Made by a program: the position numbers and the translations under genes | Source: a virus | Length of the DNA: 61,628 bases | Direction: 5' to 3' (one strand) | IMG/VR virus record: IMGVR_UViG_3300010391_000207 | Location: 1-61,628 of that record | Shown here: one piece after another, positions 1 to 61,628 of the stretch | How positions within the stretch are numbered: the first letter of the stretch is position 1 | How the letters are laid out: each line of letters starts with the position of its first letter | The notes under the pieces: generated by a model | Told to the model about the DNA's origin: nothing | Databases searched by the model: none | Seen by the model: the letters and a program-made list of their open reading frames with translations, nothing else

Positions 1-30
1 AAATCCCTTTCCCAAAAGGTTTCCATTGCT

Positions 31-134
31 GCGGGTCCATAAAAAAACACGGCTCTCAAGCTCAGGCAGCCTGAATGCCGTGCGATAGTTTTGCTGGCTA
101 TCCCGCCCCGGTGGCCTACCGAGGCTGGACCCGC
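31..134. other. cloverleaf-like inverted-repeat element at left end
   Basis: A perfect 9-bp closing stem (GCGGGTCCA at 31-39 with TGGACCCGC at 126-134) encloses three hairpins. Arm 1 is CACGGC/GCCGTG (48-53/77-82) with an inner TCAGG/CCTGA stem. Arm 2 is GATAG/CTATC (84-88/98-102). Arm 3 is CGGT/ACCG (109-112/118-121). No gene is visible in 1-255. The element lies downstream of the leftward gene at 256-648, so it could act as a terminator or structured RNA; strand and function are unknown. Confidence 0.5.
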
Positions 135-255
135 TATCAGATTGTCGCCCTCAAATTACCACTGCGAGGTAAGATTTGTCAAGAGAAATCCGTGCATGAA
201 AAAAGGCTGGGATGGCCCGGCCCTTGATAGTCCTCGGCGAGTTTTCTCGTTCCCC

Positions 256-648
256 CTATTCCCCTTCCCTCTCTTGCGCTGCCACCGTGGGGCTGGCCAG
301 GGCCATAGCTTCTTCCAGGGTTTCCGGGGCTTCGGCACCAGCATCGTGCAGGGCCTGTTTGATTCCATCGATGGACGGATGGGGGAATGGAGGCAGATCG
401 AAGAGCGTACAAAGCCTGTCGATCTCCTGCAATAACAGGCAGATCGTCAGTAATCCGCCTTGGCAGGCGTCCACGAGCTTGTCATGGGCCTTCCAGGCCC
501 GGATGATGTATTCAGCGTTGGCCTCATCATTTCCCCCGAGCGTTTGCGCAATCAGTATGTCCCCGGCGGCGACAACACAGGAGGGGTCTGATTCAGTGCC
601 GTGCTTGTAGATTTCCAAATCTCCCGGTGTGTGCTGTGCTTGTGTCAT
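256..648 (-). CDS. hypothetical protein, 130 aa
   Basis: Unrecognised soluble protein. The start at 648 is chosen because an AAGGAGA ribosome binding site lies directly upstream; the frame is open further upstream to 846 but without a site. The first part is Gly/Asp-rich (motif AAGDILIAQTLGGND), a pattern common in small phage proteins that share this AGD...N..ANAEYI signature, followed by a helical C-terminus. It is the only leftward gene at the left end and is divergent from the rightward pair that begins at 973. Confidence 0.7.
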   Translation of the reverse strand: MTQAQHTPGDLEIYKHGTESDPSCVVAAGDILIAQTLGGNDEANAEYIIRAWKAHDKLVDACQGGLLTICLLLQEIDRLCTLFDLPPFPHPSIDGIKQALHDAGAEAPETLEEAMALASPTVAAQEREGE

Positions 649-902
649 GCTCAATCTCCTTCTTGGATAGGCCGTGCGGGTAGGCCCGGCGGTTAAACCT
701 TTTCCAGCTTCGTATCTCCCGGCATGATCTGCGTGCCGTAGTCGGCCATCACAAACCTGCACGCTCAAGTATTGGGCGCAGGTCCAGCGGGCGATGTCAC
801 GCCTGCCCTGAAAATTATTTTTCATGGCCCTTGGCGTTATCGCCAACGCGGTATTTCGGACCCGATTTACCTATGTTTAGGGAGCCCTCTGAAATTTTTC
901 TC

Positions 903-931
903 TTGACAGAATTTAGTGATTCTGGTACACT
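903..931 (+). promoter_or_regulatory. sigma70-like promoter
   Basis: A consensus -35 TTGACA (903-908), a 17-nt spacer and a -10 TACACT (926-931) lie about 40 nt upstream of the ATG at 973. It should drive the two coupled rightward genes. Confidence 0.7.
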
Positions 932-972
932 AATCCACAGAATCGAATCAGGGTCTTTGGAAGGAGTAGAGC

Positions 973-1215
973 ATGACCATCCTGAGCACGCCCGTCCAGC
1001 GCGTCAGCAACACCATGATCCGGGAACGAGGCCGGCCCCGGCCCATTGTGGTCATCCTGCACCCGCAGGGAACCATCGGCTTTCGCGCCAAGGGTTGCCG
1101 AGCCGAATACCAGTTGCCCCTGGACTACTGCTACCGGCAGGCGGCCGCGGCCCATGTCGCCGCCCAGCGGAAGGCCAAGGCCCAGGCCCGCAAGGAACGG
1201 AGGGCCGCACGGTGA
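973..1215 (+). CDS. hypothetical protein, 80 aa
   Basis: Small basic protein. AAGGAG lies 7 nt upstream of the ATG, and a good promoter is at 903-931. The middle carries the pattern RPRPIVVILHPQGTIGFRAK followed by a Lys/Arg/Ala-rich tail, as in short phage or plasmid proteins of unknown role that often neighbour SprT-like genes. Its TGA overlaps the GTG of the next gene (GTGA), so the two are probably translationally coupled. Confidence 0.75.
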   Translation: MTILSTPVQRVSNTMIRERGRPRPIVVILHPQGTIGFRAKGCRAEYQLPLDYCYRQAAAAHVAAQRKAKAQARKERRAAR

Positions 1216-1715
1216 AACGAGTCAAGCTCTACAACTTCTCCCGGCTGCCCGACGAGGAACTCCGAGCCTGTCTCGAACATGCTGCGGTGCAGGCGGGATG
1301 TGACGGGCCAATAGTGGTGAAGGTGACGCGCGGCGGGCGGCGCGTCCGGTCGTGTGCCCATCGTTGTGTCAGTGTCGCAAAGTGGTTCCTCTCCGCCAGG
1401 GCCAGAACCAAGCGTGGCGAATACAAAGAAGGGTGGGTCCCAACTAACGGCGGATACGTGGTACTCCAGCCCTTGCACCGAACGGACCCCCTCGATTACG
1501 CCGAGCACCTCTACGGCACCGCCCTGCACGAACTCGCTCACGTCGCCGACATGCAGCAGCGTAAGCCCTTCAGTCAGTACCAACGCCAGTGGGCCAACCG
1601 CCCCCACGAACGCCGGGCCATCACAGCCGCCACCTTTGGGATGTTGAAGCAGGACAAAGAGCGAGACGAACGAATCCTGAATCTGGCGATTGCGATTGAG
1701 CAGTCCCGGCTATAG
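1212..1715 (+). CDS. HExxH metallopeptidase-like protein (SprT-like)
   Basis: 167 aa from a GTG that overlaps the upstream stop by 4 nt. The HELAH sequence at residues 106-110, followed by VAD, is the zinc-binding HExxH helix of metallopeptidases, and the small size fits SprT-like phage proteins. No third metal ligand can be assigned with certainty. The open frame runs back to 831, but only the part from 1212 looks like protein. It converges on the leftward gene ending at 1727, leaving 11 nt between them. Confidence 0.75.
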   Translation: MKRVKLYNFSRLPDEELRACLEHAAVQAGCDGPIVVKVTRGGRRVRSCAHRCVSVAKWFLSARARTKRGEYKEGWVPTNGGYVVLQPLHRTDPLDYAEHLYGTALHELAHVADMQQRKPFSQYQRQWANRPHERRAITAATFGMLKQDKERDERILNLAIAIEQSRL

Positions 1716-1726
1716 ATCGTCCATCT

Positions 1727-1933
1727 TCACCTGTTAGCCCGCCAGCGCCACAGCCAAGGCGCCATCTTGAAAACGCAGTGTCCAACAAAATGCCGCCACC
1801 GATTGACATAATTCCCAACTCGGCAGGCGGGACAGGTGGGGCTGTGGCCGCGACCACGGGAGCACGTGCTGTACCAGTCCTGGCGCCACGGACCCCAGCC
1901 AATCGTCTTGGGCGGGAGTTCATCGAATCTCAT
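1727..1933 (-). CDS. small Cys/His-rich protein, 68 aa
   Basis: Its ATG overlaps the stop of the upstream PAPS-reductase-like gene by 4 nt (ATGA), which supports the frame. Cys and His residues (CSRGRGHSPTCPAC, then HFVGHC) suggest a zinc-binding module. It is rich in Trp and Arg. Function is unknown; it is the last gene of the leftward block. Confidence 0.6.
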   Translation of the reverse strand: MRFDELPPKTIGWGPWRQDWYSTCSRGRGHSPTCPACRVGNYVNRWRHFVGHCVFKMAPWLWRWRANR

Positions 1934-2682
1934 CGTTCGGTATCCTCCTTGCAGAATAGTGGCATTTCGTGGTCCGGTTTACTGGCGTCCCGGTCCAGCC
2001 ACCAGCGCCAATACTCTTCGGGGTTTTGAAATGTCGGCTTGTCCGGCTTCCACGTCGCCTTGATGGCCCGCTCCCAGGCCCGCGCAATCTGCGGCCAGCG
2101 GGCCATCTGGCGCTCTATATCGCGCGTCATGGGACAAAGGACGCAACCAAGCCGCGTGAATCCCTCATCATAGAGAGAACAATACCTGATCTGCCGCTCG
2201 CGCAGGTACTGCCAGACGTCCGTTGCGGTCCAGTCGATGATGACATGCAAATAGCGCTTCGTCGCATCCTTGTAGCAGGCTTCAACCATCTTCCGGGCGG
2301 CCCGCGATCTCGATTCGGCCCAGCGCACCCCGGTCACAACCAATCGGCCAGTGCCGCCACCTTCTTTCAACTCTTCACAGCAGTACCGCATATTGCGCCG
2401 CGGCGGTCCCTGCCGCTCTCGAATCAACTGCCACATGGTTTTTCTCGGGCGGTGAATCTCAACGTCTATCTGTTCCTTGACATGCCGCACTAATTCAGGC
2501 GGGTCGCAGGTGGTCAGATTGTGGTGGGCGTCATACTTGCACCCGGAACGCCGCGCGAGGTCCAGAATGACATCGGAGTCCTTGCCGCCGCTGTAGGCAA
2601 CCCAATAGCCCTCGGGCGGCTCAAATTCCCGCAGTCGTTCCATCACAATCTCGGCCAGCGTTTTACCTGATAAAGTCAGCAT
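1930..2682 (-). CDS. phosphoadenosine phosphosulfate reductase-family protein
   Basis: 250 aa. SGGKDS at residues 31-36 is the PP-loop ATP pyrophosphatase signature of the PAPS reductase/DndC-like superfamily. Later Cys pairs (RYCCEELK near 97 and GCVLCP near 180) could hold a metal cluster or bind zinc. Phages often carry such genes; proposed roles include sulfur transfer to nucleic acid, but no dnd partners are visible here. AAGGGGATAG precedes the ATG. Confidence 0.85.
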   Translation of the reverse strand: MLTLSGKTLAEIVMERLREFEPPEGYWVAYSGGKDSDVILDLARRSGCKYDAHHNLTTCDPPELVRHVKEQIDVEIHRPRKTMWQLIRERQGPPRRNMRYCCEELKEGGGTGRLVVTGVRWAESRSRAARKMVEACYKDATKRYLHVIIDWTATDVWQYLRERQIRYCSLYDEGFTRLGCVLCPMTRDIERQMARWPQIARAWERAIKATWKPDKPTFQNPEEYWRWWLDRDASKPDHEMPLFCKEDTER

Positions 2683-2781
2683 CTATCCCCTTTTCCATAC
2701 TTTCTCGTACCACCAGTCAGTCAGTGCCCCCCTCGGCCGCGAGAGCGATAACCCGGCCCTAGGCCGGCCCATGAGGATGGG

Positions 2782-3012
2782 TCATGGCTTCCTCCACAGC
2801 CACAAGCCCTCAACTGCCAGCCCTACGAAGACCGCATCCCGCAGGATCATCGCCTTCACGTCGGCGCCCTGCAGCAAGCCGGCATGAACATGAATCGCCA
2901 GTGAAAGACTATTGCTCACGAGGAACAGATAGAAGCACGCCCGCCGCTTGCGGTTGTTGAGCCAAACGCCTGTGCAGGCAGCTATCGTAGCGATCAGGCC
3001 GATGATTTCCAT
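2782..3012 (-). CDS. small membrane protein, PnuC-like fold, 76 aa
   Basis: Starts at the ATG at 3012 with AGGG upstream. Three hydrophobic segments (about residues 3-18, 25-40 and 58-72) alternate with basic loops. The order resembles short phage membrane proteins distantly related to PnuC transporters. The same frame is open upstream into the broken methyltransferase, giving an accidental or real fused frame to 3723. Downstream, a CCGGCC/GGCCGG hairpin at about 2752-2769 may end transcription. Confidence 0.65.
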   Translation of the reverse strand: MEIIGLIATIAACTGVWLNNRKRRACFYLFLVSNSLSLAIHVHAGLLQGADVKAMILRDAVFVGLAVEGLWLWRKP

Positions 3013-3072
3013 TTCTACCCTGCTCTCTCGGATGTGGGGTGGGCGAAGAGGGACAACTGGCCGGCCCAACGA

Positions 3073-3723
3073 GTACCAGGCGGTGGGGAAATTTACGTCC
3101 CAGTCTGCCTTGTTGCACCCGTATGGGGGATCCGTGATGCAGACAATTTTTGAAGTTTCCACCACAACCTGCGGTGATGCCGATTGTGGCAACTCTCGCA
3201 GAGGACTTGGAGATTCTCTAAGTGGTTGTCTTGATGGTTCCCATTCTTGTGATGGATGACAAGCCGCTCCGTTGCCGGACACTCGCTGCATTGGTCCTTC
3301 TGGATCATCAATCGATATAGCGTACTCTGGGAGCCATCCTTGTATCGGCCGTTTTCGTTTCCACTCCTGGCTTTGCCGCGAGATATGAGACCCAGGCGCT
3401 TGAGTACCTTCGCCAATCCGGTCTGCGACACTCCGTAGTAAGCCGCAATCTGTGTCTGCGACCACTTCTGGTTGTAGTAGAGCCACTTGATCTCGGCCTT
3501 CCGTGGCTCCCAAATCTTTTTTGCCAAAACCCTCTTGTGTAATCCTTGTCTGTTCATGGAGGATAAGGCTATCAGTATTGATGCTATTTGTCAAGTGTTT
3601 TTTCAGTACCAAATCCACGCATCCATCCGGCAGCGTCGGCAGGATTTCCAGGCAATCCTGGTTCACGATGCAGCCCTGCAATTGGCCGTCGAGAACAGAC
3701 TGAATCTCAGGGTGGATGCTCAC
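3073..3723 (-). pseudogene. DNA methyltransferase fragment interrupted by an HNH gene
   Basis: Translation starts at a GTG (3723) overlapping the upstream stop (GTGA). The first 40 residues contain NQDCLEILPTLPDGCVDLVL, the usual run-up to the catalytic TDPPYG of N6/N4 amino-methyltransferases. About 468 bp of foreign sequence (3136-3603) follow, then TDPPYGCNKADWD resumes in the same frame, followed by FPTAWY. The normal remainder of the domain is missing. The frame stays open through the insert and on into the membrane gene. The enzyme is probably dead unless the insert is removed and a lost 3' part is supplied elsewhere. Confidence 0.75.
3093..3557 (-). CDS. HNH homing endonuclease (inserted)
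   Basis: 154 aa. A helix-turn-helix near residues 30-58 (WSQTQIAAYYGVSQTGLAKV) is followed by a classical HNH core: CSEC, VIHHKNGNHQDNHLENLQVL, then CESCHNRHH. This architecture is that of free-standing homing endonucleases. The gene fills nearly the whole insertion in the methyltransferase, and its last ~43 nt run into the host gene in another frame. Only about 46 nt of insert precede its ATG, too little for a full catalytic intron core. No convincing Shine-Dalgarno site is seen. Confidence 0.85.
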   Translation of the reverse strand: MNRQGLHKRVLAKKIWEPRKAEIKWLYYNQKWSQTQIAAYYGVSQTGLAKVLKRLGLISRGKARSGNENGRYKDGSQSTLYRLMIQKDQCSECPATERLVIHHKNGNHQDNHLENLQVLCESCHNRHHRRLWWKLQKLSASRIPHTGATRQTGT

Positions 3724-4022
3724 CTTGCCTTTCCCTTTCGCCCCGCCTGCCACAGCACGTCCCGGCGCACGGCCGCCTGGAGCCGGGCGCTCTCGGCGCG
3801 GGCCTCGGCGTACTTATTTTCCAGGGCATGATAATGCCGCAAAATCGCCTCGACGTTCCCGGCATATTCGCGGATGCCACCCCAGGTCATAGGAGCGGCT
3901 TCCTGCGCCAGATGGCCTTTCATGTTGCGCTTGGTCGCTTCGAGCATCTGCTCGATCTCGTCCACGGAAGGAACAATTGGACCTGGATCAATGACCGTCG
4001 TTTGTCTCTTGACTCTTCTCAT
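3720..4022 (-). CDS. hypothetical protein, 100 aa
   Basis: Start at the ATG at 4022, with CGGAG 5 nt upstream and a 4-nt overlap with the stop of the preceding gene; a GTG at 4070 is an alternative. Predicted mostly helical with a basic C-terminus. It is coupled by GTGA to the methyltransferase fragment. Function is not recognised. Confidence 0.7.
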   Translation of the reverse strand: MRRVKRQTTVIDPGPIVPSVDEIEQMLEATKRNMKGHLAQEAAPMTWGGIREYAGNVEAILRHYHALENKYAEARAESARLQAAVRRDVLWQAGRKGKAR

Positions 4023-4159
4023 AACTCCGTTCCTGTCTTGTATTCCCTCGGTTGTTTCGTTTTCAGCCACTTCCGCGCCCGGCCGTGTCGTGGCTCCTCC
4101 TTGATACTGGCAGGTCCGCAGAACAAATCCAGCAATCGCCGCCGTTTCACTTCGCTCAT
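4019..4159 (-). CDS. hypothetical protein, 46 aa
   Basis: Very basic short protein (RRRLLDLF near the start, many Lys/Arg later). It is supported mainly by ATGA overlaps with the genes on both sides and a GGAG site 3 nt before its ATG. Function unknown. Confidence 0.55.
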   Translation of the reverse strand: MSEVKRRRLLDLFCGPASIKEEPRHGRARKWLKTKQPREYKTGTEL

Positions 4160-4500
4160 TTCTCCAGCCTCTTCACTTCCTCCTGGCAGCAGTGCTGCCG
4201 TAGGTACTTTTTCAGTTCCGGGGAGGCGTTGATGACATCGGCCAGGAACGATACGCCGACGTCCGTTCCAAGCCACTGAATCACCGTGGCGGCAACCGTG
4301 GCGTCCCTCTGACTGAGTTTGGTGGCACCGTAGTACCCTGGATAATTCGTCCAGTCTTTCAGAATCCACGCCAGTAGTGATTCGCCCGCCCCACGATTTC
4401 GCTGCTGCTTTTTCCACCTCTTCGCAAACGCCACCTCGCTTGGATTGTCAGCCTGCTTCGTCAAACGATTTGTGTTTATGCCTTGATGCTTCAACTTCAT
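4156..4500 (-). CDS. hypothetical protein, 114 aa
   Basis: ATG at 4500, with AAGGAGA 7 nt upstream and overlapping the previous stop (ATGA). Contains a Trp-rich helical middle (SLLAWILKDW) and a C-terminus with a CC pair. No family recognised. Confidence 0.7.
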   Translation of the reverse strand: MKLKHQGINTNRLTKQADNPSEVAFAKRWKKQQRNRGAGESLLAWILKDWTNYPGYYGATKLSQRDATVAATVIQWLGTDVGVSFLADVINASPELKKYLRQHCCQEEVKRLEK

Positions 4501-4880
4501 GGTGCAGTCTCCTTGGGTTTCGCGGCATCGAGGGCGGCGCGGGCCTCGGTTACGGCCGCACTGTTTGTCTCCCAATGGGCATCGGATTCGCAGGCATGGA
4601 GCAGGCGGGTCAGGGCGTTGAATAGCAGCGGGAAGGCTTCCGCCTTGAACTCACAGTCCCGCTCCTGGTCATTCGCCACCTTGGCCTGAGCCCAGCGTGC
4701 GTCCCGCAGTTTTAGGCGTTCTATTTCCCGCCGGCGCTCCCGGTCCTCTTTCATCGCAGGATTGTGGATCTTGCAATAGGGCTTGCCTTCGTGCTCCGTG
4801 CTGGCGGTCTTGCCGCATGGTATCCAGTCCCAGCCGTCCCACTTGCGCCCTACACACGTCGGCTTATCTGTTGGGTTCAT
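4497..4880 (-). CDS. hypothetical protein with N-terminal zinc-binding pattern
   Basis: 127 aa. Residues 9-40 hold C-x12-C...YCKIH, a Cys/His arrangement with a KPYCxIH signature seen in small phage proteins, followed by a Lys/Glu/Arg-rich coiled-coil-like stretch. AAAGGA precedes the ATG at 4880, and the stop overlaps the next start (ATGA). Confidence 0.7.
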   Translation of the reverse strand: MNPTDKPTCVGRKWDGWDWIPCGKTASTEHEGKPYCKIHNPAMKEDRERRREIERLKLRDARWAQAKVANDQERDCEFKAEAFPLLFNALTRLLHACESDAHWETNSAAVTEARAALDAAKPKETAP

Positions 4881-4892
4881 GGCTTCGTCCTT

Positions 4893-5306
4893 TCAAACAA
4901 CGTCGCCTGCTTTATCAGTTGGTCCGCCGATTCCCGCCCGCCAATCGGGGAACGGCCGCTCTACGCTCCGGTCCCACCAGCGGTACCGCCAGCTCCGAAA
5001 GCCCTGAATCCGCTCGTCAATCGTCACCGCCACGGCACCACCCCGGCGGATGAAGGCGATCTCCCCTGCGTCGTAGTCCACCCGCACAAGGGGCGCATAG
5101 CCCCGCAGTCTGTTCTCGCAGACGATGTAGAGCCGGTCGCCGGGGGCACAATTCGGGCGGGCGCCCCAGGTAGTGAACTCCCATTCGATACCGCTCTCGG
5201 GCGAACCCGCAGGATCTCCTTCATTTGCCCAGGCAGCCAGACCCTTCTTGTCCGGCGCACAGGGATGGGTGAAGTTCTTCGGGACGGTCACTACGCAATC
5301 AGTCAT
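4893..5306 (-). CDS. PUA/EVE-like hypothetical protein, 137 aa
   Basis: Start at 5306 (ATG overlapping the stop of the RuvC-like gene). The core GDRLYIVCENRLRGYAPLV resembles the strand pair of ASCH/EVE/PUA-like nucleic-acid-binding folds. A Trp-rich C-terminus (SWRYRWWDRS) follows. Two further ASCH-like proteins lie nearby at 8050 and 8927. The fold assignment is by eye. Confidence 0.6.
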   Translation of the reverse strand: MTDCVVTVPKNFTHPCAPDKKGLAAWANEGDPAGSPESGIEWEFTTWGARPNCAPGDRLYIVCENRLRGYAPLVRVDYDAGEIAFIRRGGAVAVTIDERIQGFRSWRYRWWDRSVERPFPDWRAGIGGPTDKAGDVV

Positions 5307-5899
5307 AATTCCAGCCTCATTCCCGCACTCAGACATTCGTCTGTGTGTAAGTAGGCGTAGGTCACAGCCACCGCGAGAGCCGCCCACAAATCATCGTGCA
5401 ACCCGTATAAGGGGCCTGGCGGATACTTCCACCGTGCCCCTTTGCAGTCGAGACACATCGGACGCCCAGGACCAATCCAACCTTTGCCGTGGCACTTGGG
5501 GCACTTCTTGCCGCCGATAGCAGTTTGTTCGCCGCCGAACAGGTCAATCAGGGCTTGCCTGATGTTGGGGTCTTTCGCATGCATGGACCCACAGAGAGTC
5601 ATTTTTTCGTCCCTGCGATAGATTCGCTCGGCCGATCCTTCTCCCTTACGCTGTTCCCAACGGTCTACGAAGCGCCCGATCCAATAGGCGGTCTCAAAAA
5701 CTTCTGCGCCGACGGCCATCCCCATGCAGGCGACCATCTCAATCGCCATAACATTACAGGCCACGCCATAGCCCGGCAGGCAATGCAGCAACTTCTCATT
5801 CGGACCTATGACAGCATCGCCGCAAATCCGCCGCGTTTGGGTATCGTAGAGTAGCCATGCAGTCTCTTTTGGTCCTGGATCAATCGCCAGTATTTTCAT
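5303..5899 (-). CDS. RuvC-like Holliday junction resolvase
   Basis: 198 aa with the RuvC/RNase H-like order: ILAIDPG (Asp7), MAIEMV (Glu54) and GLHDDLWAAL (His168-Asp170) as expected catalytic acids. A four-Cys zinc ribbon (C133, C136, C149, C152; DnaJ-like CPKCHGKG) is inserted before the last acidic motif, which is not typical of cellular RuvC. Probable role is resolving branched DNA during replication or before packaging. AAGGATG precedes the ATG. Confidence 0.85.
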   Translation of the reverse strand: MKILAIDPGPKETAWLLYDTQTRRICGDAVIGPNEKLLHCLPGYGVACNVMAIEMVACMGMAVGAEVFETAYWIGRFVDRWEQRKGEGSAERIYRRDEKMTLCGSMHAKDPNIRQALIDLFGGEQTAIGGKKCPKCHGKGWIGPGRPMCLDCKGARWKYPPGPLYGLHDDLWAALAVAVTYAYLHTDECLSAGMRLEL

Positions 5900-5905
5900 C
5901 CTTGC

Positions 5906-6121
5906 TCACTCAATCTTCAAAACCATGTTCTTGTTTATCGCCGACAATTTCCGATGCCCTTTCCACCGCACAGCCAGGAACTTGGCCGCAGCTCGTAGCA
6001 CCTTCGCTTGGGTAACAACTCCATCCGCCGCAGCGTCGGAAGTCTGTCTGGTCGTAGCCAGCCGCTCGTGAGCTCGTAGCCGGCCGATCTCACCCTCACG
6101 GGTAACTGACTGGTGGACCAA
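5906..6121 (-). CDS. possible small protein, frame uncertain
   Basis: A TTG-started frame encoding 71 aa ends 6 nt before the resolvase start, and its codon use looks ordinary. An overlapping frame (5935-6174) has a better ATG and ribosome binding site (GGAGTCCCAGG) but an odd Cys/Trp-rich product. Only one can be real; a frameshift joining them is also possible. Function unknown. Confidence 0.35.
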   Translation of the reverse strand: MVHQSVTREGEIGRLRAHERLATTRQTSDAAADGVVTQAKVLRAAAKFLAVRWKGHRKLSAINKNMVLKIE

Positions 6122-6148
6122 AGGCAGCCAGCTTTGATCGTGATTTGC

Positions 6149-6952
6149 TTAAAGGCCGTCTTTGTCCGTGCCATCCTGGGACTCCGTGAATTGTTTCAGC
6201 AACTTGTCGATACTCTCGCGGGTGTTCCGCAGGCCCTGAAGAGTTTCCTCTGGCACCAAGGCCCGCGCTCGTTTCACCTGCGCCTCGACTTCATCCCTGA
6301 GATTCCAACGACCCATCCAGATACCCAGGTCTTTGAGGACCTGCGCCACGGGTTCCAAATTCTTATTTTCTGAGGCGAGCCGCTTGTTCTCACACTCGAC
6401 CTCGTGGATCTGCTTTTGGATCATCTCGGACAGTCTGCGGGATACCTCGTGGCCTACGTCCAGCGTCGCATTTTTGTCCGCCAGCCACCGCCGCCAGAAA
6501 TCAGCTTTGGTGTCCTGGTTGTTGGAGTCAGACCAATCGCGGGTGAACTGACAGCGGCACATCAGCAGATATTGGTACAGGAGTACCGGCGGCGCGATCT
6601 CCCGATGGGCGGCCTTGCGAATGGTCCTGAGCATGTTCCCGGTCTTGGCGACTGCCAGTAACCCCACGTGGTTGCCCAACTCTTCGGGTTTGATGAGGTC
6701 TGGCGGCGTCACGAACCAGAACTGGTTACACAGCCCCAGGTATTGCGGCCACTTGTCGTCGGCCAGAAAGTCGCGGCGGCTCACCTTGATCTCGTAGCCC
6801 CACATGCAGGGATTAGCCCAACTCCGCTTCATCGCCCAGGCGTCCATCCGCAAATGAGTCGTACACGACGAGGGACCGTCCTTGCACTCTGAGATGAAGA
6901 TGTCCTTGCTGTGACGGCCCCGCAACAGGGCCAATATTGTGTCAGCGGTCAT
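6149..6952 (-). CDS. MmcB-like PD-(D/E)XK nuclease-family protein
   Basis: 267 aa from the ATG at 6952. The block GYEIKVSRRDFLADDKWPQY followed by FWFVTPPDLI and a GLLAV strand matches the MmcB/Dam-region repair nuclease pattern, in which E-I-K forms part of the ExK catalytic motif. After about residue 180 comes a long coiled coil. Probably a DNA repair or recombination nuclease; the exact substrate is unknown. It overlaps the upstream gene by 11 nt. Confidence 0.75.
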   Translation of the reverse strand: MTADTILALLRGRHSKDIFISECKDGPSSCTTHLRMDAWAMKRSWANPCMWGYEIKVSRRDFLADDKWPQYLGLCNQFWFVTPPDLIKPEELGNHVGLLAVAKTGNMLRTIRKAAHREIAPPVLLYQYLLMCRCQFTRDWSDSNNQDTKADFWRRWLADKNATLDVGHEVSRRLSEMIQKQIHEVECENKRLASENKNLEPVAQVLKDLGIWMGRWNLRDEVEAQVKRARALVPEETLQGLRNTRESIDKLLKQFTESQDGTDKDGL

Positions 6953-7154
6953 CCTTGTTCTCACTTTCCTTGGTTGCGAATATACGCCAGTCGCCGTCGT
7001 CGCCCCTGCGCTTGTGGCCGGGCTGGCAGTCCAGTTCGACATTCTCGAACGGGCACAGATCGTCCTTGCGGCAACCGCATTCCTGATCGGGATTGCACAG
7101 TCCGTCATAGCCATGCTCATCGAGGTACGCTTTGATGATCTCTTTCACGGTCAT
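6942..7154 (-). CDS. Cys-rich hypothetical protein, 70 aa
   Basis: ATG at 7154 preceded by AAGGAG. The segment GLCNPDQECGC...DDLCPF...LDCQPG is a recurring four- to six-Cys module of unknown function in phage and prophage genomes, probably zinc-binding. Its start overlaps the stop of the 54-codon gene upstream (ATGA). Confidence 0.75.
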   Translation of the reverse strand: MTVKEIIKAYLDEHGYDGLCNPDQECGCRKDDLCPFENVELDCQPGHKRRGDDGDWRIFATKESENKDDR

Positions 7155-7315
7155 AGTCGCTCCTTCACTTTCTCGCAGATCGCCCTCTCCAGCGACCCGC
7201 ACCGGCGAGACAGACAGTCACACCAGCGCTCGGTTTTGTGCGGTTCCCGATGGGGACAGTCCATCTTGCAGGTCGCGGCGTGGTCACACTGGACGAGGGG
7301 GGTGGGCTGGATCAT
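7151..7315 (-). CDS. Cys-rich small protein, 54 aa
   Basis: A short gene locked into the operon by ATGA overlaps at both ends. Seven Cys and several His residues (CDHAATCKMDCPHREPH, then CDCLSRRC) point to a zinc-binding protein. Function unknown. Confidence 0.65.
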   Translation of the reverse strand: MIQPTPLVQCDHAATCKMDCPHREPHKTERWCDCLSRRCGSLERAICEKVKERL

Positions 7316-7662
7316 GGCCGCTCCTTCTTTCTTGGCTTCCTGTGTCGCTTGTGCCGGACGGCAACCGTCAATATCTCGCTGCCCAGAACCTTGAAATGTA
7401 TCTTGGATTCGCCGCCATTGTCATCAGTCCAGACCGTCTCGTCGGGCCACGTCCACTTGACGGCAGGGAGAGGTTCCTCTCCCTTCTCCTTCGCCTCAGC
7501 ATCAGCACAAGCCTCCATAAGTGCTGCTGTGCGCCGCATTATCAGCATCAGCGCGGACAATTCCCGGCAGCACCGTTCGACCATCTCATCCGTCGGCAAA
7601 TCGTAGATGTCCCGGAGATGGCGGATTATGTAGTGCTTTGGTTGAACTGTGTCGGCCGTCAT
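7312..7662 (-). CDS. hypothetical protein, 116 aa
   Basis: Start ATG at 7662 with GGGAGG upstream. An N-terminal helical region (HYIIRHLRDIYDLPTDEMVE) is followed by a Cys pair, a Trp-rich acidic middle and a very basic tail. The helical head resembles small phage DNA-associated proteins, but no family is assigned. Confidence 0.7.
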   Translation of the reverse strand: MTADTVQPKHYIIRHLRDIYDLPTDEMVERCCRELSALMLIMRRTAALMEACADAEAKEKGEEPLPAVKWTWPDETVWTDDNGGESKIHFKVLGSEILTVAVRHKRHRKPRKKERP

Positions 7663-7874
7663 AGGAGCCTCCCCTTTGCCTTTTCCAGTTCGTGAATCCG
7701 GCGGAACAGCACCGCTAAGCACTGGCAGTAGTGGCGGATCGCATAGACCGTCACGGGTTTGCCGTCGCTGGTCCCGAGGAAAATGGCTTTGGGGTCCTCC
7801 TGGCGGCGCAGACGCCGCATGCACGCGCCGTATTCCCGCTGGACGTCCGCTACGCTCATCGGTTGTTCTCTCAT
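7659..7874 (-). CDS. hypothetical protein, 71 aa
   Basis: Start at 7874 with GGAGG and overlaps of 4 nt on both sides. Strongly helical and basic (ACMRRLRRQ, AVLFRRIHELEKAKG). Function unknown. Confidence 0.7.
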   Translation of the reverse strand: MREQPMSVADVQREYGACMRRLRRQEDPKAIFLGTSDGKPVTVYAIRHYCQCLAVLFRRIHELEKAKGRLL

Positions 7875-8047
7875 GGGATCCTCCAGAATTTCAGGCACCG
7901 GCCGCAGAAGTGGGTATTGTGATTCGGGCGCCGCGCGCCGGGCAGGGCATACGCCTCGTGCCCGAACAGCCAACACCACGGCCGCTTGATCCTCCAGCCG
8001 ACCTCATGGGCCAGCCACCAGAAACGAAGTCGCTCGCGCAGGTTCAT
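7871..8047 (-). CDS. hypothetical protein, 58 aa, C-terminal CxxC
   Basis: Start at 8047 preceded by AAGGAGA. Trp-rich (RFWWLAHEVGW, PWCWLFGH) with a terminal HFCGRCLKFW, a likely half zinc ribbon. The stop overlaps the next start by 4 nt. Confidence 0.65.
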   Translation of the reverse strand: MNLRERLRFWWLAHEVGWRIKRPWCWLFGHEAYALPGARRPNHNTHFCGRCLKFWRIP

Positions 8048-8049
8048 GC

Positions 8050-8520
8050 TCAGTCTCCTTCCCTCTTTACCCCTACGATCCACACCCATCTCCCGTCCTG
8101 CTCACGGCAGGCGACGGAACCGCAGAGAAGATGGGTGTCACACCATCGTTTCGCCAGTTTGCTCGCACAGCACCATTCCCCGGCAGGCTTGTAACTCGGC
8201 TCGTAGTCGTTCTCGATCTTCCGATACCGGCCGTCGGCGAATTGAATGTCGAATCCAGAGTTGTGCGTTCCCGCTACGCGCCACCGCTCTTTCACCGCGA
8301 TCCGGTCGCCGGGAGTGTAGGGACAGACGCGGCAGGTCGGGTACGTCCCAATGGGGTCGGCCATGTCCAGAAACGCGAAGGCGGCCGGGCCGTACTGCTG
8401 CGGCTTCTTGCCTTCCACGTAATAGGCGGGCAACTTGGCAATCGGAATCACCAACTCCGTGATCGTCCCCTCATGGAGTCCCTCGCCCTCGGTATCGCTC
8501 TTGCAAATGTACGTTTTCAC
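8050..8520 (-). CDS. ASCH/PUA-like protein, 156 aa
   Basis: GTG start at 8520 in a GTGA overlap, with GGGAGG upstream. The GDRIAVKERWRV motif is close to the GDRLWVRETW signature of phage ASCH-like proteins, and four Cys (CRVC, then WCCAS...CDTHLLC) may bind zinc. A second ASCH-like protein is two genes upstream. Proposed RNA- or nucleotide-binding role is by analogy only. Confidence 0.65.
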   Translation of the reverse strand: MKTYICKSDTEGEGLHEGTITELVIPIAKLPAYYVEGKKPQQYGPAAFAFLDMADPIGTYPTCRVCPYTPGDRIAVKERWRVAGTHNSGFDIQFADGRYRKIENDYEPSYKPAGEWCCASKLAKRWCDTHLLCGSVACREQDGRWVWIVGVKREGD

Positions 8521-8930
8521 GGCTTGGCCTCCCTCTGTAATTCCTGTGCGAGCAGGGCGGCGACGATGTAGTGTTGGGGCTGGGCATGATCCGACCACCA
8601 CCATGAGCCGTGATAGTTCTCGTCTGGTGCTGATCCGCCTTGGACAAGAGAACGCGCATGAAACCAATCCAAACGATGCGCGTGCCAATCTGCCTTCGGA
8701 GTATTTTCTGCGGCTTTGACTGCCTCGTCCCGCAGCCGGAAGGCCAAGTCACACCGTTGCCGCTCCCACCAGCCTTGTTTGCTGGGGCGGTCAGGATCGC
8801 CTGGCACCATTTCGTCTGCCGTGCGGATCAGCGACTTCCAGGCGCCGTCGGCGTAGCGGTCAAACACTAGGTCAATCAGGGCTTGCTCGTCATCCAGCAG
8901 CTTGAGCAGTTCCTCAATCTTCGGGTTCAC
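8517..8930 (-). CDS. hypothetical protein, 137 aa
   Basis: GTG start at 8930 in a GTGA overlap with the gene upstream. Begins with an acidic helix (EELLKLLDDEQALIDLVFD) and is Trp/His-rich in the second half (DWFHARS, GSWWWSDHA). No family recognised. Confidence 0.65.
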   Translation of the reverse strand: MNPKIEELLKLLDDEQALIDLVFDRYADGAWKSLIRTADEMVPGDPDRPSKQGWWERQRCDLAFRLRDEAVKAAENTPKADWHAHRLDWFHARSLVQGGSAPDENYHGSWWWSDHAQPQHYIVAALLAQELQREAKP

Positions 8931-9643
8931 GTCTTGTCTCCTTCCTGGCACTCCATACTCTCGATACGCCAGACCCAGTCGTCGCGGTCAAAGGCACCGG
9001 GGCCGTCGATGTGATCCCAAAGTCGGATGAAATCATCTTTTGCCGTCCACATGGGGCCACGCGGTTTTCGTTGGTGCGGTTCTATCATCCAGTCTGGGGG
9101 GGCGTCGCCGGGGACATCTTGGTGGATCAGGTCACCATTCAGTTCCCGATAGCCTTGCCACCAAATCTTCGGTTCGTCTGCGCAGAATCCCTCACGAACA
9201 GCCTCTTCCTCTGTGATCTCGTGCAGCCGTTCCGGCCTCACGCTGACGATCTTCCGCCAGATGCGAGCCGCCCATTTGGGTAGGAAGATGCAGGTTTTCC
9301 GCACATAATCCTCCACTTCTTCTCGCCGGCAATCGGCGGCATAGTGAATTGGCTGCGGGCCGTGACTTTGCGCCCATAACTCGGGCTGGACATAGAAGTT
9401 TTCCCGGCCCCAGAGCAAGTCCCCCGGCCCGCCGTAAGGACACGGGACCAACTTGGCTTTTCCAACCAGTTCCCCCCTGCCCATGAAGACAGCAACGCTG
9501 GGCGAATTCCAACCCTCGAATTGCCAACCGTCCGGCCGCTCGTCGATCTTCTCCAGTCCCCGCGTGCGCCGGGTCACGTCTTTCGTTCCCGCCAGAGTCG
9601 CCAGGACCATCGGGGCACTGTATAAAATACCTGTCTCTCTCAC
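8927..9643 (-). CDS. ASCH-domain phage protein, 238 aa
   Basis: GTG start at 9643, chosen because AAGGAGACTGAC lies just before it. Begins with ILYSAPMVLATLAGTKDVTR (the usual SxpMVxAil.GrKtvTRR opening), then PCPYGGPGDLLWGRENFY. This is the standard organisation of phage ASCH-like proteins of unknown function, probably an RNA- or nucleic-acid-binding fold. Confidence 0.8.
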   Translation of the reverse strand: MRETGILYSAPMVLATLAGTKDVTRRTRGLEKIDERPDGWQFEGWNSPSVAVFMGRGELVGKAKLVPCPYGGPGDLLWGRENFYVQPELWAQSHGPQPIHYAADCRREEVEDYVRKTCIFLPKWAARIWRKIVSVRPERLHEITEEEAVREGFCADEPKIWWQGYRELNGDLIHQDVPGDAPPDWMIEPHQRKPRGPMWTAKDDFIRLWDHIDGPGAFDRDDWVWRIESMECQEGDKT

Positions 9644-9728
9644 GTCAGTCTCCTTCACCTACACTCTTGAGTTGGGCGCGGGGCCGAGCCGGACCCAGGC
9701 GTGCCATCTACGCGCGAAATAAGGCCAC

Positions 9729-9839
9729 TTACACGGGGCTGGGGCGACGATCGCCCGCCGGGGGTACTCCGGGTAGGGGTCCGCAAGAGATTTTCGCCAA
9801 ATGGGCCGATACAGCGGGTGTTTGGGCTGGGGGGATCAT
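9729..9839 (-). CDS. possible short Pro-rich peptide, 36 aa
   Basis: An ATGA overlap with the upstream gene opens a 36-codon frame, rich in Pro and Gly. Supported only by the overlap; 9644-9835 otherwise shows no convincing gene. Confidence 0.25.
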   Translation of the reverse strand: MIPPAQTPAVSAHLAKISCGPLPGVPPAGDRRPSPV

Positions 9840-10063
9840 AGAATCTCCCCGTGAATCTCGTAGGCCAGCCGTGTCAACGCCTGCTCCGGCGTGAAATCAT
9901 CCGTATCGCACTCTTGACCCGTCAGGTGGTCCGTGCCAGGAAGTTGGCGATTTCGCAGGCATTGGGCCGTATAACTACCCATCTGGTTCTTGAACAAAAT
10001 GACTTGCCATCCCGAATCCAGCATCTGCGTGACCTTCGCCATGTCTATTTTAGTATCGCTCAT
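9836..10063 (-). CDS. hypothetical protein, 75 aa
   Basis: ATG at 10063 with AAAGGAGCAGCG upstream. Alpha/beta composition (MLDSGWQVILFKNQMGSYTA), acidic C-terminus. Function unknown. Confidence 0.65.
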   Translation of the reverse strand: MSDTKIDMAKVTQMLDSGWQVILFKNQMGSYTAQCLRNRQLPGTDHLTGQECDTDDFTPEQALTRLAYEIHGEIL

Positions 10064-10164
10064 CGCTGCTCCTTTCGTGTTAGTTTCCTTCACCTGCATC
10101 CCTGGTCACTTTCGCCGCCTTCGGCTCATCTACTCCCGCGGGCGTGGCCCACAGGTCCGCACAA

Positions 10165-10374
10165 TCACTCGGACCCCCCGGCGGGCTTGGTCTCGCCGGG
10201 ACCCTCCAGGTAATCTCCTACGGCCCCCACCACACGCGCCACCGAGGCCCTGGAGGCCCGTGGCGGGCCGATCTCGCTCGGGGCTGGCAACCGGATGTTC
10301 CCTTCTCTCATGCGCCTCTCGATGTCCGCCAGGACCAGCGGCAAGACCTCGCGGATATGGACTGGCTCACTCAC
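10165..10374 (-). CDS. hypothetical protein, 69 aa
   Basis: GTG start at 10374, overlapping the dnaB stop by 8 nt (GTGAGTGA). A leucine-rich helix (REVLPLVLADIERRM) and a Pro/Gly-rich tail. Its position directly after dnaB suggests a replication accessory role, by context only. Confidence 0.6.
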   Translation of the reverse strand: MSEPVHIREVLPLVLADIERRMREGNIRLPAPSEIGPPRASRASVARVVGAVGDYLEGPGETKPAGGSE

Positions 10375-11773
10375 TGAACATCCCCACATTCTCGGCCTGT
10401 GCCCGAATCGTCATCGTGGGGCCGTCGAATATCGCTTCGATCTGACCGTCTGGGCCATTACGGTGCTTGAGGACGATAATCTCGATGACGCCTTTGCGCT
10501 CCTCAGCGCCGAACTTCTCGGGCCGGTTGACGGCAATTACCACATCACTGTCCTGCTCTATCGTTCCTGACTCTCTCAAATCCGACAGCCTCGGCGTATG
10601 CTTGTCGCGGCTCTCCACGGCCCGGTTCAACTGCGCGAGGACCACAACCGGAATCTGTAGCTCCAAGGCCAGATTCTTGAGTGCGTTGGAAATCACGCTC
10701 ACCTCCCGGTCCCGCGTGTTGTACTGCTGTGTGCAGTACATGCGCTGGATGTAGTCGATGAACACGCAGTCCACCGGCTTCAACTGGTGCATACGCCGCA
10801 CCTGGGCCGCCACCGCCATCGGCGTCGGATTGCCGCCGACGAACGACAAGTCCCAATCAGCGAAGTATCGTTGGGTGGCAAGAATACGCTGGTATCCGGT
10901 TTGACCATCCCGGTCACGCGGCAGCAGCGCGAGTCCCTGCTTGGTCATATCGCGGAAAGAGATGCCCGTCTCGGCCGACAGAATCCGCAGCATCATGTCC
11001 ACCGGCAACATCTCGAACGAGAAGAACACCACGCGCTTCTCCCGGCTGTGCCGCAGCCCCTCAATGGCCAGATGGAGCGCGAAAGAGGATTTTCCATGGG
11101 CCGGGCGGCCGCAAATGACGATCATCTGTCCCGCCTGGAACCCCCGCACGTATTCCGCCAGCGGCACAGAGCACGGCAGGGCATAGACCGGGTCCCGCTC
11201 CAGTGTTCCATACGCCTCAATCAGTAGGTCCGTCATGTTCTGGGCCTGCTGCTGGCGGGCGATCTTTTGCCCGAGCCGGCTGACTGTGGCGGACGCGGCT
11301 TCCACCAATGCCTCAACGTCCTCCGGTCCCTGGGCGGCTTCCACCAACTCCATCCCCGTCCTGATGAGCAAGCGCCGCAGGGCCTTCTCCCGCACAATCC
11401 CCGCGTAGTATTGGGCGTTCGCCGACGAGGGTACGGTTTCGAGGATGCGCTGAAGATACTCCGATCCACCGATCGCCTCCAGCCGCCTATCGGCCTCCAG
11501 CTTCTGGTGAACCAGCAGGCCGTCCAGTGCCCGGCCCTGCGTCTCGGCGTAGATGGCCAGGATCGTCTGCCAGAGAATCACGTTTTCCCGCAGGTAGAAG
11601 TCCTCCCCGTGCAGGATCTCCGTCACCTCCGGGATCACCTGGGGGTCCAGGATCATCGAGCCCAGCACCGCCGCCTCGGCCGCCACCGAGTACGGGACCT
11701 CCGGCAGCCGCGACTTCGGCGGCGATTTGGCGCTTGCGTTCGGCGGTCTCTCGGGCGACTCGTTCGTGGTCAT
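10367..11773 (-). CDS. dnaB: replicative DNA helicase, DnaB family
   Basis: 468 aa from the ATG at 11773 (AAAGGATTCTTT upstream). The N-terminal helical domain (VPYSVAAEAAVLGSMILDP) is followed by the RecA-like domain, with Walker A GRPAHGKSS at about residues 222-230, the CVFIDYIQRM Walker B region and QLNRAVESRDKHTPRLSDLR with ESGTIEQDSD (motif 3/4 area). Length is normal for DnaB. It unwinds DNA at the phage fork, probably loaded by the protein encoded just upstream. Confidence 0.95.
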   Translation of the reverse strand: MTTNESPERPPNASAKSPPKSRLPEVPYSVAAEAAVLGSMILDPQVIPEVTEILHGEDFYLRENVILWQTILAIYAETQGRALDGLLVHQKLEADRRLEAIGGSEYLQRILETVPSSANAQYYAGIVREKALRRLLIRTGMELVEAAQGPEDVEALVEAASATVSRLGQKIARQQQAQNMTDLLIEAYGTLERDPVYALPCSVPLAEYVRGFQAGQMIVICGRPAHGKSSFALHLAIEGLRHSREKRVVFFSFEMLPVDMMLRILSAETGISFRDMTKQGLALLPRDRDGQTGYQRILATQRYFADWDLSFVGGNPTPMAVAAQVRRMHQLKPVDCVFIDYIQRMYCTQQYNTRDREVSVISNALKNLALELQIPVVVLAQLNRAVESRDKHTPRLSDLRESGTIEQDSDVVIAVNRPEKFGAEERKGVIEIIVLKHRNGPDGQIEAIFDGPTMTIRAQAENVGMFSE

Positions 11774-11784
11774 AAAGAATCCTT

Positions 11785-12311
11785 TCAAACTCGGCGTCTT
11801 TCTTTGGCGGCGGCGTCTCCAACGCCCGTCCGCCGCCCCCCTTTGCTGGGGGGGCTATAGGGGGTAAAGAAGAAGAAGAAGAAGAAGAAGGGCGCGTTAC
11901 ATTCACGTTACAAGACTTATTATGTCGCCTTCTGTAGTCAGAAACACGCTTTTTAGTGTCAAGACGGGCTAAGTACGCTCGGTGCATCCGACGATTCATA
12001 ATTGTTACATTTCTGTTCTGGACCCCTGCTTTTTGGGCGTTTTCTGTTGTTACATTTCCGTTACATACCGTCACGTCTGCAAATTTATGGATTGAGTTCT
12101 CTGTGATGAATTGGTCAAACTCGACGGGAGTGCAGCCTATTAGTCGGCAGATTTCCTCCTTTGTTCCACTGATCTTTCCGGCCTCCTGCTCATTCACCAT
12201 GATATCAAGCATCTCGCGCCAGATGCCTCGCGTGGCCCAGGTGCATTTGCGAACATCGACTGCCCGAAACCAGTCTCCGGTGTACCACTGCTCTGCCGGC
12301 TTCCCTGCCAT
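11785..12311 (-). CDS. phage replication protein upstream of DnaB; frameshift suspected
   Basis: ATG at 12311. Residues 8-75 (WYTGDWFRAVDVRKC, ARGIWREMLDIM-type pattern, G-KISG...ICRLIGCTP) match the N-terminal domain of phage replication initiator/primosome proteins that precede dnaB. An eight-fold AAG microsatellite encodes a Ser run, then G/C homopolymers (CCCCCCC near 11846-11852, CCCCCC near 11835-11840). The uninterrupted frame overlaps dnaB by nearly 290 nt down to 11487 with Gly/Pro-rich nonsense-like sequence. The +1 frame after the G-run instead stops at 11785, just before the dnaB start. Confidence 0.7.
11867..11890. repeat. trinucleotide microsatellite (AAG)8
   Basis: Eight perfect AAG units (TTC/CTT on the coding strand) giving a poly-Ser stretch inside the replication protein gene. 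Such tracts can slip in multiples of three without changing frame. Confidence 0.9.
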
Positions 12312-12414
12312 TTGCCTATCCAATCACACTCTCACCTTGGCTTTACCGATCCGGTTCGCTGCTGGCCGCCGGCATATTTGATTTGAACCGGGATTTGGTC
12401 AGTGCCAGCAGTTA

Positions 12415-13266
12415 TCATTTCCCCCTCCCCTGCAGCGCCAGCTTTTCTGTGTTCGTGCGGGCCTCCTTGCCACTGGGCGAATTGAGAATCTTCCCGACCA
12501 GATCCTGCCATTCCGTCGGTTTCGTGCCCTTGCCTTCTGGTGCTTGAAAGTACATCGGAAATGGGACGGCGCCATGGTCCTTGATGAACTGGCAGCGTTC
12601 TTCGGCGGCAGCGATCGTGTCGCCGTCATAACCCACCAGTATGTAGCAGGAGAGTTTCCAGTGGGGGTGTCCAGCTTCACGGAAGAGCCGCAGGGCTTTC
12701 GCTACGGGTTTTCGCTCCTCCGGCCGGTCATAGGCGAGATATGCCCGCTTGAACCGAATCTCCGTTGCCGCTTTCACGAACCACGGCTCGACGCGGGCCG
12801 CTTCCAGACCACCGGAGAACTCAGCCTTGTGCTTCTGGCGGCTCAGCATTTCCAGTACGGCTTCCACGTGCGGCCGCGGGCAGGCGAGCAGGTTATTGTC
12901 TTGCACGATCCACCCCGGCTTTATGGCGATCGTGCGTACCTTCCCTTCCCGCTTCCAGGCCAGGCAGGAACCGCACCGATTCGAGCATCCCCGGGACGTG
13001 ATCGTATAGCCGGGCTTGAGATACAGGCCTGGCTCAAAATCACTGCCGGGGTCGTCGTAGGCGGGTCCGCCCAGTTTCACGGGATAGTACCGACCCCAAG
13101 ATGCCGCTAATCGTTCGGCTACGGATTTGTGCCACGTAAAGGTGACAGAAACCTCGACGGAATCGGCCGGCGGCAACCATAAAGGCGGTTCGCCCACAAA
13201 TGCCATGTCGTCATCAGGGGTCGCTTTTGTCCGTTTCGGGAACACTCGAATTATCCTTGCTCGCAT
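12415..13266 (-). CDS. radical SAM domain protein
   Basis: 283 aa. TSRGCSNRCGSCLAWKREG contains the CxxxCxxC iron-sulfur signature (C94, C98, C101) that binds S-adenosylmethionine. A GWIVQDNNLLA segment downstream fits the beta-strand that contacts SAM in this group, and a YDRPEERKP...GYDGDT region completes a partial TIM barrel. Small phage radical SAM proteins of this kind are known but without a settled function; nucleic acid modification is one possibility. No strong ribosome binding site is seen before the ATG. Confidence 0.85.
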   Translation of the reverse strand: MRARIIRVFPKRTKATPDDDMAFVGEPPLWLPPADSVEVSVTFTWHKSVAERLAASWGRYYPVKLGGPAYDDPGSDFEPGLYLKPGYTITSRGCSNRCGSCLAWKREGKVRTIAIKPGWIVQDNNLLACPRPHVEAVLEMLSRQKHKAEFSGGLEAARVEPWFVKAATEIRFKRAYLAYDRPEERKPVAKALRLFREAGHPHWKLSCYILVGYDGDTIAAAEERCQFIKDHGAVPFPMYFQAPEGKGTKPTEWQDLVGKILNSPSGKEARTNTEKLALQGRGK

Positions 13267-13284
13267 AGTGAAACCGGCCGGGTG

Positions 13285-13563
13285 CTACTTCTGAGACTTT
13301 TTGAGTTTGGTAATCACGCCGCGCAGGGCGGACAGCCTCAGGCGCAGGATATGGGTTTCGTGTTCTCTGCCTTCGTACCACCGCTTGTACCTGTCGCGGT
13401 CATCAATCAGGCCCTGGTATGGCTTCGCCATCAGTTCCGTGGCGGCGGCGATCCGCATCAGGCAGCCGATTTGTAGGCCCGAGTCGGCTATCCCAGCGGC
13501 TTGCTCGACATCAACTCCGTAGTCCTTGCGGGACTCATCTCGAAACGTCTTGCGCACTTGCAT
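13285..13563 (-). CDS. hypothetical protein, 92 aa
   Basis: ATG at 13563 with GGGAGG upstream. Mostly helical and ends in a basic Leu/Arg/Lys-rich segment. No family recognised. Confidence 0.65.
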   Translation of the reverse strand: MQVRKTFRDESRKDYGVDVEQAAGIADSGLQIGCLMRIAAATELMAKPYQGLIDDRDRYKRWYEGREHETHILRLRLSALRGVITKLKKSQK

Positions 13564-13600
13564 GTTTTTGGCCTCCCAGTCATTCGTTGCGGCGCAGATG

Positions 13601-13798
13601 CTACTTACTGCGGTGAAGGACGGCCTTTCGGTAGTAGGCCGTCTTTTTCAAGCCCATTCTATTTGCCCGTTTTTTGACATTCCCCACGGGACGGCCCAGG
13701 CACAGTGCCACATACGCCGTCTTGCTGTTGCCGTACGTCCGCCTCAGACGCGTGAGTTCATCCCTCGTCCACGGTCCTCGTTTCAGATTCTTCTTCAT
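13601..13798 (-). CDS. small helix-turn-helix protein, 65 aa
   Basis: AAGGAGTAACAAA precedes the ATG. RGPWTRDELTRLRRTYG followed by a second helix pair and ALCLGRPVGNVKKRANRMGL gives a SANT/Myb-like or HTH arrangement, as in small phage DNA-binding proteins. Possible regulator; target unknown. Confidence 0.7.
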   Translation of the reverse strand: MKKNLKRGPWTRDELTRLRRTYGNSKTAYVALCLGRPVGNVKKRANRMGLKKTAYYRKAVLHRSK

Positions 13799-13837
13799 TT
13801 TGTTACTCCTTATGATTTTGGGTTTCCTTTTGCTGGG

Positions 13838-14437
13838 TCAGCCCCGCCGGCCGGCGAGCAGGATCGTCATGGGGACTGACTCCACGGGACGAAAACGCTG
13901 AATCTTGGTGCTCGGTGCCGTCCAATGGAACCAAAGCAGATACCCCGCCAATCGGAACATGCAGGAATCAGAATGGACTTCGGCTACGATACCGAACCAC
14001 GTTTCGCCGTCCCGTTTTACCTCCACATAGTCATCCAGCTTCACCGGCACCTCGGGCGGAAGGGGGCGGAGCCACTTGAAATCGCACCCATGATAAAGCG
14101 CGGTGCCAGGGTCCTGCACAACAGCACGACCCTCTGGGTCTTCACCGATATACACCGCGCGGTACTCTGTCGCCTCTGGGTGCGGCTTGCAGAGGCACTC
14201 CTGGCCAACCTCCGGTTTCCACGCCGGGGCGGCAGGCGGGTCCAGAGGCAGGGGCTCGCTGAGCGTGCTTGTTGACACAATGTAGTTGTGCCCTCTTTGG
14301 TCGATCCAAGCCTCAAAGCACACAATGGCTTTTACGACGCACAACCCTCCGCTAAAATTGGCAGGTTCTCCTGCGGTCGGCCTCCACTCCTCTTTCACCT
14401 GCTCTGGTGTGGCATTGAGGAATCGGTAATGGTTCAC
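13838..14437 (-). CDS. hypothetical protein, 199 aa
   Basis: Now begins at a GTG inside the tnpB stop (GTGA overlap) and has no Shine-Dalgarno site of its own. The C-terminal half has a DDYVEVKRDGETWFGIVAEV strand pattern, an SH3-like small barrel. Its first codons (Met-Asn-His-Tyr-Arg) suggest an original start ATGAAC-CATTAC whose ATGAAC remains at 15685-15690 upstream of tnpB. Function unknown. Confidence 0.7.
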   Translation of the reverse strand: MNHYRFLNATPEQVKEEWRPTAGEPANFSGGLCVVKAIVCFEAWIDQRGHNYIVSTSTLSEPLPLDPPAAPAWKPEVGQECLCKPHPEATEYRAVYIGEDPEGRAVVQDPGTALYHGCDFKWLRPLPPEVPVKLDDYVEVKRDGETWFGIVAEVHSDSCMFRLAGYLLWFHWTAPSTKIQRFRPVESVPMTILLAGRRG

Positions 14438-15645
14438 TTTCGTGCCTCCACTCTTTTATGGGCGTGTCCGTGCCCTTCCCGCTTCACCGGGTTTCCTTGT
14501 GCCGACGCGAGGGCCATCGGCATAGAGGGAAATCCCTCCGCGGGCAGTCCCAGCGCTTCCCGCCGGGCTATGTTCGCGATATTTACCGCCGCATTTATGT
14601 CCCTATCGTGGTTGGCCCCGCATTCGGGACACTTCCACTTGCGGACACGAAGCGGCAACGATTCAAGTTTGTGACCGCAGACCGAGCAGACTTTTGAGGT
14701 TGGTTGCCATTGGTCAACCACGAATAAGGGGACGCCCGCTCGCTTGCACTTGTAATCAAGTTGCCGGCGGAGCTCTCCCAGACCAGCGTCGGAAAAAGCC
14801 ATCGCCAGATGGTGATTCTTCATCACTCCGGCGATGGCACTCTTCTGGTAAGCGATGGCTTGGCTTTCGCACACCGCCTTCCGGACGAGATTCGTGGTGA
14901 TCTGGTGCGTCTCGTAGGATCGAGCATTGGCGATTCGCTCGTGCAATTTCGCCACACGGACCCGCTGCTTCTCCCGGCGACGGCTACCCTTTTGTTTGCG
15001 GGCAAGGGACCGCTGTTGCCTCTTGAGGTTGGCCTGCTGACGCTTCAAGTGCTTGCCGTGCTTGATCTTGCGGCCCGTCGATAAGGTTACAAGGCTCTCA
15101 AGTCCATCGTCAATTCCGATAATGCCATTGGCGTCCAGTACCGCAGGTTCCTGTCCGGTAGTCTCATAGAGACAGGACGCGAAGTACCGGCCCGAAGGAG
15201 ACTTACTGATAGTGAGGCGCTTCATCTCACCCTCAATGATTTTGTGCTCCACAATGTCAAGTTGTAGGGAACGAGAAAGGGAGACCGTGCCGTTTCTCGA
15301 TTTACCAGGCTGAGTTGTCGCGACTGATCCTCCATAACTCTTCTTCTTGAAGCGCGGGAACCCTCCCACTTTCTTGCGCCAGCGAGTGATCGCATGGTCG
15401 AGAGCCTCCGCCACGCAACGTAAAGCGTCCACCTTGGATAAGCCGAGCCAGGGATATTGAGCAACCAGTTGGGGGATGATACCCTGCATGTCAAACCGGG
15501 ACAGCAATCGTTCACCGCGTTCCAGCCGTTCCTTCTGCGTAGCCAGCAGTTGGTTCCATAGAAATCTCTGATTGCCGAATTCCTGGGCCAGTAACCGCGA
15601 TTGCTCCGTTGTGGGATAGCACCGGTATTTAATACTTGTCAACAT
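14434..15645 (-). CDS. tnpB: TnpB-family RNA-guided nuclease homologue, RuvC-II Glu replaced by Gln
   Basis: 403 aa, full length for IS200/IS605 TnpB (OrfB). The N-terminal wedge region is intact. RuvC-I GIDDGL carries Asp179, and the zinc finger has C320, C323, C339 and C342. RuvC-III HDRDINAAVNI has its acid. At RuvC-II, where IVLEDLNV is normal, the sequence reads IAYQKSAIAG, so the catalytic Glu appears to be Gln267. There is no tnpA. The stop overlaps a phage gene (GTGA), leaving no room for a right end, and the start lies 3 nt after a 13-codon leader. A domesticated, nuclease-dead regulator (TldR-like) is possible, as is simple decay. Confidence 0.9.
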   Translation of the reverse strand: MLTSIKYRCYPTTEQSRLLAQEFGNQRFLWNQLLATQKERLERGERLLSRFDMQGIIPQLVAQYPWLGLSKVDALRCVAEALDHAITRWRKKVGGFPRFKKKSYGGSVATTQPGKSRNGTVSLSRSLQLDIVEHKIIEGEMKRLTISKSPSGRYFASCLYETTGQEPAVLDANGIIGIDDGLESLVTLSTGRKIKHGKHLKRQQANLKRQQRSLARKQKGSRRREKQRVRVAKLHERIANARSYETHQITTNLVRKAVCESQAIAYQKSAIAGVMKNHHLAMAFSDAGLGELRRQLDYKCKRAGVPLFVVDQWQPTSKVCSVCGHKLESLPLRVRKWKCPECGANHDRDINAAVNIANIARREALGLPAEGFPSMPMALASAQGNPVKREGHGHAHKRVEARK

Positions 15646-15648
15646 GGT

Positions 15649-15690
15649 TCAAAGTGATCCAGTACCGAGGAATCCCTTGTTCTCGTTCAT
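15649..15690 (-). CDS. 13-codon leader peptide upstream of tnpB
   Basis: AAAGGAGTGTT leads into ATGAACGAGAAC, a 13-residue frame that ends 3 nt before the tnpB ATG, which lacks its own ribosome binding site. It probably represents the original start region of the gene now at 13838-14437, reused to feed ribosomes to tnpB. Confidence 0.45.
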   Translation of the reverse strand: MNENKGFLGTGSL

Positions 15691-15762
15691 AACACTCCTT
15701 TCTAAATCCCGCAGGGCGGCCCCCGCGATGAGGACCGCCCCCGGGTTGATGAGAGGGAAGAC

Positions 15763-17040
15763 CTACACTCCTTCCAGCGATCCGGAGCAGATGTTGCAGA
15801 GTCCGTCTTTCGTCCACAAAACCGCCCGCCCGTACATCTTGCACTTGGCGTCCTTGCACTTGCCCTGGATCGGGGTCGGCTTGGTCCCCGTCGCCTTGGC
15901 GACCTCTTCCGGCGTCGGGGCGGACAGATCCGGCTCGTCGGCTTCCTGTACCTGGTGGATGTTCTTCGACGCGCATTCCGGGCAGATGAGCGTACCGGCC
16001 GTCTTGCCCCGCTGAATCCGACCTGGGTGGTCGGACACGGCGCCGCAGTCGTCGTCCTCGCACTTCCATTGGCCAGGCTTCGGCGTGCCGGTGCTTCCTT
16101 GGGGTTCTACGGCGGGCGATTCCGTTGCGAAGGGTTCGGTTGTACCCTCCGGCGCCTTTTCCCCGGCCCCAGGGGCAGCGGGGGCCTTCTTGCCGTTCTT
16201 GAGCAGTTCTTTGACAGCGGCATTGCCGGCCGTTGGCTTGCCCTGTTCCCCCTGTTCGGCCGGGAACGCCTCATCGACGTTCGTGTCGCCGTCCTTGATG
16301 GCCGACCGGATGCCCGTCAGGGTCAGCATTTCGCTGGTGCCCATTTCTTCGGGGCCGGCGATGCCGAGGGCCTTCCAGATCCGCTCCGGCGAGATGTTCA
16401 GGGAGTTAATCCATTGCAGGACCCGCTCGCGGCGCTGCTCCAACGTCAAGCCCTTGCCGAGGGCGACCTCCTGGGCGGCAATCGTCGCCGGCTTGCACAG
16501 GGCCTTGGGAACCACGCGGAAGATGGCGTCACGGTATGCCTTGCTCTGGGCCACTTTGGCGATGAGCATCCTCTGCCGCTCGCTGTAGGGCTTGCCGTTC
16601 CTGTCCACGGTGGACTCGACACACTCGGCGGCGGCCATGTAGTTGCGCTCCAGGTCGCGGGCCATCGCCACGGCCTTGACGTACCGCGGCGTGATCTCCA
16701 CGATCATGGCCCGGATGGCGAGATTGTCGTAGCTGGCGGCCACGATCTCGGCCAACCGGATACTCTCGCCCTCGGCGTACACCGTCTTGCTGCCTTCCTT
16801 GCCCACCGGCCGGCGGTAGAAGCAACTCTTGGCCGTCTCTTCGTCGATGCACGCCATCATCTGGGCGCGCTCCAGGAATAGACTCAGACTGCGCGGATAC
16901 CGCTTGGCCGTCGCAATCTGGCTGTCGATGGCGACACGCTCCATGATGGCGAAGGCGTCGGGATTCACTCCGTCCGTCTCCACGTGGGTCAACTGTTGTT
17001 CGTCCGCCCCGTAGGGCATCAAATCTGTTGCAGGCGCCAT
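15763..17040 (-). CDS. phage recombination-associated protein, candidate ssDNA annealing partner
   Basis: 425 aa. The N-terminal 250 residues belong by eye to a phage family with the signatures TAKRYPRSLSLFLERAQ, GESIRLAEI, MARDLERNYM and a conserved AIFRVVPKAL block. Two zinc ribbons end the protein (CEDDDC...CPEC and CKDAKC...CNIC). It sits directly upstream of a YqaJ-like exonuclease, the usual place of a RecT/Erf-type annealing protein, but no classical RecT motif is visible, so the role is inferred from context. A GGGCGG/CCGCCC hairpin follows at about 15715-15743. Confidence 0.6.
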   Translation of the reverse strand: MAPATDLMPYGADEQQLTHVETDGVNPDAFAIMERVAIDSQIATAKRYPRSLSLFLERAQMMACIDEETAKSCFYRRPVGKEGSKTVYAEGESIRLAEIVAASYDNLAIRAMIVEITPRYVKAVAMARDLERNYMAAAECVESTVDRNGKPYSERQRMLIAKVAQSKAYRDAIFRVVPKALCKPATIAAQEVALGKGLTLEQRRERVLQWINSLNISPERIWKALGIAGPEEMGTSEMLTLTGIRSAIKDGDTNVDEAFPAEQGEQGKPTAGNAAVKELLKNGKKAPAAPGAGEKAPEGTTEPFATESPAVEPQGSTGTPKPGQWKCEDDDCGAVSDHPGRIQRGKTAGTLICPECASKNIHQVQEADEPDLSAPTPEEVAKATGTKPTPIQGKCKDAKCKMYGRAVLWTKDGLCNICSGSLEGV

Positions 17041-17071
17041 AGGCCTTTCCCTTCATCAAAATTGGTTGTTG

Positions 17072-18136
17072 TTACGAGGCGATGATTTCTGCGATTCCCT
17101 CGCCTTTCGGTTTCTTCAATTCTTTGATCCGCAGGCATCTATGCTTGCCCTGCTTGACGTATCTCTCGTAAAGGTCCGGGTGCTCGGCCAAAAACAGCGT
17201 CGTGTTCGTTACCGGCGCCGATTTCTGTTCCAGGAAAGTCACGTCGCGGCCGTCCGCAAGGTGGCCTGCCTCCGCTTCCCCGAGCAGGTGGACGATTTTC
17301 GCCTTGAGTTCTTCGCGTTCGTCTTTGTCCTCCTTCTCGCGGAAACCCGCCTGCTGATACTCGAAGATGAGTTTCTCGGCCTCCTTCGGCAGGTCCACCC
17401 ACGATTGCGGCTCGCGTTGGATCCGCTTGAGCAGGTCTATCGGCGGGACTTCCGGGCCGTGGGCGATAATAATGCCCCCGCACGTCGGGCATTGCACGAT
17501 TCCCGGCACGTCGAAGAAGCCCTTTTGGCAGGTGTCGCAGTAGTAGGTCTCGGGCGGCACCTTCGGCACGACATGCCGGTTCCACCACTCCATGCCCTTC
17601 GTGACGATCTGGTCGATCAGTTCGTCGTCGCGCGGGACGGAGAATAGCTTGAACTCCAGGCTGAATCCCGCGAGGGCCACGGGCACCCAGACCTTTTGCA
17701 GCCGGGCGGCGTACATTTGGTGCTGCGCCTGCACCACCACATGCGCCGGAATGGCGTCAGTCCCCTCTTCGCCGTAGTCTTGCCCCATCGCGGCGTTGGC
17801 GTACTTGGCTTCGATGCCCTCAGGTTTGCCCTGAATGATGGCGTCTGGGTGGGCGGCAAAAATCCCCTTGCCGGGTCCGTCGTCGGCCACACGCCACTGG
17901 TTGCGGAGAATGGACACGCCAAGTTCGTCTGCCGCAAAGTCCAACAGGGGATTCTCCAGGCGGTTCCCGGTCGTCAGGAAATCCTCCGGCGCATCATCTT
18001 CCGGCAGGTCGTACACCTTGGAGAAGTAGATGTCGCCCGGCGTCTTCTTGTAGGGGCTCAGCCCCAGGATCACCGGGCTGTCTGAGGCACATAAGTAGCG
18101 TTGTCGCTGTCGTCGCTGTTCATAAGTTATAGTCAT
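17072..18136 (-). CDS. YqaJ-like viral recombinase exonuclease
   Basis: 354 aa from the ATG at 18136 (AGAGGG upstream; the frame extends to 18247 without a site). YLCASDSPVILGLSPYKKTP, a GNRLENPLLDFAADELG helix, HPDAIIQG and GIEAKYA give the YqaJ/lambda-exonuclease PD-(D/E)XK order, with Asp and the E-x-K in place. A four-Cys zinc ribbon (YYCDTCQKG...VQCPTCGG) is inserted near residue 200. It likely degrades one DNA strand for single-strand annealing with the neighbouring protein. Confidence 0.85.
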   Translation of the reverse strand: MTITYEQRRQRQRYLCASDSPVILGLSPYKKTPGDIYFSKVYDLPEDDAPEDFLTTGNRLENPLLDFAADELGVSILRNQWRVADDGPGKGIFAAHPDAIIQGKPEGIEAKYANAAMGQDYGEEGTDAIPAHVVVQAQHQMYAARLQKVWVPVALAGFSLEFKLFSVPRDDELIDQIVTKGMEWWNRHVVPKVPPETYYCDTCQKGFFDVPGIVQCPTCGGIIIAHGPEVPPIDLLKRIQREPQSWVDLPKEAEKLIFEYQQAGFREKEDKDEREELKAKIVHLLGEAEAGHLADGRDVTFLEQKSAPVTNTTLFLAEHPDLYERYVKQGKHRCLRIKELKKPKGEGIAEIIAS

Positions 18137-18152
18137 CGTCTTACCCTCTCTT

Positions 18153-18374
18153 TCACTCACAAATCTCATCAATGACCCGTGAAAACCGTGCCTTGATCTT
18201 ATCTTTGGCGATTCGCTCGCCCGCCTCGACGCCGGCACGGAAGGCATTCATCAGGCGATTGTGCAGGTACTGGGCGGCGTGCCCATCGGGCAAGTGGAGC
18301 GTCTTCGCGTCGCCAGCAGATTGCCCCTGCTTCGATTGCACCCAATCTATCCATGCTTGCTGTTCCGCGTTCAT
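18153..18374 (-). CDS. hypothetical protein, 73 aa
   Basis: AGGAGATAGGCC before the ATG. Helical throughout with a conserved-looking RLMNAFRAGVEAGERIAKDK. Function unknown; located between the exonuclease and unknown genes. Confidence 0.65.
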   Translation of the reverse strand: MNAEQQAWIDWVQSKQGQSAGDAKTLHLPDGHAAQYLHNRLMNAFRAGVEAGERIAKDKIKARFSRVIDEICE

Positions 18375-18426
18375 GGCCTATCTCCTGTCCTGGTGCGTTT
18401 CCCAGGCGGGTGTCACTCCATTGATC

Positions 18427-18879
18427 CTAAAACGTCGCACTTTTGCCTGTTTGTAAGTTCAGGTACGCCGCTTCGCCGTTCTGCCATCGCTTCGTAAATC
18501 TGCCCGATTTTCTGATGTACACCTTGATGCTCAGTAATCGTCCAATAAGAGGCTGAAATGCTGATGTCACTTTGCCTTTGCTGGCCCAATCGACTTCCTT
18601 CCAGTACAGGCCACGGGTGGCAAACTCGACGTCGCTGGTATAATACTCAGCATCAATCAGCTTACTCAGCAGTGGCAGAAGAGCGTCGTGCTCGTGGAGG
18701 AGGACAAATATGTCTTCGAGTGATCTTCCGCTGATCTCAAGACACTGGGCGTTACTTGCGTGGATCCAACGCCACAATGTCTGCAGAGCATCTACGACGT
18801 ACCCACCAAAATCATTGTCATAGAATCGAACGTCGAGATAGCGACACGCCGATTTTTTCATTGTGATGCTCCGATTCAT
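18427..18879 (-). CDS. hypothetical protein, 150 aa
   Basis: ATG at 18879 with CCAGGACC just upstream. Alpha/beta protein with lower GC than its neighbours. No family recognised. Confidence 0.6.
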   Translation of the reverse strand: MNRSITMKKSACRYLDVRFYDNDFGGYVVDALQTLWRWIHASNAQCLEISGRSLEDIFVLLHEHDALLPLLSKLIDAEYYTSDVEFATRGLYWKEVDWASKGKVTSAFQPLIGRLLSIKVYIRKSGRFTKRWQNGEAAYLNLQTGKSATF

Positions 18880-18915
18880 GGTCCTGGATGATCTCCAAGG
18901 GTGGAATTTCAGGTG

Positions 18916-19071
18916 TCATAGCTTGAGCCTTCCCGCCATAATCTCTGTATCTCGTTTGATCTGGAGATTTCGACCGGCCTGAAAGGCGATACTGAGATAG
19001 TCGATCTCTTCCAAGTCCAGATCGTGGCCGATCCGTTTCTCAATCCACGTAATCACTTCCTCAAAACTCAT
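18916..19071 (-). CDS. hypothetical protein, 51 aa
   Basis: ATG at 19071, AAAGGACCAGCC upstream and an ATGA overlap with the preceding gene. Acidic helical start (FEEVITWIEKRIGHDLDLEE). Unknown. Confidence 0.6.
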   Translation of the reverse strand: MSFEEVITWIEKRIGHDLDLEEIDYLSIAFQAGRNLQIKRDTEIMAGRLKL

Positions 19072-19517
19072 GGCTGGTCCTTTCTCTCGCGGTAGGCGGC
19101 GAGAGTGGCATCCATCTTTTGGTTGCGGCTTTCGATGGCTGGTGATCCTTCCTTGGGCCATCCCGCCTCTTCCTCTGTCAGTCCCACCAGGATCGGGCCT
19201 TGCTGGAGCAGGTCGAAGAGGTTAACGACATAAACGTGACGGTTGGGATTGCACCAGACGGCAGTACCGCCGCTACTTGCCTGCCAGTTCGGCTTGTCGC
19301 CCGTGTTCTCGCCGGTAGTGTTCAGATAGTATCGCTCGATGAGGCTATCTTTCCAGACATCACCGGCACGAACGTCGGGCATATCCGGCTCCTGCTCGAT
19401 CTTCTCGCACTGCGCGCGGATGGCACGAGCTTCTTCCTTGGTCACGTCCAGTTGACCCTGGCCCAAAGCGATCTTCGCATCCTTGGGCAACTCGATTGTG
19501 TGTCGTTTCTCGTTCAC
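19068..19517 (-). CDS. hypothetical protein, 149 aa
   Basis: GTG start at 19517 preceded by AAGGACTCAATC. N-terminal acidic and helical, central Trp/Asn-rich strand region (NPNRHVYVVNLFDLL). Function unknown. Confidence 0.6.
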   Translation of the reverse strand: MNEKRHTIELPKDAKIALGQGQLDVTKEEARAIRAQCEKIEQEPDMPDVRAGDVWKDSLIERYYLNTTGENTGDKPNWQASSGGTAVWCNPNRHVYVVNLFDLLQQGPILVGLTEEEAGWPKEGSPAIESRNQKMDATLAAYRERKDQP

Positions 19518-19530
19518 GATTGAGTCCTTG

Positions 19531-19617
19531 TCACAGATAAAACCACGATTCGTCTTGTTGTGGCCCCGGCTCGATTGTCGCCGTCAGCCAGTGCCAGAGG
19601 CGGGTCAGAATTCTCAT
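19531..19617 (-). CDS. very short protein, 28 aa
   Basis: AGGAGAAGACC precedes the ATG, which overlaps the stop of the lipoprotein gene (ATGA). Trp-rich with an amphipathic start (RILTRLWHWLTATIE). Possibly a small regulatory or membrane-active peptide. Confidence 0.45.
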   Translation of the reverse strand: MRILTRLWHWLTATIEPGPQQDESWFYL

Positions 19618-19793
19618 GGTCTTCTCCTTCTTTCCTCCGCCAGCCGCAGGGTCTCTTCGATGTCCGCCCGGCTCATGTGCAAGGGCTTACGGATGGGCGG
19701 CTGGGCTGCGGGCGGAACATCGGCCAGGCGACACCCAGCCAGGCCCAGCACGATGGCGGCACAGAACATGATTGCGATTTCGGTGGGGGTCAT
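19614..19793 (-). CDS. putative lipoprotein, 59 aa
   Basis: Basic-free short n-region, a hydrophobic segment and a lipobox-like LGLAGC (Cys21), then a Pro-rich stretch (ADVPPAAQPP) and a charged helix. ATGA overlaps at both ends tie it to the operon. A lone Pro-rich phage lipoprotein could be an outer spanin (Rz1-like), but no inner spanin gene overlaps it and its place in the early region argues against this. Confidence 0.6.
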   Translation of the reverse strand: MTPTEIAIMFCAAIVLGLAGCRLADVPPAAQPPIRKPLHMSRADIEETLRLAEERRRRP

Positions 19794-20233
19794 GCTCTCA
19801 CCCGGCCTTTCTCATCCGCGCCGCCTCGATGCCTAATGCAGCCAGCGAGCAATCTACTGAGGAGATTCCGCTTGGGGATTGGCTTGGCCATGATTTTCTG
19901 TCTCACGACCCCCGCCAACTGCTCCCAGAACGCCGCGTTCCATTCGGGGATATGCGGCAACGCCAACTCCGTGAAGGCCACCCGCAGCCTGCCCCGCACG
20001 ACGGGGGACATTTCGTCCCCGCGCGTACCCAGCAGCGAGGCGATCTCGTGGGACAATGAGCGCATATCGCTTTCCAGCTTGCCGTAATTGATGAGCATAC
20101 CCCGGTGCATCTCGCACAGGTCCAGGCTGTCTGTGCAGCCGCACTCCGGCGCGCGCAGGGCGTCCCGCTTGGCCTTTTCGTCGTCGCTGCGGCTCTCGTC
20201 GCTGATGGTGCTAAATGATGGGTGAGTGTCCAT
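19790..20233 (-). CDS. hypothetical protein, 147 aa
   Basis: AAAGGGAACAC upstream of the ATG. An acidic start, a CGC/C pair (residues 31-40), then a long helical region. Function unknown; its stop overlaps the lipoprotein start. Confidence 0.65.
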   Translation of the reverse strand: MDTHPSFSTISDESRSDDEKAKRDALRAPECGCTDSLDLCEMHRGMLINYGKLESDMRSLSHEIASLLGTRGDEMSPVVRGRLRVAFTELALPHIPEWNAAFWEQLAGVVRQKIMAKPIPKRNLLSRLLAGCIRHRGGADEKGRVRA

Positions 20234-20251
20234 GTGTTCCCTTTCTTTTTC

Positions 20252-21019
20252 TTACTTCCCGTTCAGGCTCGCGATTGCCTCGCGCTCCTCGGCAATCTCT
20301 CCTTCCAGCCGCAGGATATGATTCTGCTTGTCCATAGCCTTCCTTGCCCGCAGTTGGCCAACGAATTCTTGGGGTATGTCGATTCCGTGCTTTTGGGCGG
20401 CCTCAATGTCTCTATCCTCACCTTTGCCTTCGGCAAACAAGCCCAGCAGGAAGTTCGCCAGCACTTCCTTGGCCTGTTCATAGGATGTGCAAGGGACGAC
20501 ATCTTCGTAGTTGCCGGAGCCATCTTTGTAGAGGTTTATTCTCCAATTCAGATCGCCCTTGGAGTTTCCGAACAGAACCAGGAGCTTCGTGCCATCCTCG
20601 TAGTACCCGCCCTTTTCTTTTTCCCTGACTGCGATCTTTGAGTTATGCCACGGCGACAAATGGGCAAAGTGCGTGATCTTGCCGTCCAGGAAGTCCTCCA
20701 GGAGCCGCAATTTCTCGTCCCGCTGGAACTTGGCGAGCAAGGCCCGGTGCTTGGTCTGTCCCTCGTGTACGGCGGCCTGCTGCTCGGATACCTGTATATG
20801 GAGACTCGCGACCTTCTCAGATAGGCGCAAAACCTCATCGGAGAGTTTCACTGTCGGGGCTGTTTCAAACACCTGCTCAACCCAGCGGATTTTCTCGTCC
20901 GCGATCAACTCGCCCGTCTCGCCATCCTCATAAAGCCGGTGGATCAGAAAGCCATTTTCGCACTGCTCCACGACTTTGACGGCCGTGCCGTCAATCAGGT
21001 ATTTCTGCGGCATGTCCAT
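20252..21019 (-). CDS. hypothetical protein, 255 aa, coiled-coil
   Basis: AAAGGATAGATC precedes the ATG. Residues ~60-110 and the C-terminal 30 form coiled coils (LSEKVASLHIQVSEQQ, RLEGEIAEEREA). The middle is beta-rich. No family recognised. Confidence 0.65.
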   Translation of the reverse strand: MDMPQKYLIDGTAVKVVEQCENGFLIHRLYEDGETGELIADEKIRWVEQVFETAPTVKLSDEVLRLSEKVASLHIQVSEQQAAVHEGQTKHRALLAKFQRDEKLRLLEDFLDGKITHFAHLSPWHNSKIAVREKEKGGYYEDGTKLLVLFGNSKGDLNWRINLYKDGSGNYEDVVPCTSYEQAKEVLANFLLGLFAEGKGEDRDIEAAQKHGIDIPQEFVGQLRARKAMDKQNHILRLEGEIAEEREAIASLNGK

Positions 21020-21032
21020 GATCTATCCTTTC

Positions 21033-21076
21033 TGCGGCATTGCCGCGTGGTTGGTAAAGCCGGGACGGCCCGGCTT
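21033..21076. other. two adjacent hairpins upstream of a leftward gene
   Basis: GCGGCA/TGCCGC (21033-21045) and a perfect 8-bp AAGCCGGG/CCCGGCTT stem with a 4-nt loop (21057-21076). Read leftward the second is followed by only three T, so it is a weak terminator at best; it may insulate the gene starting at 21019. Confidence 0.45.
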
Positions 21077-21548
21077 CGTGTGAAGGAAGCTGAAAGATTG
21101 AATTATGGCGCGGCTGGCAGGTTTGGCTTTCCGCTACTGGTCCAGAGCCCACCGAGCCAATCGGGTTCCCTGGATGGGCTATCTGCCAACACGGAAATCC
21201 CGTGTCGTTCAACCCTTTCGAGGTCGAGCATCCTCACCACTGCTTGGGCGTCATTGTGAACCGCCTCCAGGGATGCCAGTGCTACACCTATTCACGGCGT
21301 CTGCCAGCCTTTGCAGAACAGGGTGTTTCGTATGATGACAAGATGATGGGGGCCGGACCCGTTACCGCTCGAAGTTTCGCGGGTAGCCCTATTCGGTTGC
21401 CTTTTGCACTCATTTCAGCTTATCCGGCCCCCTGGTATATTCTGGATGATTGCCAGGGCCTCGTGGCATCCGTGCCGTGCTCCGTCCGAGGCCCCGAGGA
21501 TTGTTTCACCTACTCGTTAGATCAACCGGCTCGGTAGGCCCCCGGCTA

Positions 21549-21614
21549 CTACGTCGAAACCATGATCTTCTCAACTACTCGTTGTACTTCGCGGTCAAGT
21601 TCTGGTTTCGGCAT
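21549..21614 (-). CDS. possible 21-aa peptide with a near-perfect ribosome binding site
   Basis: AAGGAGGTGAT, the full anti-Shine-Dalgarno complement, lies 8 nt before the ATG at 21614. The product is a short charged helix (ELDREVQRVVEKI). Too short for confidence without expression or conservation data. Confidence 0.35.
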   Translation of the reverse strand: MPKPELDREVQRVVEKIMVST

Positions 21615-22160
21615 TTGCATCACCTCCTTCCCTGCGTATGGGGTTATCGTTTCGAGCTTTGAATAACGCCGGCGGGCCAATCCCCGATATTCAATCGCGC
21701 TATACCGTCGGGTAGGATGGTGCCAGTTTTCCGCCGCCGGCGTGAAGATCAAAGAGGGCCTCAGAGCATCCATTCTCCAACGCCCCGGCCCTACTGCGGA
21801 CATCTGCGGACACACCGCAGTTGTGGGCCAAACACGTTGCCCTAACACGGGCGTTGTGGTTGAAAAGATGCTGGCGGGCACAGGCACCCGGCGATTCAGC
21901 CCTGTGCGGATTTGGCAATCCTTCTGATCCTCTACATCTACACGGATCGGTTCAAGGGATCCGTGACGGCCCGGTCAATTCCGGGGACGCCATGCCGCCG
22001 CCAGCCGTGATGATCCGAAGTGGGCGGGTCAGAGTGTGCCGTTTATGCCCTTGCTCATGCGCTTCGCAATTTTCTGACCTGGCTGGCATTCACCAGCGAC
22101 ATAATGAGCGCAACGCCGCCGCCCCACTTCGTTTGTCTGAGAAAAGGAGGGCCGACCTCC

Positions 22161-22265
22161 ATGCCAGCCCCCAGATCGACCGTGAGTGGTGGGTTTACAG
22201 TCCCGGTCGTTTGTGACGTAGTTGAATCACCTAACTCTCTTTGGACAATTCTCTTCCGTGCATGA
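22161..22265 (+). CDS. possible 34-aa peptide
   Basis: AAAGGAGG about 11 nt upstream of an ATG opens a 34-codon frame on the plus strand, convergent with the integrase. No recognisable features. Confidence 0.25.
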   Translation: MPAPRSTVSGGFTVPVVCDVVESPNSLWTILFRA

Positions 22266-22271
22266 TCCGCC

Positions 22272-22313
22272 GTTTACCCGGCAGTAAACACAGAACGCTG
22301 AGCTATCTGTGTT
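22272..22313. other. overlapping inverted repeats downstream of int
   Basis: GTTTAC/GTAAAC (22272-22289, 6-nt loop) overlaps AACACAGA/TCTGTGTT (22287-22313, 11-nt loop). The two stems share AAC and cannot form together, so they could alternate. Between attP and the gene-poor region; a terminator, arm-site or switch role is open. Confidence 0.5.
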
Positions 22314-22438
22314 CTCGCGCTTCTGGTTGCACCGTTGCTTCACGGCACTCCATCTGTCTTTTGCCTTCATCGTATTAGCCTCTCTATGTGACTGTCTTTC
22401 ATGGTTTTTTCGAGCGCCTGTAAGGCCGATTCCGAACC

Positions 22439-22485
22439 CGTGCCTTACACGCAGGAGGTCGATGGATCGTACCCATCACCGCCCA
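22439..22485 (+). other. attP: attP candidate: 3' half of a tRNA-Val(UAC) gene
   Basis: Read on the plus strand: anticodon arm CGTGC-CTTACAC-GCAGG with UAC in the anticodon position, variable AGGTC, a perfect T-stem GATGG/CCATC around a 7-nt loop, then ACCGCCC and A as acceptor end and discriminator. No D-arm or 5' acceptor strand precedes it, so it is a partial tRNA gene, as expected for a phage attachment core. The integrase gene ends inside it: its TAA is read from the anticodon loop. Placement in mid-window fits a permuted phage genome. Confidence 0.75.
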
Positions 22486-23503
22486 CTTTTTGGCCTATTT
22501 CGGGGCCTCGGACAGTACATAGCTCTCCATTCAAAGCTGAACTGTAAACCCCAACCGAGGCCCTGTTCTTCCCTATGCGCGCCACAATCTCATAGGCCCT
22601 CTGCCAATGAGTAGGGCGGCAACAAGTGTACCTGTTCAACGTCTCCCGGCGCGTGTGCCCCGTGAGCTCCATCACCGCGCGATCGGGCAATTCTTCCGCC
22701 ATGTCTGTCGTGAACGTCCTCCTGAATCCATGAAAATCATTCACCTTGTGGCCGAACGCCCTGACCTGGATCGCCGCAAAAGTCCTTGTGAAGCAGAATT
22801 CGGGACACTTGCGCCACCGGCCGGCCAGTTCGCCACTGACCAGCCGGGCAACCATCGAAGGTAGGACCATTGGGTAGTGCCGGTTCCTGAAAGGCTCCAA
22901 TGCTTCGCGGAACTGTGGGGCCAGGGGCACCTTCCTGATGCGCTTCGTCTTGATCTGCCAGGGCCAGGTCTTATTTGTGGCTTTCTTCGGTTCGACCCAG
23001 CAGAGCCCGCCCCGGATATTGTCCCCCGTCAGGTTCAACAACTCCCCACGGCGGAAGCCCGTCGTCCGGGCGCCCCACAGAATCGCCAGCCACCGCAGAT
23101 CCCGCTGGGGGTCGGCGGCGGTGGGGCGGGGCAAAAAGAACAACATCCTCTCGAACTGCTCATCCTCATAAATCGTGACAGGCTTCTCTGGCACGCGGAA
23201 CTGGCGGACCTCCTGCCAGGGGTGCGTGGGCCAAAGACCCTGTTCTACACCGAACGCGAGGACCGGATGAATGACACGCAGATAGATGTTCGCCGTGGTC
23301 ATGCTCCGACCGCTGGCGACGAGCCAATTCTTGAAGCGGTTGCCGATGGCCTTGTCCATCGTCAGCAGGGGGGCACAGTCCGGCATCCGGTCGTAGGACC
23401 GGCACGCCAGTAGTGCCCCCGCCTTCGTGGCCTCATCTAACTCGTACTCCCGCACAGACAGGTACTGCGCGCAGAGTTTCTCCAAACTACTGTACTCGGT
23501 CAT
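22445..23503 (-). CDS. int: tyrosine recombinase, phage integrase
   Basis: 352 aa. Core-binding helical N-terminal domain to about 105, then the catalytic domain with Arg151 (TTGFRRGEL), His258/Arg261 (HGFRR), His283 (LTGH) and the nucleophile Tyr292 (NRYT). GGAGGTAAGCT before the ATG. The last residues (GGDGYDPSTSCV) are encoded by the tRNA-like attP core, a feature of integrases abutting their attachment site. Integrates and excises the phage at a tRNA-Val gene, by inference. Confidence 0.95.
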   Translation of the reverse strand: MTEYSSLEKLCAQYLSVREYELDEATKAGALLACRSYDRMPDCAPLLTMDKAIGNRFKNWLVASGRSMTTANIYLRVIHPVLAFGVEQGLWPTHPWQEVRQFRVPEKPVTIYEDEQFERMLFFLPRPTAADPQRDLRWLAILWGARTTGFRRGELLNLTGDNIRGGLCWVEPKKATNKTWPWQIKTKRIRKVPLAPQFREALEPFRNRHYPMVLPSMVARLVSGELAGRWRKCPEFCFTRTFAAIQVRAFGHKVNDFHGFRRTFTTDMAEELPDRAVMELTGHTRRETLNRYTCCRPTHWQRAYEIVARIGKNRASVGVYSSALNGELCTVRGPEIGQKVGGDGYDPSTSCV

Positions 23504-23675
23504 AGCTTACCTCCATTCTGTGCCCCAGTTGTGGCCGGGGCCAACGCCCTGAGACTGTAAACCCAGAGCCATTATATCAGGAGGCAGACCTATGACCAAC
23601 TGAACTAACCTCATCTGCCCCACAGGTCACATCTGAGGGGGCCACTTGTCAAAGAACATGCTGCTGCCGAATCGC

Positions 23676-23897
23676 CTACAGGATGCTTTTGATTTCCGAA
23701 AGAATCGCGGCCGCTTTCACGAGCGCCGGATCGGAGCGCAGTTGTCCCAGAAGCTGGTCGATCCGATAGACCTTGTGCTGTTCGCGGCCGATCCGCTCCA
23801 AGAGGTCCTTTTTCCGGCATTCCAGTCCTTCAATGACGTCCGGTTCCGTGCTTTTGGTGATCATGCCCATTAATTGTCCTACGCATTGTTCGTCCAT
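23676..23897 (-). CDS. hypothetical protein, 73 aa
   Basis: AGGAGAGCCACAA upstream of the ATG at 23897. Helical, with a Cys in ECRKKDLLERIGREQHKVYR. Small and acidic-basic mixed; unknown. It lies just upstream of int; 23504-23675 between them shows no gene. Confidence 0.6.
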   Translation of the reverse strand: MDEQCVGQLMGMITKSTEPDVIEGLECRKKDLLERIGREQHKVYRIDQLLGQLRSDPALVKAAAILSEIKSIL

Positions 23898-23954
23898 TTG
23901 TGGCTCTCCTGAATAAGTTCGATCGGTCACAACTGCTACCGCCCTGGGGGACGG

Positions 23955-24362
23955 TCACTTTCCTGTTTTTCTGGGGGCCTCGCCGCACTTGACCACGAAG
24001 GTGATGTGAGAGAGGACGACAACTACAGCGCGATCCTGTCGTCCAATGGCAACCACGTCCTTCTTGTGGGATATACACTCGAGAACGTCACGATTAAACC
24101 CGCGATCTACCTGCTCCTTGGCTTTGGCCCGTACCATCCATGTGTGGAAACCAGAGACGTACGTGCCACCCTTACCGGCCCAAATAGATTCGCGTTTGGC
24201 CTTCAATCGTCTTCCAAGCCAGAAGCGAGTTGTCTTGTTCACGAAGAGTGAACGAAAATGACCGTCGATGGCATGTACGGCCTTGTAGGTTACGAACTTC
24301 TCCGGCAACTTCGCCAGTGCCTCGCGCTCCTCTTTGCCTCGAAAGACTCTGTCAAGACACAT
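23955..24362 (-). CDS. hypothetical protein, 135 aa
   Basis: AAAGGATAGGAAC before the ATG. Basic, lower GC than its surroundings, with a conserved-looking TTRFWLGRRLKAKRESIWAG. No family recognised. Confidence 0.6.
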   Translation of the reverse strand: MCLDRVFRGKEEREALAKLPEKFVTYKAVHAIDGHFRSLFVNKTTRFWLGRRLKAKRESIWAGKGGTYVSGFHTWMVRAKAKEQVDRGFNRDVLECISHKKDVVAIGRQDRAVVVVLSHITFVVKCGEAPRKTGK

Positions 24363-24398
24363 GTTCCTATCCTTTCCTCTTCTCGCCCTGGGGGACGG

Positions 24399-24614
24399 TC
24401 AATCCTCTTCACAAATCAGTCTGAAATGTGACCCAGAGAGCACTTGCACGTCGGTTCTTCCGCTCAGAATAACGCGGCACAACCTTCCATCGGCCTCACC
24501 TTTAAGGCCAGCAAGACGCATCAGGGCATTCGAGAAACCGGCAGCGTTGAAGATCCCGCTATCGCCATAACTCCGCACTGCCTCCTCAACCGCAAGCCGG
24601 ACACAATCGTTCAT
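24399..24614 (-). CDS. hypothetical protein, 71 aa
   Basis: AAAGGATAGAAG before the ATG. Short alpha/beta protein with two Cys residues. Function unknown. Confidence 0.6.
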   Translation of the reverse strand: MNDCVRLAVEEAVRSYGDSGIFNAAGFSNALMRLAGLKGEADGRLCRVILSGRTDVQVLSGSHFRLICEED

Positions 24615-24685
24615 CTTCTATCCTTTCCTCTTCTCGCCCTCACCGGCCCCGCGACCGGGAGCGGGAATCACTCTATCCCATCCAT

Positions 24686-24901
24686 CTAAAGCTGTTCATG
24701 TTCCTTCATCAATGGCACCAGCACCTCATCAGCCGAGTCGGTATCTTTCAGGATACCTTCGGAGTACCAGTCGAGCACGAACTTGGTGGACAGGGCGTGA
24801 TGCACCGCGTCATCCAGGTAGAGGTCGCCCGGCATTGACCTCGATTTCGCTGCACACAAGGCGATGGTTGTGTCACCGACTTTGCGTATCCGTATGGCCA
24901 T
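24686..24901 (-). CDS. conserved phage protein of unknown function, 71 aa
   Basis: Start at 24901 (CCAGGAATC upstream). The motif CAAKSRSMPGDLYLDDAVHH followed by AL-x3-KF-x2-DW recurs in small proteins of many phages and prophages. It overlaps the large coiled-coil gene by 29 nt. Confidence 0.7.
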   Translation of the reverse strand: MAIRIRKVGDTTIALCAAKSRSMPGDLYLDDAVHHALSTKFVLDWYSEGILKDTDSADEVLVPLMKEHEQL

Positions 24902-26585
24902 GATTCCTGGCTCTTCTTTCACCAACTGTAACAACATCCTCGGCGGTGGCAGCGGCGGGCTGGCATTGTTCGACCACGATCGCACCCGTGATGCCCTCGC
25001 GAATCAACTCAAGTCGCAGCAGCAGCGTGTCGTCGTCGATCGCGCCCGCGCGCCAATCGGAACAGACGGACTCGACGGTGTCGCGGCTGTCCTCGGCGGG
25101 CGGCTGGGGAGCCTTATAATTCCTACAGGTTGGTTCGTGATTTGGGTAATCAGCATTGCAGCACCACCACGCCGGGTCTGCCGCGATATTCTGCGGGTTC
25201 GGCATTGAGTTGTAGAGTTTCGTCGCCATGTTCTTCCACCGGTCTCGCTCTTTCGCAATAGCAGCCGTTGCTTGCCACTCCTTCCACTGGGCAAGCTCGG
25301 CGGTGAGGGCCTTGTGCTTCGCCCGCAATTCGTTCATGCAGATACGCAGGTGCCGCGGCGACTTTACGAAGCCTTCTGCCGGCTCGCATATCCCGACAGC
25401 CGCGAATGCGCCAACGAGATTGTTCACCTCGATCTCAATATCTCGAAGTCTCTCCCGCTCAGCTTCGAGGGCGTCCATCTTGGTATATACTTCTTCCATG
25501 TCGTCCACATAGGCGTGCCAGTGCAACCAAATGCCTTTCTCGCGGCACATGAGATCAAAGCACATCGGGCAGTACAGACCAGCCCCGCTTCCAATCACGG
25601 TCTCCCACGTGTTGCCCATCGCGTTCCATACCGTGTCGTAGGCGCGGCCGCACCTTTGACATCTTTCGCCGTCGTGTTCCTCATTGCCCATGGCTATGAA
25701 TTCGGCCTGGAGGGCGGCAATCTGCAAATCCTTGTATGCTTTAGCCTCCAATCTCCCCAGATCGGTAGCCTCTTCAATCAACTCACTGATGGCTTGCTCG
25801 GGCGTCTCTGGCTCCTTGACTGTGGGTATCTCTTTGCGCACCTCGCGGCTGTACCCATTGTGGAGATTGCGGAGGGCATAGCAATACGGTTGGAGATACC
25901 GGATCTGCTGTTTTCTTTCGTGTAGCGATTCATCCCTTTGATGGAGTGAATCTGCCAGTCTCGCCACCTTCTGCTTGAGATGCTTGATACTGGTATCCTT
26001 GAAGGCGATCTGCCGGTCCCTGTCGGCGAGAGCGGCCTGGAGGGCGGCAATCTGTGCCTCTGCCTCGTACTTGCCCAGTCTTGTCGCCTCTTCGATCAAC
26101 TCCTCCAAAGCCTGGGCGGGCGTCGGCGGTTCCGGCACGCCTGTTTCGGCCCGAACATCGGGATCGTAGCCATTGTGCCGTTTGCGGAGCGCGTCGGAGA
26201 AGGGCTGGAGTTTGGCGATCTGCTCTGCGTGCCACCGTAGTACCCAGCCCAGCAGAACAACCCAATCCCCAGGCGGGGGCGAACCACCCGGCTGATGAAT
26301 TTGTATGGTCCGAATCGCAGCCTGAATCTGCTGGTCCTTGTCCTTTTCCCCCTTCAGGAAATCTCGCCCCGCCGTCAGGGCAACCGCTGCCTCGGCCAAT
26401 GTGGCTTCGAGTTCGGCGATCCGCCGGTCTCCACCGGCTATCATCTCGCGATCCTTTTCCATTACGACGCCCGCCAGACGGATGTCCTCTCTTTGCTGGT
26501 CGATGATCCGGTTGTTCTCGGCGAGAATGTGGCTGACGGACCCCATCGTGAGGTTGCTGTACTCTTTTCCTAAGTCACTCATCAT
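24873..26585 (-). CDS. large coiled-coil protein with internal duplication and zinc motifs
   Basis: About 570 aa from one of two adjacent ATGs (26585/26582; AAGGGCGACG upstream). Long coiled coils alternate with a duplicated block: residues ~125-182 (KLQPFSDALRKRHNGYD...) and ~230-292 (YLQPYCYALRNLHNGYS...) are clearly related. CQRCGRAYD and YCPMCFDLMC near 308-346 form a zinc site, and a second Cys cluster lies near the C-terminus (WWCCNADYPNHEPTC). No enzymatic motif. Possibly a structural or scaffold-type early protein. Confidence 0.65.
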   Translation of the reverse strand: MMSDLGKEYSNLTMGSVSHILAENNRIIDQQREDIRLAGVVMEKDREMIAGGDRRIAELEATLAEAAVALTAGRDFLKGEKDKDQQIQAAIRTIQIHQPGGSPPPGDWVVLLGWVLRWHAEQIAKLQPFSDALRKRHNGYDPDVRAETGVPEPPTPAQALEELIEEATRLGKYEAEAQIAALQAALADRDRQIAFKDTSIKHLKQKVARLADSLHQRDESLHERKQQIRYLQPYCYALRNLHNGYSREVRKEIPTVKEPETPEQAISELIEEATDLGRLEAKAYKDLQIAALQAEFIAMGNEEHDGERCQRCGRAYDTVWNAMGNTWETVIGSGAGLYCPMCFDLMCREKGIWLHWHAYVDDMEEVYTKMDALEAERERLRDIEIEVNNLVGAFAAVGICEPAEGFVKSPRHLRICMNELRAKHKALTAELAQWKEWQATAAIAKERDRWKNMATKLYNSMPNPQNIAADPAWWCCNADYPNHEPTCRNYKAPQPPAEDSRDTVESVCSDWRAGAIDDDTLLLRLELIREGITGAIVVEQCQPAAATAEDVVTVGERRARNHGHTDTQSR

Positions 26586-26691
26586 CGTCGCCCTTAAAAT
26601 CGTCGCAGGCTTCGTCGGTTCTGTCGTTGCACTCACTGGTGCAGTCCTCGGTTCCAAATTTCACGCACTCGATACATCGGTGTTCGCTCAT
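26575..26691 (-). CDS. acidic Cys-rich protein, 38 aa
   Basis: AGGGGTAGTCG before the ATG at 26691. Five Cys in CIECVKFGTEDCTSECND and a poly-acidic tail. Overlaps both neighbours by about 4 and 11 nt, fitting the local operon style. Probably zinc-binding. Confidence 0.55.
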   Translation of the reverse strand: MSEHRCIECVKFGTEDCTSECNDRTDEACDDFKGDDDE

Positions 26692-26879
26692 CGACTACCC
26701 CTTCCCTGCCTCTCCCAGAACCCCGGCATATTCTGCCCGTAGTAGTTGCCAAGCTGGGCGAAGCCATAGGCGGGACCGAAATAGTCCCCGAGTTTGCCCT
26801 GCTTCGGCTCGCCGTAGGTCTTTACGTGCTGGGCCTCGGCGGCCTTGTCCTCGATGTTGATGTCACGGTTCGGGTTCAT
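26688..26879 (-). CDS. hypothetical protein, 63 aa
   Basis: GGAGGTGAAGTGAT before the ATG. Gly/Tyr-rich (GDYFGPAYGFAQLGNYYG), likely disordered or adhesive. Function unknown. Confidence 0.6.
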   Translation of the reverse strand: MNPNRDINIEDKAAEAQHVKTYGEPKQGKLGDYFGPAYGFAQLGNYYGQNMPGFWERQGRGSR

Positions 26880-26885
26880 ATCACT

Positions 26886-27653
26886 TCACCTCCGGGGGAT
26901 GACAACATTCACCGTACGAACCCGCGTCCCTGATTCCTTGAAGGCGTCGTCGGGATTGGGCTCAATCATCCCACCTCGATCCTCAACCAGTTGCCGGAAT
27001 TCAGCCGTCAGCTTATTCTGCCGGAAGGTCACGCTCGCCGACATCACAGAGACCAGCCGCCCGCCCGGCTTGAGGAACTTCAGGGCGTGCAGGACGTGCT
27101 TGATGTCCTGCTGTTTCGAGAACGGCGGATTCATCACGACACGGTCAAATGTGCCGATGTCACCCTTCAACCAGTTCCCAATGGGTGTGCAAGCCAGAAA
27201 ATCCCCTTGATGAATCTGGAGTCTCGAAACACCGCGTACCATCAAGTGGGCCAGGTAATCGAAATTTATCTCCACGGCCACCTTGTTGGGACCGTTGCCG
27301 ATGGCCACGACAATGTTGCCCGTCCCTGCGCTGGGTTCCAAAACACGGTGGTATGTCCCGACCTCAGCAAGTTCCAGCAGGCGCGCCACAATAGGCTTCG
27401 GCGTCGGGAAGAAATCGAAGTCCTGATGCGTGGCGATCTCCCCGGATAGAATCACCTGCTCGATAGCCTCGGCCGCGTCGCCGTCAAACAGATGAGCCTT
27501 GGCCTTGCGATTCCACGTTCCGCCGGCGGCCTCCAGGACCTTGTTCGTCTTCTCGTAGAGTTTGCGGTCAAGCCATTTGGCCGTGAGCATCAACCGATTG
27601 CCTTCGGTCTGGGCTTGGTCGAGAATAGCAAGAACATCGTCAGTGACTTTCAT
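26886..27653 (-). CDS. DNA adenine N6-methyltransferase
   Basis: 255 aa. SAM-binding motif I VLEPSAGTGN (residues 104-113), motif IV NPPF (175-178) and a FFPTPKPIVARLLELA opening place it in the N6-adenine methylase group with a target of unknown sequence. Unlike the broken methyltransferase at 3073-3723 it looks intact. Coupled by ATGA to the zinc protein upstream. Possible role: protection from host restriction or regulation. Confidence 0.9.
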   Translation of the reverse strand: MKVTDDVLAILDQAQTEGNRLMLTAKWLDRKLYEKTNKVLEAAGGTWNRKAKAHLFDGDAAEAIEQVILSGEIATHQDFDFFPTPKPIVARLLELAEVGTYHRVLEPSAGTGNIVVAIGNGPNKVAVEINFDYLAHLMVRGVSRLQIHQGDFLACTPIGNWLKGDIGTFDRVVMNPPFSKQQDIKHVLHALKFLKPGGRLVSVMSASVTFRQNKLTAEFRQLVEDRGGMIEPNPDDAFKESGTRVRTVNVVIPRR

Positions 27654-27955
27654 GGGGCCTCCGATGGGACAGGGGCGGGAGAATTAGCTGCCCTTCCGAG
27701 CCGCTGGAGAGCCGCCGTTCGACGCTCGATAATCGGCACGATGAGTTCGGCAAAGCGCTGCACAAGATTCCTCACGTCGTCCCTGTTCGCACACCCACGG
27801 CACAGGTCAGGGTCTACCATGCAGCCGCAGATAACGCCGCGGCAGGACCAGCAGAATTCCTTGCCGCAGATCAGGCAGGTCATAAGGATGCCGCCCGGGT
27901 CTCTCTGGCAGAAGTCACAGACCTCAACGGTCTTGGCTGGGATGGTTCGTTTCAT
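27650..27955 (-). CDS. zinc-binding protein, RING/IBR-like Cys pattern
   Basis: 101 aa. Residues 13-56 contain CDFC...CLIC...CWSC...CGC...CRGC, enough for two zinc sites in a treble-clef or RING-like order, followed by a helical tail. It is the first gene left of repeat array 1, with AAGG 9 nt before its ATG. Function unknown. Confidence 0.7.
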   Translation of the reverse strand: MKRTIPAKTVEVCDFCQRDPGGILMTCLICGKEFCWSCRGVICGCMVDPDLCRGCANRDDVRNLVQRFAELIVPIIERRTAALQRLGRAANSPAPVPSEAP

Positions 27956-27964
27956 CGCTTAACA

Positions 27965-28330
27965 CCTTGAATATGACGCCGCACCGCGCTGCACCAAACC
28001 TTTCCTCGCCGGGCCTTGCCTTGCCCCGCCGGACCGGGCCGTGCCTTGCCTGCCGTGCCTTGCCTGCCTTGCCTTACCCTGACCCGCCTTGCCACGCCGC
28101 ACCAAACCTTACCGCGCCTGCGAATCCCTGCCTTGCCCTGACATGCCCAACCCGACCATGCGCGATCTTTACGCGCCATGCCTGCCATACCGAACCCAAC
28201 TACACTTGTCCCAGCCGGACCAAACCTGACCGCTCCAAGCCAAACCATGCCGCGCCTGCCTTGCCGTGACACACCAAACCGCACCCCGTCTAACCTGAAC
28301 GTACCTTACCATGCCATGCCTGCCGCGCCG
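27965..28330. repeat. pentanucleotide-phased array 1, (RCCNN)n
   Basis: Read on the plus strand, G/A-C-C recurs every 5 nt with the other two bases free (for example GCCTT GCCTT ACCCT GACCC GCCTT GCCAC). On the minus strand this is NNGGY. The phase shifts occasionally. One GCCTGCGAATCC unit occurs at about 28117. No Shine-Dalgarno-led gene is supported inside; long frames here are products of the composition. Confidence 0.85.
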
Positions 28331-28342
28331 TGTCGAATCGCA

Positions 28343-28855
28343 TCAGTCGATCAGAGCAAGAATGCCTTCGCAGGTCGGTCTTAGTTCCTCTATGTCCACG
28401 ACAGATCGACACCACGACCGGAGAGTGCTGATCTTGCTTTCAATGACAGCCCGGCGGGCCTCAGCGTCGCCAAGAACGTCAGGCCGCTCACGGAAGCCCT
28501 CATTCTTGAAATCGGGCAGATACCGTCGCACCTGAGTTGCATCCTTGGCACCCTCAATGGCGTCCTTCGCAGCACCCTTGGTTCGCTTCTCTGTGAGAAA
28601 ACACACGAACCGGGTACTGAGAATCATGGCGGTGGCTTGGGCCAGCCGGTACTTGTGACCGGCAACAGAATCGTCCCACACGAAATACTCGTGCAGAGGG
28701 TGTTTCTCGTTCTCGGCCTCCGTCAAAATCATTTCCTGCGTCAGCCGTCCGTTGTGGTTGACGATTTCACTGAGGCATTGCTCAATGACAGTCGTCTTGT
28801 GCTTGCGGACAACTTTAGCCTCAACTTTGGAGAGATACTTGACTGTGGCGTTCAT
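28343..28855 (-). CDS. conserved phage protein of unknown function, 170 aa
   Basis: GGGAGAAGGCA before the ATG. The segment NHNGRLTQEMILTEAENEKH followed by PLHEYFVWDDSVAGHKYRLA is a widespread phage signature (xxPLHdxFeWDDskAa..yRl.qA). Function is not established. Flanked on both sides, with its partner at 28867, by the repeat arrays. Confidence 0.75.
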   Translation of the reverse strand: MNATVKYLSKVEAKVVRKHKTTVIEQCLSEIVNHNGRLTQEMILTEAENEKHPLHEYFVWDDSVAGHKYRLAQATAMILSTRFVCFLTEKRTKGAAKDAIEGAKDATQVRRYLPDFKNEGFRERPDVLGDAEARRAVIESKISTLRSWCRSVVDIEELRPTCEGILALID

Positions 28856-28866
28856 TGCCTTCTCCC

Positions 28867-29604
28867 TTATTCGTCCGTGCCGTTTCCGTCAGTCTCGTTG
28901 GCCGTGGCGATCTTCTGGAGAATCTCGTCGGACAACTCCACATTCATCGCCCACTCGGGAATAACGAGCGGCTTGACCTGGGGCCGACAGATAGTCCGAA
29001 CCTCCGCAATCTCTTTGGGGTCCGAAATGGCGCGGCTGACGACATAGGTGCCGAACGTTCCGTCCTTTTCCGGTCGCCACTCGCCAACGCCGACGTTACC
29101 CGCCCGATTGAGCAAGTCCACGACGGTTTGGGGCGGAATGGTATCGCCAAAGAGAATGATAAGACGGGCCTTCCAGTCCTCAAAAGCAGGACGGAATCGG
29201 ACATCAGGGGTTCGGCCCATGCCGCTGGTACGCACCATGTCCATGCGCGGGACCATCCGCGAGTAGGTGATGGGGATAGAGCCACCCTCCACGAACAGGG
29301 ACACGCGGAGCGCGGTCTTCTTGAGGCCCTTGACTTGACCGGCGGCAGTCAGCATCCCCTTCTTGAATGCCGTGGGGGGCAGGCATACTTGCTCCACCGT
29401 ATTGCGCGTAATCGCACGCTCGATGCAGTCGGCGGGAACCTTCTTTTCTCGCTGCACAGAGAGGCCCATGTGCTTGCGCAGCATCTCCTCGATGACTTTC
29501 TGATTGAAGCAGTTTTGGATCAGAGGATTCGTGCCGTCGACTTCGAGACAGATCGACAACTGCTTCGGTTGTTCGATCACGTCACTGCCTTTCTTCTTTA
29601 CCAT
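28867..29604 (-). CDS. conserved phage protein with GxGEWRPEKxGxFG motif, 245 aa
   Basis: GGGAAGATCAAC before the ATG. The centre (PAFEDWKARLIILFG, then LLNRAGNVGVGEWRPEKDGT) is a signature of an uncharacterised family common in phages, often near recombination genes. Lies between the two repeat arrays and forms a pair with the gene at 28343. No catalytic motif is obvious. Confidence 0.75.
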   Translation of the reverse strand: MVKKKGSDVIEQPKQLSICLEVDGTNPLIQNCFNQKVIEEMLRKHMGLSVQREKKVPADCIERAITRNTVEQVCLPPTAFKKGMLTAAGQVKGLKKTALRVSLFVEGGSIPITYSRMVPRMDMVRTSGMGRTPDVRFRPAFEDWKARLIILFGDTIPPQTVVDLLNRAGNVGVGEWRPEKDGTFGTYVVSRAISDPKEIAEVRTICRPQVKPLVIPEWAMNVELSDEILQKIATANETDGNGTDE

Positions 29605-29676
29605 GTTGATCTTCCCTTATGACTGATGTTTGATGCGATTCACTATGTTGACTGTTTGTCGCGCGACTCCTTTCCG

Positions 29677-30330
29677 CCTGCGAAAACGCACCGGGCCTGG
29701 CCCAACCTCACCGTGCCTGGCCTTACCGCGCCGAGCCTTGCCTGCGAATCCGAACTCTGCCATTCCGTGACTCACCAGACCTGACAACACCCCGACGTGC
29801 CATACCCGGACTTACCATGCCTGCGAAACCAAGCCCCACCGGGCCAAACCCGGCCATGCCATGCCCGGCCTCGCCGGGACTTGTCTTGCCTGCGAAACCT
29901 CGCCTCGCCAAGATCCACCTCGACGTACCGTGACATACGCCGCCACGCCTTGACTGCCAAACCACACCAGACCAGAAGTCGCCATGGCTTGCCCCGCCGT
30001 GCCTCGCCAGACCTGCGCGACCAGACCCCGCCAAGCCAGACCAGGCCAGACCCCGCCAAACCGCGACTGTGAAACCCCACCTTGCCCTGCCATGCCAGAC
30101 CCCACCGCGCGTTACCTGTCCAATCCTCGTCCTGCCATGCCTGCGAAACCTTGCCGCACCCGGCCTGACCATACCATACCGGGCCACGCCAGACCCAGCC
30201 TGCGAGACCCGACCGAGCCCCGCCAAACCCAACCCTGCCGCACAATGCCTGTCCGTACCGTGCCTGCGAAAACGTACCGTGCCTTGCCTCCCTCGGCCGC
30301 GCCCCGCCTTGCCGGGCCATGCCGTGTCCC
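29677..30330. repeat. pentanucleotide-phased array 2 with ~65-nt higher-order units
   Basis: Same RCCNN 5-nt phasing as array 1 (minus strand NNGGY), but longer. It is broken every 52-79 nt by a GCCTGCGAAACC-like unit at about 29677, 29740, 29819, 29888, 29951, 30011, 30063, 30139, 30198 and 30262 (minus strand GGTTTCGCAGGC). Both strands carry long spurious frames. Candidate origin, recombination or protein-binding array; function unknown. Confidence 0.85.
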
Positions 30331-30383
30331 GGCAAAGAAAAAGCCACCAGGCTCGTTCGGGCCGGCTGGCCCGGCTCCGGTTA

Positions 30384-30446
30384 TCTTCAACCACGTTGGC
30401 AGGTGCCGTCCGTGGAAAAACAGGACCGGCCGGCCGTGGTTGAAGA
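30384..30446. repeat. perfect 12-bp inverted repeat beside array 2
   Basis: TCTTCAACCACG (30384-30395) and CGTGGTTGAAGA (30435-30446) are exact inverses separated by 39 nt that contain a GGCCGGC-rich stretch. Immediately right of array 2, so the two may form one functional locus such as an origin. A leftward hairpin with a T-run (AGCC/GGCT, about 30337-30352) lies between them. Confidence 0.7.
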
Positions 30447-30545
30447 CCGAAGGTGGGGGACAGTAGCCGGCCGATCCCAGGTGATTTGTGCAGTCCATTG
30501 CGGTCTTCCGTTCCATCAGCTGTCCCTATCAGACCGAAATATCTC

Positions 30546-30574
30546 TTGACTCTTCTATGTCACTGGCGTAGAAT
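30546..30574 (+). promoter_or_regulatory. sigma70-like promoter
   Basis: TTGACT (30546-30551), a 17-nt spacer and TAGAAT (30569-30574). Directs rightward transcription against the surrounding leftward operons, into the small central island. Confidence 0.7.
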
Positions 30575-30641
30575 AAACCACGCTCACGCAAGGAGCCACT
30601 TCGGCGAGTTATCCCACGGACGAACAAAAGGAGGTTGGGCG

Positions 30642-30797
30642 ATGCTTGTTTTGTTGCTTTGCTGCCCTGTTGCCATCAGAAACTCCCTGTCCGAAGATTT
30701 CCTTGATGACTTTCAACCACTTACTGAGGGACATCATGGTGAGATGCTTTGGAGGTGTCAATACAATTCCGTACGAAAAATACGCGGCCGTTCGTAA
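30642..30797 (+). CDS. possible small protein, 51 aa
   Basis: AAAAGGAGG sits 7 nt before the ATG, with the 30546 promoter upstream. The product starts hydrophobic (LVLLLCCPVA) and becomes charged. On the opposite strand a 66-codon frame (30609-30809) gives a more ordinary-looking peptide but lacks a ribosome binding site, so the strand is not certain. Confidence 0.35.
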   Translation: MLVLLLCCPVAIRNSLSEDFLDDFQPLTEGHHGEMLWRCQYNSVRKIRGRS

Positions 30798-30851
30798 ATG
30801 TATATTCATACGGAACTTGCATGCGAAAAATAATTTGACACTATTTGTAGT

Positions 30852-31145
30852 ATGGGTACGAGAACTGACGATTTAGACGAAATCGCTGCGCCTGTGGCGG
30901 CAAGATTGCAGGCCGAATACGGCAACCTCAAGCACGTTCTATCCGCGGCAGTCTTGGCGTTCGACTGGCTTCTCCCAGATTATCAGAAGGTGTTCTTGGC
31001 CCGAGCTGGCGGTCAAGAAGCGGAGATCCCTCTGCCGACAGAAGAAAAGGTTCGCGACCATCTGAGCAGGATCCTGGCACTTTCTCAAATCCAAGCCGAA
31101 CGAACCGCACGCGATCACAAGGCCAAGTCCGTAAAATTCGGTTGA
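30852..31145 (+). CDS. hypothetical protein, 97 aa, island gene
   Basis: Helical acidic-basic protein (VRDHLSRILALSQIQAERTA near the end) with sensible codon use. No Shine-Dalgarno site precedes the ATG, so translation may be leaderless. The AT-rich 90 bp upstream hold two CGAAAAATA direct repeats (about 30774 and 30824) and an imperfect TTCGTA/TACGGAA inverted repeat, possible operator sites. A regulator role is context-based only. Confidence 0.6.
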   Translation: MGTRTDDLDEIAAPVAARLQAEYGNLKHVLSAAVLAFDWLLPDYQKVFLARAGGQEAEIPLPTEEKVRDHLSRILALSQIQAERTARDHKAKSVKFG

Positions 31146-31177
31146 TCCTCACAATCTCGATTTCGGTTTGGAGGTCT

Positions 31178-31309
31178 ATGACGTGTGTCGATTCCATATT
31201 CCCATCCCCCATCAGGTTATCTCGTCGCGGCCCCAATAGCGAAATAGACTACAACTGTTCCCTAGCGCTGTCCATGAGAAAATCTCACAGAGGGACGAAA
31301 AATCGTTGA
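31178..31309 (+). CDS. possible small protein, 43 aa
   Basis: TTTGGAGGTCT directly before the ATG. Ser/Arg-rich product without recognisable motif. Its last codons overlap the -35 box of the next promoter. Confidence 0.35.
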   Translation: MTCVDSIFPSPIRLSRRGPNSEIDYNCSLALSMRKSHRGTKNR

Positions 31310-31334
31310 CGTGTCCCCCGGGATCGGGTACAAT
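31306..31334 (+). promoter_or_regulatory. strong sigma70-like promoter
   Basis: TTGACG (31306-31311), a 17-nt spacer and TACAAT (31329-31334). Leads to the small membrane protein at 31487 after about 145 nt of leader with no other gene seen. Confidence 0.75.
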
Positions 31335-31486
31335 ACTGGCCCACATCGGCAGGGACGCCCAAAATTGGTCAACACGCAGGCGGCTGAGGGTTAGTAGCTT
31401 TTCTCCTGGCTGCCTGCGCGGCATATAGCGGCAGCGGCGCGTGCCCGCGTCCGATCAGAACAGAGGTCTGATTTGCGGAGGTATGT

Positions 31487-31609
31487 ATGGGAATCGAGCA
31501 TTGGTCGATTGTGGTCTTTTTTGTGGCCAGCGCGGGCATCCTCACCGTGATAGGCTGGATGATCGCGCACACCCACAGGAGGAGTCCGGAACGGCAGAAG
31601 ACCGGCTGA
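31487..31609 (+). CDS. single-pass membrane protein, 40 aa
   Basis: GGAGGTATGT before the ATG. One transmembrane helix (WSIVVFFVASAGILTVIGWM) followed by a basic tail. Convergent with the end of the late operon (15 nt apart). Could be a small holin/antiholin or an immunity or superinfection-exclusion peptide; sequence alone cannot decide. Confidence 0.65.
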   Translation: MGIEHWSIVVFFVASAGILTVIGWMIAHTHRRSPERQKTG

Positions 31610-31624
31610 CCCGCCCTTCTTTAT

Positions 31625-31951
31625 TTAGCCCTTGCCCGGCCGCTTGGCCGGCATCAGATGTTCCGCGATCCGGTCGATCTCCTGGTGAACGCTGGCGAAA
31701 TTCGTGGACATCTTATCGGACAGCTTGCCAACGGCTTCATCCGTCGCCTCCTGCCGGCGGTCGATCTCCGCGTGCAAATGGTGGCATAACTCGGCATTGT
31801 ACGCGCCGTCGGGTTTGTCTTCGTGGCTGTGCCTGTTGCCGACGCGCAGTTCGAATCCGCGCTTGATGAGCAACGCCAGCACGGTCACTCCCACACCGCC
31901 GACGCCCCAAATCGCATCCGTCACCATCCCCTGTGCCAGGATCCAGATCAT
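31625..31951 (-). CDS. membrane-anchored coiled-coil protein, holin-like candidate
   Basis: 108 aa. One or two N-terminal hydrophobic segments (WILAQGMVTDAIWGVGGVGV, then TVLALLI), then a His-rich linker and a coiled coil. This is the last gene of the late operon, coupled by ATGA to the gene upstream. Position and form fit small phage holin-associated or spanin-like proteins, but no lysis gene with clear motifs adjoins it. Confidence 0.6.
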   Translation of the reverse strand: MIWILAQGMVTDAIWGVGGVGVTVLALLIKRGFELRVGNRHSHEDKPDGAYNAELCHHLHAEIDRRQEATDEAVGKLSDKMSTNFASVHQEIDRIAEHLMPAKRPGKG

Positions 31952-33717
31952 CTTTGCCTCCGTGGCTCGTAGGTGCTCACAGATACGCCGTGGACATCCA
32001 GCATCATCGCTACGAGGAAGTTGGCGGATTCCTCGTCATCCAACAATTCTCGGGCCGTGTCCAAGGACAACGGTAGATACAACTCGCGAAGGTTCCCGAC
32101 AAACGTTGGTTTCTCGTCCGTAAAGCGATATTCCCCGGCCAATTGACTCAGAATCACGGAGGCAATGGGCGAGGCCTTGTTCTCCAGGAAATCTTCTGCC
32201 AAATCCAAGCCTGTCACACCAACGAACTTGCCCGTGTTGATCTGGACCCATTTACCCTTGGCATTCTTATAGTAGGCGTCTTTGCCTACGAACAGTGGGG
32301 CCAATCGGGCGGCCAGGCGAACCATCGCGCCCATGCCGCCGCCGATGTCGAATCGGGTGTTGCCCACCTTGATCTTGAAGGCATCCGTAGCTCTGGGGTC
32401 CCACTCCACGCTGTCATCGTCGAGCAGGTCGGCTATCGCCAGAATGATGGCTTGGGCCACAATGATCCGCAGCAGATTTTTGGCCGCTTCCCACCGCACG
32501 AATCCGGTGGCCGAACGATTGAACAGGTGGGCCGTCAAGTTGTCGAAATCCGCCTTCATCATTCGGCGGGACCAAAATGCATTGTCTATCAGAGTCGGTT
32601 TGTTTGATCGTCCGATCTCGCCCCGCCCGGTCAGGGAATTGACCAACTGGCCGATGGCCTCCAATTCCGTCTTGTCCGTCAGGTCTTTCCCGATCTGCCT
32701 GGCCTTGTGGAAGTAGTATTGGGCGGTCCTGTACCGCAACAGGTGCGCCGAGGCGGTGAAAGCGTTGTGGGACGCTTCAAAGGGCTTGCCGAGGAATGGG
32801 ATGCGGCTCGGAAGATCGGAAGGCATTTCTTCTTCAACGACCGACGTAGCGATCTTGGCCTTGCGCATCAGTTCGTAATCGGGGTCGGAGAGGATCTCCG
32901 CCCGGAGCTCGTCCATGACGGCCTGCCCCTTGCCCTTGAACGTCTCCCAAATGACCCGATAGGACCGGCCGAAGGTTTCCAGCCAGGCTTTTCCGGCCTC
33001 GAAATCGCCCGTCATGCCCTTGAAGAAGAGATTCCGGCCCTGTCGTCCGATGAGGCTATTGTCGATGGAGGAGCGTGCTTCCCTGGATGTTTCTGCCACG
33101 AAACCAAGTCCCTCTCCCAAGATGCGAAAAGGGTTTTCTGTGTATTCTGAGAACTTCCGGGACGCCCATTCCCCTGTGGTTTCATGTTCGGCGGCCGCCT
33201 TGACCGTAGAGACGTAGTTGTCGAACGCCACCAGCGCCCGGCCGTACTCCAGTTCCGTTTCGGGCGGTTTGTCCCCCACCTCGCGGCGCGGTCCAGCCTC
33301 CATCGTCTCTTTCTTGATGCTCACAGTCTGGGCCAAGGCCGTGATGTTCCCCGCCTCTTCCATCGTAACGGTAGTGCCCAGGGCATGGGCGGCCAAATCC
33401 TCTAGGAATGCGTCTTCCGTGTCCGGGGTAAGGATGTCCTCCATCTTGTTCACGCGGGCGACGAGCGATCGTTCGGCCTCCGGCCTCAATCCGGCGACCT
33501 GCTTGGCCCAGGTCACGAGGCCCTGCTGCTGATTCTTCAGGATCAGCTTGGATTCGAGCATGGCATTGGCCCACTGCGCATTCTCTGCACCCATGAATCC
33601 GGCGAAGAACGCCCGGCGCTGCGCCGAAGTCATGCCGATGAGTTTCTCCGGGTTGATTGTCCCATCCCGGATCATCGCCAGGAACTTGTCAGCAAGATTG
33701 CCTACAAGGCACCGCAT
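31948..33717 (-). CDS. large internal virion/polyvalent-type protein, 589 aa
   Basis: GAGGTGTTAA before the ATG. The C-terminal third (ATDAFKIKVGNTRFDIGGGM, then GAMVRLAARLAPLFVG) matches the tail-end domain of very large phage polyvalent or ejection proteins, here present as a separate gene. The rest is helical. Probably co-injected with DNA and working with the 1029-aa protein upstream. Nine nt separate the two genes, so they may be a split version of one gp16-like protein. Confidence 0.7.
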   Translation of the reverse strand: MRCLVGNLADKFLAMIRDGTINPEKLIGMTSAQRRAFFAGFMGAENAQWANAMLESKLILKNQQQGLVTWAKQVAGLRPEAERSLVARVNKMEDILTPDTEDAFLEDLAAHALGTTVTMEEAGNITALAQTVSIKKETMEAGPRREVGDKPPETELEYGRALVAFDNYVSTVKAAAEHETTGEWASRKFSEYTENPFRILGEGLGFVAETSREARSSIDNSLIGRQGRNLFFKGMTGDFEAGKAWLETFGRSYRVIWETFKGKGQAVMDELRAEILSDPDYELMRKAKIATSVVEEEMPSDLPSRIPFLGKPFEASHNAFTASAHLLRYRTAQYYFHKARQIGKDLTDKTELEAIGQLVNSLTGRGEIGRSNKPTLIDNAFWSRRMMKADFDNLTAHLFNRSATGFVRWEAAKNLLRIIVAQAIILAIADLLDDDSVEWDPRATDAFKIKVGNTRFDIGGGMGAMVRLAARLAPLFVGKDAYYKNAKGKWVQINTGKFVGVTGLDLAEDFLENKASPIASVILSQLAGEYRFTDEKPTFVGNLRELYLPLSLDTARELLDDEESANFLVAMMLDVHGVSVSTYEPRRQR

Positions 33718-33725
33718 TTAACACC

Positions 33726-36700
33726 TCAGCACCGAATTGACGTTACGAATTCTTCCCACGATTGCCGGTGCACGAGCCGCTTCTTGATTTCCTGTTTGGC
33801 GTCCCGCGCCCACTGCTGCTGTTCTTTCTTGACGTCCTTGACTTTACGCTTGCGAGAGACGGCCTTTTGCTTGGTCTTCTGGATTTCCTGCATAGCCTTC
33901 ACCGGATCGGCCAGAACCCCTACGTCAGCCGCCTTGATCTCTTGGCCCAGCGCCGTCAGTTCCAGCGAAATCTGCGGGTACACGACGGCCAGATTCCGCA
34001 GGGTCTCTACGTCGCCTTCATTGCGGGCCTTGACGGCGACAGCCCGGTAAATGCTGGCCGGCCGCAAACCTGCCGGCGGTGGAATTTTGCCATACGCCAT
34101 CTGCTTGGCGTTCTCGTAGTCTTTCGCGATTTCCTCGGCGGCCATCCGCGCTTGTTCTGCCATCGACATCGTTTCGTAGGTGGGTAACTCGCCAAGGGAT
34201 TCCGTCAAATCTCTCGCAATAGCCTCTTCTTGGACTCTCTGAGCGGCGCGCGAGATTTTGCGGGTCGGCTCGCCAGCAGCCTCCACGGTTGCGCCAGACC
34301 GCGCAGGAGGCACGATCTCGGCGGGGGCGGGCGGTTGGGGCTTCCTCTTCTCCGGCACGGATACAACAGGGGGCGGGGTGGGTACTGCTCCCTGCTTCTG
34401 CGCCTGCGATTGTATCTGCCTAACCTTCTGTTGTTGCGTCTTGGGCAACCGAAACCAGCCGTCCGATTCATTGATGAGCCACGAGGCGGCGTTGTAGACT
34501 TCCTGTTTGTCGGCCTTGCGCGTGACGTAATCGACAGGGGCCAGTTCTTTGTCCTTCACAGCCGACAAGATGCTTTGGGCGGCAGAGGAATAGCCCTTCT
34601 TCGTTTGGGCCTTGGCGTCCATGTCGGCCAGAATCTTGTCGGCCCAGGACTTGCCTTTGTACTCTTCCACGATTTCGCGGCGAACGGGTCGGCCTTCCTC
34701 GTAGGCTGTTCGGATCACTTCCGCGTGCGGCTCCAGGCGGTTGTCAGGATTATCGCCATAATAGCGCCCATCGATAACCCAGCCAGTGTCCGGGATGGCG
34801 TCGCTGAAAGTATCCCCGGCATCCACCAAACCGATGTACGCCAGCGAATGAGTCTCCCCGGTGTAGATTCTTCCCTCTTTGCTGCGGATAGCCGATGACT
34901 CGGCGGGCATGGGGAAGAACTCGGCCTTGTTCATGTCCCACGCTTCTTTCGCCCCACCTTCGGCAGCGGCGGGCTGGGCGGGTCCGGCCTGCGGTTGCCC
35001 GCCCTGGACGGTGGTTTGCCCCGATGGCCCGGATATCGTTACTTCGGGATTCAGTGACTTCGCGAAAGCCTCGCCTTCTTCCGTGTAGAGTTGCCCCTTG
35101 AGTTGGCTGAAGTCATATCCTTGCTCCTTGGCATAATTCCACATTGCCGTCGCAATTCCCTTGCGGCGGTACTGCGGATCAACAAAGATTTCCACTTGAT
35201 TTCGGGCGTCCCCGGTGTCTTCCCATGCCCGGTCCTCCAGTGTCCCATCATCCTTGACCCAGAACTGAATCGTGCCTATCGGTTTTCCGTTTTCGTCACG
35301 GTAAACGATATTCCGGATATTTGCGGCCGTTTCATCAGTATGGCCCGACCGTTCAACAGATAGACCCGGCTTGCCGATCTCTTCTACGAAGGCAAGTCCC
35401 TCTGGCCCCCATTCTGGCCGTTCAAATGTTGGCTGTTCCGTTCCTTCCGCAACTTTTTCAGCACCCCCGGCCAGAGCGGCAGTTTCGGCCACGGTCCCAG
35501 TTTCGACCACTCCACCGGGTGCTTTTTGGCCTGGGGCTTTGGCTTGGGCTTCTCCACACTGCGCCTCCTCCTGCTGCTCCTGGACCGCCTGCTCGATCTC
35601 GCGGACGACCTTTTCGGTCAGTTCCCCTTGGGCGGCGAGAAAACGCAAAGTCCGTCTCTGTTGCGTCGGATTGGAGAAGTTCGTCAGGCCCCGAATGACG
35701 GCGCTGCTCGTTTTGAACATACCCCCCAGTGCCAGACCGCCCCCAGCATCGGCCAATATCCGGCGCAGGGCTTGGTTCCAGTCCATGCCGGCATAAAACG
35801 CCCGCGCCGATTCTTCTGTCAGTGCCTGCCCGCCCTCTTCCAGGCCCTCGATAAGGTCGCCGATCACCAGATCCGTTCCCAGTCGCAGGAGCCTATTCTT
35901 GATCTTGTCGGTAGCGAGCAACATCAGTCTGTCGGCGGCCGGCCCCCCCACCGATTCAATGGCCCCGGAAATGAGAAAGGCCGCGCCCGCCAGACTGCGG
36001 GCCGTTTTCTCCGGCACCTTTTCTTCGATGGCCCTCTGGTACACACTGTTGTAGGACGCCGAGCCACCCATCACCATTCCGCCGGCGGGTCCGGCAACGG
36101 CATAGGCGGCTGCCGAACTCATCATGTAGGGCAGGTTCTCAATCAGAAAATCGAACAACTTGCCGGCTACCCCATCGTCCTGGGCCGCCAGTTCGGGACT
36201 CTGCGCGACTTGCCACAGTACGCGCGCGGTTTCCTCGTCTTGGGCCGCCAGGGCCGCCCGTTGCTCGGGCATAAGGAACTGCGGGCCGTACCCGGGCGCT
36301 TGATTACCGAGCACTGCGGCGTTAACCTGCGCGATGTTCGATCCCATGTTTGCCCAGCCCCGGACCCAGGCGTTATACCGCTGCTTCCACCAGGATTCCG
36401 GCTCCTCCAGCTTCTGCCAGTACAGCAGGGACTTCCATTGGGCGGTGGTCTGGTTTATCCATTCCTCGTGCTGCATCGCCCGCGTTACCACTTGGCCGGG
36501 GCTCAGGGGTTCCTTGAACAAGTGCCGGGCCAAAGACTTCTGCATGTCGTAGGCATAGTCCGGCCGGAGGTCCAGCGTGCTCGCCAGATAGAGGGAGGCC
36601 GCCATCTGGCTCTCAAACTCCTGCGGCTTCTCGACTGTCGCCAGCATGTCGTCGTAGGCGGGCCGGGCGGGCAGTGGAACCACGTTGCGGACACTGCCGC

Positions 36701-36815
36701 CGGCTTGAAGAACATAGTCCCAAGTGTCGGGCGGCGAATCAAGCTCGAACCCTTCGGGCGGGACCGAAGCGTCCAACGGGGCGTCCAATTCAAAACCTTC
36801 AGGCGGTTTCGTCAT
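33726..36815 (-). CDS. giant ejection (polyvalent) protein with GNAT domain, 1029 aa
   Basis: ATG at 36815 in an ATGA overlap. N-terminus repeats PPEGFELD twice. A central region contains hydrophobic, Gly-rich helices (AYAVAGPAGGMVMGGSASYN) suited to membrane passage. A GNAT acetyltransferase-like core (EIFVDPQYRRKGIATAMW) lies near the middle, then a Pro-rich linker and a highly charged helical C-terminus. This mosaic is that of polyvalent proteins packaged in phage heads and injected into the host, here at the gp16 position. Confidence 0.75.
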   Translation of the reverse strand: MTKPPEGFELDAPLDASVPPEGFELDSPPDTWDYVLQAGGSVRNVVPLPARPAYDDMLATVEKPQEFESQMAASLYLASTLDLRPDYAYDMQKSLARHLFKEPLSPGQVVTRAMQHEEWINQTTAQWKSLLYWQKLEEPESWWKQRYNAWVRGWANMGSNIAQVNAAVLGNQAPGYGPQFLMPEQRAALAAQDEETARVLWQVAQSPELAAQDDGVAGKLFDFLIENLPYMMSSAAAYAVAGPAGGMVMGGSASYNSVYQRAIEEKVPEKTARSLAGAAFLISGAIESVGGPAADRLMLLATDKIKNRLLRLGTDLVIGDLIEGLEEGGQALTEESARAFYAGMDWNQALRRILADAGGGLALGGMFKTSSAVIRGLTNFSNPTQQRRTLRFLAAQGELTEKVVREIEQAVQEQQEEAQCGEAQAKAPGQKAPGGVVETGTVAETAALAGGAEKVAEGTEQPTFERPEWGPEGLAFVEEIGKPGLSVERSGHTDETAANIRNIVYRDENGKPIGTIQFWVKDDGTLEDRAWEDTGDARNQVEIFVDPQYRRKGIATAMWNYAKEQGYDFSQLKGQLYTEEGEAFAKSLNPEVTISGPSGQTTVQGGQPQAGPAQPAAAEGGAKEAWDMNKAEFFPMPAESSAIRSKEGRIYTGETHSLAYIGLVDAGDTFSDAIPDTGWVIDGRYYGDNPDNRLEPHAEVIRTAYEEGRPVRREIVEEYKGKSWADKILADMDAKAQTKKGYSSAAQSILSAVKDKELAPVDYVTRKADKQEVYNAASWLINESDGWFRLPKTQQQKVRQIQSQAQKQGAVPTPPPVVSVPEKRKPQPPAPAEIVPPARSGATVEAAGEPTRKISRAAQRVQEEAIARDLTESLGELPTYETMSMAEQARMAAEEIAKDYENAKQMAYGKIPPPAGLRPASIYRAVAVKARNEGDVETLRNLAVVYPQISLELTALGQEIKAADVGVLADPVKAMQEIQKTKQKAVSRKRKVKDVKKEQQQWARDAKQEIKKRLVHRQSWEEFVTSIRC

Positions 36816-38359
36816 TTGACCGGTTGCCATGCGCTCCCATCCCATCGAATCTTCCGGCCGGTCTTCCTGTTCGTCATCGTCTGACCTACGACTATCGTGG
36901 TCGGGCTGGGGTTCACAGCGGGTTTCTGCTGTTCATCCTGCTTCTTCGGCCACGCCCAATAGGGCTTGAGCAGGTACGTTCTCAGGTTGCTCACCGTCCC
37001 CTTCGCCGCTTCATTCTTGGCCGGGGCCAGAATCGATTGCATTTCGTCGATCTTCTGTTTCTCCGTCCAGTCTGGATGGGCAGCAAATGAGTCCAGAACT
37101 TTCTTTTTGAGCCGCAGCAGATCAAGTTCGCCCTGGGCTGCCTTGCGTTCCTCTTCCGGTGTGTAATTCGCCGTATCCTTGCGAACGGATCGAATGGCAT
37201 CGATGGTCTTATTGAGTCCGCCTACCAGTTCGGTGTCCTCGGCCTTGTTGATCCTATCGTACAGACTGCGCGAGACCGCATCACCCAGGATATGGGCGTT
37301 CCGCATCAGGGTGTCCATCTGCTTGTCCGGCTCGGCGGTGAGAACCTTGTCATAGGCTCGAAGTTGCTCCAAAGCACTGTAAGTCTTGCCTTTAGCCCTC
37401 TCCTCCGCGATATGGTCCCACTTCTCTACCAGTGTACTTTTCCTCGGTGGGGTTAGCGTGGTGTCGGCGAGCAGAATATCCCGATAGCTGATTTCCTTGC
37501 CGTTCTTGTCCAGTTTCATCAGGTGGCCGCTCAGGAGAGCTGTCGTTACTTCCTGGTCCAATGCGTCGGCTTGGGCTTGACGGGCCGCCTCGGCATCGCC
37601 CTTGGCTGCCGTAGTTGCCGCCTTGACTTGTTTCTTTAGCTTCCCCAATTCTTCCGGCCCGAACAGCGGCTGCCCCTGGCCCAGCACACCCGCGCCTATC
37701 TCGTTGCCCGCGTCGAGAATGGCCTCGTTCCCGGTGGCCAGGGCCTGCTGGGTCAGGTAGTCGCCGATCATCTTCTGGGCGAGGTTGCGTTTCAAAGCGT
37801 CGGCGGCGGCCGGGGTCGGAACCATGTCCACCGGCAATTTGCCGCCGTTGTACCCCTGGTCGATATGGCCGAAAGCGGACCCCAAGTGCTCCATCAGGTC
37901 CGTCTCGTCCGCAAATTGCACCGATTCGGTCAGGAACGATTTCACGCCCGTCTCGAAGTCGGCGTTGGTGTTGTGGGCCGTCTGCTTGGCGGCGCTCTCG
38001 TCGATCCAGCCCTCCCACTTCTGGAAGGACTCGTTCAGTTCCATCTCCACTTGCTGCTTGGCCTGGGGCTGGGTGATGCCGCCCATGATGCCCTTGCGGA
38101 TCCGCGGGAGGTTTTCGGTCAGCTTCTTCCGCCAGGAGCCGGGGTCGTTCTGGTTCTCGCGCATGAGGACCTGAAGGCCCTGGCGTTCCCGCTCCATCGC
38201 AATGGAGGCGTTCGAGACCTGCCGCCGGTACTCCCCCTGGATCTGCTCATTGCTCCAGTCCTGGAGCTGGCCCATCATGGTACCGCCGAGGTCCAGCAGG
38301 GCGGCGCGCTCGGGCGCGCCGTAGATCATACTGCGGGATGGTGTGAAGGCTCTTGCCAT
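36812..38359 (-). CDS. internal virion protein, gp15-like position, 515 aa
   Basis: Long helical protein rich in Ala, Gln, Lys and Glu, with several coiled-coil stretches (GKLKKQVKAATTAAKGDAEA). Lies between the gp14-like and gp16-like genes, the place of T7 gp15. Its C-terminus has a short beta motif (TMTNRKTGRKIRWDGSAWQ). TAATG overlap with the gene upstream. Assigned by order and composition. Confidence 0.65.
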   Translation of the reverse strand: MARAFTPSRSMIYGAPERAALLDLGGTMMGQLQDWSNEQIQGEYRRQVSNASIAMERERQGLQVLMRENQNDPGSWRKKLTENLPRIRKGIMGGITQPQAKQQVEMELNESFQKWEGWIDESAAKQTAHNTNADFETGVKSFLTESVQFADETDLMEHLGSAFGHIDQGYNGGKLPVDMVPTPAAADALKRNLAQKMIGDYLTQQALATGNEAILDAGNEIGAGVLGQGQPLFGPEELGKLKKQVKAATTAAKGDAEAARQAQADALDQEVTTALLSGHLMKLDKNGKEISYRDILLADTTLTPPRKSTLVEKWDHIAEERAKGKTYSALEQLRAYDKVLTAEPDKQMDTLMRNAHILGDAVSRSLYDRINKAEDTELVGGLNKTIDAIRSVRKDTANYTPEEERKAAQGELDLLRLKKKVLDSFAAHPDWTEKQKIDEMQSILAPAKNEAAKGTVSNLRTYLLKPYWAWPKKQDEQQKPAVNPSPTTIVVGQTMTNRKTGRKIRWDGSAWQPVK

Positions 38360-38865
38360 TATGCCTGCCTCTTATCCTTGAAGAACGTCTCGCCCCAGGT
38401 CTTCCAGCCCATGTCTTCTTTTCGCTTCGCCAGGGTCAGACCCCCGGTCAGCAGACTGCCGAACGCCCCGATAGTTGCGGCCTTGCGCGCCGATTTGCCC
38501 GCCTGAAGGTACTGGCCGGCCGTGAAGGCGCTGCGCCGGGCCTCCTCGTTGAACTGGAATCCGATCAGGGCCTTGCGCCGTTCGACCTTGGCCGCAATCG
38601 CTTGGGTCAGGGTGACGACGGACCCGCCCACGCGCAGACCGGATTTGCCCGCCGCGGCTACGGCCCGGCTCTCGGCGCTGCGCCCCTCGCGATTGAGTTC
38701 CTTCTGCTCCTCCAGGGCCTTCCTCTGGCTGTAGGCCGTCTGCCGCCCCAACTCGGCGGCCTCCTGGCGGTAGGCGTCCTGCGCCTCCCGGCCCGCCTCG
38801 TACTTCTGGTAGGCGTTGAAGCCGCTGACGCCCAGCATTCCGAAGGATATAGGGTCCATTGCCAT
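38359..38865 (-). CDS. internal virion protein, T7 gp14-like, 168 aa
   Basis: Opens with a small hydrophobic stretch (DPISFGMLGVSGFNAYQKYE), then Gln/Ala/Glu-rich helices and a second apolar segment (IGAFGSLLTGG), the usual plan of gp14-like core proteins that form the outer-membrane pore at ejection. Order relative to gp15/gp16-like genes is as in T7. Confidence 0.7.
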   Translation of the reverse strand: MAMDPISFGMLGVSGFNAYQKYEAGREAQDAYRQEAAELGRQTAYSQRKALEEQKELNREGRSAESRAVAAAGKSGLRVGGSVVTLTQAIAAKVERRKALIGFQFNEEARRSAFTAGQYLQAGKSARKAATIGAFGSLLTGGLTLAKRKEDMGWKTWGETFFKDKRQA

Positions 38866-38875
38866 TTCGTTGCCT

Positions 38876-39226
38876 CTATCGAACGTAGATATTGTTCTGC
38901 TGGTGGAATCCCAGGTGCTTGAACCACGCGGGCTTGTCCACCGTGGCCTCGGCGTAGAGCCGGTACAACTTTTCCTGCCTCATGGACTCCTCGATGACGG
39001 CCCGCGCCGTTTTAATAATGGTCTTGGCCCGATGCTCCGCGCCCGGCGCGAGCATGGCCCACGCCTGCCCGATGCCCTGGACCCGGACCCCGCCGATAGC
39101 CAGAATCTGTCCACCGTCGCTCAGGGTGAACGCCGGGCCGCTGATCGCGTTCACGATGGCTGCCGACAGGTTCTCCTCGCCCGCGATGGCCCGGTAGTCG
39201 TCGATGATGAAAGGCTCGATATTCAT
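38876..39226 (-). CDS. GNAT-like virion protein, T7 gp13-like, 116 aa
   Basis: Short acetyltransferase-like fold: GGQILAIGGVRVQGIGQAWA, a helix (TIIKTARAVIEESMRQEKL) and AEATVDKPAWFKHLGF. This matches the small internal/head-associated proteins next to gp14 in T7-like phages. Enzyme activity is doubtful in this family. Confidence 0.75.
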   Translation of the reverse strand: MNIEPFIIDDYRAIAGEENLSAAIVNAISGPAFTLSDGGQILAIGGVRVQGIGQAWAMLAPGAEHRAKTIIKTARAVIEESMRQEKLYRLYAEATVDKPAWFKHLGFHQQNNIYVR

Positions 39227-39408
39227 GCCGCCCTTTCGAATGTTGAATCTTCGAAATTTGGTTGCTCGAGGATCATGGGCCCGGCGACCTTCGTTTTTGA
39301 CCCAATAATGCAGTGCACGTACCCAAAAACCGCATTTTCGACCTCGATAACGCGGGCCTGATCATCTTCGAAGCCGAGTCGTCGACAGTCTGTGTACGGA
39401 CCACTCAT
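39223..39408 (-). CDS. hypothetical virion-region protein, 61 aa
   Basis: ATG at 39408; ATGA overlaps on both sides. Mixed beta protein (ARVIEVENAVFGYVHCIIGS). Lower GC than adjacent genes. Unknown. Confidence 0.6.
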   Translation of the reverse strand: MSGPYTDCRRLGFEDDQARVIEVENAVFGYVHCIIGSKTKVAGPMILEQPNFEDSTFERAA

Positions 39409-42146
39409 TCGAACGTCACCTCCATATTCGCCGTGATCGACCGGATCGTCATGGGGACCGGGTCCCAAATCCACAAGTACACGTCCGGTTGCCGATTGGT
39501 CCCGCGCAGGAAAGGCGCCGGTCCCTTGTAGCTGGAGAACAGCCCCGGCGGCGTATTCGAGATTACCCATTCCGTCCCGTCGAACGTCTCGGCCACGTAG
39601 GGGGCCGTCAGGCGCAGTTCCACGTTGTTCGTGTCCGCCGCCAGGGTGTGCAGTCCATCGTAGTTCGTCGTGCCGTAGAGGTAGATTTCCTCCCCGGCCG
39701 CGAACGGCTCGCCGGAGTAGGGCAGTCCGACCGTCCCATTGGCGTCGCGGGCCGACCCGCTTTTCATCAGGAAGTCTTTCTGATAGAACCGCCAGTCCGC
39801 CGAATAGGTCATATCCGCGCCGACGTGGGCGCCCATCGTCTCGTGGAAATTCGCCTGGACGCTCTGAATCGTGGCTTGGCGCCCCAGCCCGGGTCCCCGG
39901 TGTAGGGACTCGGTTTCGAGGATGCTGTAGTAGTTCAGGCCGGCAATGACGACGCTATAGTCGGCCTCGTTGAAATCGGCGATGTCGTTGCGGTCCATCG
40001 TGAACGTGCCGCGCGGCAGGCCATCGGCGTAGACGCAGACCTGATCGATGATCTCCTGGGACGCCGGGGTCGATGGCAGATACCAGATCGCGTCGAAGTT
40101 CCATCCAGCGGCCTCGAAGTTATCCTTGGTCTGCAACCAGTTGGTTGTCTTAGCCTCAGCGATCAAGGAAGTATCCAAACTGGACGTCTGTGTATCGTAG
40201 TAGGAGGCCGTCACTGTAAAGACCGCAGGCGGGAAGTAAAACAAAGCGCCAAATCCATGCGAATCGCTGCCCGGCGGAATCTGGCCTGTGTATCCGCTGC
40301 CGGTCACGATGTCCGTCTGGGCGCAATAACAGTTCACAAATGACTGATCCGCTTTGTTATCCCACGAACCCACGAAGCCCGCAAAGCGAGAGTTGGCTGG
40401 GTATGATCCGTTGGCGATAATCGAGCCCCAGGCGTAGCAGTTTAAGATGTCCGACGCGATTGACGCATAGGTATTCACCGACCCCAGAAATCCCGCAACA
40501 TCAACGACTGACGTAGCGACGTTGCCCGTGATGAGAATATCGCCTTCCGACCACGATCTTTGGATTACGCTGGTTGTCCCGCTCGTATTGAGCTCGCCGA
40601 CGAAACCGCCTACATCAATAGCGGTGTCTATGTTTCCCGCAATTTCAATGTCGCCCGTGGCGTAGCAGCGCAAGACCTGAAAATCATAGTCTCCGTAGCC
40701 CGCAAATCCGCCAATATCCTGTACGTCGGCCGCAGTCCCCGTATCGTCAAGCGTGATCTTTCCAGTGGCCCAGCAGTTCGTGTAGGTTTCATTGCATGAA
40801 GTGTTGCCGAGAAATCCTCCTATCCTGTAGTAACTCGCCGGAGTAACCCACACGCCACCCGCTGAAAAGGTCAAATCCCCAGTTGCTGCGCATGATGTCG
40901 CCGCCAGATTCGTTACGTATCCGCCAAAGCCACCAATCCCAGAGGACGCGAACCGAGAACCGCCACTCGTGCCAGTCTGGAGGATATCCATACTCGTAGA
41001 CGAATCAAATATCTGATTCCAGCGGGATGCCCCCCCGGATGCCGTGATTGAGCCTATAAAACCACCGGAGTTCAATGTCACTGGGGTATTCAGAATCAGG
41101 TTGCCGCCTACAACATCGCAATCGATGATGTAGTTCGTAGTCAGCATTGCCTCTCTGTGAGCACCCATAAGGCCGCCGACAAGGCCGACCTGAGTTGTCC
41201 CCTCGCCCGTGACAGTGCAGTTCGTCGCCGTACAATTCGCAATGTACGTAGCCTCAACATTGGTCCTACCGAACAGAATGCCCAGGTATTGAGGATAGGT
41301 TCCGGTTCCTGTGACAGTGCAATTCTCCAGATGGATATCCCTGACAAGAAACGTACTCGAATCCGGCTGGAAATCACCGCAGAAAACGCCGACTTCCCTG
41401 TAGGCGCTTACGGAGCAGTTATTGAAGTTCAGATTCCGGATCTGCCCGCCACCCGCCCCATCGATCAGACTGATGAAACCTGCATGCGTTGCGCCGGCCG
41501 AGGTCAACGTTAGACCGGAAATCGTGTGATTGTTGCCCTCGATGACGATCGCGCTGGCACTGTTGAAGACAAGTGGGGTCCAGACCACGCCGATCAGGTC
41601 AATATCCGCGTCGATGCTATAGTGGTGTCCGGGGTGCATCGCCTGTAAACCGGCCGCATCGGTCACGCTGACGGGCGTGACGAGTTCGGTGTCCGCAGGG
41701 AGCGCTGGCGCGTCCGGTATCTCTGCGTCCGTCAACTCCTGTAGAGTTGGGTACTGGCCACGCCCACTGCAAGTATATCTTCGTCCGCAGTCTACGAACC
41801 AGCAGTAATTGGGATCATCGCCCCAATCGAGGGATTGGAACTGCTCGATGTACCGGACATCGTTCCCATCCACCGTCCGCTTGGCTACTACCCAGACCTC
41901 ATCATCGTGCCGGGCATCGCCGTTGGCCCGGTTACTCGATCCGGGAATGACCGCCACCGACTCGAACTTATCGAAACTCGTTAGGTCGTTGGGGTCCTGG
42001 CCGGTGATGTGCCGCGCCCAGGCAAGGATACTGCCCTCATCAATCGACTGGAGCATATCCCGCTGCTGCCCCGTCGGCCCGCTGATCATTCCCAGCGTTG
42101 CCACCGGAAGGAGCAGCCACAGAAGATAGTAGGGCCGCCGCTTCAT
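39405..42146 (-). CDS. tail protein paralogue carrying a GLUG beta-domain insertion, signal peptide
   Basis: 913 aa. Residues 1-23 look like a Sec signal peptide (KRRPYYLLWLLLPVATLG). Residues ~80-118 and the last ~200 are clearly related to the C-terminal third of the gp12-like protein encoded upstream (shared EVW-x-V-x-(K/Q)RT, VRY-EQFQ-L-WG-D, CWFVDCG, and PV-(P/M)-TIR-I-A-(D/N)-EVT at the end). Between them ~570 residues consist of GLUG-type repeats (GGFVGELN, IGGFGGYV, VGGLMGAH and others) with many Cys, a beta-solenoid seen in adhesins. Likely a receptor-binding tail component. Confidence 0.75.
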   Translation of the reverse strand: MKRRPYYLLWLLLPVATLGMISGPTGQQRDMLQSIDEGSILAWARHITGQDPNDLTSFDKFESVAVIPGSSNRANGDARHDDEVWVVAKRTVDGNDVRYIEQFQSLDWGDDPNYCWFVDCGRRYTCSGRGQYPTLQELTDAEIPDAPALPADTELVTPVSVTDAAGLQAMHPGHHYSIDADIDLIGVVWTPLVFNSASAIVIEGNNHTISGLTLTSAGATHAGFISLIDGAGGGQIRNLNFNNCSVSAYREVGVFCGDFQPDSSTFLVRDIHLENCTVTGTGTYPQYLGILFGRTNVEATYIANCTATNCTVTGEGTTQVGLVGGLMGAHREAMLTTNYIIDCDVVGGNLILNTPVTLNSGGFIGSITASGGASRWNQIFDSSTSMDILQTGTSGGSRFASSGIGGFGGYVTNLAATSCAATGDLTFSAGGVWVTPASYYRIGGFLGNTSCNETYTNCWATGKITLDDTGTAADVQDIGGFAGYGDYDFQVLRCYATGDIEIAGNIDTAIDVGGFVGELNTSGTTSVIQRSWSEGDILITGNVATSVVDVAGFLGSVNTYASIASDILNCYAWGSIIANGSYPANSRFAGFVGSWDNKADQSFVNCYCAQTDIVTGSGYTGQIPPGSDSHGFGALFYFPPAVFTVTASYYDTQTSSLDTSLIAEAKTTNWLQTKDNFEAAGWNFDAIWYLPSTPASQEIIDQVCVYADGLPRGTFTMDRNDIADFNEADYSVVIAGLNYYSILETESLHRGPGLGRQATIQSVQANFHETMGAHVGADMTYSADWRFYQKDFLMKSGSARDANGTVGLPYSGEPFAAGEEIYLYGTTNYDGLHTLAADTNNVELRLTAPYVAETFDGTEWVISNTPPGLFSSYKGPAPFLRGTNRQPDVYLWIWDPVPMTIRSITANMEVTFE

Positions 42147-44575
42147 TCGACTGTGACCTCCAAATCGGCCACGATATTGCGGATGGTGAGCGGCACCGGG
42201 CTGGCTTCCTGGAGATACAGCGAAGGCGCCCGCGCTGTCCCCCGTGGGTACGGGATGGCCTTCACGCCGGACCAGACCGGAATCGTCGTCGCGAAGCTGT
42301 CGGACGAGAACTTCAGGTCGGCCAGGTAGGTCGCGTCCGCGCCCGCATGGCAGCCTAAGGTCTTATAGAAGTTGATGGTCAGGGCGTTGACCCGCGTCGG
42401 CCTACCCAGGCTGTCGGACTCGTTCAAGGACACCACAATGGGCATCGTCTGCAGAATGGACGTGTAGGGCAGGCCGATAGTCGTATTCGTGTAGCCGGAG
42501 GCGGCCGGACTCAAGGCGCCGCTCGCTACCGTGTAGCCGTTGGCTTCCACCGGCCGGGCGTCGGCGAAGAGAGAGACCGTGGCCCCCTCAAGTTGCGCCA
42601 GGCTCGCCTGATTCGTGCCCCCGCAGTCCACGAACCAGCAATCGTTTTGGTCCGTGCCCCAGTTGAGGGGCTGGAACTGCTCTACGTAGCGGACGGAATT
42701 GGAGTCAATCGTCCGCTGCACCACGGCCCAAATCTCATCCTCGTTCGTTCCGGGGATCCGGGCCACGGACTCAAAGTTGTCCGCCCCGTTGGGTCCGGTC
42801 GTCTGCCGGGACCAGGCCTCGACCGCGTGCTGGCGGTGGTAGGTGAAGGACAGTAGTACGCCATCCTCTCGCACGCACCACAGGATGGGGTCCGGGCGCT
42901 CCTGGAAGTCGATCTGGGTGATCCCATCGCCGGTGATGTGCTCGGCTAAGATCGTCATATCCGGGGCGATGTAGCGGTCGGAGGAGTAGGTATAGGTCAG
43001 TTCCCGGACCTTCTGCGCCCCCCGCTCAACGTAGAGAACGGCGTCCACGGCCGCCACCGCCTGGATGTACGCACTCCCGTTCTTGGCCTGGAGCCGGTAG
43101 ACAGGCGGCCACGTCGGGTCGATGGGCTTGTCGGGACTGCCCAGCCGCCCCACGCCCGCCGAGGTGCCGACCATCAGGTACTCCCGGCTCTTCATCCACT
43201 GGATCGGGTTCATGCCCGGTAGTACGTAGGTCCAGGCGTCCGCCGCATCGCCGAGTCCGGTATCGAAATCGTCGTAGTCGTCGTCCTGGCTGCTGGTGAT
43301 ACTGGCCCAGATCGTCTGGGGCCACGCGGCATTGCCCCCGTAGAGGCACCGCTGCTCATGGTGCTCCACGGTGCGCGGCCAGCCGCGGTAGGTGCTCCAC
43401 GCTCCTTCCGCCCAGCGCCAGGTCGGCTCCGTCGAGGCCAGGCTGACCTCCACCGTGCCGATGACCTCGTTGGCGTCGGTATAGGCAGTAATTTTCACGA
43501 CCCCATGGCGCAGGAAGGCGTCGGTGGAAAGAGTGAACTCGCACTTGCGCTCCCCGTGATCGTGCATATTGCCCGTGATGTACTGGTCCTCGATCCGCAC
43601 GCGGTAGAGGGCGTCGTCCTCCGGCTCCATCCCGGAATACAGCACGTTGCCGTTACCCTCGTAGGCACAGGCTTTGATGGTGTTCCACGTTACCCCATCA
43701 TCGTAAGACCGTTGAATCTTGAAAGTGCCGTACCAGTCGCCGGCCGTCGTGACCGTGTACGCCTGATGGCGATAGACGGTCAGCGACTCGCTATTGCCGT
43801 CGTAGTACGGCACCCCAGCCTCTTCCACGCCGTAAGCGTTCACGTCCCAGGCGTACCACGGACCCCAGAAGCGCCCGCGCACGGTTTCGCTGTCCAGCAG
43901 ATGGGTGATCTGCCAGAGTGCTCCGACGTGGTTGGCGTCGAAGATATTGGCGTCGGCGACGAGGTTCACGTCCCCGGTCGTCGCGTCGGCGTAGATGGTA
44001 TAGTTATGGTTCGTGTTCTCGTCGATGAACGGGCCGTTGTTGAAGTCCACGGCGGCAAGCGTCCAGTCGGTGTGACTGGCGGTATTGCGGGTCAGTTTGT
44101 ACGGGGGATAGTCAGGGTGCACCAGCCGCATCGTCTCGGCGTCCTGCACGAACTGGATCTCGAACAGGTCGTTGGCGTCCCAGGGGGCATTGACCTCGTA
44201 GGCGTTGGGACCGCTCGTTACCTGCGCCCCGTTGCGGTAGAACCGAACGTACTCGTCGCCCAACTCCAGGATATAGGCGTCCGAGGTACTGTACTCGAAC
44301 GGAATGATCCGCACGGCGTCGTGACTGTCCTTGACGGTCGCGATGTACTTGGTGCCCGGCCGGCGGGTCACCGGACCCTGCGCCCGGACGATCATATTTT
44401 GTAAGGTCTGCGCCCCGCTCTTGTACTTGGCGAAGTCGATGCGGCTCTGCATCAGGGGCGACATCTCGCCGGCGTTGAAGCTGGTCAGCGAGATACTCTG
44501 CTTGAAGGTGGCCCCCAGCGCGATGGCGCTGAGGATGGATAAGACCGGGACGATGATATTCCATTTGATTTTCAT
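42143..44575 (-). CDS. tail tubular protein B, T7 gp12-like, with signal peptide
   Basis: 810 aa. After a 21-residue Sec-like signal (KIKWNIIVPVLSILSAIALG) comes the canonical opening of this family: SLTSFNAGEMSPLMQSRIDF, then YKSGAQTLQNMIV and a QGPVTRRPGTKYIA block. No start codon lies between the signal and this block, so the hydrophobic N-terminus belongs to the protein. The remainder is a large beta-rich tail nozzle. TAATG overlap with the gp11-like gene. Export of a virion tail protein would be very unusual. Confidence 0.85.
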   Translation of the reverse strand: MKIKWNIIVPVLSILSAIALGATFKQSISLTSFNAGEMSPLMQSRIDFAKYKSGAQTLQNMIVRAQGPVTRRPGTKYIATVKDSHDAVRIIPFEYSTSDAYILELGDEYVRFYRNGAQVTSGPNAYEVNAPWDANDLFEIQFVQDAETMRLVHPDYPPYKLTRNTASHTDWTLAAVDFNNGPFIDENTNHNYTIYADATTGDVNLVADANIFDANHVGALWQITHLLDSETVRGRFWGPWYAWDVNAYGVEEAGVPYYDGNSESLTVYRHQAYTVTTAGDWYGTFKIQRSYDDGVTWNTIKACAYEGNGNVLYSGMEPEDDALYRVRIEDQYITGNMHDHGERKCEFTLSTDAFLRHGVVKITAYTDANEVIGTVEVSLASTEPTWRWAEGAWSTYRGWPRTVEHHEQRCLYGGNAAWPQTIWASITSSQDDDYDDFDTGLGDAADAWTYVLPGMNPIQWMKSREYLMVGTSAGVGRLGSPDKPIDPTWPPVYRLQAKNGSAYIQAVAAVDAVLYVERGAQKVRELTYTYSSDRYIAPDMTILAEHITGDGITQIDFQERPDPILWCVREDGVLLSFTYHRQHAVEAWSRQTTGPNGADNFESVARIPGTNEDEIWAVVQRTIDSNSVRYVEQFQPLNWGTDQNDCWFVDCGGTNQASLAQLEGATVSLFADARPVEANGYTVASGALSPAASGYTNTTIGLPYTSILQTMPIVVSLNESDSLGRPTRVNALTINFYKTLGCHAGADATYLADLKFSSDSFATTIPVWSGVKAIPYPRGTARAPSLYLQEASPVPLTIRNIVADLEVTVE

Positions 44576-45471
44576 TATCCTTGCGTCCTTCGTTCAAAGA
44601 CCGTCAGCGGCCGGGTCCGGTCCTTATGGGTGTTCTGCGCGGCCCAGGCGCCGGGCTTGGCCAGTGCTTCGTACTCCTTCAAGAGCCACGTCCGCCGCTC
44701 GTAGTCCTTGGCGTCCAGGCACATTTCCGCCGCGAGTCGGGTGGCCAGGGCCGCCTTGAAGGACTCCGGGTAGTATTGCGGCTGGTCGCTGCGGCCGGCC
44801 GTGCCCCCGGAAGTCGTCTGGACGTAGGCTAAATACTTGATGTAGGCGCTGTCGCCGTCCTCGTTCGTCAGGTCGTTCGAGGCCAGCAGGAAGCCCGTTG
44901 AATCGTTCTCGTAGGCCACGGCTTCGGCCCAGGCCGCCCCGAGACTGCCGTCCTCGTCGTAGAGCGTCCAGTTGCCGTCCCCATCGTTGTCCGGCGGTTG
45001 GCCGTCGCTGGCATTGTCAACGCTCGTATGGTCGGTATCGCAGTAGTAGGCTTGGTCGTCCGTGCCCACCACGACATGGGAGTAGCCCTTGAAGAACATC
45101 AGGTCGCAGTCGTAGAAGGTGCTGGGCTTGCCCTCGGCCACTTGCCCCACTAAGGCCAGAAAGTCGGCCGGTAGCTCGAACAGGTAACTCCATCCTCCGC
45201 AAGCGTGATTGACCTTGCGCGGTTGGCCCTGATCGGCGAAGTCGCCGGCGAAGTCCGGCTGGATGTCCTCCAGGACCTGCTTGAGGATGGGTTCGTAGAG
45301 CATGACGGCCAGCCGCTTGTCGGCCTCACTGCCCACATCGATGGTCGTCCAGTCGGCGAACTCCGCGTCTGTGATACTGGTGAACAGCAGGGAAGCGTCC
45401 GCCGTGCGTCCGCCGACGAGAATGGCCAGGGCACGGTTGACGATGGCTCTTTTTGAAGCGTTGTCCGCCAT
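44575..45471 (-). CDS. tail tubular protein A, T7 gp11-like
   Basis: 298 aa. N-terminal KRAIVNRALAILVGGR, a helix ending in LYEPILKQVLEDIQPDF, YLFELPADFLALV and a C-terminal SFKAALATRLAAEM helix follow the gp11/gatekeeper family order. An acidic Asp/Gly/Asn-rich insert (DNASDGQPPDNDGDGN) lies in the middle. AAGGAGCCATT before the ATG. No signal peptide, unlike its neighbours. Confidence 0.85.
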   Translation of the reverse strand: MADNASKRAIVNRALAILVGGRTADASLLFTSITDAEFADWTTIDVGSEADKRLAVMLYEPILKQVLEDIQPDFAGDFADQGQPRKVNHACGGWSYLFELPADFLALVGQVAEGKPSTFYDCDLMFFKGYSHVVVGTDDQAYYCDTDHTSVDNASDGQPPDNDGDGNWTLYDEDGSLGAAWAEAVAYENDSTGFLLASNDLTNEDGDSAYIKYLAYVQTTSGGTAGRSDQPQYYPESFKAALATRLAAEMCLDAKDYERRTWLLKEYEALAKPGAWAAQNTHKDRTRPLTVFERRTQG

Positions 45472-45483
45472 AATGGCTCCTTG

Positions 45484-47309
45484 CTACGGGTCCGTCCCAT
45501 CCTGTTGATAGTGCGTGACATCTCCCGCCCCCTGTCCGGTCGTGCCGGTCCTGTCGAAATAGTAGACTGGGCTCTTGGAGGCCGCGAGACTGCTGCGCAG
45601 CTCGTACAAAAAGCCGCCATAGACCGGCCCAAGGATCCAGACTTTACCCCGGCCTCCGGCGTGAAGCTCAGCGGCTCATCGACCGTGACATCCCGGCTGG
45701 TGACGTACTGCTCGATCCACCGGACCTCACTATGGCTGTCCGTCGCGTCCTGGACCATGATGGCGTGCACCCAGTAGGCGTCGTTGACATCCTGCCCCGC
45801 TGTGATCGTGAAGTTGTTGGCGTCGTTCGGCACGGCCACGGTCGTCGTGACCACGGCCAGCAGGTCCGTCATCAACTTGATGGCGGCCAGCACGACGCTG
45901 TTGGCGTCCATGCCGGCGACGACCTTATCCCCGATCTCGGATAGTCCCAGCTCCAGGAGCAGCGGATTGTTCACGTTGTCGAGGTATACCGCCCGCGTCG
46001 AGGTATACCCCTGGCCGGTCATGGCCGCTTGGATGTCCGCCAGGGTCAAACCGCCGCCGGGCGTGCTCGTATCGGCCACCAGGCTGCCGGTCGGCGTGAA
46101 GGCATAGTAAGTGGTCGTATCAGGCGATGCCCCCGACCAGTTGCCCGTAATGGCCAGTGTGTCGTTGGCGTCCCAACTGTCGCGCACGCCGTATACGTCT
46201 CCGCTGGAACCTGTCCCGCTGCGCAGGACCACGAAGCCCGTGAGATTGTCCGCCGTCACATCCCCACTGGCCAGTTGAATGGTATTCGACGTGCCGCCCT
46301 GGCCGACTCCTTCCGCCGAGAAATAGGAGGTCGGCGCAATCTCCAGCGCATAGGTCGTCGTGGCGTTCGGGATGCCCAGCGGCCAGGTGCCCGCGATAGT
46401 CATGGTCCTCGTACCGCCGATGTAGGCCAATCCGATCTGGTTCGTCGGCGCGCCCGTGCCAGTCAGGAGCCGGATCGTGCAGGGGATGTAGGCGTTGTTA
46501 TCGGTCGAGGAATCGGCCTGCAGGACGATGGTATTCGACGTTCCGCCCGCCTGCGCGGTCCCGGAAATCGTCAGCGGGTCCCCGCCGCCCGAACGCTGCG
46601 CCCACCATCCCCAACTGTTCTTCTTCTTGTTGTTGGAGAGAAGATCGTCCTCGATCTCGTCGATGAAGGAGGCGGCTAACTCGTCGCTGGTGAAGGCGTT
46701 CGTGGCAATGGCCGCCGCCGTCAGGGCGTTATTGGAGAACGAACCGACCTTGACGGCCGTGGCGTCGAGGTCCATCACCGTCGTGTCCTCATCGAGGGCC
46801 GTCAGGATCCGCGTCGCGTAGCCCCAGATATCGGCCGGCGTCACGGCTACGGCGCCGATTTCCGTGAGGATGTCGGTCAGGTTGGGATCGCTCGCATTGT
46901 ACCGGGCGTTCCAGGCGCTGCCGGTCAGCACGTAAATATAGGGCGGCGTGAAGAAGTAGTTCGGGTCCGTGCCGGTCAGATTGGGGTCGTTCACGTCCAG
47001 AACAAGGATTCCCGGCGTGCTCGTATCGGTCGCGTCGAGGTTACAGGAGAACATTCCGCGCGCCAGATGGGCGGGCGCGGTCCCTTCATGTTTATTGGCG
47101 AAGGCTGCGCCATTCTTCGACAGTTGGATGTCCGTCGCCCCCAGGGTCAGGGCGGTGGCCCGCGCCCCGTTCGGGTCCCAGAAGGGTCCGATGGTCAAGG
47201 TGACCGCCGTGGATTGCTTGACCTCGATCCCGCTCGCGACGGACAGGAAGAAGAATCCGAGCAGCAGAGTCAGGAACAGGACGATGCCGATTTTGAGGGT
47301 ATTCTTCAT
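45484..47309 (-). CDS. large beta-rich tail/appendage protein with signal peptide; frameshift near the 3' end
   Basis: About 608 aa if frameshift-corrected. GGAGGCGCAGACC before the ATG. Signal-like start (KNTLKIGIVLFLTLLLGFFF) followed by beta domains with repeated TSNTI-x-LASG and TTTYxxEI-type units (two SNTIVLQ/SNTIQLA blocks). At 45647-45650 a CCCC run (GGGG in the coding strand) marks a -1 shift. The downstream frame gives VWILGPVYGGFLYELRSS and ends at 45484, just before the gp11-like gene, whereas the uninterrupted frame runs to 45150 through that gene. Confidence 0.7.
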
Positions 47310-48046
47310 GGTCTGCGCCTCCGTTCCTCCTGGTAAAGGCGGTGGATGATGCGCCGGTCGGCGGCGGGCGGCGGGGCTCCGCCTTCCCCAGCCCCGAGCA
47401 CTTGGACGCCCGCCAATTCCACGCGGGGCATAGGCTGGGAGCCGATGATCTGGACGCCCGCCAATTCCACGCGGGGCATAGGCTGGGAGCCGATGATCTG
47501 GACGCCCGCCAATTCCACGCGGGCCAGGGGAGCGCCGAGGATCAACTCGAATTCGGCGACCTCCGTGTATGTGCCGCCGTTGTCGGCCGTGATATTCAGC
47601 CGGTAGCCGCGATAGGCGGTCGTGTTGGCGAAGCTGAACGTCCGCTGCTCGCCGTCGCCCCAGGCCGTCTGGTCGGCGGGCGCGCTCAGATCGGTATAGG
47701 TCGAGCCGTTGTAGCCCTGGAGCTTGAAGGTCTTCGGGGCGCCCGCTTGGTTGCCCGCCCCGCTGCGGGCGGTGATCGTGCAGCTCGTGACGATCTTGGT
47801 ATTGTAGCCGCCCCAATCGTACATGAGCCAGCACGTGCCCGAACCGGCGTCGGTCGTGCTCCACCACGTCGCGGCGGCGTCGTCCAGCGACTTCCAGGCG
47901 TAGTAGGTGCTGGAGAGTTGGGTACTGGCCGAAGCAGTCCCGGAAGGCGCGGTGTTGCTCGTCATGTCGGGTATCGCGTCCGCCCCCAGGGCGGCCGAGA
48001 CCGAAACGAGCAGGAGGCCTATTGCAGACAGCAGCCGATCTTTCAT
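47306..48046 (-). CDS. F5/8 type C (discoidin)-like carbohydrate-binding appendage protein, signal peptide
   Basis: 246 aa. Signal peptide KDRLLSAIGLLLVSVSAALG with an ALGA cleavage area. Residues ~30-170 follow the discoidin/galactose-binding order (ASASTQLSSTYYAWKSLDDA, ATWWSTTDAGSGTCWLMYDW, GAPKTFKLQGYNGSTYTDL, YRGYRLNITADNG). A 48-bp tandem repeat then gives a 16-residue unit (VELAGVQIIGSQPMPR) nearly three times. ATGA coupling to the next gene. Probably binds host surface glycans. Confidence 0.8.
   Translation of the reverse strand: MKDRLLSAIGLLLVSVSAALGADAIPDMTSNTAPSGTASASTQLSSTYYAWKSLDDAAATWWSTTDAGSGTCWLMYDWGGYNTKIVTSCTITARSGAGNQAGAPKTFKLQGYNGSTYTDLSAPADQTAWGDGEQRTFSFANTTAYRGYRLNITADNGGTYTEVAEFELILGAPLARVELAGVQIIGSQPMPRVELAGVQIIGSQPMPRVELAGVQVLGAGEGGAPPPAADRRIIHRLYQEERRRRP
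47403..47524. repeat. 48-bp tandem repeat, 2.5 copies
   Basis: Two identical 48-bp units (starting TGGACGCCCG at 47403 and 47451) and a partial third (47499-47524). In frame (16 codons) inside the discoidin-like gene; copy number may vary by slippage. Confidence 0.9.
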
Positions 48047-48056
48047 TTTCTCTCCG

Positions 48057-49205
48057 TCAAGGGGCCGTCAATTCCGTGGTTTCCCAGCCGAGTTCCGCAC
48101 TGCCCAGCGCCGCCGTCGTCCAGGCATCGTTCGGCGGCGAGAGGGCGGGGTTCTTGTACCAGACGTATTCCCGCAGATCGCACGTGTCGGCGGGCAACGT
48201 CACCTCATCCCCGTAGTACCGCGTCCCGCCGATCTTCACGTAGGGCCTGAACTTGGCGGTGCCGCCGCCGGGATTGCGGCAGTAGGCCCGGATAGTCACG
48301 GCATGAATCGTCGTGAAGGAATTCGGCGTGATCGCGACCCCCGCCCGCTGGCCGACGGTGTCGCTCTGCGTGTAATTGGTCGCGTAAGCGGACCCCACGA
48401 CGTTGATCGACTGATAAACCGAGGCCGCCGTGTGCGTCCAATCGTGGCCGGTGCCGTCAGCGGTGGGCAGGTGACCGTCGAGTTTTTGGTCGCCGAGCCG
48501 GTCGTTGAAGGGGGCGTCCCCGGATGAATCGAGAATGTAAAGATCATCGTAGTAGGTGTTGAAGGAAGTAGTACTCGCCTGTCCTCCGAGCATCAACTGA
48601 CCGAACCCGCCCGCCCCGGATTGGCGTAGATTCAGACTGGAAGTCAAAGCGATTTTCTCCACCCCATCAACCCAGACCTGCACCGTATCCGTCCCATCGC
48701 AGGTGAACTGAACCTCCAAAAACTGAAATACGTCAAACGTAATCGCTCCGTCCGCACTCTCGGCCAGCACCGCTCCGCCGTAAGCGGCCTTCACGCGAAT
48801 CCGACCGACGTTCGTTACGTCGAGACAAAATTGCGTCGCGGCCGCGGCGGAGCGCACCCGAATCATCTCCGTGCTCGCCGCGGCACAATATTGCGGCTTC
48901 ACCCGCACGCCGAACACGCCGTCCACCTTATCCGCCGGTAGGCGCACGCCCCAATAGTAACCACTCTGGACACCGTTCGCGTTTCCGGATATATAGAGAC
49001 ATGGCCCGCCTCTGGCGCCGAACGAGGTAGCTAAATAGGCAGCGCCGGCAGCGAACATGCGTGAATCCAAAACACAGTTGGTGGTGGCCCACGGTCCGTT
49101 ATAGCCGTAAAGATCGAATCCTTCTTGAATCAGCAGAGCCGCGGGAGCGGGACGGAGAATCCAGGAAACGAGGAAAAGCGCCGACAGGATTAGGCGTCGC
49201 ATCAT
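48057..49205 (-). CDS. lectin-like appendage protein with signal peptide, 382 aa
   Basis: AAAGGAGTTTCGCC before the first of two ATGs. Signal peptide MRRLILSALFLVSWILRPAP followed by ALLIQEGFDLYGY, the start of a concanavalin/laminin-G-like phage domain (FQFLEVQFTCDGTDTVQVW, YYDDLYILDS). No alternative start follows the signal. C-terminal beta domain with Asn/Thr-rich strands. Likely tail appendage. Confidence 0.7.
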   Translation of the reverse strand: MMRRLILSALFLVSWILRPAPAALLIQEGFDLYGYNGPWATTNCVLDSRMFAAGAAYLATSFGARGGPCLYISGNANGVQSGYYWGVRLPADKVDGVFGVRVKPQYCAAASTEMIRVRSAAAATQFCLDVTNVGRIRVKAAYGGAVLAESADGAITFDVFQFLEVQFTCDGTDTVQVWVDGVEKIALTSSLNLRQSGAGGFGQLMLGGQASTTSFNTYYDDLYILDSSGDAPFNDRLGDQKLDGHLPTADGTGHDWTHTAASVYQSINVVGSAYATNYTQSDTVGQRAGVAITPNSFTTIHAVTIRAYCRNPGGGTAKFRPYVKIGGTRYYGDEVTLPADTCDLREYVWYKNPALSPPNDAWTTAALGSAELGWETTELTAP

Positions 49206-49218
49206 GGCGAAACTCCTT

Positions 49219-49611
49219 TTACTTCACCAGATAGAGCATCACGTCCACCGTCATGCCGGACGCCCCGGGATCGTCGGAAGGCGTGATCGTCGCCGTCAGT
49301 ACGCCGGTCGCCAGGAAGGGATTGAAGCTGGCGTCCTGGACGGCCTTATAGCTGCGGGCAAAGTAGGTGGTCGTCGCGGCCTCGGCGATCCCGGCCTGCG
49401 TGAACAGCGTCACCCCGTTCTCGTCCGTAATCGTTACCGTGGCCGTGCGGTTGCCCGTGTTGTCGTTGACGGCGACGGCGATCTGCTCGCACACGCCGTT
49501 GACCTTCATGGTCTTGGCCACGGCGGCCGTCACGCCATCGGCCCAGGTCGCCTGCGCGAAGTCCAGCCGGGCGACGGGTTGTTTGTCGGCGCGATAATCG
49601 TTACTTGCCAT
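49219..49611 (-). CDS. structural protein, 130 aa
   Basis: AAAGGATAACGC before the ATG. Beta-sandwich composition (TATVTITDENGVTLF, VLTATITPSDDPG, TVDVMLYLVK). No signal peptide. Probably a small tail or head-surface protein; family not recognised. Confidence 0.7.
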   Translation of the reverse strand: MASNDYRADKQPVARLDFAQATWADGVTAAVAKTMKVNGVCEQIAVAVNDNTGNRTATVTITDENGVTLFTQAGIAEAATTTYFARSYKAVQDASFNPFLATGVLTATITPSDDPGASGMTVDVMLYLVK

Positions 49612-49634
49612 GCGTTATCCTTTCCGGTTCCAAA

Positions 49635-49748
49635 TCAGGGGTCCTGAGAATCGTCCCGCGCCGGGTACACGTACAGGTGCCCCGTCGCCTGGTAGACGCG
49701 TATCACCTGCCGCTGCTGCCAGCGGGGCCAGCGATACAGTTCTACCAC
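49635..49748 (-). CDS. short basic/aromatic protein, 37 aa
   Basis: GTG start overlapping the upstream stop by 7 nt (GTGGTAG). Rich in Trp, Tyr, Arg and Gln (ELYRWPRWQQRQVIRVY). Small virion-region protein of unknown role. Confidence 0.5.
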   Translation of the reverse strand: MVELYRWPRWQQRQVIRVYQATGHLYVYPARDDSQDP

Positions 49749-50278
49749 AGGAAAGGGAGATATTCGTCCGGGACATAACCCGCTCCCACAATGGTGTAGC
49801 GATTCACTTTCGGCTGTCCGTTCTTGCCCGGCTGCGAGACGGCATCGACCACGATGTACCAGGGGCCGGGCACCGAGGCCGCTTCCAACCGCCAGGTCTT
49901 CGATTTCTTCGTATTGGCGTCCTGGTCCACGAACGCCGCCAGGCCCACCGTCGTCGTCCCCTCCACGGAGACGATCCGGACCTCCTTGACCCAATCGTTC
50001 GTGGGACCCCAGCGGGTCAATAAGCCGCAGGGCACCAGCCACAGGTCCGGGTCGTTGGCCGCTTTGAGCGGATCATGGAGGGCCGGCAGCAACGTGCCCT
50101 TGATCTTCGTGCTGTCCCACGGCCAGCCGGCCGGCAGGTCGTTCACCGAGTAGGTTCGATCCGTTTGGCCCAGCAGGTACGACGCCAAGCCCGGCGCGAC
50201 GTGCGTTAGTTTCTCTCCGCCCCAGGTTAGCGCCGCCGGCAGCAGGAGCGCCAAAAGCCAAAGTGTTTGTCGCCGCAT
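49742..50278 (-). CDS. secreted-type virion-region protein, 178 aa
   Basis: AAGGGTAATTCG before the ATG. Clear signal-like start (RRQTLWLLALLLPAALTWGG). The mature part is beta-rich with VRIVSVEGTTTVGLAAFV and PGPWYIVVDAVSQP. No family recognised. One of the cluster of signal-bearing late genes. Confidence 0.65.
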   Translation of the reverse strand: MRRQTLWLLALLLPAALTWGGEKLTHVAPGLASYLLGQTDRTYSVNDLPAGWPWDSTKIKGTLLPALHDPLKAANDPDLWLVPCGLLTRWGPTNDWVKEVRIVSVEGTTTVGLAAFVDQDANTKKSKTWRLEAASVPGPWYIVVDAVSQPGKNGQPKVNRYTIVGAGYVPDEYLPFLW

Positions 50279-50303
50279 CGAATTACCCTTTCAGATAGGC
50301 GGC

Positions 50304-50340
50304 CCGGCCGGATGGCCTGTGGAGGAGCGAATCCGGCCGG
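50304..50340. other. intergenic 10-bp hairpin
   Basis: CCGGCCGGAT and ATCCGGCCGG are perfect inverses with a 17-nt loop, between the fiber gene and the next leftward gene. No T-run follows, so a processing or stability element is more likely than a terminator. Confidence 0.6.
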
Positions 50341-50358
50341 TGTCCGCAACAAAGCCCC

Positions 50359-51702
50359 TTAAATCTCGCTGACCGTCACCCAAACACTGGCAATCTCAAT
50401 GTCCGTCGTCGCGGCCGTTGTGCCTGTCACCAAAATATAGAAGGACTCATCCAGGGCCACGACCTCGGCCAACGAACTCTTGCCATCGGTGGAAATGATC
50501 TTGTAATCGGCCGTTTTGGAAATCTGGGTGATCGCGCCAATACTCGCATCCGCGTACCCGGCGGTAGCTTCCGTATGCTTGCGCAGATCGGCATCCAAGG
50601 TCGCCGTATTGCCTGCCGAGTCGATTTGACCGTTGAGGCCAAACGCCGTGATGGTCCAACCGACTTTTAGAGGTATCGTGATCGGGATGACGATATTCTC
50701 GGCGGTCTGAGTCGCCGGCAGGGTAGCCAGACAAACACTGTCCGCCGCTCCCAGGACCCAGCCGGCACCGGAAGCACCCAGCTTGGCGTAGGCAATCGTT
50801 TGGACATAGGTTTGCGACGCGCGGGACACATTGCCCGTAAGAACGATCCCGCCGGACCCCGCCTGGATCGTCGTTGTGGACGTTCCATCGGTACTGCCCA
50901 CCGTCACTGTCTTCGCGGCCGCGCCCGTGCCAATATCAATAGCTTGGATACTGGCCCCGGTCCCCACGGAAACCGTCCCCGTAGAGCTTCCGGTGGCAAT
51001 ATTGACCGCGAAGTTGGAGCTCGGATTGAGGCTGATTGCCGCGCCATTGATCGTGGCGCCCCCCTGGCCCGTAAGCAAACCGCTCATTCCCAAGGTAGTT
51101 ACGCCGCTCACGACCCCGGCGGTTGTCACATTCAGGCCCGTGGAGGTGACGGCAAAACTGGCGGTAGCGGCCCCGATGGCAATGGCCGGCGTGTCGCCGT
51201 TGGTGCCCATGATGAGGTTGCGCCACGCGGTGCCGTCCACGTCGTACACCTGGAGTCCCAGCACTTCCGCCGTCGTGGTGCTCGGCCGGATGTACTCGCC
51301 GTTGGTCATGGCAATGTCGCTGGTGATGGTGCCGCCGGCGAAACTTCCGGCGTTCGCCACCCAGGACAGCACCCCGGCGTCCGTGGAGCTCAGGACGTAG
51401 CCGGTGGTAGCCGCGTAGGCCGTGGGCAGGGTCAAGGTCAGATTGGCCGACTGGTTGCCGCCCTGAACCTTCGTGTAGTAGGTAGCCCCGGTACTCTCAA
51501 GGATCCGAATGGCGTCAAACGCCGTGATTCCCTCGTAGAGTCCCTCGACGGTGCCCCAGAGGTTGTAGAGCGCGTCGTTGGTGCCGCCCGAGCCGAGATA
51601 GCCCCGGTTGTTGACATAGTACGCTTGATCGTAGGTCATGGCCCCGTACAGCGTCCCGCACAGGGCCGCGAGCAGCAGGGCAACGAGAATGGTGCGTTTC
51701 AT
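50359..51702 (-). CDS. tail fiber-like beta-repeat protein with signal peptide, 447 aa
   Basis: GGAGATTCACAC before the ATG. Signal peptide KRTILVALLLAALCGTLYG, then a fiber-type body of short Gly/Thr/Ser/Val strands (VSVGTGASIQAIDIGTGAAA, KTVTVGSTDGTSTTTIQAGS) typical of trimeric fiber shafts. The C-terminal ~130 residues form a different globular beta domain. An internal ATG after the signal lacks a good ribosome binding site. Confidence 0.75.
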   Translation of the reverse strand: MKRTILVALLLAALCGTLYGAMTYDQAYYVNNRGYLGSGGTNDALYNLWGTVEGLYEGITAFDAIRILESTGATYYTKVQGGNQSANLTLTLPTAYAATTGYVLSSTDAGVLSWVANAGSFAGGTITSDIAMTNGEYIRPSTTTAEVLGLQVYDVDGTAWRNLIMGTNGDTPAIAIGAATASFAVTSTGLNVTTAGVVSGVTTLGMSGLLTGQGGATINGAAISLNPSSNFAVNIATGSSTGTVSVGTGASIQAIDIGTGAAAKTVTVGSTDGTSTTTIQAGSGGIVLTGNVSRASQTYVQTIAYAKLGASGAGWVLGAADSVCLATLPATQTAENIVIPITIPLKVGWTITAFGLNGQIDSAGNTATLDADLRKHTEATAGYADASIGAITQISKTADYKIISTDGKSSLAEVVALDESFYILVTGTTAATTDIEIASVWVTVSEI

Positions 51703-51743
51703 GTGTGAATCTCCAAAACGAAATTTCGTTCTTGTGGAAGAAG

Positions 51744-51776
51744 CCCCGGACGGCCCGCCTTGACAGGCCGCCCGGG
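51744..51776. other. intergenic hairpin upstream of fiber gene
   Basis: CCCGG/CCGGG with an inner GGCC/GGCC stem between the cement and fiber genes. Might attenuate transcription so that capsid genes are expressed above tail genes. Confidence 0.5.
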
Positions 51777-51794
51777 ATCAGGGTTGCTATTCGA

Positions 51795-52256
51795 TTAGGC
51801 GTAGCCGGACGGGAGCTTCTGGACCCGCAAGGGCGCCAGGGGCTCCAGCCCGAACCAGACATCGACGGTCAGCCCGGTGGCAGCCTCGCTGAGGGCGTCC
51901 CAATGGACGGCGAGGTACTTGTGCAGGTTCCACTTGGGGAAGGCGAGGCTGAAGCGGGCCTTGGCCGTCAGCATGGCCGCCGTAAGGGGCGCAATCACCG
52001 AGCCCAACGCGGCCAGCGGGATCAGGCCCGTACTGAAGTTGGCGGTGTCGGTGGTGGCAATGGTGATAATCGCGCCGGAGTCCATCCCCCCGGCGGCCGT
52101 GCCCACCTGGAGGTTGAACCACAGGTTGTCCGGCAGGCTCTCGTCGGTGGTGCCGTTCTCTTCGAGGTCGAAGAAGTTTTCGGCGGTGATGCTCCAGACA
52201 TCGGTGGTCAGGGCCTTGTTGTCCCAGATTTCCCATCTTGAATCGATGAAACTCAT
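51795..52256 (-). CDS. capsid cement/decoration protein, Bbp16-like
   Basis: 153 aa from the ATG at 52256 (GAGAGGATTTGAAA upstream). The pattern of a short strand-rich domain with NLWFNLQVGTAAGG, IATTDTANFSTG, LIPLAALGSVIAP and LHKYLAVHWDALSEAATG fits the Bbp16-type cement family, which sits next to the major capsid gene in phages such as BPP-1. Directly downstream of the capsid gene here. Confidence 0.75.
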   Translation of the reverse strand: MSFIDSRWEIWDNKALTTDVWSITAENFFDLEENGTTDESLPDNLWFNLQVGTAAGGMDSGAIITIATTDTANFSTGLIPLAALGSVIAPLTAAMLTAKARFSLAFPKWNLHKYLAVHWDALSEAATGLTVDVWFGLEPLAPLRVQKLPSGYA

Positions 52257-52316
52257 TTTCAAATCCTCTCAATCGAAAGGGATTGTTGTTGGTTGGTTCG
52301 CGGCGGTAGACCGCTA

Positions 52317-53306
52317 TCACGTCACGGTGCTCTCCGAAGTGCTGATGGCATCGCAGCGGAAGATCGGGGCGTTGCCGAACATCAGGACCTCCTGGCCGGA
52401 CAGACCTCTCTCCACGGCGAAGTTCACGTTGTTCTTGTCCTTGAGCCGGATCTGCATCTGCGCCCTGATCTCTTTGGTGCAGAGGATCGTGGTGCCTTCG
52501 CGGAAACGCCCGTAGTTGAGCAGTTCGATCAGGTCGTTCTCATCGAAGGTGTTGGCGCCGCCGACGGTCGGGTTGATATTGGCGACGCGGCCCGCGGCCA
52601 ATTCATCCCGGCCCACGAGTCCCAACCACCACTGAAATTGCGTGCGGTAGACGAGGTAGGGGTTGCTGTTGCTGTCCAGCGTCCAGACCGTGCCGTTGCC
52701 GCCGTCCGGGTTGCTGTTGATCTTGAGGCCGAGCGTGCCGCGGTCCGTCACGCCGCTGGGGTAGATCAAGTACCAGGCGTTGGGGTTGAAATCGACCACG
52801 TAGATCGACGTGCCGCCGGCGTTGCCGCCGTCGAAGACCATCGTTTGCGAGAGACTGTTGTAGTACTGCTGGAGCCCGTCGAACTGTTCCGGGGCACTGG
52901 TGGAAGTCCCGGTGATGATGGAGTCCCAGATCTGCTGGCTCATGCCCTCGACGAACGCCATGTCCTCCTGCCGGCGGGTGCCCTTGGGGTCCTCGCTGGT
53001 GTCGATGAGCGTGGCGTCCACTTCCGACAGGGCCTCCAGGAGGGCCGTGTTGAAGGTCTGGGCCTGCGTGGTCGAAGCCTTCGCGGCGACGCCCTGGTAG
53101 GCCTTGCGCCAAGTTCCGCTGGGCAGACTGGTTCTGCGGTTGATCTTGTGGGAATAGCGCTGATTGCACTGGACGGCGGGGATGCGTGAGAGTTCGGGAT
53201 TGACCTCGTTCATCGCCTCGAAGATTTCCACGAGGCCGCCGCCGGGCGCGGTGCGCTTGGCGAGTTCGCCGAAGCTGAGTTTGGATGCGATGTTTACTTC
53301 CGACAT
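52317..53306 (-). CDS. major capsid protein, Bbp17-like
   Basis: 329 aa. Features of this HK97-fold group: an N-terminal region with GGLVEIFEAMNEVNPELSRI, TTQAQTFNTALLEALSEVDA, FVEGMSQQIWDSIITGTS, a CSIYV-like strand (GTSIYVVDFNPNAWYLIYP), GLVGRDELAAGRVANI and a C-terminal beta segment. Its ribosome binding site AAGGAG lies within the 3' arm of a long hairpin (53307-53365), so translation may be regulated. Confidence 0.9.
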   Translation of the reverse strand: MSEVNIASKLSFGELAKRTAPGGGLVEIFEAMNEVNPELSRIPAVQCNQRYSHKINRRTSLPSGTWRKAYQGVAAKASTTQAQTFNTALLEALSEVDATLIDTSEDPKGTRRQEDMAFVEGMSQQIWDSIITGTSTSAPEQFDGLQQYYNSLSQTMVFDGGNAGGTSIYVVDFNPNAWYLIYPSGVTDRGTLGLKINSNPDGGNGTVWTLDSNSNPYLVYRTQFQWWLGLVGRDELAAGRVANINPTVGGANTFDENDLIELLNYGRFREGTTILCTKEIRAQMQIRLKDKNNVNFAVERGLSGQEVLMFGNAPIFRCDAISTSESTVT

Positions 53307-53454
53307 GTGCGGATCTCCTTACTACGCGACTTTGGTTTGTCTCAGTCGGAGTAAGGAATCCGCACGCGCGGGCTTGACTCCTGGCACTTCAGGGCGGCTT
53401 AGCCCACCCGTTCTCTTGACGGGCCGAAGCATCAGGCTCTCAGACAGGCGAGAG
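53307..53454 (-). ncRNA. structured leader of the capsid gene hiding its ribosome binding site
   Basis: Read on the minus strand: a CTCTC/GAGAG hairpin, then nested stems CCTG/CAGG and CTTC/GAAG that enclose CCGT/ACGG-type (53407-53423) and GGGC/GCCC hairpins, then a long stem. In that stem GTGCGGATTCCTTAC pairs with GTAAGGAGATCCGCAC (one bulge), with an inner CGACT/AGTCG stem. The last arm contains the capsid AAGGAG and ends at the ATG. Could be a translational switch; its fold also recalls transposon-associated RNAs, which is not verified. Confidence 0.65.
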
Positions 53455-53475
53455 GAATCTGAATTGGGGTACTAC

Positions 53476-54423
53476 TTATCTCGGAGGAAGTACAAGCCTC
53501 CTGGGACCAATCACTTGTTTCTCTGTCTGCGGCGGTTCCACCCAGAAGCGGAACGCCTCCCGGGCCGCCGAATACTCGACGTTGAATTTCACGTCTTTGG
53601 GGTACTCTTCCAACATCTGGGCCGAGATCATCACCCCTTGGGTCTTCGTCACCTGCTGGAACTTCGTCAGCAGGACGTGTACCAGGGTCCGCATGTCGCC
53701 CGGCTCCAGGCGGGGAGGGTGCTCCGCGTCCTTTCCCAGGCAGCAGCGCTTGTACTTCTTTCTGCGTTCTCGTAAAAGGGCCATCTGGCTCAGACGCTCA
53801 CGGTGTTCGTGTGAGAAAATTCGCTTCCCGTTATCGTCATAGGTTGACTCATAGCCACGCTTCTGCACGTCCCTGGCGTGCTGGTGGCATCTTGTGCAAA
53901 GCCCGTTGCCAGCGTGTTTTCTATCGGTGGTTCCGCATTCCGTACAATGTTCGTAATCCCGCGACCACTGAGCAAGGACATGCTCTTGTCGATGCTCGGA
54001 GTTCGTGACTACCTTCAGATTTTCAAGTCGATTGTCGTCTTTAATGCCGTTGATGTGATGGATGAATTCTGTGGCAGTCAGAGGGCATCCCAAGTATCGC
54101 TCCATGACGGCTCGATGTTCAAGCACGCGGCGCGTTCCATCCCAAATCTCGACATACCCATCCTCATTGTAGACCGGGCCATCGAGAAAACTACCGTTGA
54201 GTTCGCCCGTTGCGGCTTGCGACTTCGATCTCACATGCAGACCGTGTTTGGCAAACCACCTGCCGACAGTGCGAGCATGGACGCCCACCAGAGCGCCAAG
54301 TTCTTCCAGCGTCTTTCCAGACTCGTACAAACCGTGCAGGACGAAGATGTCCAGAACCTCTTCAGTAGACCCGCAGGGGCAAGGCTCGTTGCGGCCGACC
54401 GGTTTGTCGTTCGGGGCGATCAT
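53476..54423 (-). CDS. SEC-C motif protein interrupted in frame by an HNH endonuclease
   Basis: 315 aa. Residues 10-19 ([10 protein letters not shown]) and 222-230 (KKYKRCCLG) are the two halves of one SEC-C zinc motif, normally contiguous. About 603 bp (53764-54366) lie between. They encode a helix-turn-helix ([19 protein letters not shown]), an HNH core ([20 protein letters not shown]) and a Cys cluster (HCTECG...CTRC). The insert is a multiple of three and open, so a fusion is made unless it is spliced. Intein ends (Cys/Ser start, His-Asn end) are absent. The remaining ~115-aa host protein lies between scaffold and capsid genes. Confidence 0.8.
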
Positions 54424-55232
54424 TTCGGGTCCATCTCCTTGTAGGCGAACGCCGGAGTCTTCGGCACGACCTGTCCGAAGCCGCCGGGCGCCCCGCCGGT
54501 GCCCATCTTGCTCTGGGCGGCCTCGTGCAAGGCCCGCAACAGCGGCAACTCGATGATGCGGTCGCCGTGCATGATCCGCGCTGCAAAGGCTTCCCAGCCC
54601 TTGGTATCGGATGTTCCGTCCTCGTTGACGAACTGGGATTGCAGGAGCTTCTTGACGTTCTCCAGCCGGACCGCCGCCACCTCCTTGTCGCCCCCGCAGT
54701 CCTTGTTGAGGAACGTCTTGTAGTTGTTGTTGGTCATACCCTCGATGACCTTGCCCCGCGCCTTGTTCAGCCGGTCCACGAACGACAACTGGAAGTCTAC
54801 CAGTCCCTGCGCGGTCTTGGGGTCGATGCCGTGCTCGTGGGCGAACGCCTTGAAATCGGTGACGCCCTGGTCGTCGATGGCCGCGCCGTCAGGTATGTTG
54901 AACTGGTAGCCCTCGGGCGCTTCCGGGACACCGTGCAACTTTCCCAGGGCGGCCCGGAACTCGGTCTGCTGGTCCGCCGTCAGTTTGTCGGCGCTCTCGG
55001 GCAGGTAAAAAGGCTTGCCGAGCTTCTTCATCAAGTCGTGGCCGGCTTTGAAGGCTGCATTCTCGTCCTTGCACTTGGCGAACGCCTTCTTCGCGTCGGG
55101 ATTGTCCTTGAAATAGGCGTGATTGTCGTGCCATGTGGCCTTGGCGCCGGCTTCGCCGCCAGCGTCCCCCGTTCCACCGTCACCGCCGGCCCCTTCGCCG
55201 GGCGCGAAATACCTTGTCATTCCTGGAATCAT
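54420..55232 (-). CDS. scaffolding-like capsid assembly protein, 270 aa
   Basis: Gly/Ala-rich start, then a charged helical protein ([60 protein letters not shown]) ending in a Gly/Lys-rich tail. This composition, and its place between portal and capsid genes, is typical of scaffold proteins of this phage type. ATGA overlaps with both neighbours. Confidence 0.75.
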
Positions 55233-55513
55233 GCCTTGTCTCCGTACTTCTGCAGAATCTGCTCAGCCGCCGCCCGCTGGCCGGGTGTCAGTCCGCTGCG
55301 GATCTGACCCTTCCTGGTTATGAACGCCCGGACCTCGGGCCGCTCGAAGAACAGTTGCTCCAAAGGCACATCGGGGTCGAGGTCCTTGCGCTCGGGCAGG
55401 CCCGGCACGTCCACGGCCGGCGCCGGCGCCGAGATGCGTTCCGCCTCGCGCAGGGCCGCCACTTCCTCGGGGTCCACCCATTTGCCCTTGCGTTTGATCC
55501 TGATCCTCCCCAT
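55229..55513 (-). CDS. small virion-region protein, 94 aa (paralogue A)
   Basis: Basic N-terminus, Pro/Asp-rich middle. Its C-terminal motif KGQIRSGLTPGQRAAAEQIL is matched by the next gene upstream, so the two are paralogues. ATGA overlap with the scaffold gene. Function unknown. Confidence 0.65.
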   Translation of the reverse strand: MGRIRIKRKGKWVDPEEVAALREAERISAPAPAVDVPGLPERKDLDPDVPLEQLFFERPEVRAFITRKGQIRSGLTPGQRAAAEQILQKYGDKA

Positions 55514-55515
55514 GC

Positions 55516-55722
55516 TCAGAACCCGTAAGACTGAAGGATTTCCTTGGCCTTGGCCTGGTCGGACGGCTTCAAGCCGCTGCGCATCGCGCCCTTGACCGTG
55601 ACGTAGGGGGCCAGTTGGTTGTGCTTGGTCTTCCAGTCGTCCCTCAGGGCCTGCTGGGGCGTCTTGTCGATCTTCTCGGTCCCGGCCTGCGGTTCCTGCT
55701 CGTTCTCAGACTTCTTTGCCAT
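55516..55722 (-). CDS. small virion-region protein, 68 aa (paralogue B)
   Basis: AGGAGTAACGCGAA before the ATG. The C-terminus KGAMRSGLKPSDQAKAKEIL mirrors the end of the neighbouring 94-aa protein. N-terminal half is charged and probably disordered. Overlaps the upstream gene by 17 nt. Confidence 0.65.
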   Translation of the reverse strand: MAKKSENEQEPQAGTEKIDKTPQQALRDDWKTKHNQLAPYVTVKGAMRSGLKPSDQAKAKEILQSYGF

Positions 55723-55969
55723 TTCGCGTTACTCCTGTCCGTTCGTCCATTGCCGTATCTATGATGGCTCGCGCCACGTTATGCCACATCAGCCGCTGCC
55801 CCTCCCCCGTCGCGATCAGCCGGACGATCCGCCGCAGGGCCTCGTTGTGCCCGATCCGCTGCTCCTCCGTCCCCAACTCGGCCAGGGCCTGCGCCACTTC
55901 GGACTCCAACGCCCCCGGGTAGGCGGCGTACATCGCGACCAGCTTTTCACGGGCAATCAGGCCGCTCAT
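55706..55969 (-). CDS. hypothetical protein, 87 aa
   Basis: All-helical, short (REKLVAMYAAYPGALESEVA). ATG at 55969 overlaps the stop of the 38-aa gene upstream. Unknown; lies between portal and scaffold. Confidence 0.65.
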   Translation of the reverse strand: MSGLIAREKLVAMYAAYPGALESEVAQALAELGTEEQRIGHNEALRRIVRLIATGEGQRLMWHNVARAIIDTAMDERTGVTRNGKEV

Positions 55970-56082
55970 TTGCCGCCCATCGCCCGGTGTGCCCGCTTGG
56001 CCTTGGCGACACTGGAATAGGTCCGAATCTTCTTGCCCTTTTTTGCCCCGTGGCAGTGAAACAAAGTTCTTCCTCTACGCAT
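55966..56082 (-). CDS. basic small protein, 38 aa
   Basis: GAGGAGTCAAAA before the ATG and an ATGA overlap at the end. Very basic (RRGRTLFHCHGAKKGKKIRT). Possibly a nucleic-acid- or DNA-packaging-associated peptide, by charge only. Confidence 0.55.
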   Translation of the reverse strand: MRRGRTLFHCHGAKKGKKIRTYSSVAKAKRAHRAMGGK

Positions 56083-56162
56083 TTTTGACTCCTCGGACGT
56101 TCATCGTCCTCATTGCTACCAGAGTTATGGCAGCCAGCACTGACTGAGAAACTCACGTCGTT

Positions 56163-57917
56163 TCATTGTCTGCCTCCTGTCATCACCGCCATCGGACTGC
56201 CCTTCTCGGTCTTGCCCTGGAGATTCTTGGCCGCCTGCGTCATCTTGGGCGCGGCCTCGGCCAACTCCTGCTGCAAAGCCCGCTGCCGCATCGCCTCGAT
56301 CATGGCCTGGTACTCATCCTCGGGCACCAGATCGGCCTGGGCGAAGTCCTCGGATTCCAGGAAGCGCTCCAGGGCCTGCGACCAGCGAACCTTGTTCACC
56401 GCCTCGGGACTGGCGGTGAAGAACATCTCAGCGCCGCCCAAAGCCCGCAGCGTCTTCATCGTGTGGCGGTCCCGCTGCATCGCCATGGACAATAGGCCGA
56501 TGAACTCCACGTCCACGTTGCCGTCGGAGTATTCCTGCACGATCAACGGCGGCTCCGGCAATCGCCCCCACGGGTACGCCGGCTCAGCCAGCCGCTCGAA
56601 GTCCATGAACACCTCGTGCGTGTGGGCCAGCACCTGGTTCTCGTAGGTCTCGACCTGCGGGGCAAGCTGAGCGGTCTTCTCGGCCTCGGCCCTCATCAGA
56701 CCGTAGGCGGTTTCGGGCTGGGTCTTGCTCGCCATGATCTGGTTGACGAGCATGAACAGATCGTAATGGAAGTGCCGCCGGACGCTGGCCGCGAGCCGGT
56801 CGGCGAAGTCCACTGCGGCATCGTAGTGCGTCTTGCGCTCCAGGTGCACGGGGGGCTGCCCGTACTCCGTGTCGCTCCGCGCCCAGTTGGCCCCACCCGG
56901 CCCCATGTCCAGCATCCCCTGGAGGCTCTTGAGCGCCCAGGTCGGCGGCCGGATGGAAAGCTCAGCCTCACCGAATAGGGCCTCCCACATACCCATACTG
57001 CCCTTGATGTCGTGGATCGCCCACCAGGCCATCGTCCGCCCGTAGACCTCGTGCCCGTTGCGGTGGTAGTGCCACGTACTGAACGGCCGCGCGAAGTAGC
57101 CCGGCCCCTTGTGCTTCGGCTTGAGAACGTGCTGCTCAGGGTCACCCGCCGCCGCCAGGCAGAGGAAGTGCTCCAGCCAGGGGTGCGTCTGCCGGACAGG
57201 CTGCTCGAGTCCCTCGTAGATGCGGTCCCCGGCCCCGTAGACCACCTGCAAATACTGCGTCTTCTGGTAGTGGTTGCCGTTGTCGAGTTGATTGCGGACG
57301 GATAGGGGCAACTCCTTCTCGTCGAAGAACTGGGACGCATCGAGCGCATTCCATTCGTGCAGAACGTGGAGAGCGTTGTCGTACCCGAACACGTCCCGGT
57401 CGATCCACGCCGCCGCGTAGTCGGGCACCCGGCAGACCATTCGATCGTTGGCCAGATCGTGCTCGTACAGCATCACCGGCGAGCCCACCGTCCCACCGTT
57501 GAGCGTGAACTCCGGGATGACATCGTAGTAGTTGGACCGCCGGTACACGTCGACCATGTGGTCCGCGAGGTCCTGGCAATACCTGTTGACCTCATCGTTG
57601 CCCTTGAACACGATGCCACTGGCCCGCGGCGGCTCTTTCAACCGCTCGCGGAACCACTCCGACTTGCGGCTGATCATGTTGGACATGAAGCCGCGCTGCC
57701 ACACCTGGGCGGCGTGCGGGCCAGTGCCCTCCACGATCTTGCTGCCCTCGAAAGAACCCTCGCTCTTGGAGCCCACCTGACCTTTGACCAGATCGGGACG
57801 CAGCAGCTCGCAGATCACGTCCCGCTGGGCGTCGTAAAGCTGCCGCCGGGTCACGAAATCGCCGTGGCGGCCCCGGATCCGCTGGTAAAGGTTCTGCTGG
57901 TTGTAGGCGGTACTCAT
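56163..57917 (-). CDS. portal protein (head-tail connector)
   Basis: 584 aa. The N-terminal wing (LYQRIRGRHGDFVTRRQLYD, SKIVEGTGPHAAQVWQRGFM) and the ILNGGTVG-type middle (FTLNGGTVGSPVMLYEH), followed by Trp-rich segments and a long C-terminal helical region with QRALQQEL, are those of podovirus portals of the Bbp/T7-like kind. Forms the dodecameric ring for DNA entry. Its ATG has only a weak purine site and is preceded by a structured leader. Confidence 0.9.
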   Translation of the reverse strand: MSTAYNQQNLYQRIRGRHGDFVTRRQLYDAQRDVICELLRPDLVKGQVGSKSEGSFEGSKIVEGTGPHAAQVWQRGFMSNMISRKSEWFRERLKEPPRASGIVFKGNDEVNRYCQDLADHMVDVYRRSNYYDVIPEFTLNGGTVGSPVMLYEHDLANDRMVCRVPDYAAAWIDRDVFGYDNALHVLHEWNALDASQFFDEKELPLSVRNQLDNGNHYQKTQYLQVVYGAGDRIYEGLEQPVRQTHPWLEHFLCLAAAGDPEQHVLKPKHKGPGYFARPFSTWHYHRNGHEVYGRTMAWWAIHDIKGSMGMWEALFGEAELSIRPPTWALKSLQGMLDMGPGGANWARSDTEYGQPPVHLERKTHYDAAVDFADRLAASVRRHFHYDLFMLVNQIMASKTQPETAYGLMRAEAEKTAQLAPQVETYENQVLAHTHEVFMDFERLAEPAYPWGRLPEPPLIVQEYSDGNVDVEFIGLLSMAMQRDRHTMKTLRALGGAEMFFTASPEAVNKVRWSQALERFLESEDFAQADLVPEDEYQAMIEAMRQRALQQELAEAAPKMTQAAKNLQGKTEKGSPMAVMTGGRQ

Positions 57918-57930
57918 CGTTTATTCCCAG

Positions 57931-58046
57931 GCCAACGAAAAAGGGGGCCTGAATCGGTTCTTACCCGACTCAGACCCCCGTAACGGGCCTTTCGTGGTTA
58001 CGGCACTACCGGGTAGCTATTCCCGGTGTTGCCCTGATTCGTTGGC
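57931..58046 (-). ncRNA. cloverleaf-like structured leader upstream of the portal gene
   Basis: Closing stem GCCAACGAA/TTCGTTGGC (57931-57939/58038-58046, 9 bp) encloses three arms: 57943-57957/57965-57979 (15 positions), GTAAC/GTTAC (57980-57984/57997-58001) and 58003-58013/58022-58032. In the longest arm the two plus-strand mismatches become G-U pairs on the minus strand, the transcribed strand, so a leftward RNA is favoured. Ends 14 nt before the portal ATG. A further GTGTTGA/TCAACAC hairpin lies at 58155-58182, and 58047-58192 holds no gene. Confidence 0.65.
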
Positions 58047-58192
58047 GTTCTTGGTTAGGTCATGTCCCGTCCCAAACTTCAATTTCAAGTGCTCGAAGGA
58101 TCAACCATAGCCAAAACCGCTCTACCTCTTTCCTTCGGAGGCTCAGGTTCACACGTGTTGACCCTATATCGATTTTCAACACGATATTCATC

Positions 58193-58429
58193 CTACAACC
58201 CCAACTTCCCGGCCGCCCCGAGCCGTAAATCCTCATCGCGGAACAACTGTGACGCCGGGCGATAGGCCTTGCGTTTCTTGGCCAGCGTCTCCGGCCCGCC
58301 CTCTACGGGCGCCGGCGGGGCACCGGGCGCCGGTGCGCCGGGCGACTTGCGGGTGGCGCCGTAGATCGCCGTACCTGCGCCCACCGCCGCACTGGCAATC
58401 ATCGCCCAGGATATCGGATCAAAGCCCAT
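58193..58429 (-). CDS. small head-region protein with membrane-like segment, 78 aa
   Basis: ATG at 58429 (GAAGGCGTAGT). Starts with an apolar helix (DPISWAMIASAAVGAGTAIY), then a Pro/Ala-rich linker and a basic Arg/Lys-rich tail. It resembles the opening of the gp14-like protein (DPISFGML...) and occurs beside terminase genes in related phages. Unknown role. Confidence 0.65.
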   Translation of the reverse strand: MGFDPISWAMIASAAVGAGTAIYGATRKSPGAPAPGAPPAPVEGGPETLAKKRKAYRPASQLFRDEDLRLGAAGKLGL

Positions 58430-58430
58430 A

Positions 58431-60071
58431 CTACGCCTTCCCCCGGTTGAATCGCTGCCAGTTGCCGTAGGGTGAGGCGTGCCCACCGGCGTTCTGGTGA
58501 TACGCCGCCGCCATCCGGCTGTCGCCGATGTACTCACCGCCGATAGTCATGAACTTGAACGCGATGGCCATGTGCCGCAGGGCGTCCATCATGTGCCGGT
58601 GCCAAGTCGGGGCCGGCTGATCATGGTAGACGGCCTGCTCGTGCGTGCTGCTGCGCTCATTCTTGAGCTTGCCGTACCCCTTGGCCGCCCCCAGGAACGT
58701 CCCGGCGCCAACCTCGTCAATGTCCAGCAGGGGCCAAAGCAGCCGCACCGCCTGTATCCCCTCATCGAAGCTGGCCGCCTCCACGGCCCTGAAGTTGAAT
58801 CCGAGCGTCCGCAGCAGATCGCGTGTGGTCAGGGTGGAGTTGAACGACTTGCGATTACTGCCCTCCAAGTCCGGCCCGGCGAAATGCTCCTTACCCCAGA
58901 CATAAGGCATCGCCTGCATGCTCTTGGCGAGCCCCACGGCACCGCAGCCATCCACCGGCATGGTCCCGCCATGACTGGAAGAATCACCGGCATTGTCCCA
59001 ATAGTCGTTGACGACCCGCCACCGGGACCGGATATACTGGGCATCGAGAGCGGCGGTCCATACGTCCCCGAAGTCCGCGAACCGATACACGGGAAACGCC
59101 GGATCGTAAGGGTAGTGGCCGATGCGCTGTTCCCGCCGGGCCTGGGCGTACTCCTGCCCGTAGTATGTGCCCTCCTTGGTGCCCGGGAAGGCCCCCTTGA
59201 TCCGAATGAGCCACCCATTGGAGCCTACCGGGTATTTGCTCAGGATGGTCCGCTCGAACTGCCGGCCGGCCACGCCGGGGATAACCTCCCGGTCCTGCCG
59301 ATAGTTGGGGGTATCGAGCACGCTCACAGGAACGACATGGAAGCCCCGGTCGCTCCTGTAGGGGCCGGAAGACCGCTGCAGGTGGTCGAGTTTGCCGTTC
59401 AGGCGGCACACGTCTGCGAAATCGCCCTCGGGGTCCGTCGGGTTGCCTATCGCCAGCACCTTGCACCGCTCGTTGATGATGAGGCTGTCCATCACCGCCC
59501 GCCAGATTTGCGGCATGATCCCACACGCCTCGTCGAGAATGACCAGAATCCAGCGATTGTGCCAGCCCTGCATCTTGGTAGCATTTTCGGTTGCGGAATC
59601 TGGGCTTGTGCTGAAGCCGATGGCGAAGTCCTTACTGAACATCTCACGATCCTGCGGGTCCAGCTTGGCAAGCTCACTCTCCGGTAGCCGCATATCCCAT
59701 TGCAGACTGGTGAGATTACCGCCCAGGCCGATCTTGGCGCCCTGGTAGGCCGCCCCGATCTCGCGCCAAAGCTGGTTGCGCACTTGGTTGTCGGACGGCG
59801 CCGTAGTGATGACGGTGCTCGGTCGAAAGCAGGTTTTGAACCAGCACACCAGCCGGCCCGCGAGCCAAGTCTTGGAAACCGCGTGACCCGCCGGAACGGC
59901 CGTGAGCTGGTTGTGGGCCACACTCTCAGCGATCTGCTGGGGCTTGTCCCAGATGTGCTCGCGCGGGATCCCCAGCACGCGCACCATGTACTCTACCGGG
60001 TCCGCCTGGCAGGCAATCAGCTTGTCGGCGATGTCCTGCTGCCGAATTTCAGCCTTGCTTTGCCGTGCCAC
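58431..60071 (-). CDS. terL: terminase large subunit
   Basis: 546 aa from a GTG at 60071, overlapping the small subunit by 23 nt; an upstream GTG (60119) would add a hydrophobic N-terminus. ATPase motifs: a divergent Walker A PAGHAVSKTW (about 61-69) and Walker B ILVILDEACG (about 175-184). The RNase H-like nuclease domain starts with FADFGDVWTAALD, and a late MMDALRHM helix contains a further acid. Packages DNA into the prohead through the portal. Confidence 0.92.
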   Translation of the reverse strand: MARQSKAEIRQQDIADKLIACQADPVEYMVRVLGIPREHIWDKPQQIAESVAHNQLTAVPAGHAVSKTWLAGRLVCWFKTCFRPSTVITTAPSDNQVRNQLWREIGAAYQGAKIGLGGNLTSLQWDMRLPESELAKLDPQDREMFSKDFAIGFSTSPDSATENATKMQGWHNRWILVILDEACGIMPQIWRAVMDSLIINERCKVLAIGNPTDPEGDFADVCRLNGKLDHLQRSSGPYRSDRGFHVVPVSVLDTPNYRQDREVIPGVAGRQFERTILSKYPVGSNGWLIRIKGAFPGTKEGTYYGQEYAQARREQRIGHYPYDPAFPVYRFADFGDVWTAALDAQYIRSRWRVVNDYWDNAGDSSSHGGTMPVDGCGAVGLAKSMQAMPYVWGKEHFAGPDLEGSNRKSFNSTLTTRDLLRTLGFNFRAVEAASFDEGIQAVRLLWPLLDIDEVGAGTFLGAAKGYGKLKNERSSTHEQAVYHDQPAPTWHRHMMDALRHMAIAFKFMTIGGEYIGDSRMAAAYHQNAGGHASPYGNWQRFNRGKA

Positions 60072-60534
60072 GGGCGATACCCAGAGCAATGCCAGCATCA
60101 TTGAGAGTAAGATTGCCACTGTGCTCGATATCCTGCTTGTCCCGCCAATTCGTGATATTCACCGCCGTAAACTTCGCAAACACCGGATTGTAGAGACCGA
60201 GAAGGCCACAAGTTATGAGAATGCTCTTCTGTAAGTCCTTCGCCTGCGCATACGCGACGGAAAACTCAGGATGAGCCTTTGCCCACTCAACAATCGTATC
60301 CTCGTTGACCCCGATGGAGCGAGCAAATGCGCCAAAAAACGGCAAATGAGCAGGACGCTCTTCGGGCTTCTCAATCGTCGTTCCGTTTTTGCAAGTGATG
60401 GTCGTAATCACTTCTCGCGTCGGTTCAATCGAGAAAAACTCCATGATTTTCCGGCAGTATTCGGGCCTGTACTTTGTAGGACGCCCCCCTGCATGTCTCT
60501 TTTTCTGCGTCTCTTTGTTGTCATTATCATCCAT
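60049..60534 (-). CDS. terS: terminase small subunit
   Basis: 161 aa. GGRPTKYRPEYCRKIMEFFS, an HTH (FFGAFARSIGVNEDTIVEWA), HPEFSVAYAQAKD and a C-terminal AVNITNWRDKQDIEHSGN-type region match small terminases that recognise phage DNA. It is the first late gene; its ATG lies only a few nt after the expected transcription start. Confidence 0.88.
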   Translation of the reverse strand: MDDNDNKETQKKRHAGGRPTKYRPEYCRKIMEFFSIEPTREVITTITCKNGTTIEKPEERPAHLPFFGAFARSIGVNEDTIVEWAKAHPEFSVAYAQAKDLQKSILITCGLLGLYNPVFAKFTAVNITNWRDKQDIEHSGNLTLNDAGIALGIARGTAKQG

Positions 60535-60543
60535 GCTTATAGG

Positions 60544-60571
60544 ATTATCACGCTGTCTGCGGGCTTGTCAA
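60544..60571 (-). promoter_or_regulatory. late-operon sigma70-like promoter
   Basis: On the minus strand TTGACA (60566-60571), a 16-nt spacer and GATAAT (60544-60549). The start site would fall near 60537, leaving a leader of about 3 nt for terS and no room for a Shine-Dalgarno site. Confidence 0.75.
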
Positions 60572-60579
60572 GGGGGGAC

Positions 60580-60689
60580 TGCACAAATTCTCACGATTGC
60601 ACAAATGTTCAGAGGGGCGTAAGACTCTTGGGTTTCGTTCATACCCGAATCTATTCTGCGCAGTGCGTCTCGCGGCGTCCGCAGAATAG
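60580..60689. repeat. direct and inverted repeats upstream of the late promoter
   Basis: TGCACAAAT occurs twice (60580-60588 and 60598-60606, 18 nt apart), suitable as activator or repressor half-sites just upstream of the -35 box. A perfect 10-bp inverted repeat CTATTCTGCG/CGCAGAATAG (60651-60660/60680-60689) with a 19-nt loop follows. No gene is seen in 60535-60784. Confidence 0.65.
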
Positions 60690-60784
60690 TAACACGGTTT
60701 GCTTTACTCTCTGACCTTGTCAGTAACGCTGGGGCGCGCGTTTGTCAAGGGAAAGATAAGATGGGCGATTGTTGCCGGCGCATC

Positions 60785-60943
60785 TTATCCGCTGGGCCGA
60801 GGTCCGGTCTGGGGCTCATGGGCCTTCCGGTAGGGCCGGGGCTGGATCTGTTTGAGCCTGGACAATCGCTGATAGCAGGCGGAGCAGACTTCGATCTCCG
60901 GCACGGCTGGGACGCATCGTATTCGCTTGGTGGTTTTTCTCAT
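60785..60943 (-). CDS. small basic CxxC protein, 52 aa
   Basis: ATG at 60943, with an AT-rich palindrome just upstream and only a weak ribosome binding site. Basic start (RKTTKRIRCVPAVPEIEVC) and CSACYQRL, a half zinc-ribbon look. An overlapping plus-strand frame (60761-60970) appears less protein-like. Confidence 0.5.
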   Translation of the reverse strand: MRKTTKRIRCVPAVPEIEVCSACYQRLSRLKQIQPRPYRKAHEPQTGPRPSG

Positions 60944-60955
60944 GGTGCCGATGGT

Positions 60956-60971
60956 ATCATATCTATATGAT
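60956..60971. promoter_or_regulatory. palindromic operator candidate
   Basis: ATCATAT-CT-ATATGAT, a 7+2+7 perfect dyad in an AT-rich patch, between the leftward gene at 60785 and the rightward pair. Typical size for a phage repressor site. Confidence 0.5.
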
Positions 60972-61067
60972 AATGTCCAACCAAAAATGATGAGAAAATA
61001 TATTAGCTATAATGCCTTATCTGTAAAGAGTTTGCGTGAAGCATAGAAATAAATCCTGCCTTGCCTC

Positions 61068-61096
61068 TTGACAACAACGAGCCCATGCCGTAAATT
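61068..61096 (+). promoter_or_regulatory. sigma70-like promoter
   Basis: TTGACA (61068-61073), a 17-nt spacer and TAAATT (61091-61096), about 50 nt before the ATG at 61146. Confidence 0.7.
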
Positions 61097-61145
61097 GTCG
61101 ATAGATAGATCATCGAACCATCACAACCGAATAGGAGCTTGGCAA

Positions 61146-61361
61146 ATGGAAACGACAAACCTGATCGTCGCGGCCCTCATCGACATTGGGCAGGCAATCG
61201 CAGACGTGAACAACCCCCGCATCATGTATGACTACGAGAAGCAGGTCTGGATCAAGGACGGCAAGTACCAGGATTGTGCCCATCCTGAATCCATACACTG
61301 CACCTGCTACGGCCGCGAGCACGCAGGGGAGACAGCAATCATCACCAGCCATTGCCATTGA
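61146..61361 (+). CDS. hypothetical protein, 71 aa, Cys/His-rich C-terminus
   Basis: AGGAGCTTGGCAA before the ATG. A helical start (LIVAALIDIGQAIADVNNPR), then CAHPESIHCTCYGREH...SHCH, a possible metal site. No family recognised. Confidence 0.65.
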   Translation: METTNLIVAALIDIGQAIADVNNPRIMYDYEKQVWIKDGKYQDCAHPESIHCTCYGREHAGETAIITSHCH

Positions 61362-61459
61362 CGATCCTCGCCCCATGCCGTCGCTATCTATCTCAGGACG
61401 GCCCGGGCGCGTGAACCGTCGAGCCAGCCAGCCAGCAACCAGAATTGGAGATAAGAGCC

Positions 61460-61627
61460 ATGAAACGCTTGAACAGACGCGGAATTATGGAAGTGTTGGA
61501 CGCTGGAAATGCTGTCGGCCGCAAAGGTCGCTACATCGTGCGGAGAATCACCGACAAGGTTGTCCTGGAGGAGCTCCGCACACACAAGGAGGCTCTCGCC
61601 TTCGCAACTGAGAATCGCAAGGGCTGA
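61460..61627 (+). CDS. hypothetical protein, 55 aa
   Basis: GGAGATAAGAGCC before the ATG. Basic alpha/beta protein (RKGRYIVRRITDKVVLEELR). Its stop is one base from the window end, so this rightward unit may continue across the junction if the genome is circular or permuted. Confidence 0.65.
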   Translation: MKRLNRRGIMEVLDAGNAVGRKGRYIVRRITDKVVLEELRTHKEALAFATENRKG

Positions 61628-61628
61628 C

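Follow-up and report, generated by a model that had tools for sequence, protein, structure and literature searches.

The window, i.e., the whole stretch of DNA analysed (IMG/VR virus record IMGVR_UViG_3300010391_000207, 61.6 kb), carries all its late genes on the minus strand. These encode the terminase, portal, protease/scaffold, capsid and cement proteins, fibres and related late products, a gp11-like adaptor, a gp12-like nozzle (phrog_376) with a partial nozzle paralogue, and internal virion and ejection proteins. The window also encodes a DnaB helicase, a YqaJ-type exonuclease and a tyrosine integrase, and no lysis genes were recognised anywhere in it. Cultured relatives of its capsid and nozzle were found in BcepC6B, BPP-1, epsilon15-like and Pelagibacter HTVC010P-like podoviruses; the window phage is itself a podovirus, with these same phages as relatives. 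Between the capsid/cement and the ejection genes, seven of nine genes start with a Sec-type N-terminus (Table 1), and no other gene call in the window was positive.

Table 1. Late products with and without signal-type N-termini, and related features (slash, predicted cleavage site; caller, score of the signal caller).
Feature	Position	Strand	Signal	Remarks
Fibre-like protein, 447 aa	50359..51702	-	51702-51643 (MKRTILVALLLAALCGTLYG/AMTY)	caller 4.81
Late product, 178 aa	49742..50278	-	50278-50219 (MRRQTLWLLALLLPAALTWG/GEK)	caller 3.81, weak c-region
Lectin-like fibre (phrog_2448), 382 aa	48057..49205	-	49205-49140 (MMRRLILSALFLVSWILRPAPA/ALLIQEGFDLYG)	caller 4.69
Discoidin-like (F5/8 type C) tail protein, 246 aa	47306..48046	-	48046-47984 (MKDRLLSAIGLLLVSVSAALG/ADA)	caller 4.54
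Late tail-module protein	45484..47309	-	about 47309-47229 (MKNTLKIGIVLFLTLLLGFFFLSVASG/IEV)	caller 4.86; likely C-terminus
gp12-like nozzle (phrog_376), 810 aa	42143..44575	-	44575-44513 (MKIKWNIIVPVLSILSAIALG/ATFKQSISLTS-FNAGEMSP)	
Partial nozzle paralogue with GLUG insert, 913 aa	39405..42146	-	42146-42090 (MKRRPYYLLWLLLPVATLG/MIS)	caller 3.45 (weak)
Nozzle paralogue in L003	12504-15002			
Nozzle paralogue in L005	12540-14399			
Major head protein (phrog_212)	52317..53306	-	none	caller negative; homologues 0/43 with signal
gp11-like adaptor (phrog_394)	44575..45471	-	none	caller negative; homologues 0/16 in the clade, 0/40 outside
Late product, 130 aa (MASNDYRADKQ...)	49219..49611	-	none	caller negative
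SEC-C protein, window	53476-54423	-		
SEC-C protein in L002	2143-2493			
SEC-C protein in L003 record (G010)	17216-17266			
82-93 aa protein, L005 record	18059-18307	-		
82-93 aa protein, L003 record	32598-32879			

Signals were scored with a rule-based caller of our own (positive n-region, apolar h-region, small residues at -3/-1), which was calibrated on a 49-kb E. coli stretch, where it found 10 of 13 known signals and called 1 of 29 other proteins positive. The earlier note had described seven late genes with such N-termini from the letters alone, and all of them were recovered at their minus-strand places and called positive, each with K/R in the n-region followed by an apolar core and a small-residue site, so that by the caller all seven carry the sequence features of Sec/signal peptidase I substrates (n-region, h-region and -3/-1 residues). 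Five scores were strong (4.5-4.9) and two weak, namely those of the 178-aa late product and the GLUG paralogue. The gp11-like adaptor, the 130-aa late product, capsid, portal, protease/scaffold and ejection proteins were negative. The background in the window was low (6 of 385 other ORFs of at least 60 aa, and 0.14% of internal positions), and the probability of at least seven positives among nine genes is about 4e-10 at a false-positive rate of 2.7%. No lipobox ([LVI][ASTVI][GAS]C) for signal peptidase II was present at the end of the h-region in any of the seven window N-termini, a motif found in a few small or fibre-region genes of relatives, and by inspection the Tat motif (S/T)RRxFLK with a long n-region was absent from all seven, their n-regions being short. 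The predicted mature N-terminal peptides include ATFKQSISLTSFNAGE, AMTYDQAYY and ALLIQEGFDLYG, the last being that of the lectin-like fibre (Table 1).

Regarding the individual products, the signal of the fibre-like protein and the block following it are kept in the relatives L002 (MKRFLFLLSTALLVMSCVAPCIGAVTYDQAYY) and L005 (MKRILLFCSVLVLLFCTSAEAAMTYGADYY), and its C-terminal half is 83% identical to a signal-bearing fibre of L172. No family match was obtained in profile searches for the 178-aa product. In the lectin-like fibre, the phrog_2448 match begins at residue 27, corresponding to profile position 5, and the first residues of its homologues in cultured viruses correspond to the predicted mature N-terminus (MGVVLLEGFDYYWD in Kharn/Lucius, MTLLWQDGFDQYG in virus S20). 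The homologues in the Sphingomonas phages Kharn and Lucius, in the latter of which the protein is annotated as "putative tail fiber", cover nearly the whole length of the window protein, but start at its mature residue and belong to phages of a different tail type. The discoidin-like protein matches PF00754 at the limit (28.3 bits against a cut-off of 28.2) and the tail protein phrog_17517 at residues 21-169; its C-terminus contains near-perfect tandem repeats (PRVELAGVQIIGSQPM) that overlap the start of the next gene. The ORF of the protein starting at 47309 meets no stop before 45150 and thereby runs across the adaptor gene. A protein-like C-terminus is encoded in a different frame, with its stop at 45484, which implies a frame change near 45642-45653, at GCCGGGGTAAAG; this may be a frameshift or a sequence error, and the C-terminus given in Table 1 is the likely one. 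The GLUG paralogue matches both PF07581 and phrog_376, and a partial duplication of the C-terminal part of the nozzle, with an insert, follows the nozzle gene in three clade members (Table 1).

The gp12-like protein matches phrog_376 at full length (E=1.3e-173), with residue 25 at profile position 3. Its AlphaFold2 model (pLDDT 74) has a separate helix at residues 2-20 and a first strand at 23-30, and its fold matches 8ck1_A (E=2e-47) and the solved nozzles of Carin-1, LME-1 and T7 gp12. By profile and fold, the protein is a genuine podovirus tail nozzle and a structural tail protein. Four IMG/VR relatives with 50-73% nozzle identity keep signals on the nozzle and on the positionally matching fibre genes, with divergent signal letters; the nozzle signal is conserved in L002, L003 and L005, and A19-x-[G/A]21 is conserved in the window clade. 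A wider scan gave 80 nozzle loci, and a tree was built from 67 viral nozzles with the signal region left out. In this tree, the 21 signal-bearing nozzles all fall into one group of 26 rows (SH-aLRT 96), and the trait needs 4 changes compared with 18.2 for shuffled labels (0 of 500 shuffles). Outside the group, unsignalled nozzles start with M and about eight residues followed by FNAGE, whereas the signalled ones present the same stretch after about 20 extra residues, so that 6-13 residues are left before FNAGE after predicted cleavage, compared with 7-15 in unsignalled nozzles. Taken together, the tree, the position of the prefix, the separate helix and the nozzle fold indicate that the signal has been added to an otherwise ordinary tail protein.

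All seven window starts have a purine-rich Shine-Dalgarno-like motif in front of them; six were scored by script, and that of the nozzle, which lies outside the spacing window of the script, was recognised by eye (GAAGGA 10 nt and AAGGA 2 nt upstream). The later ATGs of the fibre (ATG22, missing in L002) and of the discoidin-like gene (ATG28) lack such a motif. In the nozzle gene, no ATG, GTG or TTG occurs until codon 38, already inside the first conserved block. These data, together with an apolar character that is conserved across 20 loci despite sequence divergence, make it highly improbable that the start codons are miscalled and the apolar stretch untranslated, even if in L019, L028 and L035 an ATG lies four codons ahead of the motif and the terminase ORF of the whole L003 record, also called positive, has an ambiguous start where an upstream ATG mimics a signal. 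Starts downstream of the apolar segment in related phages, which the earlier note had named as grounds to abandon its claim, were not what we found within the clade, and outside it the segment is simply absent.

The length of an apolar core does not discriminate a cleaved signal from an anchor, and the long cores of two window N-termini, those of the nozzle (20) and of the 47309 protein (23), as well as the precision of the prefix, would suit uncleaved anchors equally well; indeed, the core of the 47309 protein, being longer, could alternatively be an anchor. Under such a reading, the inner membrane would hold nozzle and fibres on its periplasmic side, where heads would dock for tethered assembly, and the protein with a lipobox or TM N-terminus and a coiled coil that adjoins the big fibre gene in L003 and L005 might point the same way. 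However, most cores (median 16) look like those of signal peptides in E. coli and are followed by small-x-small sites, A19-x-[G/A]21 is conserved in the nozzle, and an uncleaved helix on each nozzle subunit would enter the virion; we thus consider anchoring unlikely. The adjoining proteins themselves, of 82-93 aa (Table 1), are candidate spanins or envelope anchors.

Some short-tailed phages penetrate membranes by hydrophobic tail-tip segments, as is known for phi29 gp9, and the apolar N-termini might likewise act in the virion, for instance in membrane penetration at DNA ejection, and only look like signals. Against this, the segments are also present on the lectin-like, discoidin-like and fibre proteins, always form the very N-terminus, preceded by K/R and followed by small residues, and are missing from the unsignalled homologues, all of which leaves a function of this type very unlikely.

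The same architecture was found in fibres. The T7-type fibre N-domain (phrog_1640) was found in six clade loci, all six with a signal, although none was identified in the window. In the fibres of L019, L028 and L035, profile position 3 lies directly behind the signal, at residue 22-40, and in those of L025 and L008 the match starts from profile position 12-13. In contrast, residue 1 of the unsignalled HTVC010P fibre corresponds to phrog_1640 position 1, and the alignment of the Pelagibacter fibres with that of L028 begins at residue 22 of the latter. In three unrelated tail families (nozzle, lectin-like fibre and T7-type fibre N-domain) the signal is prefixed where the unsignalled homologues begin. 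The Pelagibacter phages HTVC010P, HTVC035P, HTVC100P and Lederberg, whose nozzles are the best-scoring cultured relatives (about 35% identity) and whose T7-type fibres are homologous, differ in that their nozzle (MARVAVQLTN-FTGGELSP) and fibre (MTISSTTVKN...) both start without a signal.

Across the clade, the caller found no signals on the terminase (0/2), portal (0/9), capsid (0/11), adaptor (0/16), acetyltransferase-like (0/10) or gp15-like (0/3) proteins, 0/51 for these six roles together, and found them on 19 of 21 nozzles and 6 of 6 T7-type fibres, whereas outside the clade the counts were 0/46 for nozzles and 1/12 for fibres, the single case (L062) being nested inside the signal group. 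Two of the 14 gp14-like internal proteins in the clade also scored positive (L007 and L008). Neighbouring genes carried signals in 44 of 188 cases in signal-nozzle loci compared with 10 of 367 in other loci (p=5e-14), counts that rest on a greedy gene list including some spurious ORFs. The signal boundary coincides with the head-tail joint: proteins on or in the head lack signals and those distal to the adaptor have them, with few exceptions among ejection proteins. The earlier observation that virion tail proteins are signalled while head and adaptor are not holds in the window and, beyond what could be seen there, clade-wide, and such a partition is hard to explain by chance or by miscalled starts.

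Signals on fibre-type genes and not on the nozzle were observed in L062, L079/L090 and L172, and one end-of-contig gene is signalled in L042. These cases show that the tail need not be exported as a whole, and suggest that signals may have arisen first on fibres. Apparently, fibres that are exported can be paired with a nozzle that stays in the cytosol, and late mixing fits this better than a fully periplasmic assembly line.

Several signalled proteins are adhesin-like (discoidin-like, lectin-like, GLUG), and the signals could alternatively serve exported non-virion copies acting as decoys or receptor blockers (in superinfection exclusion or release from debris), with virions using another form. 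Export of a protein encoded in the tail region is known for lambda Lom (PMC12309495), and Lom and similar exported morons resemble the window genes as signal-bearing products among tail genes, but Lom is inserted in the outer membrane of the host instead of forming part of a tail. The nozzle, in turn, is not an adhesin, and its lack of a start between signal and motif means that no cytosolic form can arise by internal initiation, in the window or in most relatives. Furthermore, a second, signal-free nozzle copy was not seen, the window paralogue being partial and itself signalled, and fibres retain the T7-type N-domain for tail attachment. This explanation, therefore, appears quite improbable. 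From the meanings proposed by the earlier note, envelope-side assembly fits best, while decoy adhesins alone leave the nozzle and the fibres with attachment domains unexplained.

Cysteine contents were also compared. Signal-bearing proteins in the window contain 1.14 cysteines per 100 aa versus 0.50, and across 21 loci the difference is borderline and not significant (p=0.055); an excess, as expected for oxidative folding, leans the right way and is suggestive only. Separately, the YxSGC cysteine of the nozzle (window residue 55) is present in 41 of 46 unsignalled versus 11 of 21 signal-bearing nozzles, a pattern possibly reflecting the loss of an unpaired Cys after export.

By membership, the window encodes a tail module of the T7/epsilon15/BPP-1 kind, sharing gene order and homologous nozzle, adaptor, capsid and portal with T7 and epsilon15-BPP-1-BcepC6B-type podoviruses; it differs in the signals on nozzle and fibres, as in the cultured examples examined both proteins lack the signal that the window clade prefixes. 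No nozzle with a signal was found among the cultured phages examined. Scanning cellular genomes with the signal-clade nozzle alignment gave 52 loci, and sampling 392 genomes of Planctomycetota, 384 of Omnitrophota and 388 of Verrucomicrobiota added further nozzle loci. The start was readable in about 80 of these cellular nozzles, and all of these lacked a signal. The nearest host lead is L079/L090 (G001:C3, about 8.8-50 kb), a prophage with integrase and repressor integrated in an Omnitrophota chromosome. As judged by eye, its flanks carry ruvC/ruvA-like genes at one end and groEL and ribosomal-protein genes at the other end. Two of its tail-module genes and some small neighbours are signalled, and its nozzle is not. 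Homology between the window 47309 protein and a signal-bearing 502-aa gene of this prophage was considered and rejected, as only a 12-residue match was found. No report of signal peptides on tailed-phage nozzles or fibres was found in the open-access papers searched.

Between the protease/scaffold and capsid genes lies a gene for a protein with SEC-C, the zinc motif of the SecA tail (Table 1). The motif is uninterrupted in L002 (above the Pfam cut-off), L003 and L038, and in the window about 200 aa of HNH endonuclease interrupt it in frame, with no Rfam match to a group I or II intron at the insert. Of the 20 signal-nozzle records, three (L002, L003 and L038) had a SEC-C protein above the Pfam cut-off, versus 0 of 29 unsignalled ones, the records being fragments. 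The motif is common in bacteria, and its possible tie to the Sec pathway in this clade is a lead and not a result.

Tailed phages are taught to assemble entirely in the cytoplasm. Here, we find it fairly probable, on present evidence, that the distal tail is exported by Sec and is attached to completed heads either at the envelope side or upon a breach of the inner membrane. Tail precursors (nozzle, fibres and related late products) would cross the inner membrane via Sec, signal peptidase I would cut the signal and restore the N-terminus found in homologues, and the mature proteins would fold in the periplasm, while heads with portal and gp11-like adaptor would be filled in the cytoplasm. Heads would then receive nozzle and fibres only envelope-side, most simply when the inner membrane is opened in a holin/lysis step, allowing the two pools to mix. 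A fuller scheme, in which morphogenesis runs in two compartments, virions are completed after the inner membrane opens and the SEC-C protein may help to route tail precursors, has in our estimate slightly less than an even chance. A point against distal-tail export is that full heads without tails would have to hold their DNA until lysis; possible gains could include protected or oxidative folding, envelope modification, separation of tails from heads until lysis, and receptor blocking. In working principle, the signalled tail proteins resemble the M13 minor coat protein G3p, a virion protein of a filamentous phage made as a Sec preprotein (PMC8310372), but M13 is assembled at the inner membrane during extrusion, whereas the window belongs to a dsDNA phage that has a tail and a filled head.

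In conclusion, precise and conserved signals on nozzle and fibres, and not on capsid, portal and adaptor, point to a part of a tailed virion being made across a membrane, and raise the questions of whether podovirus heads can gain their tails after export and whether lysis is also the last assembly step. For annotation, a phage gene with a signal peptide need not be a moron or an endolysin. Should the exported proteins indeed become part of the virions, this would be a categorically new assembly route for tailed phages.
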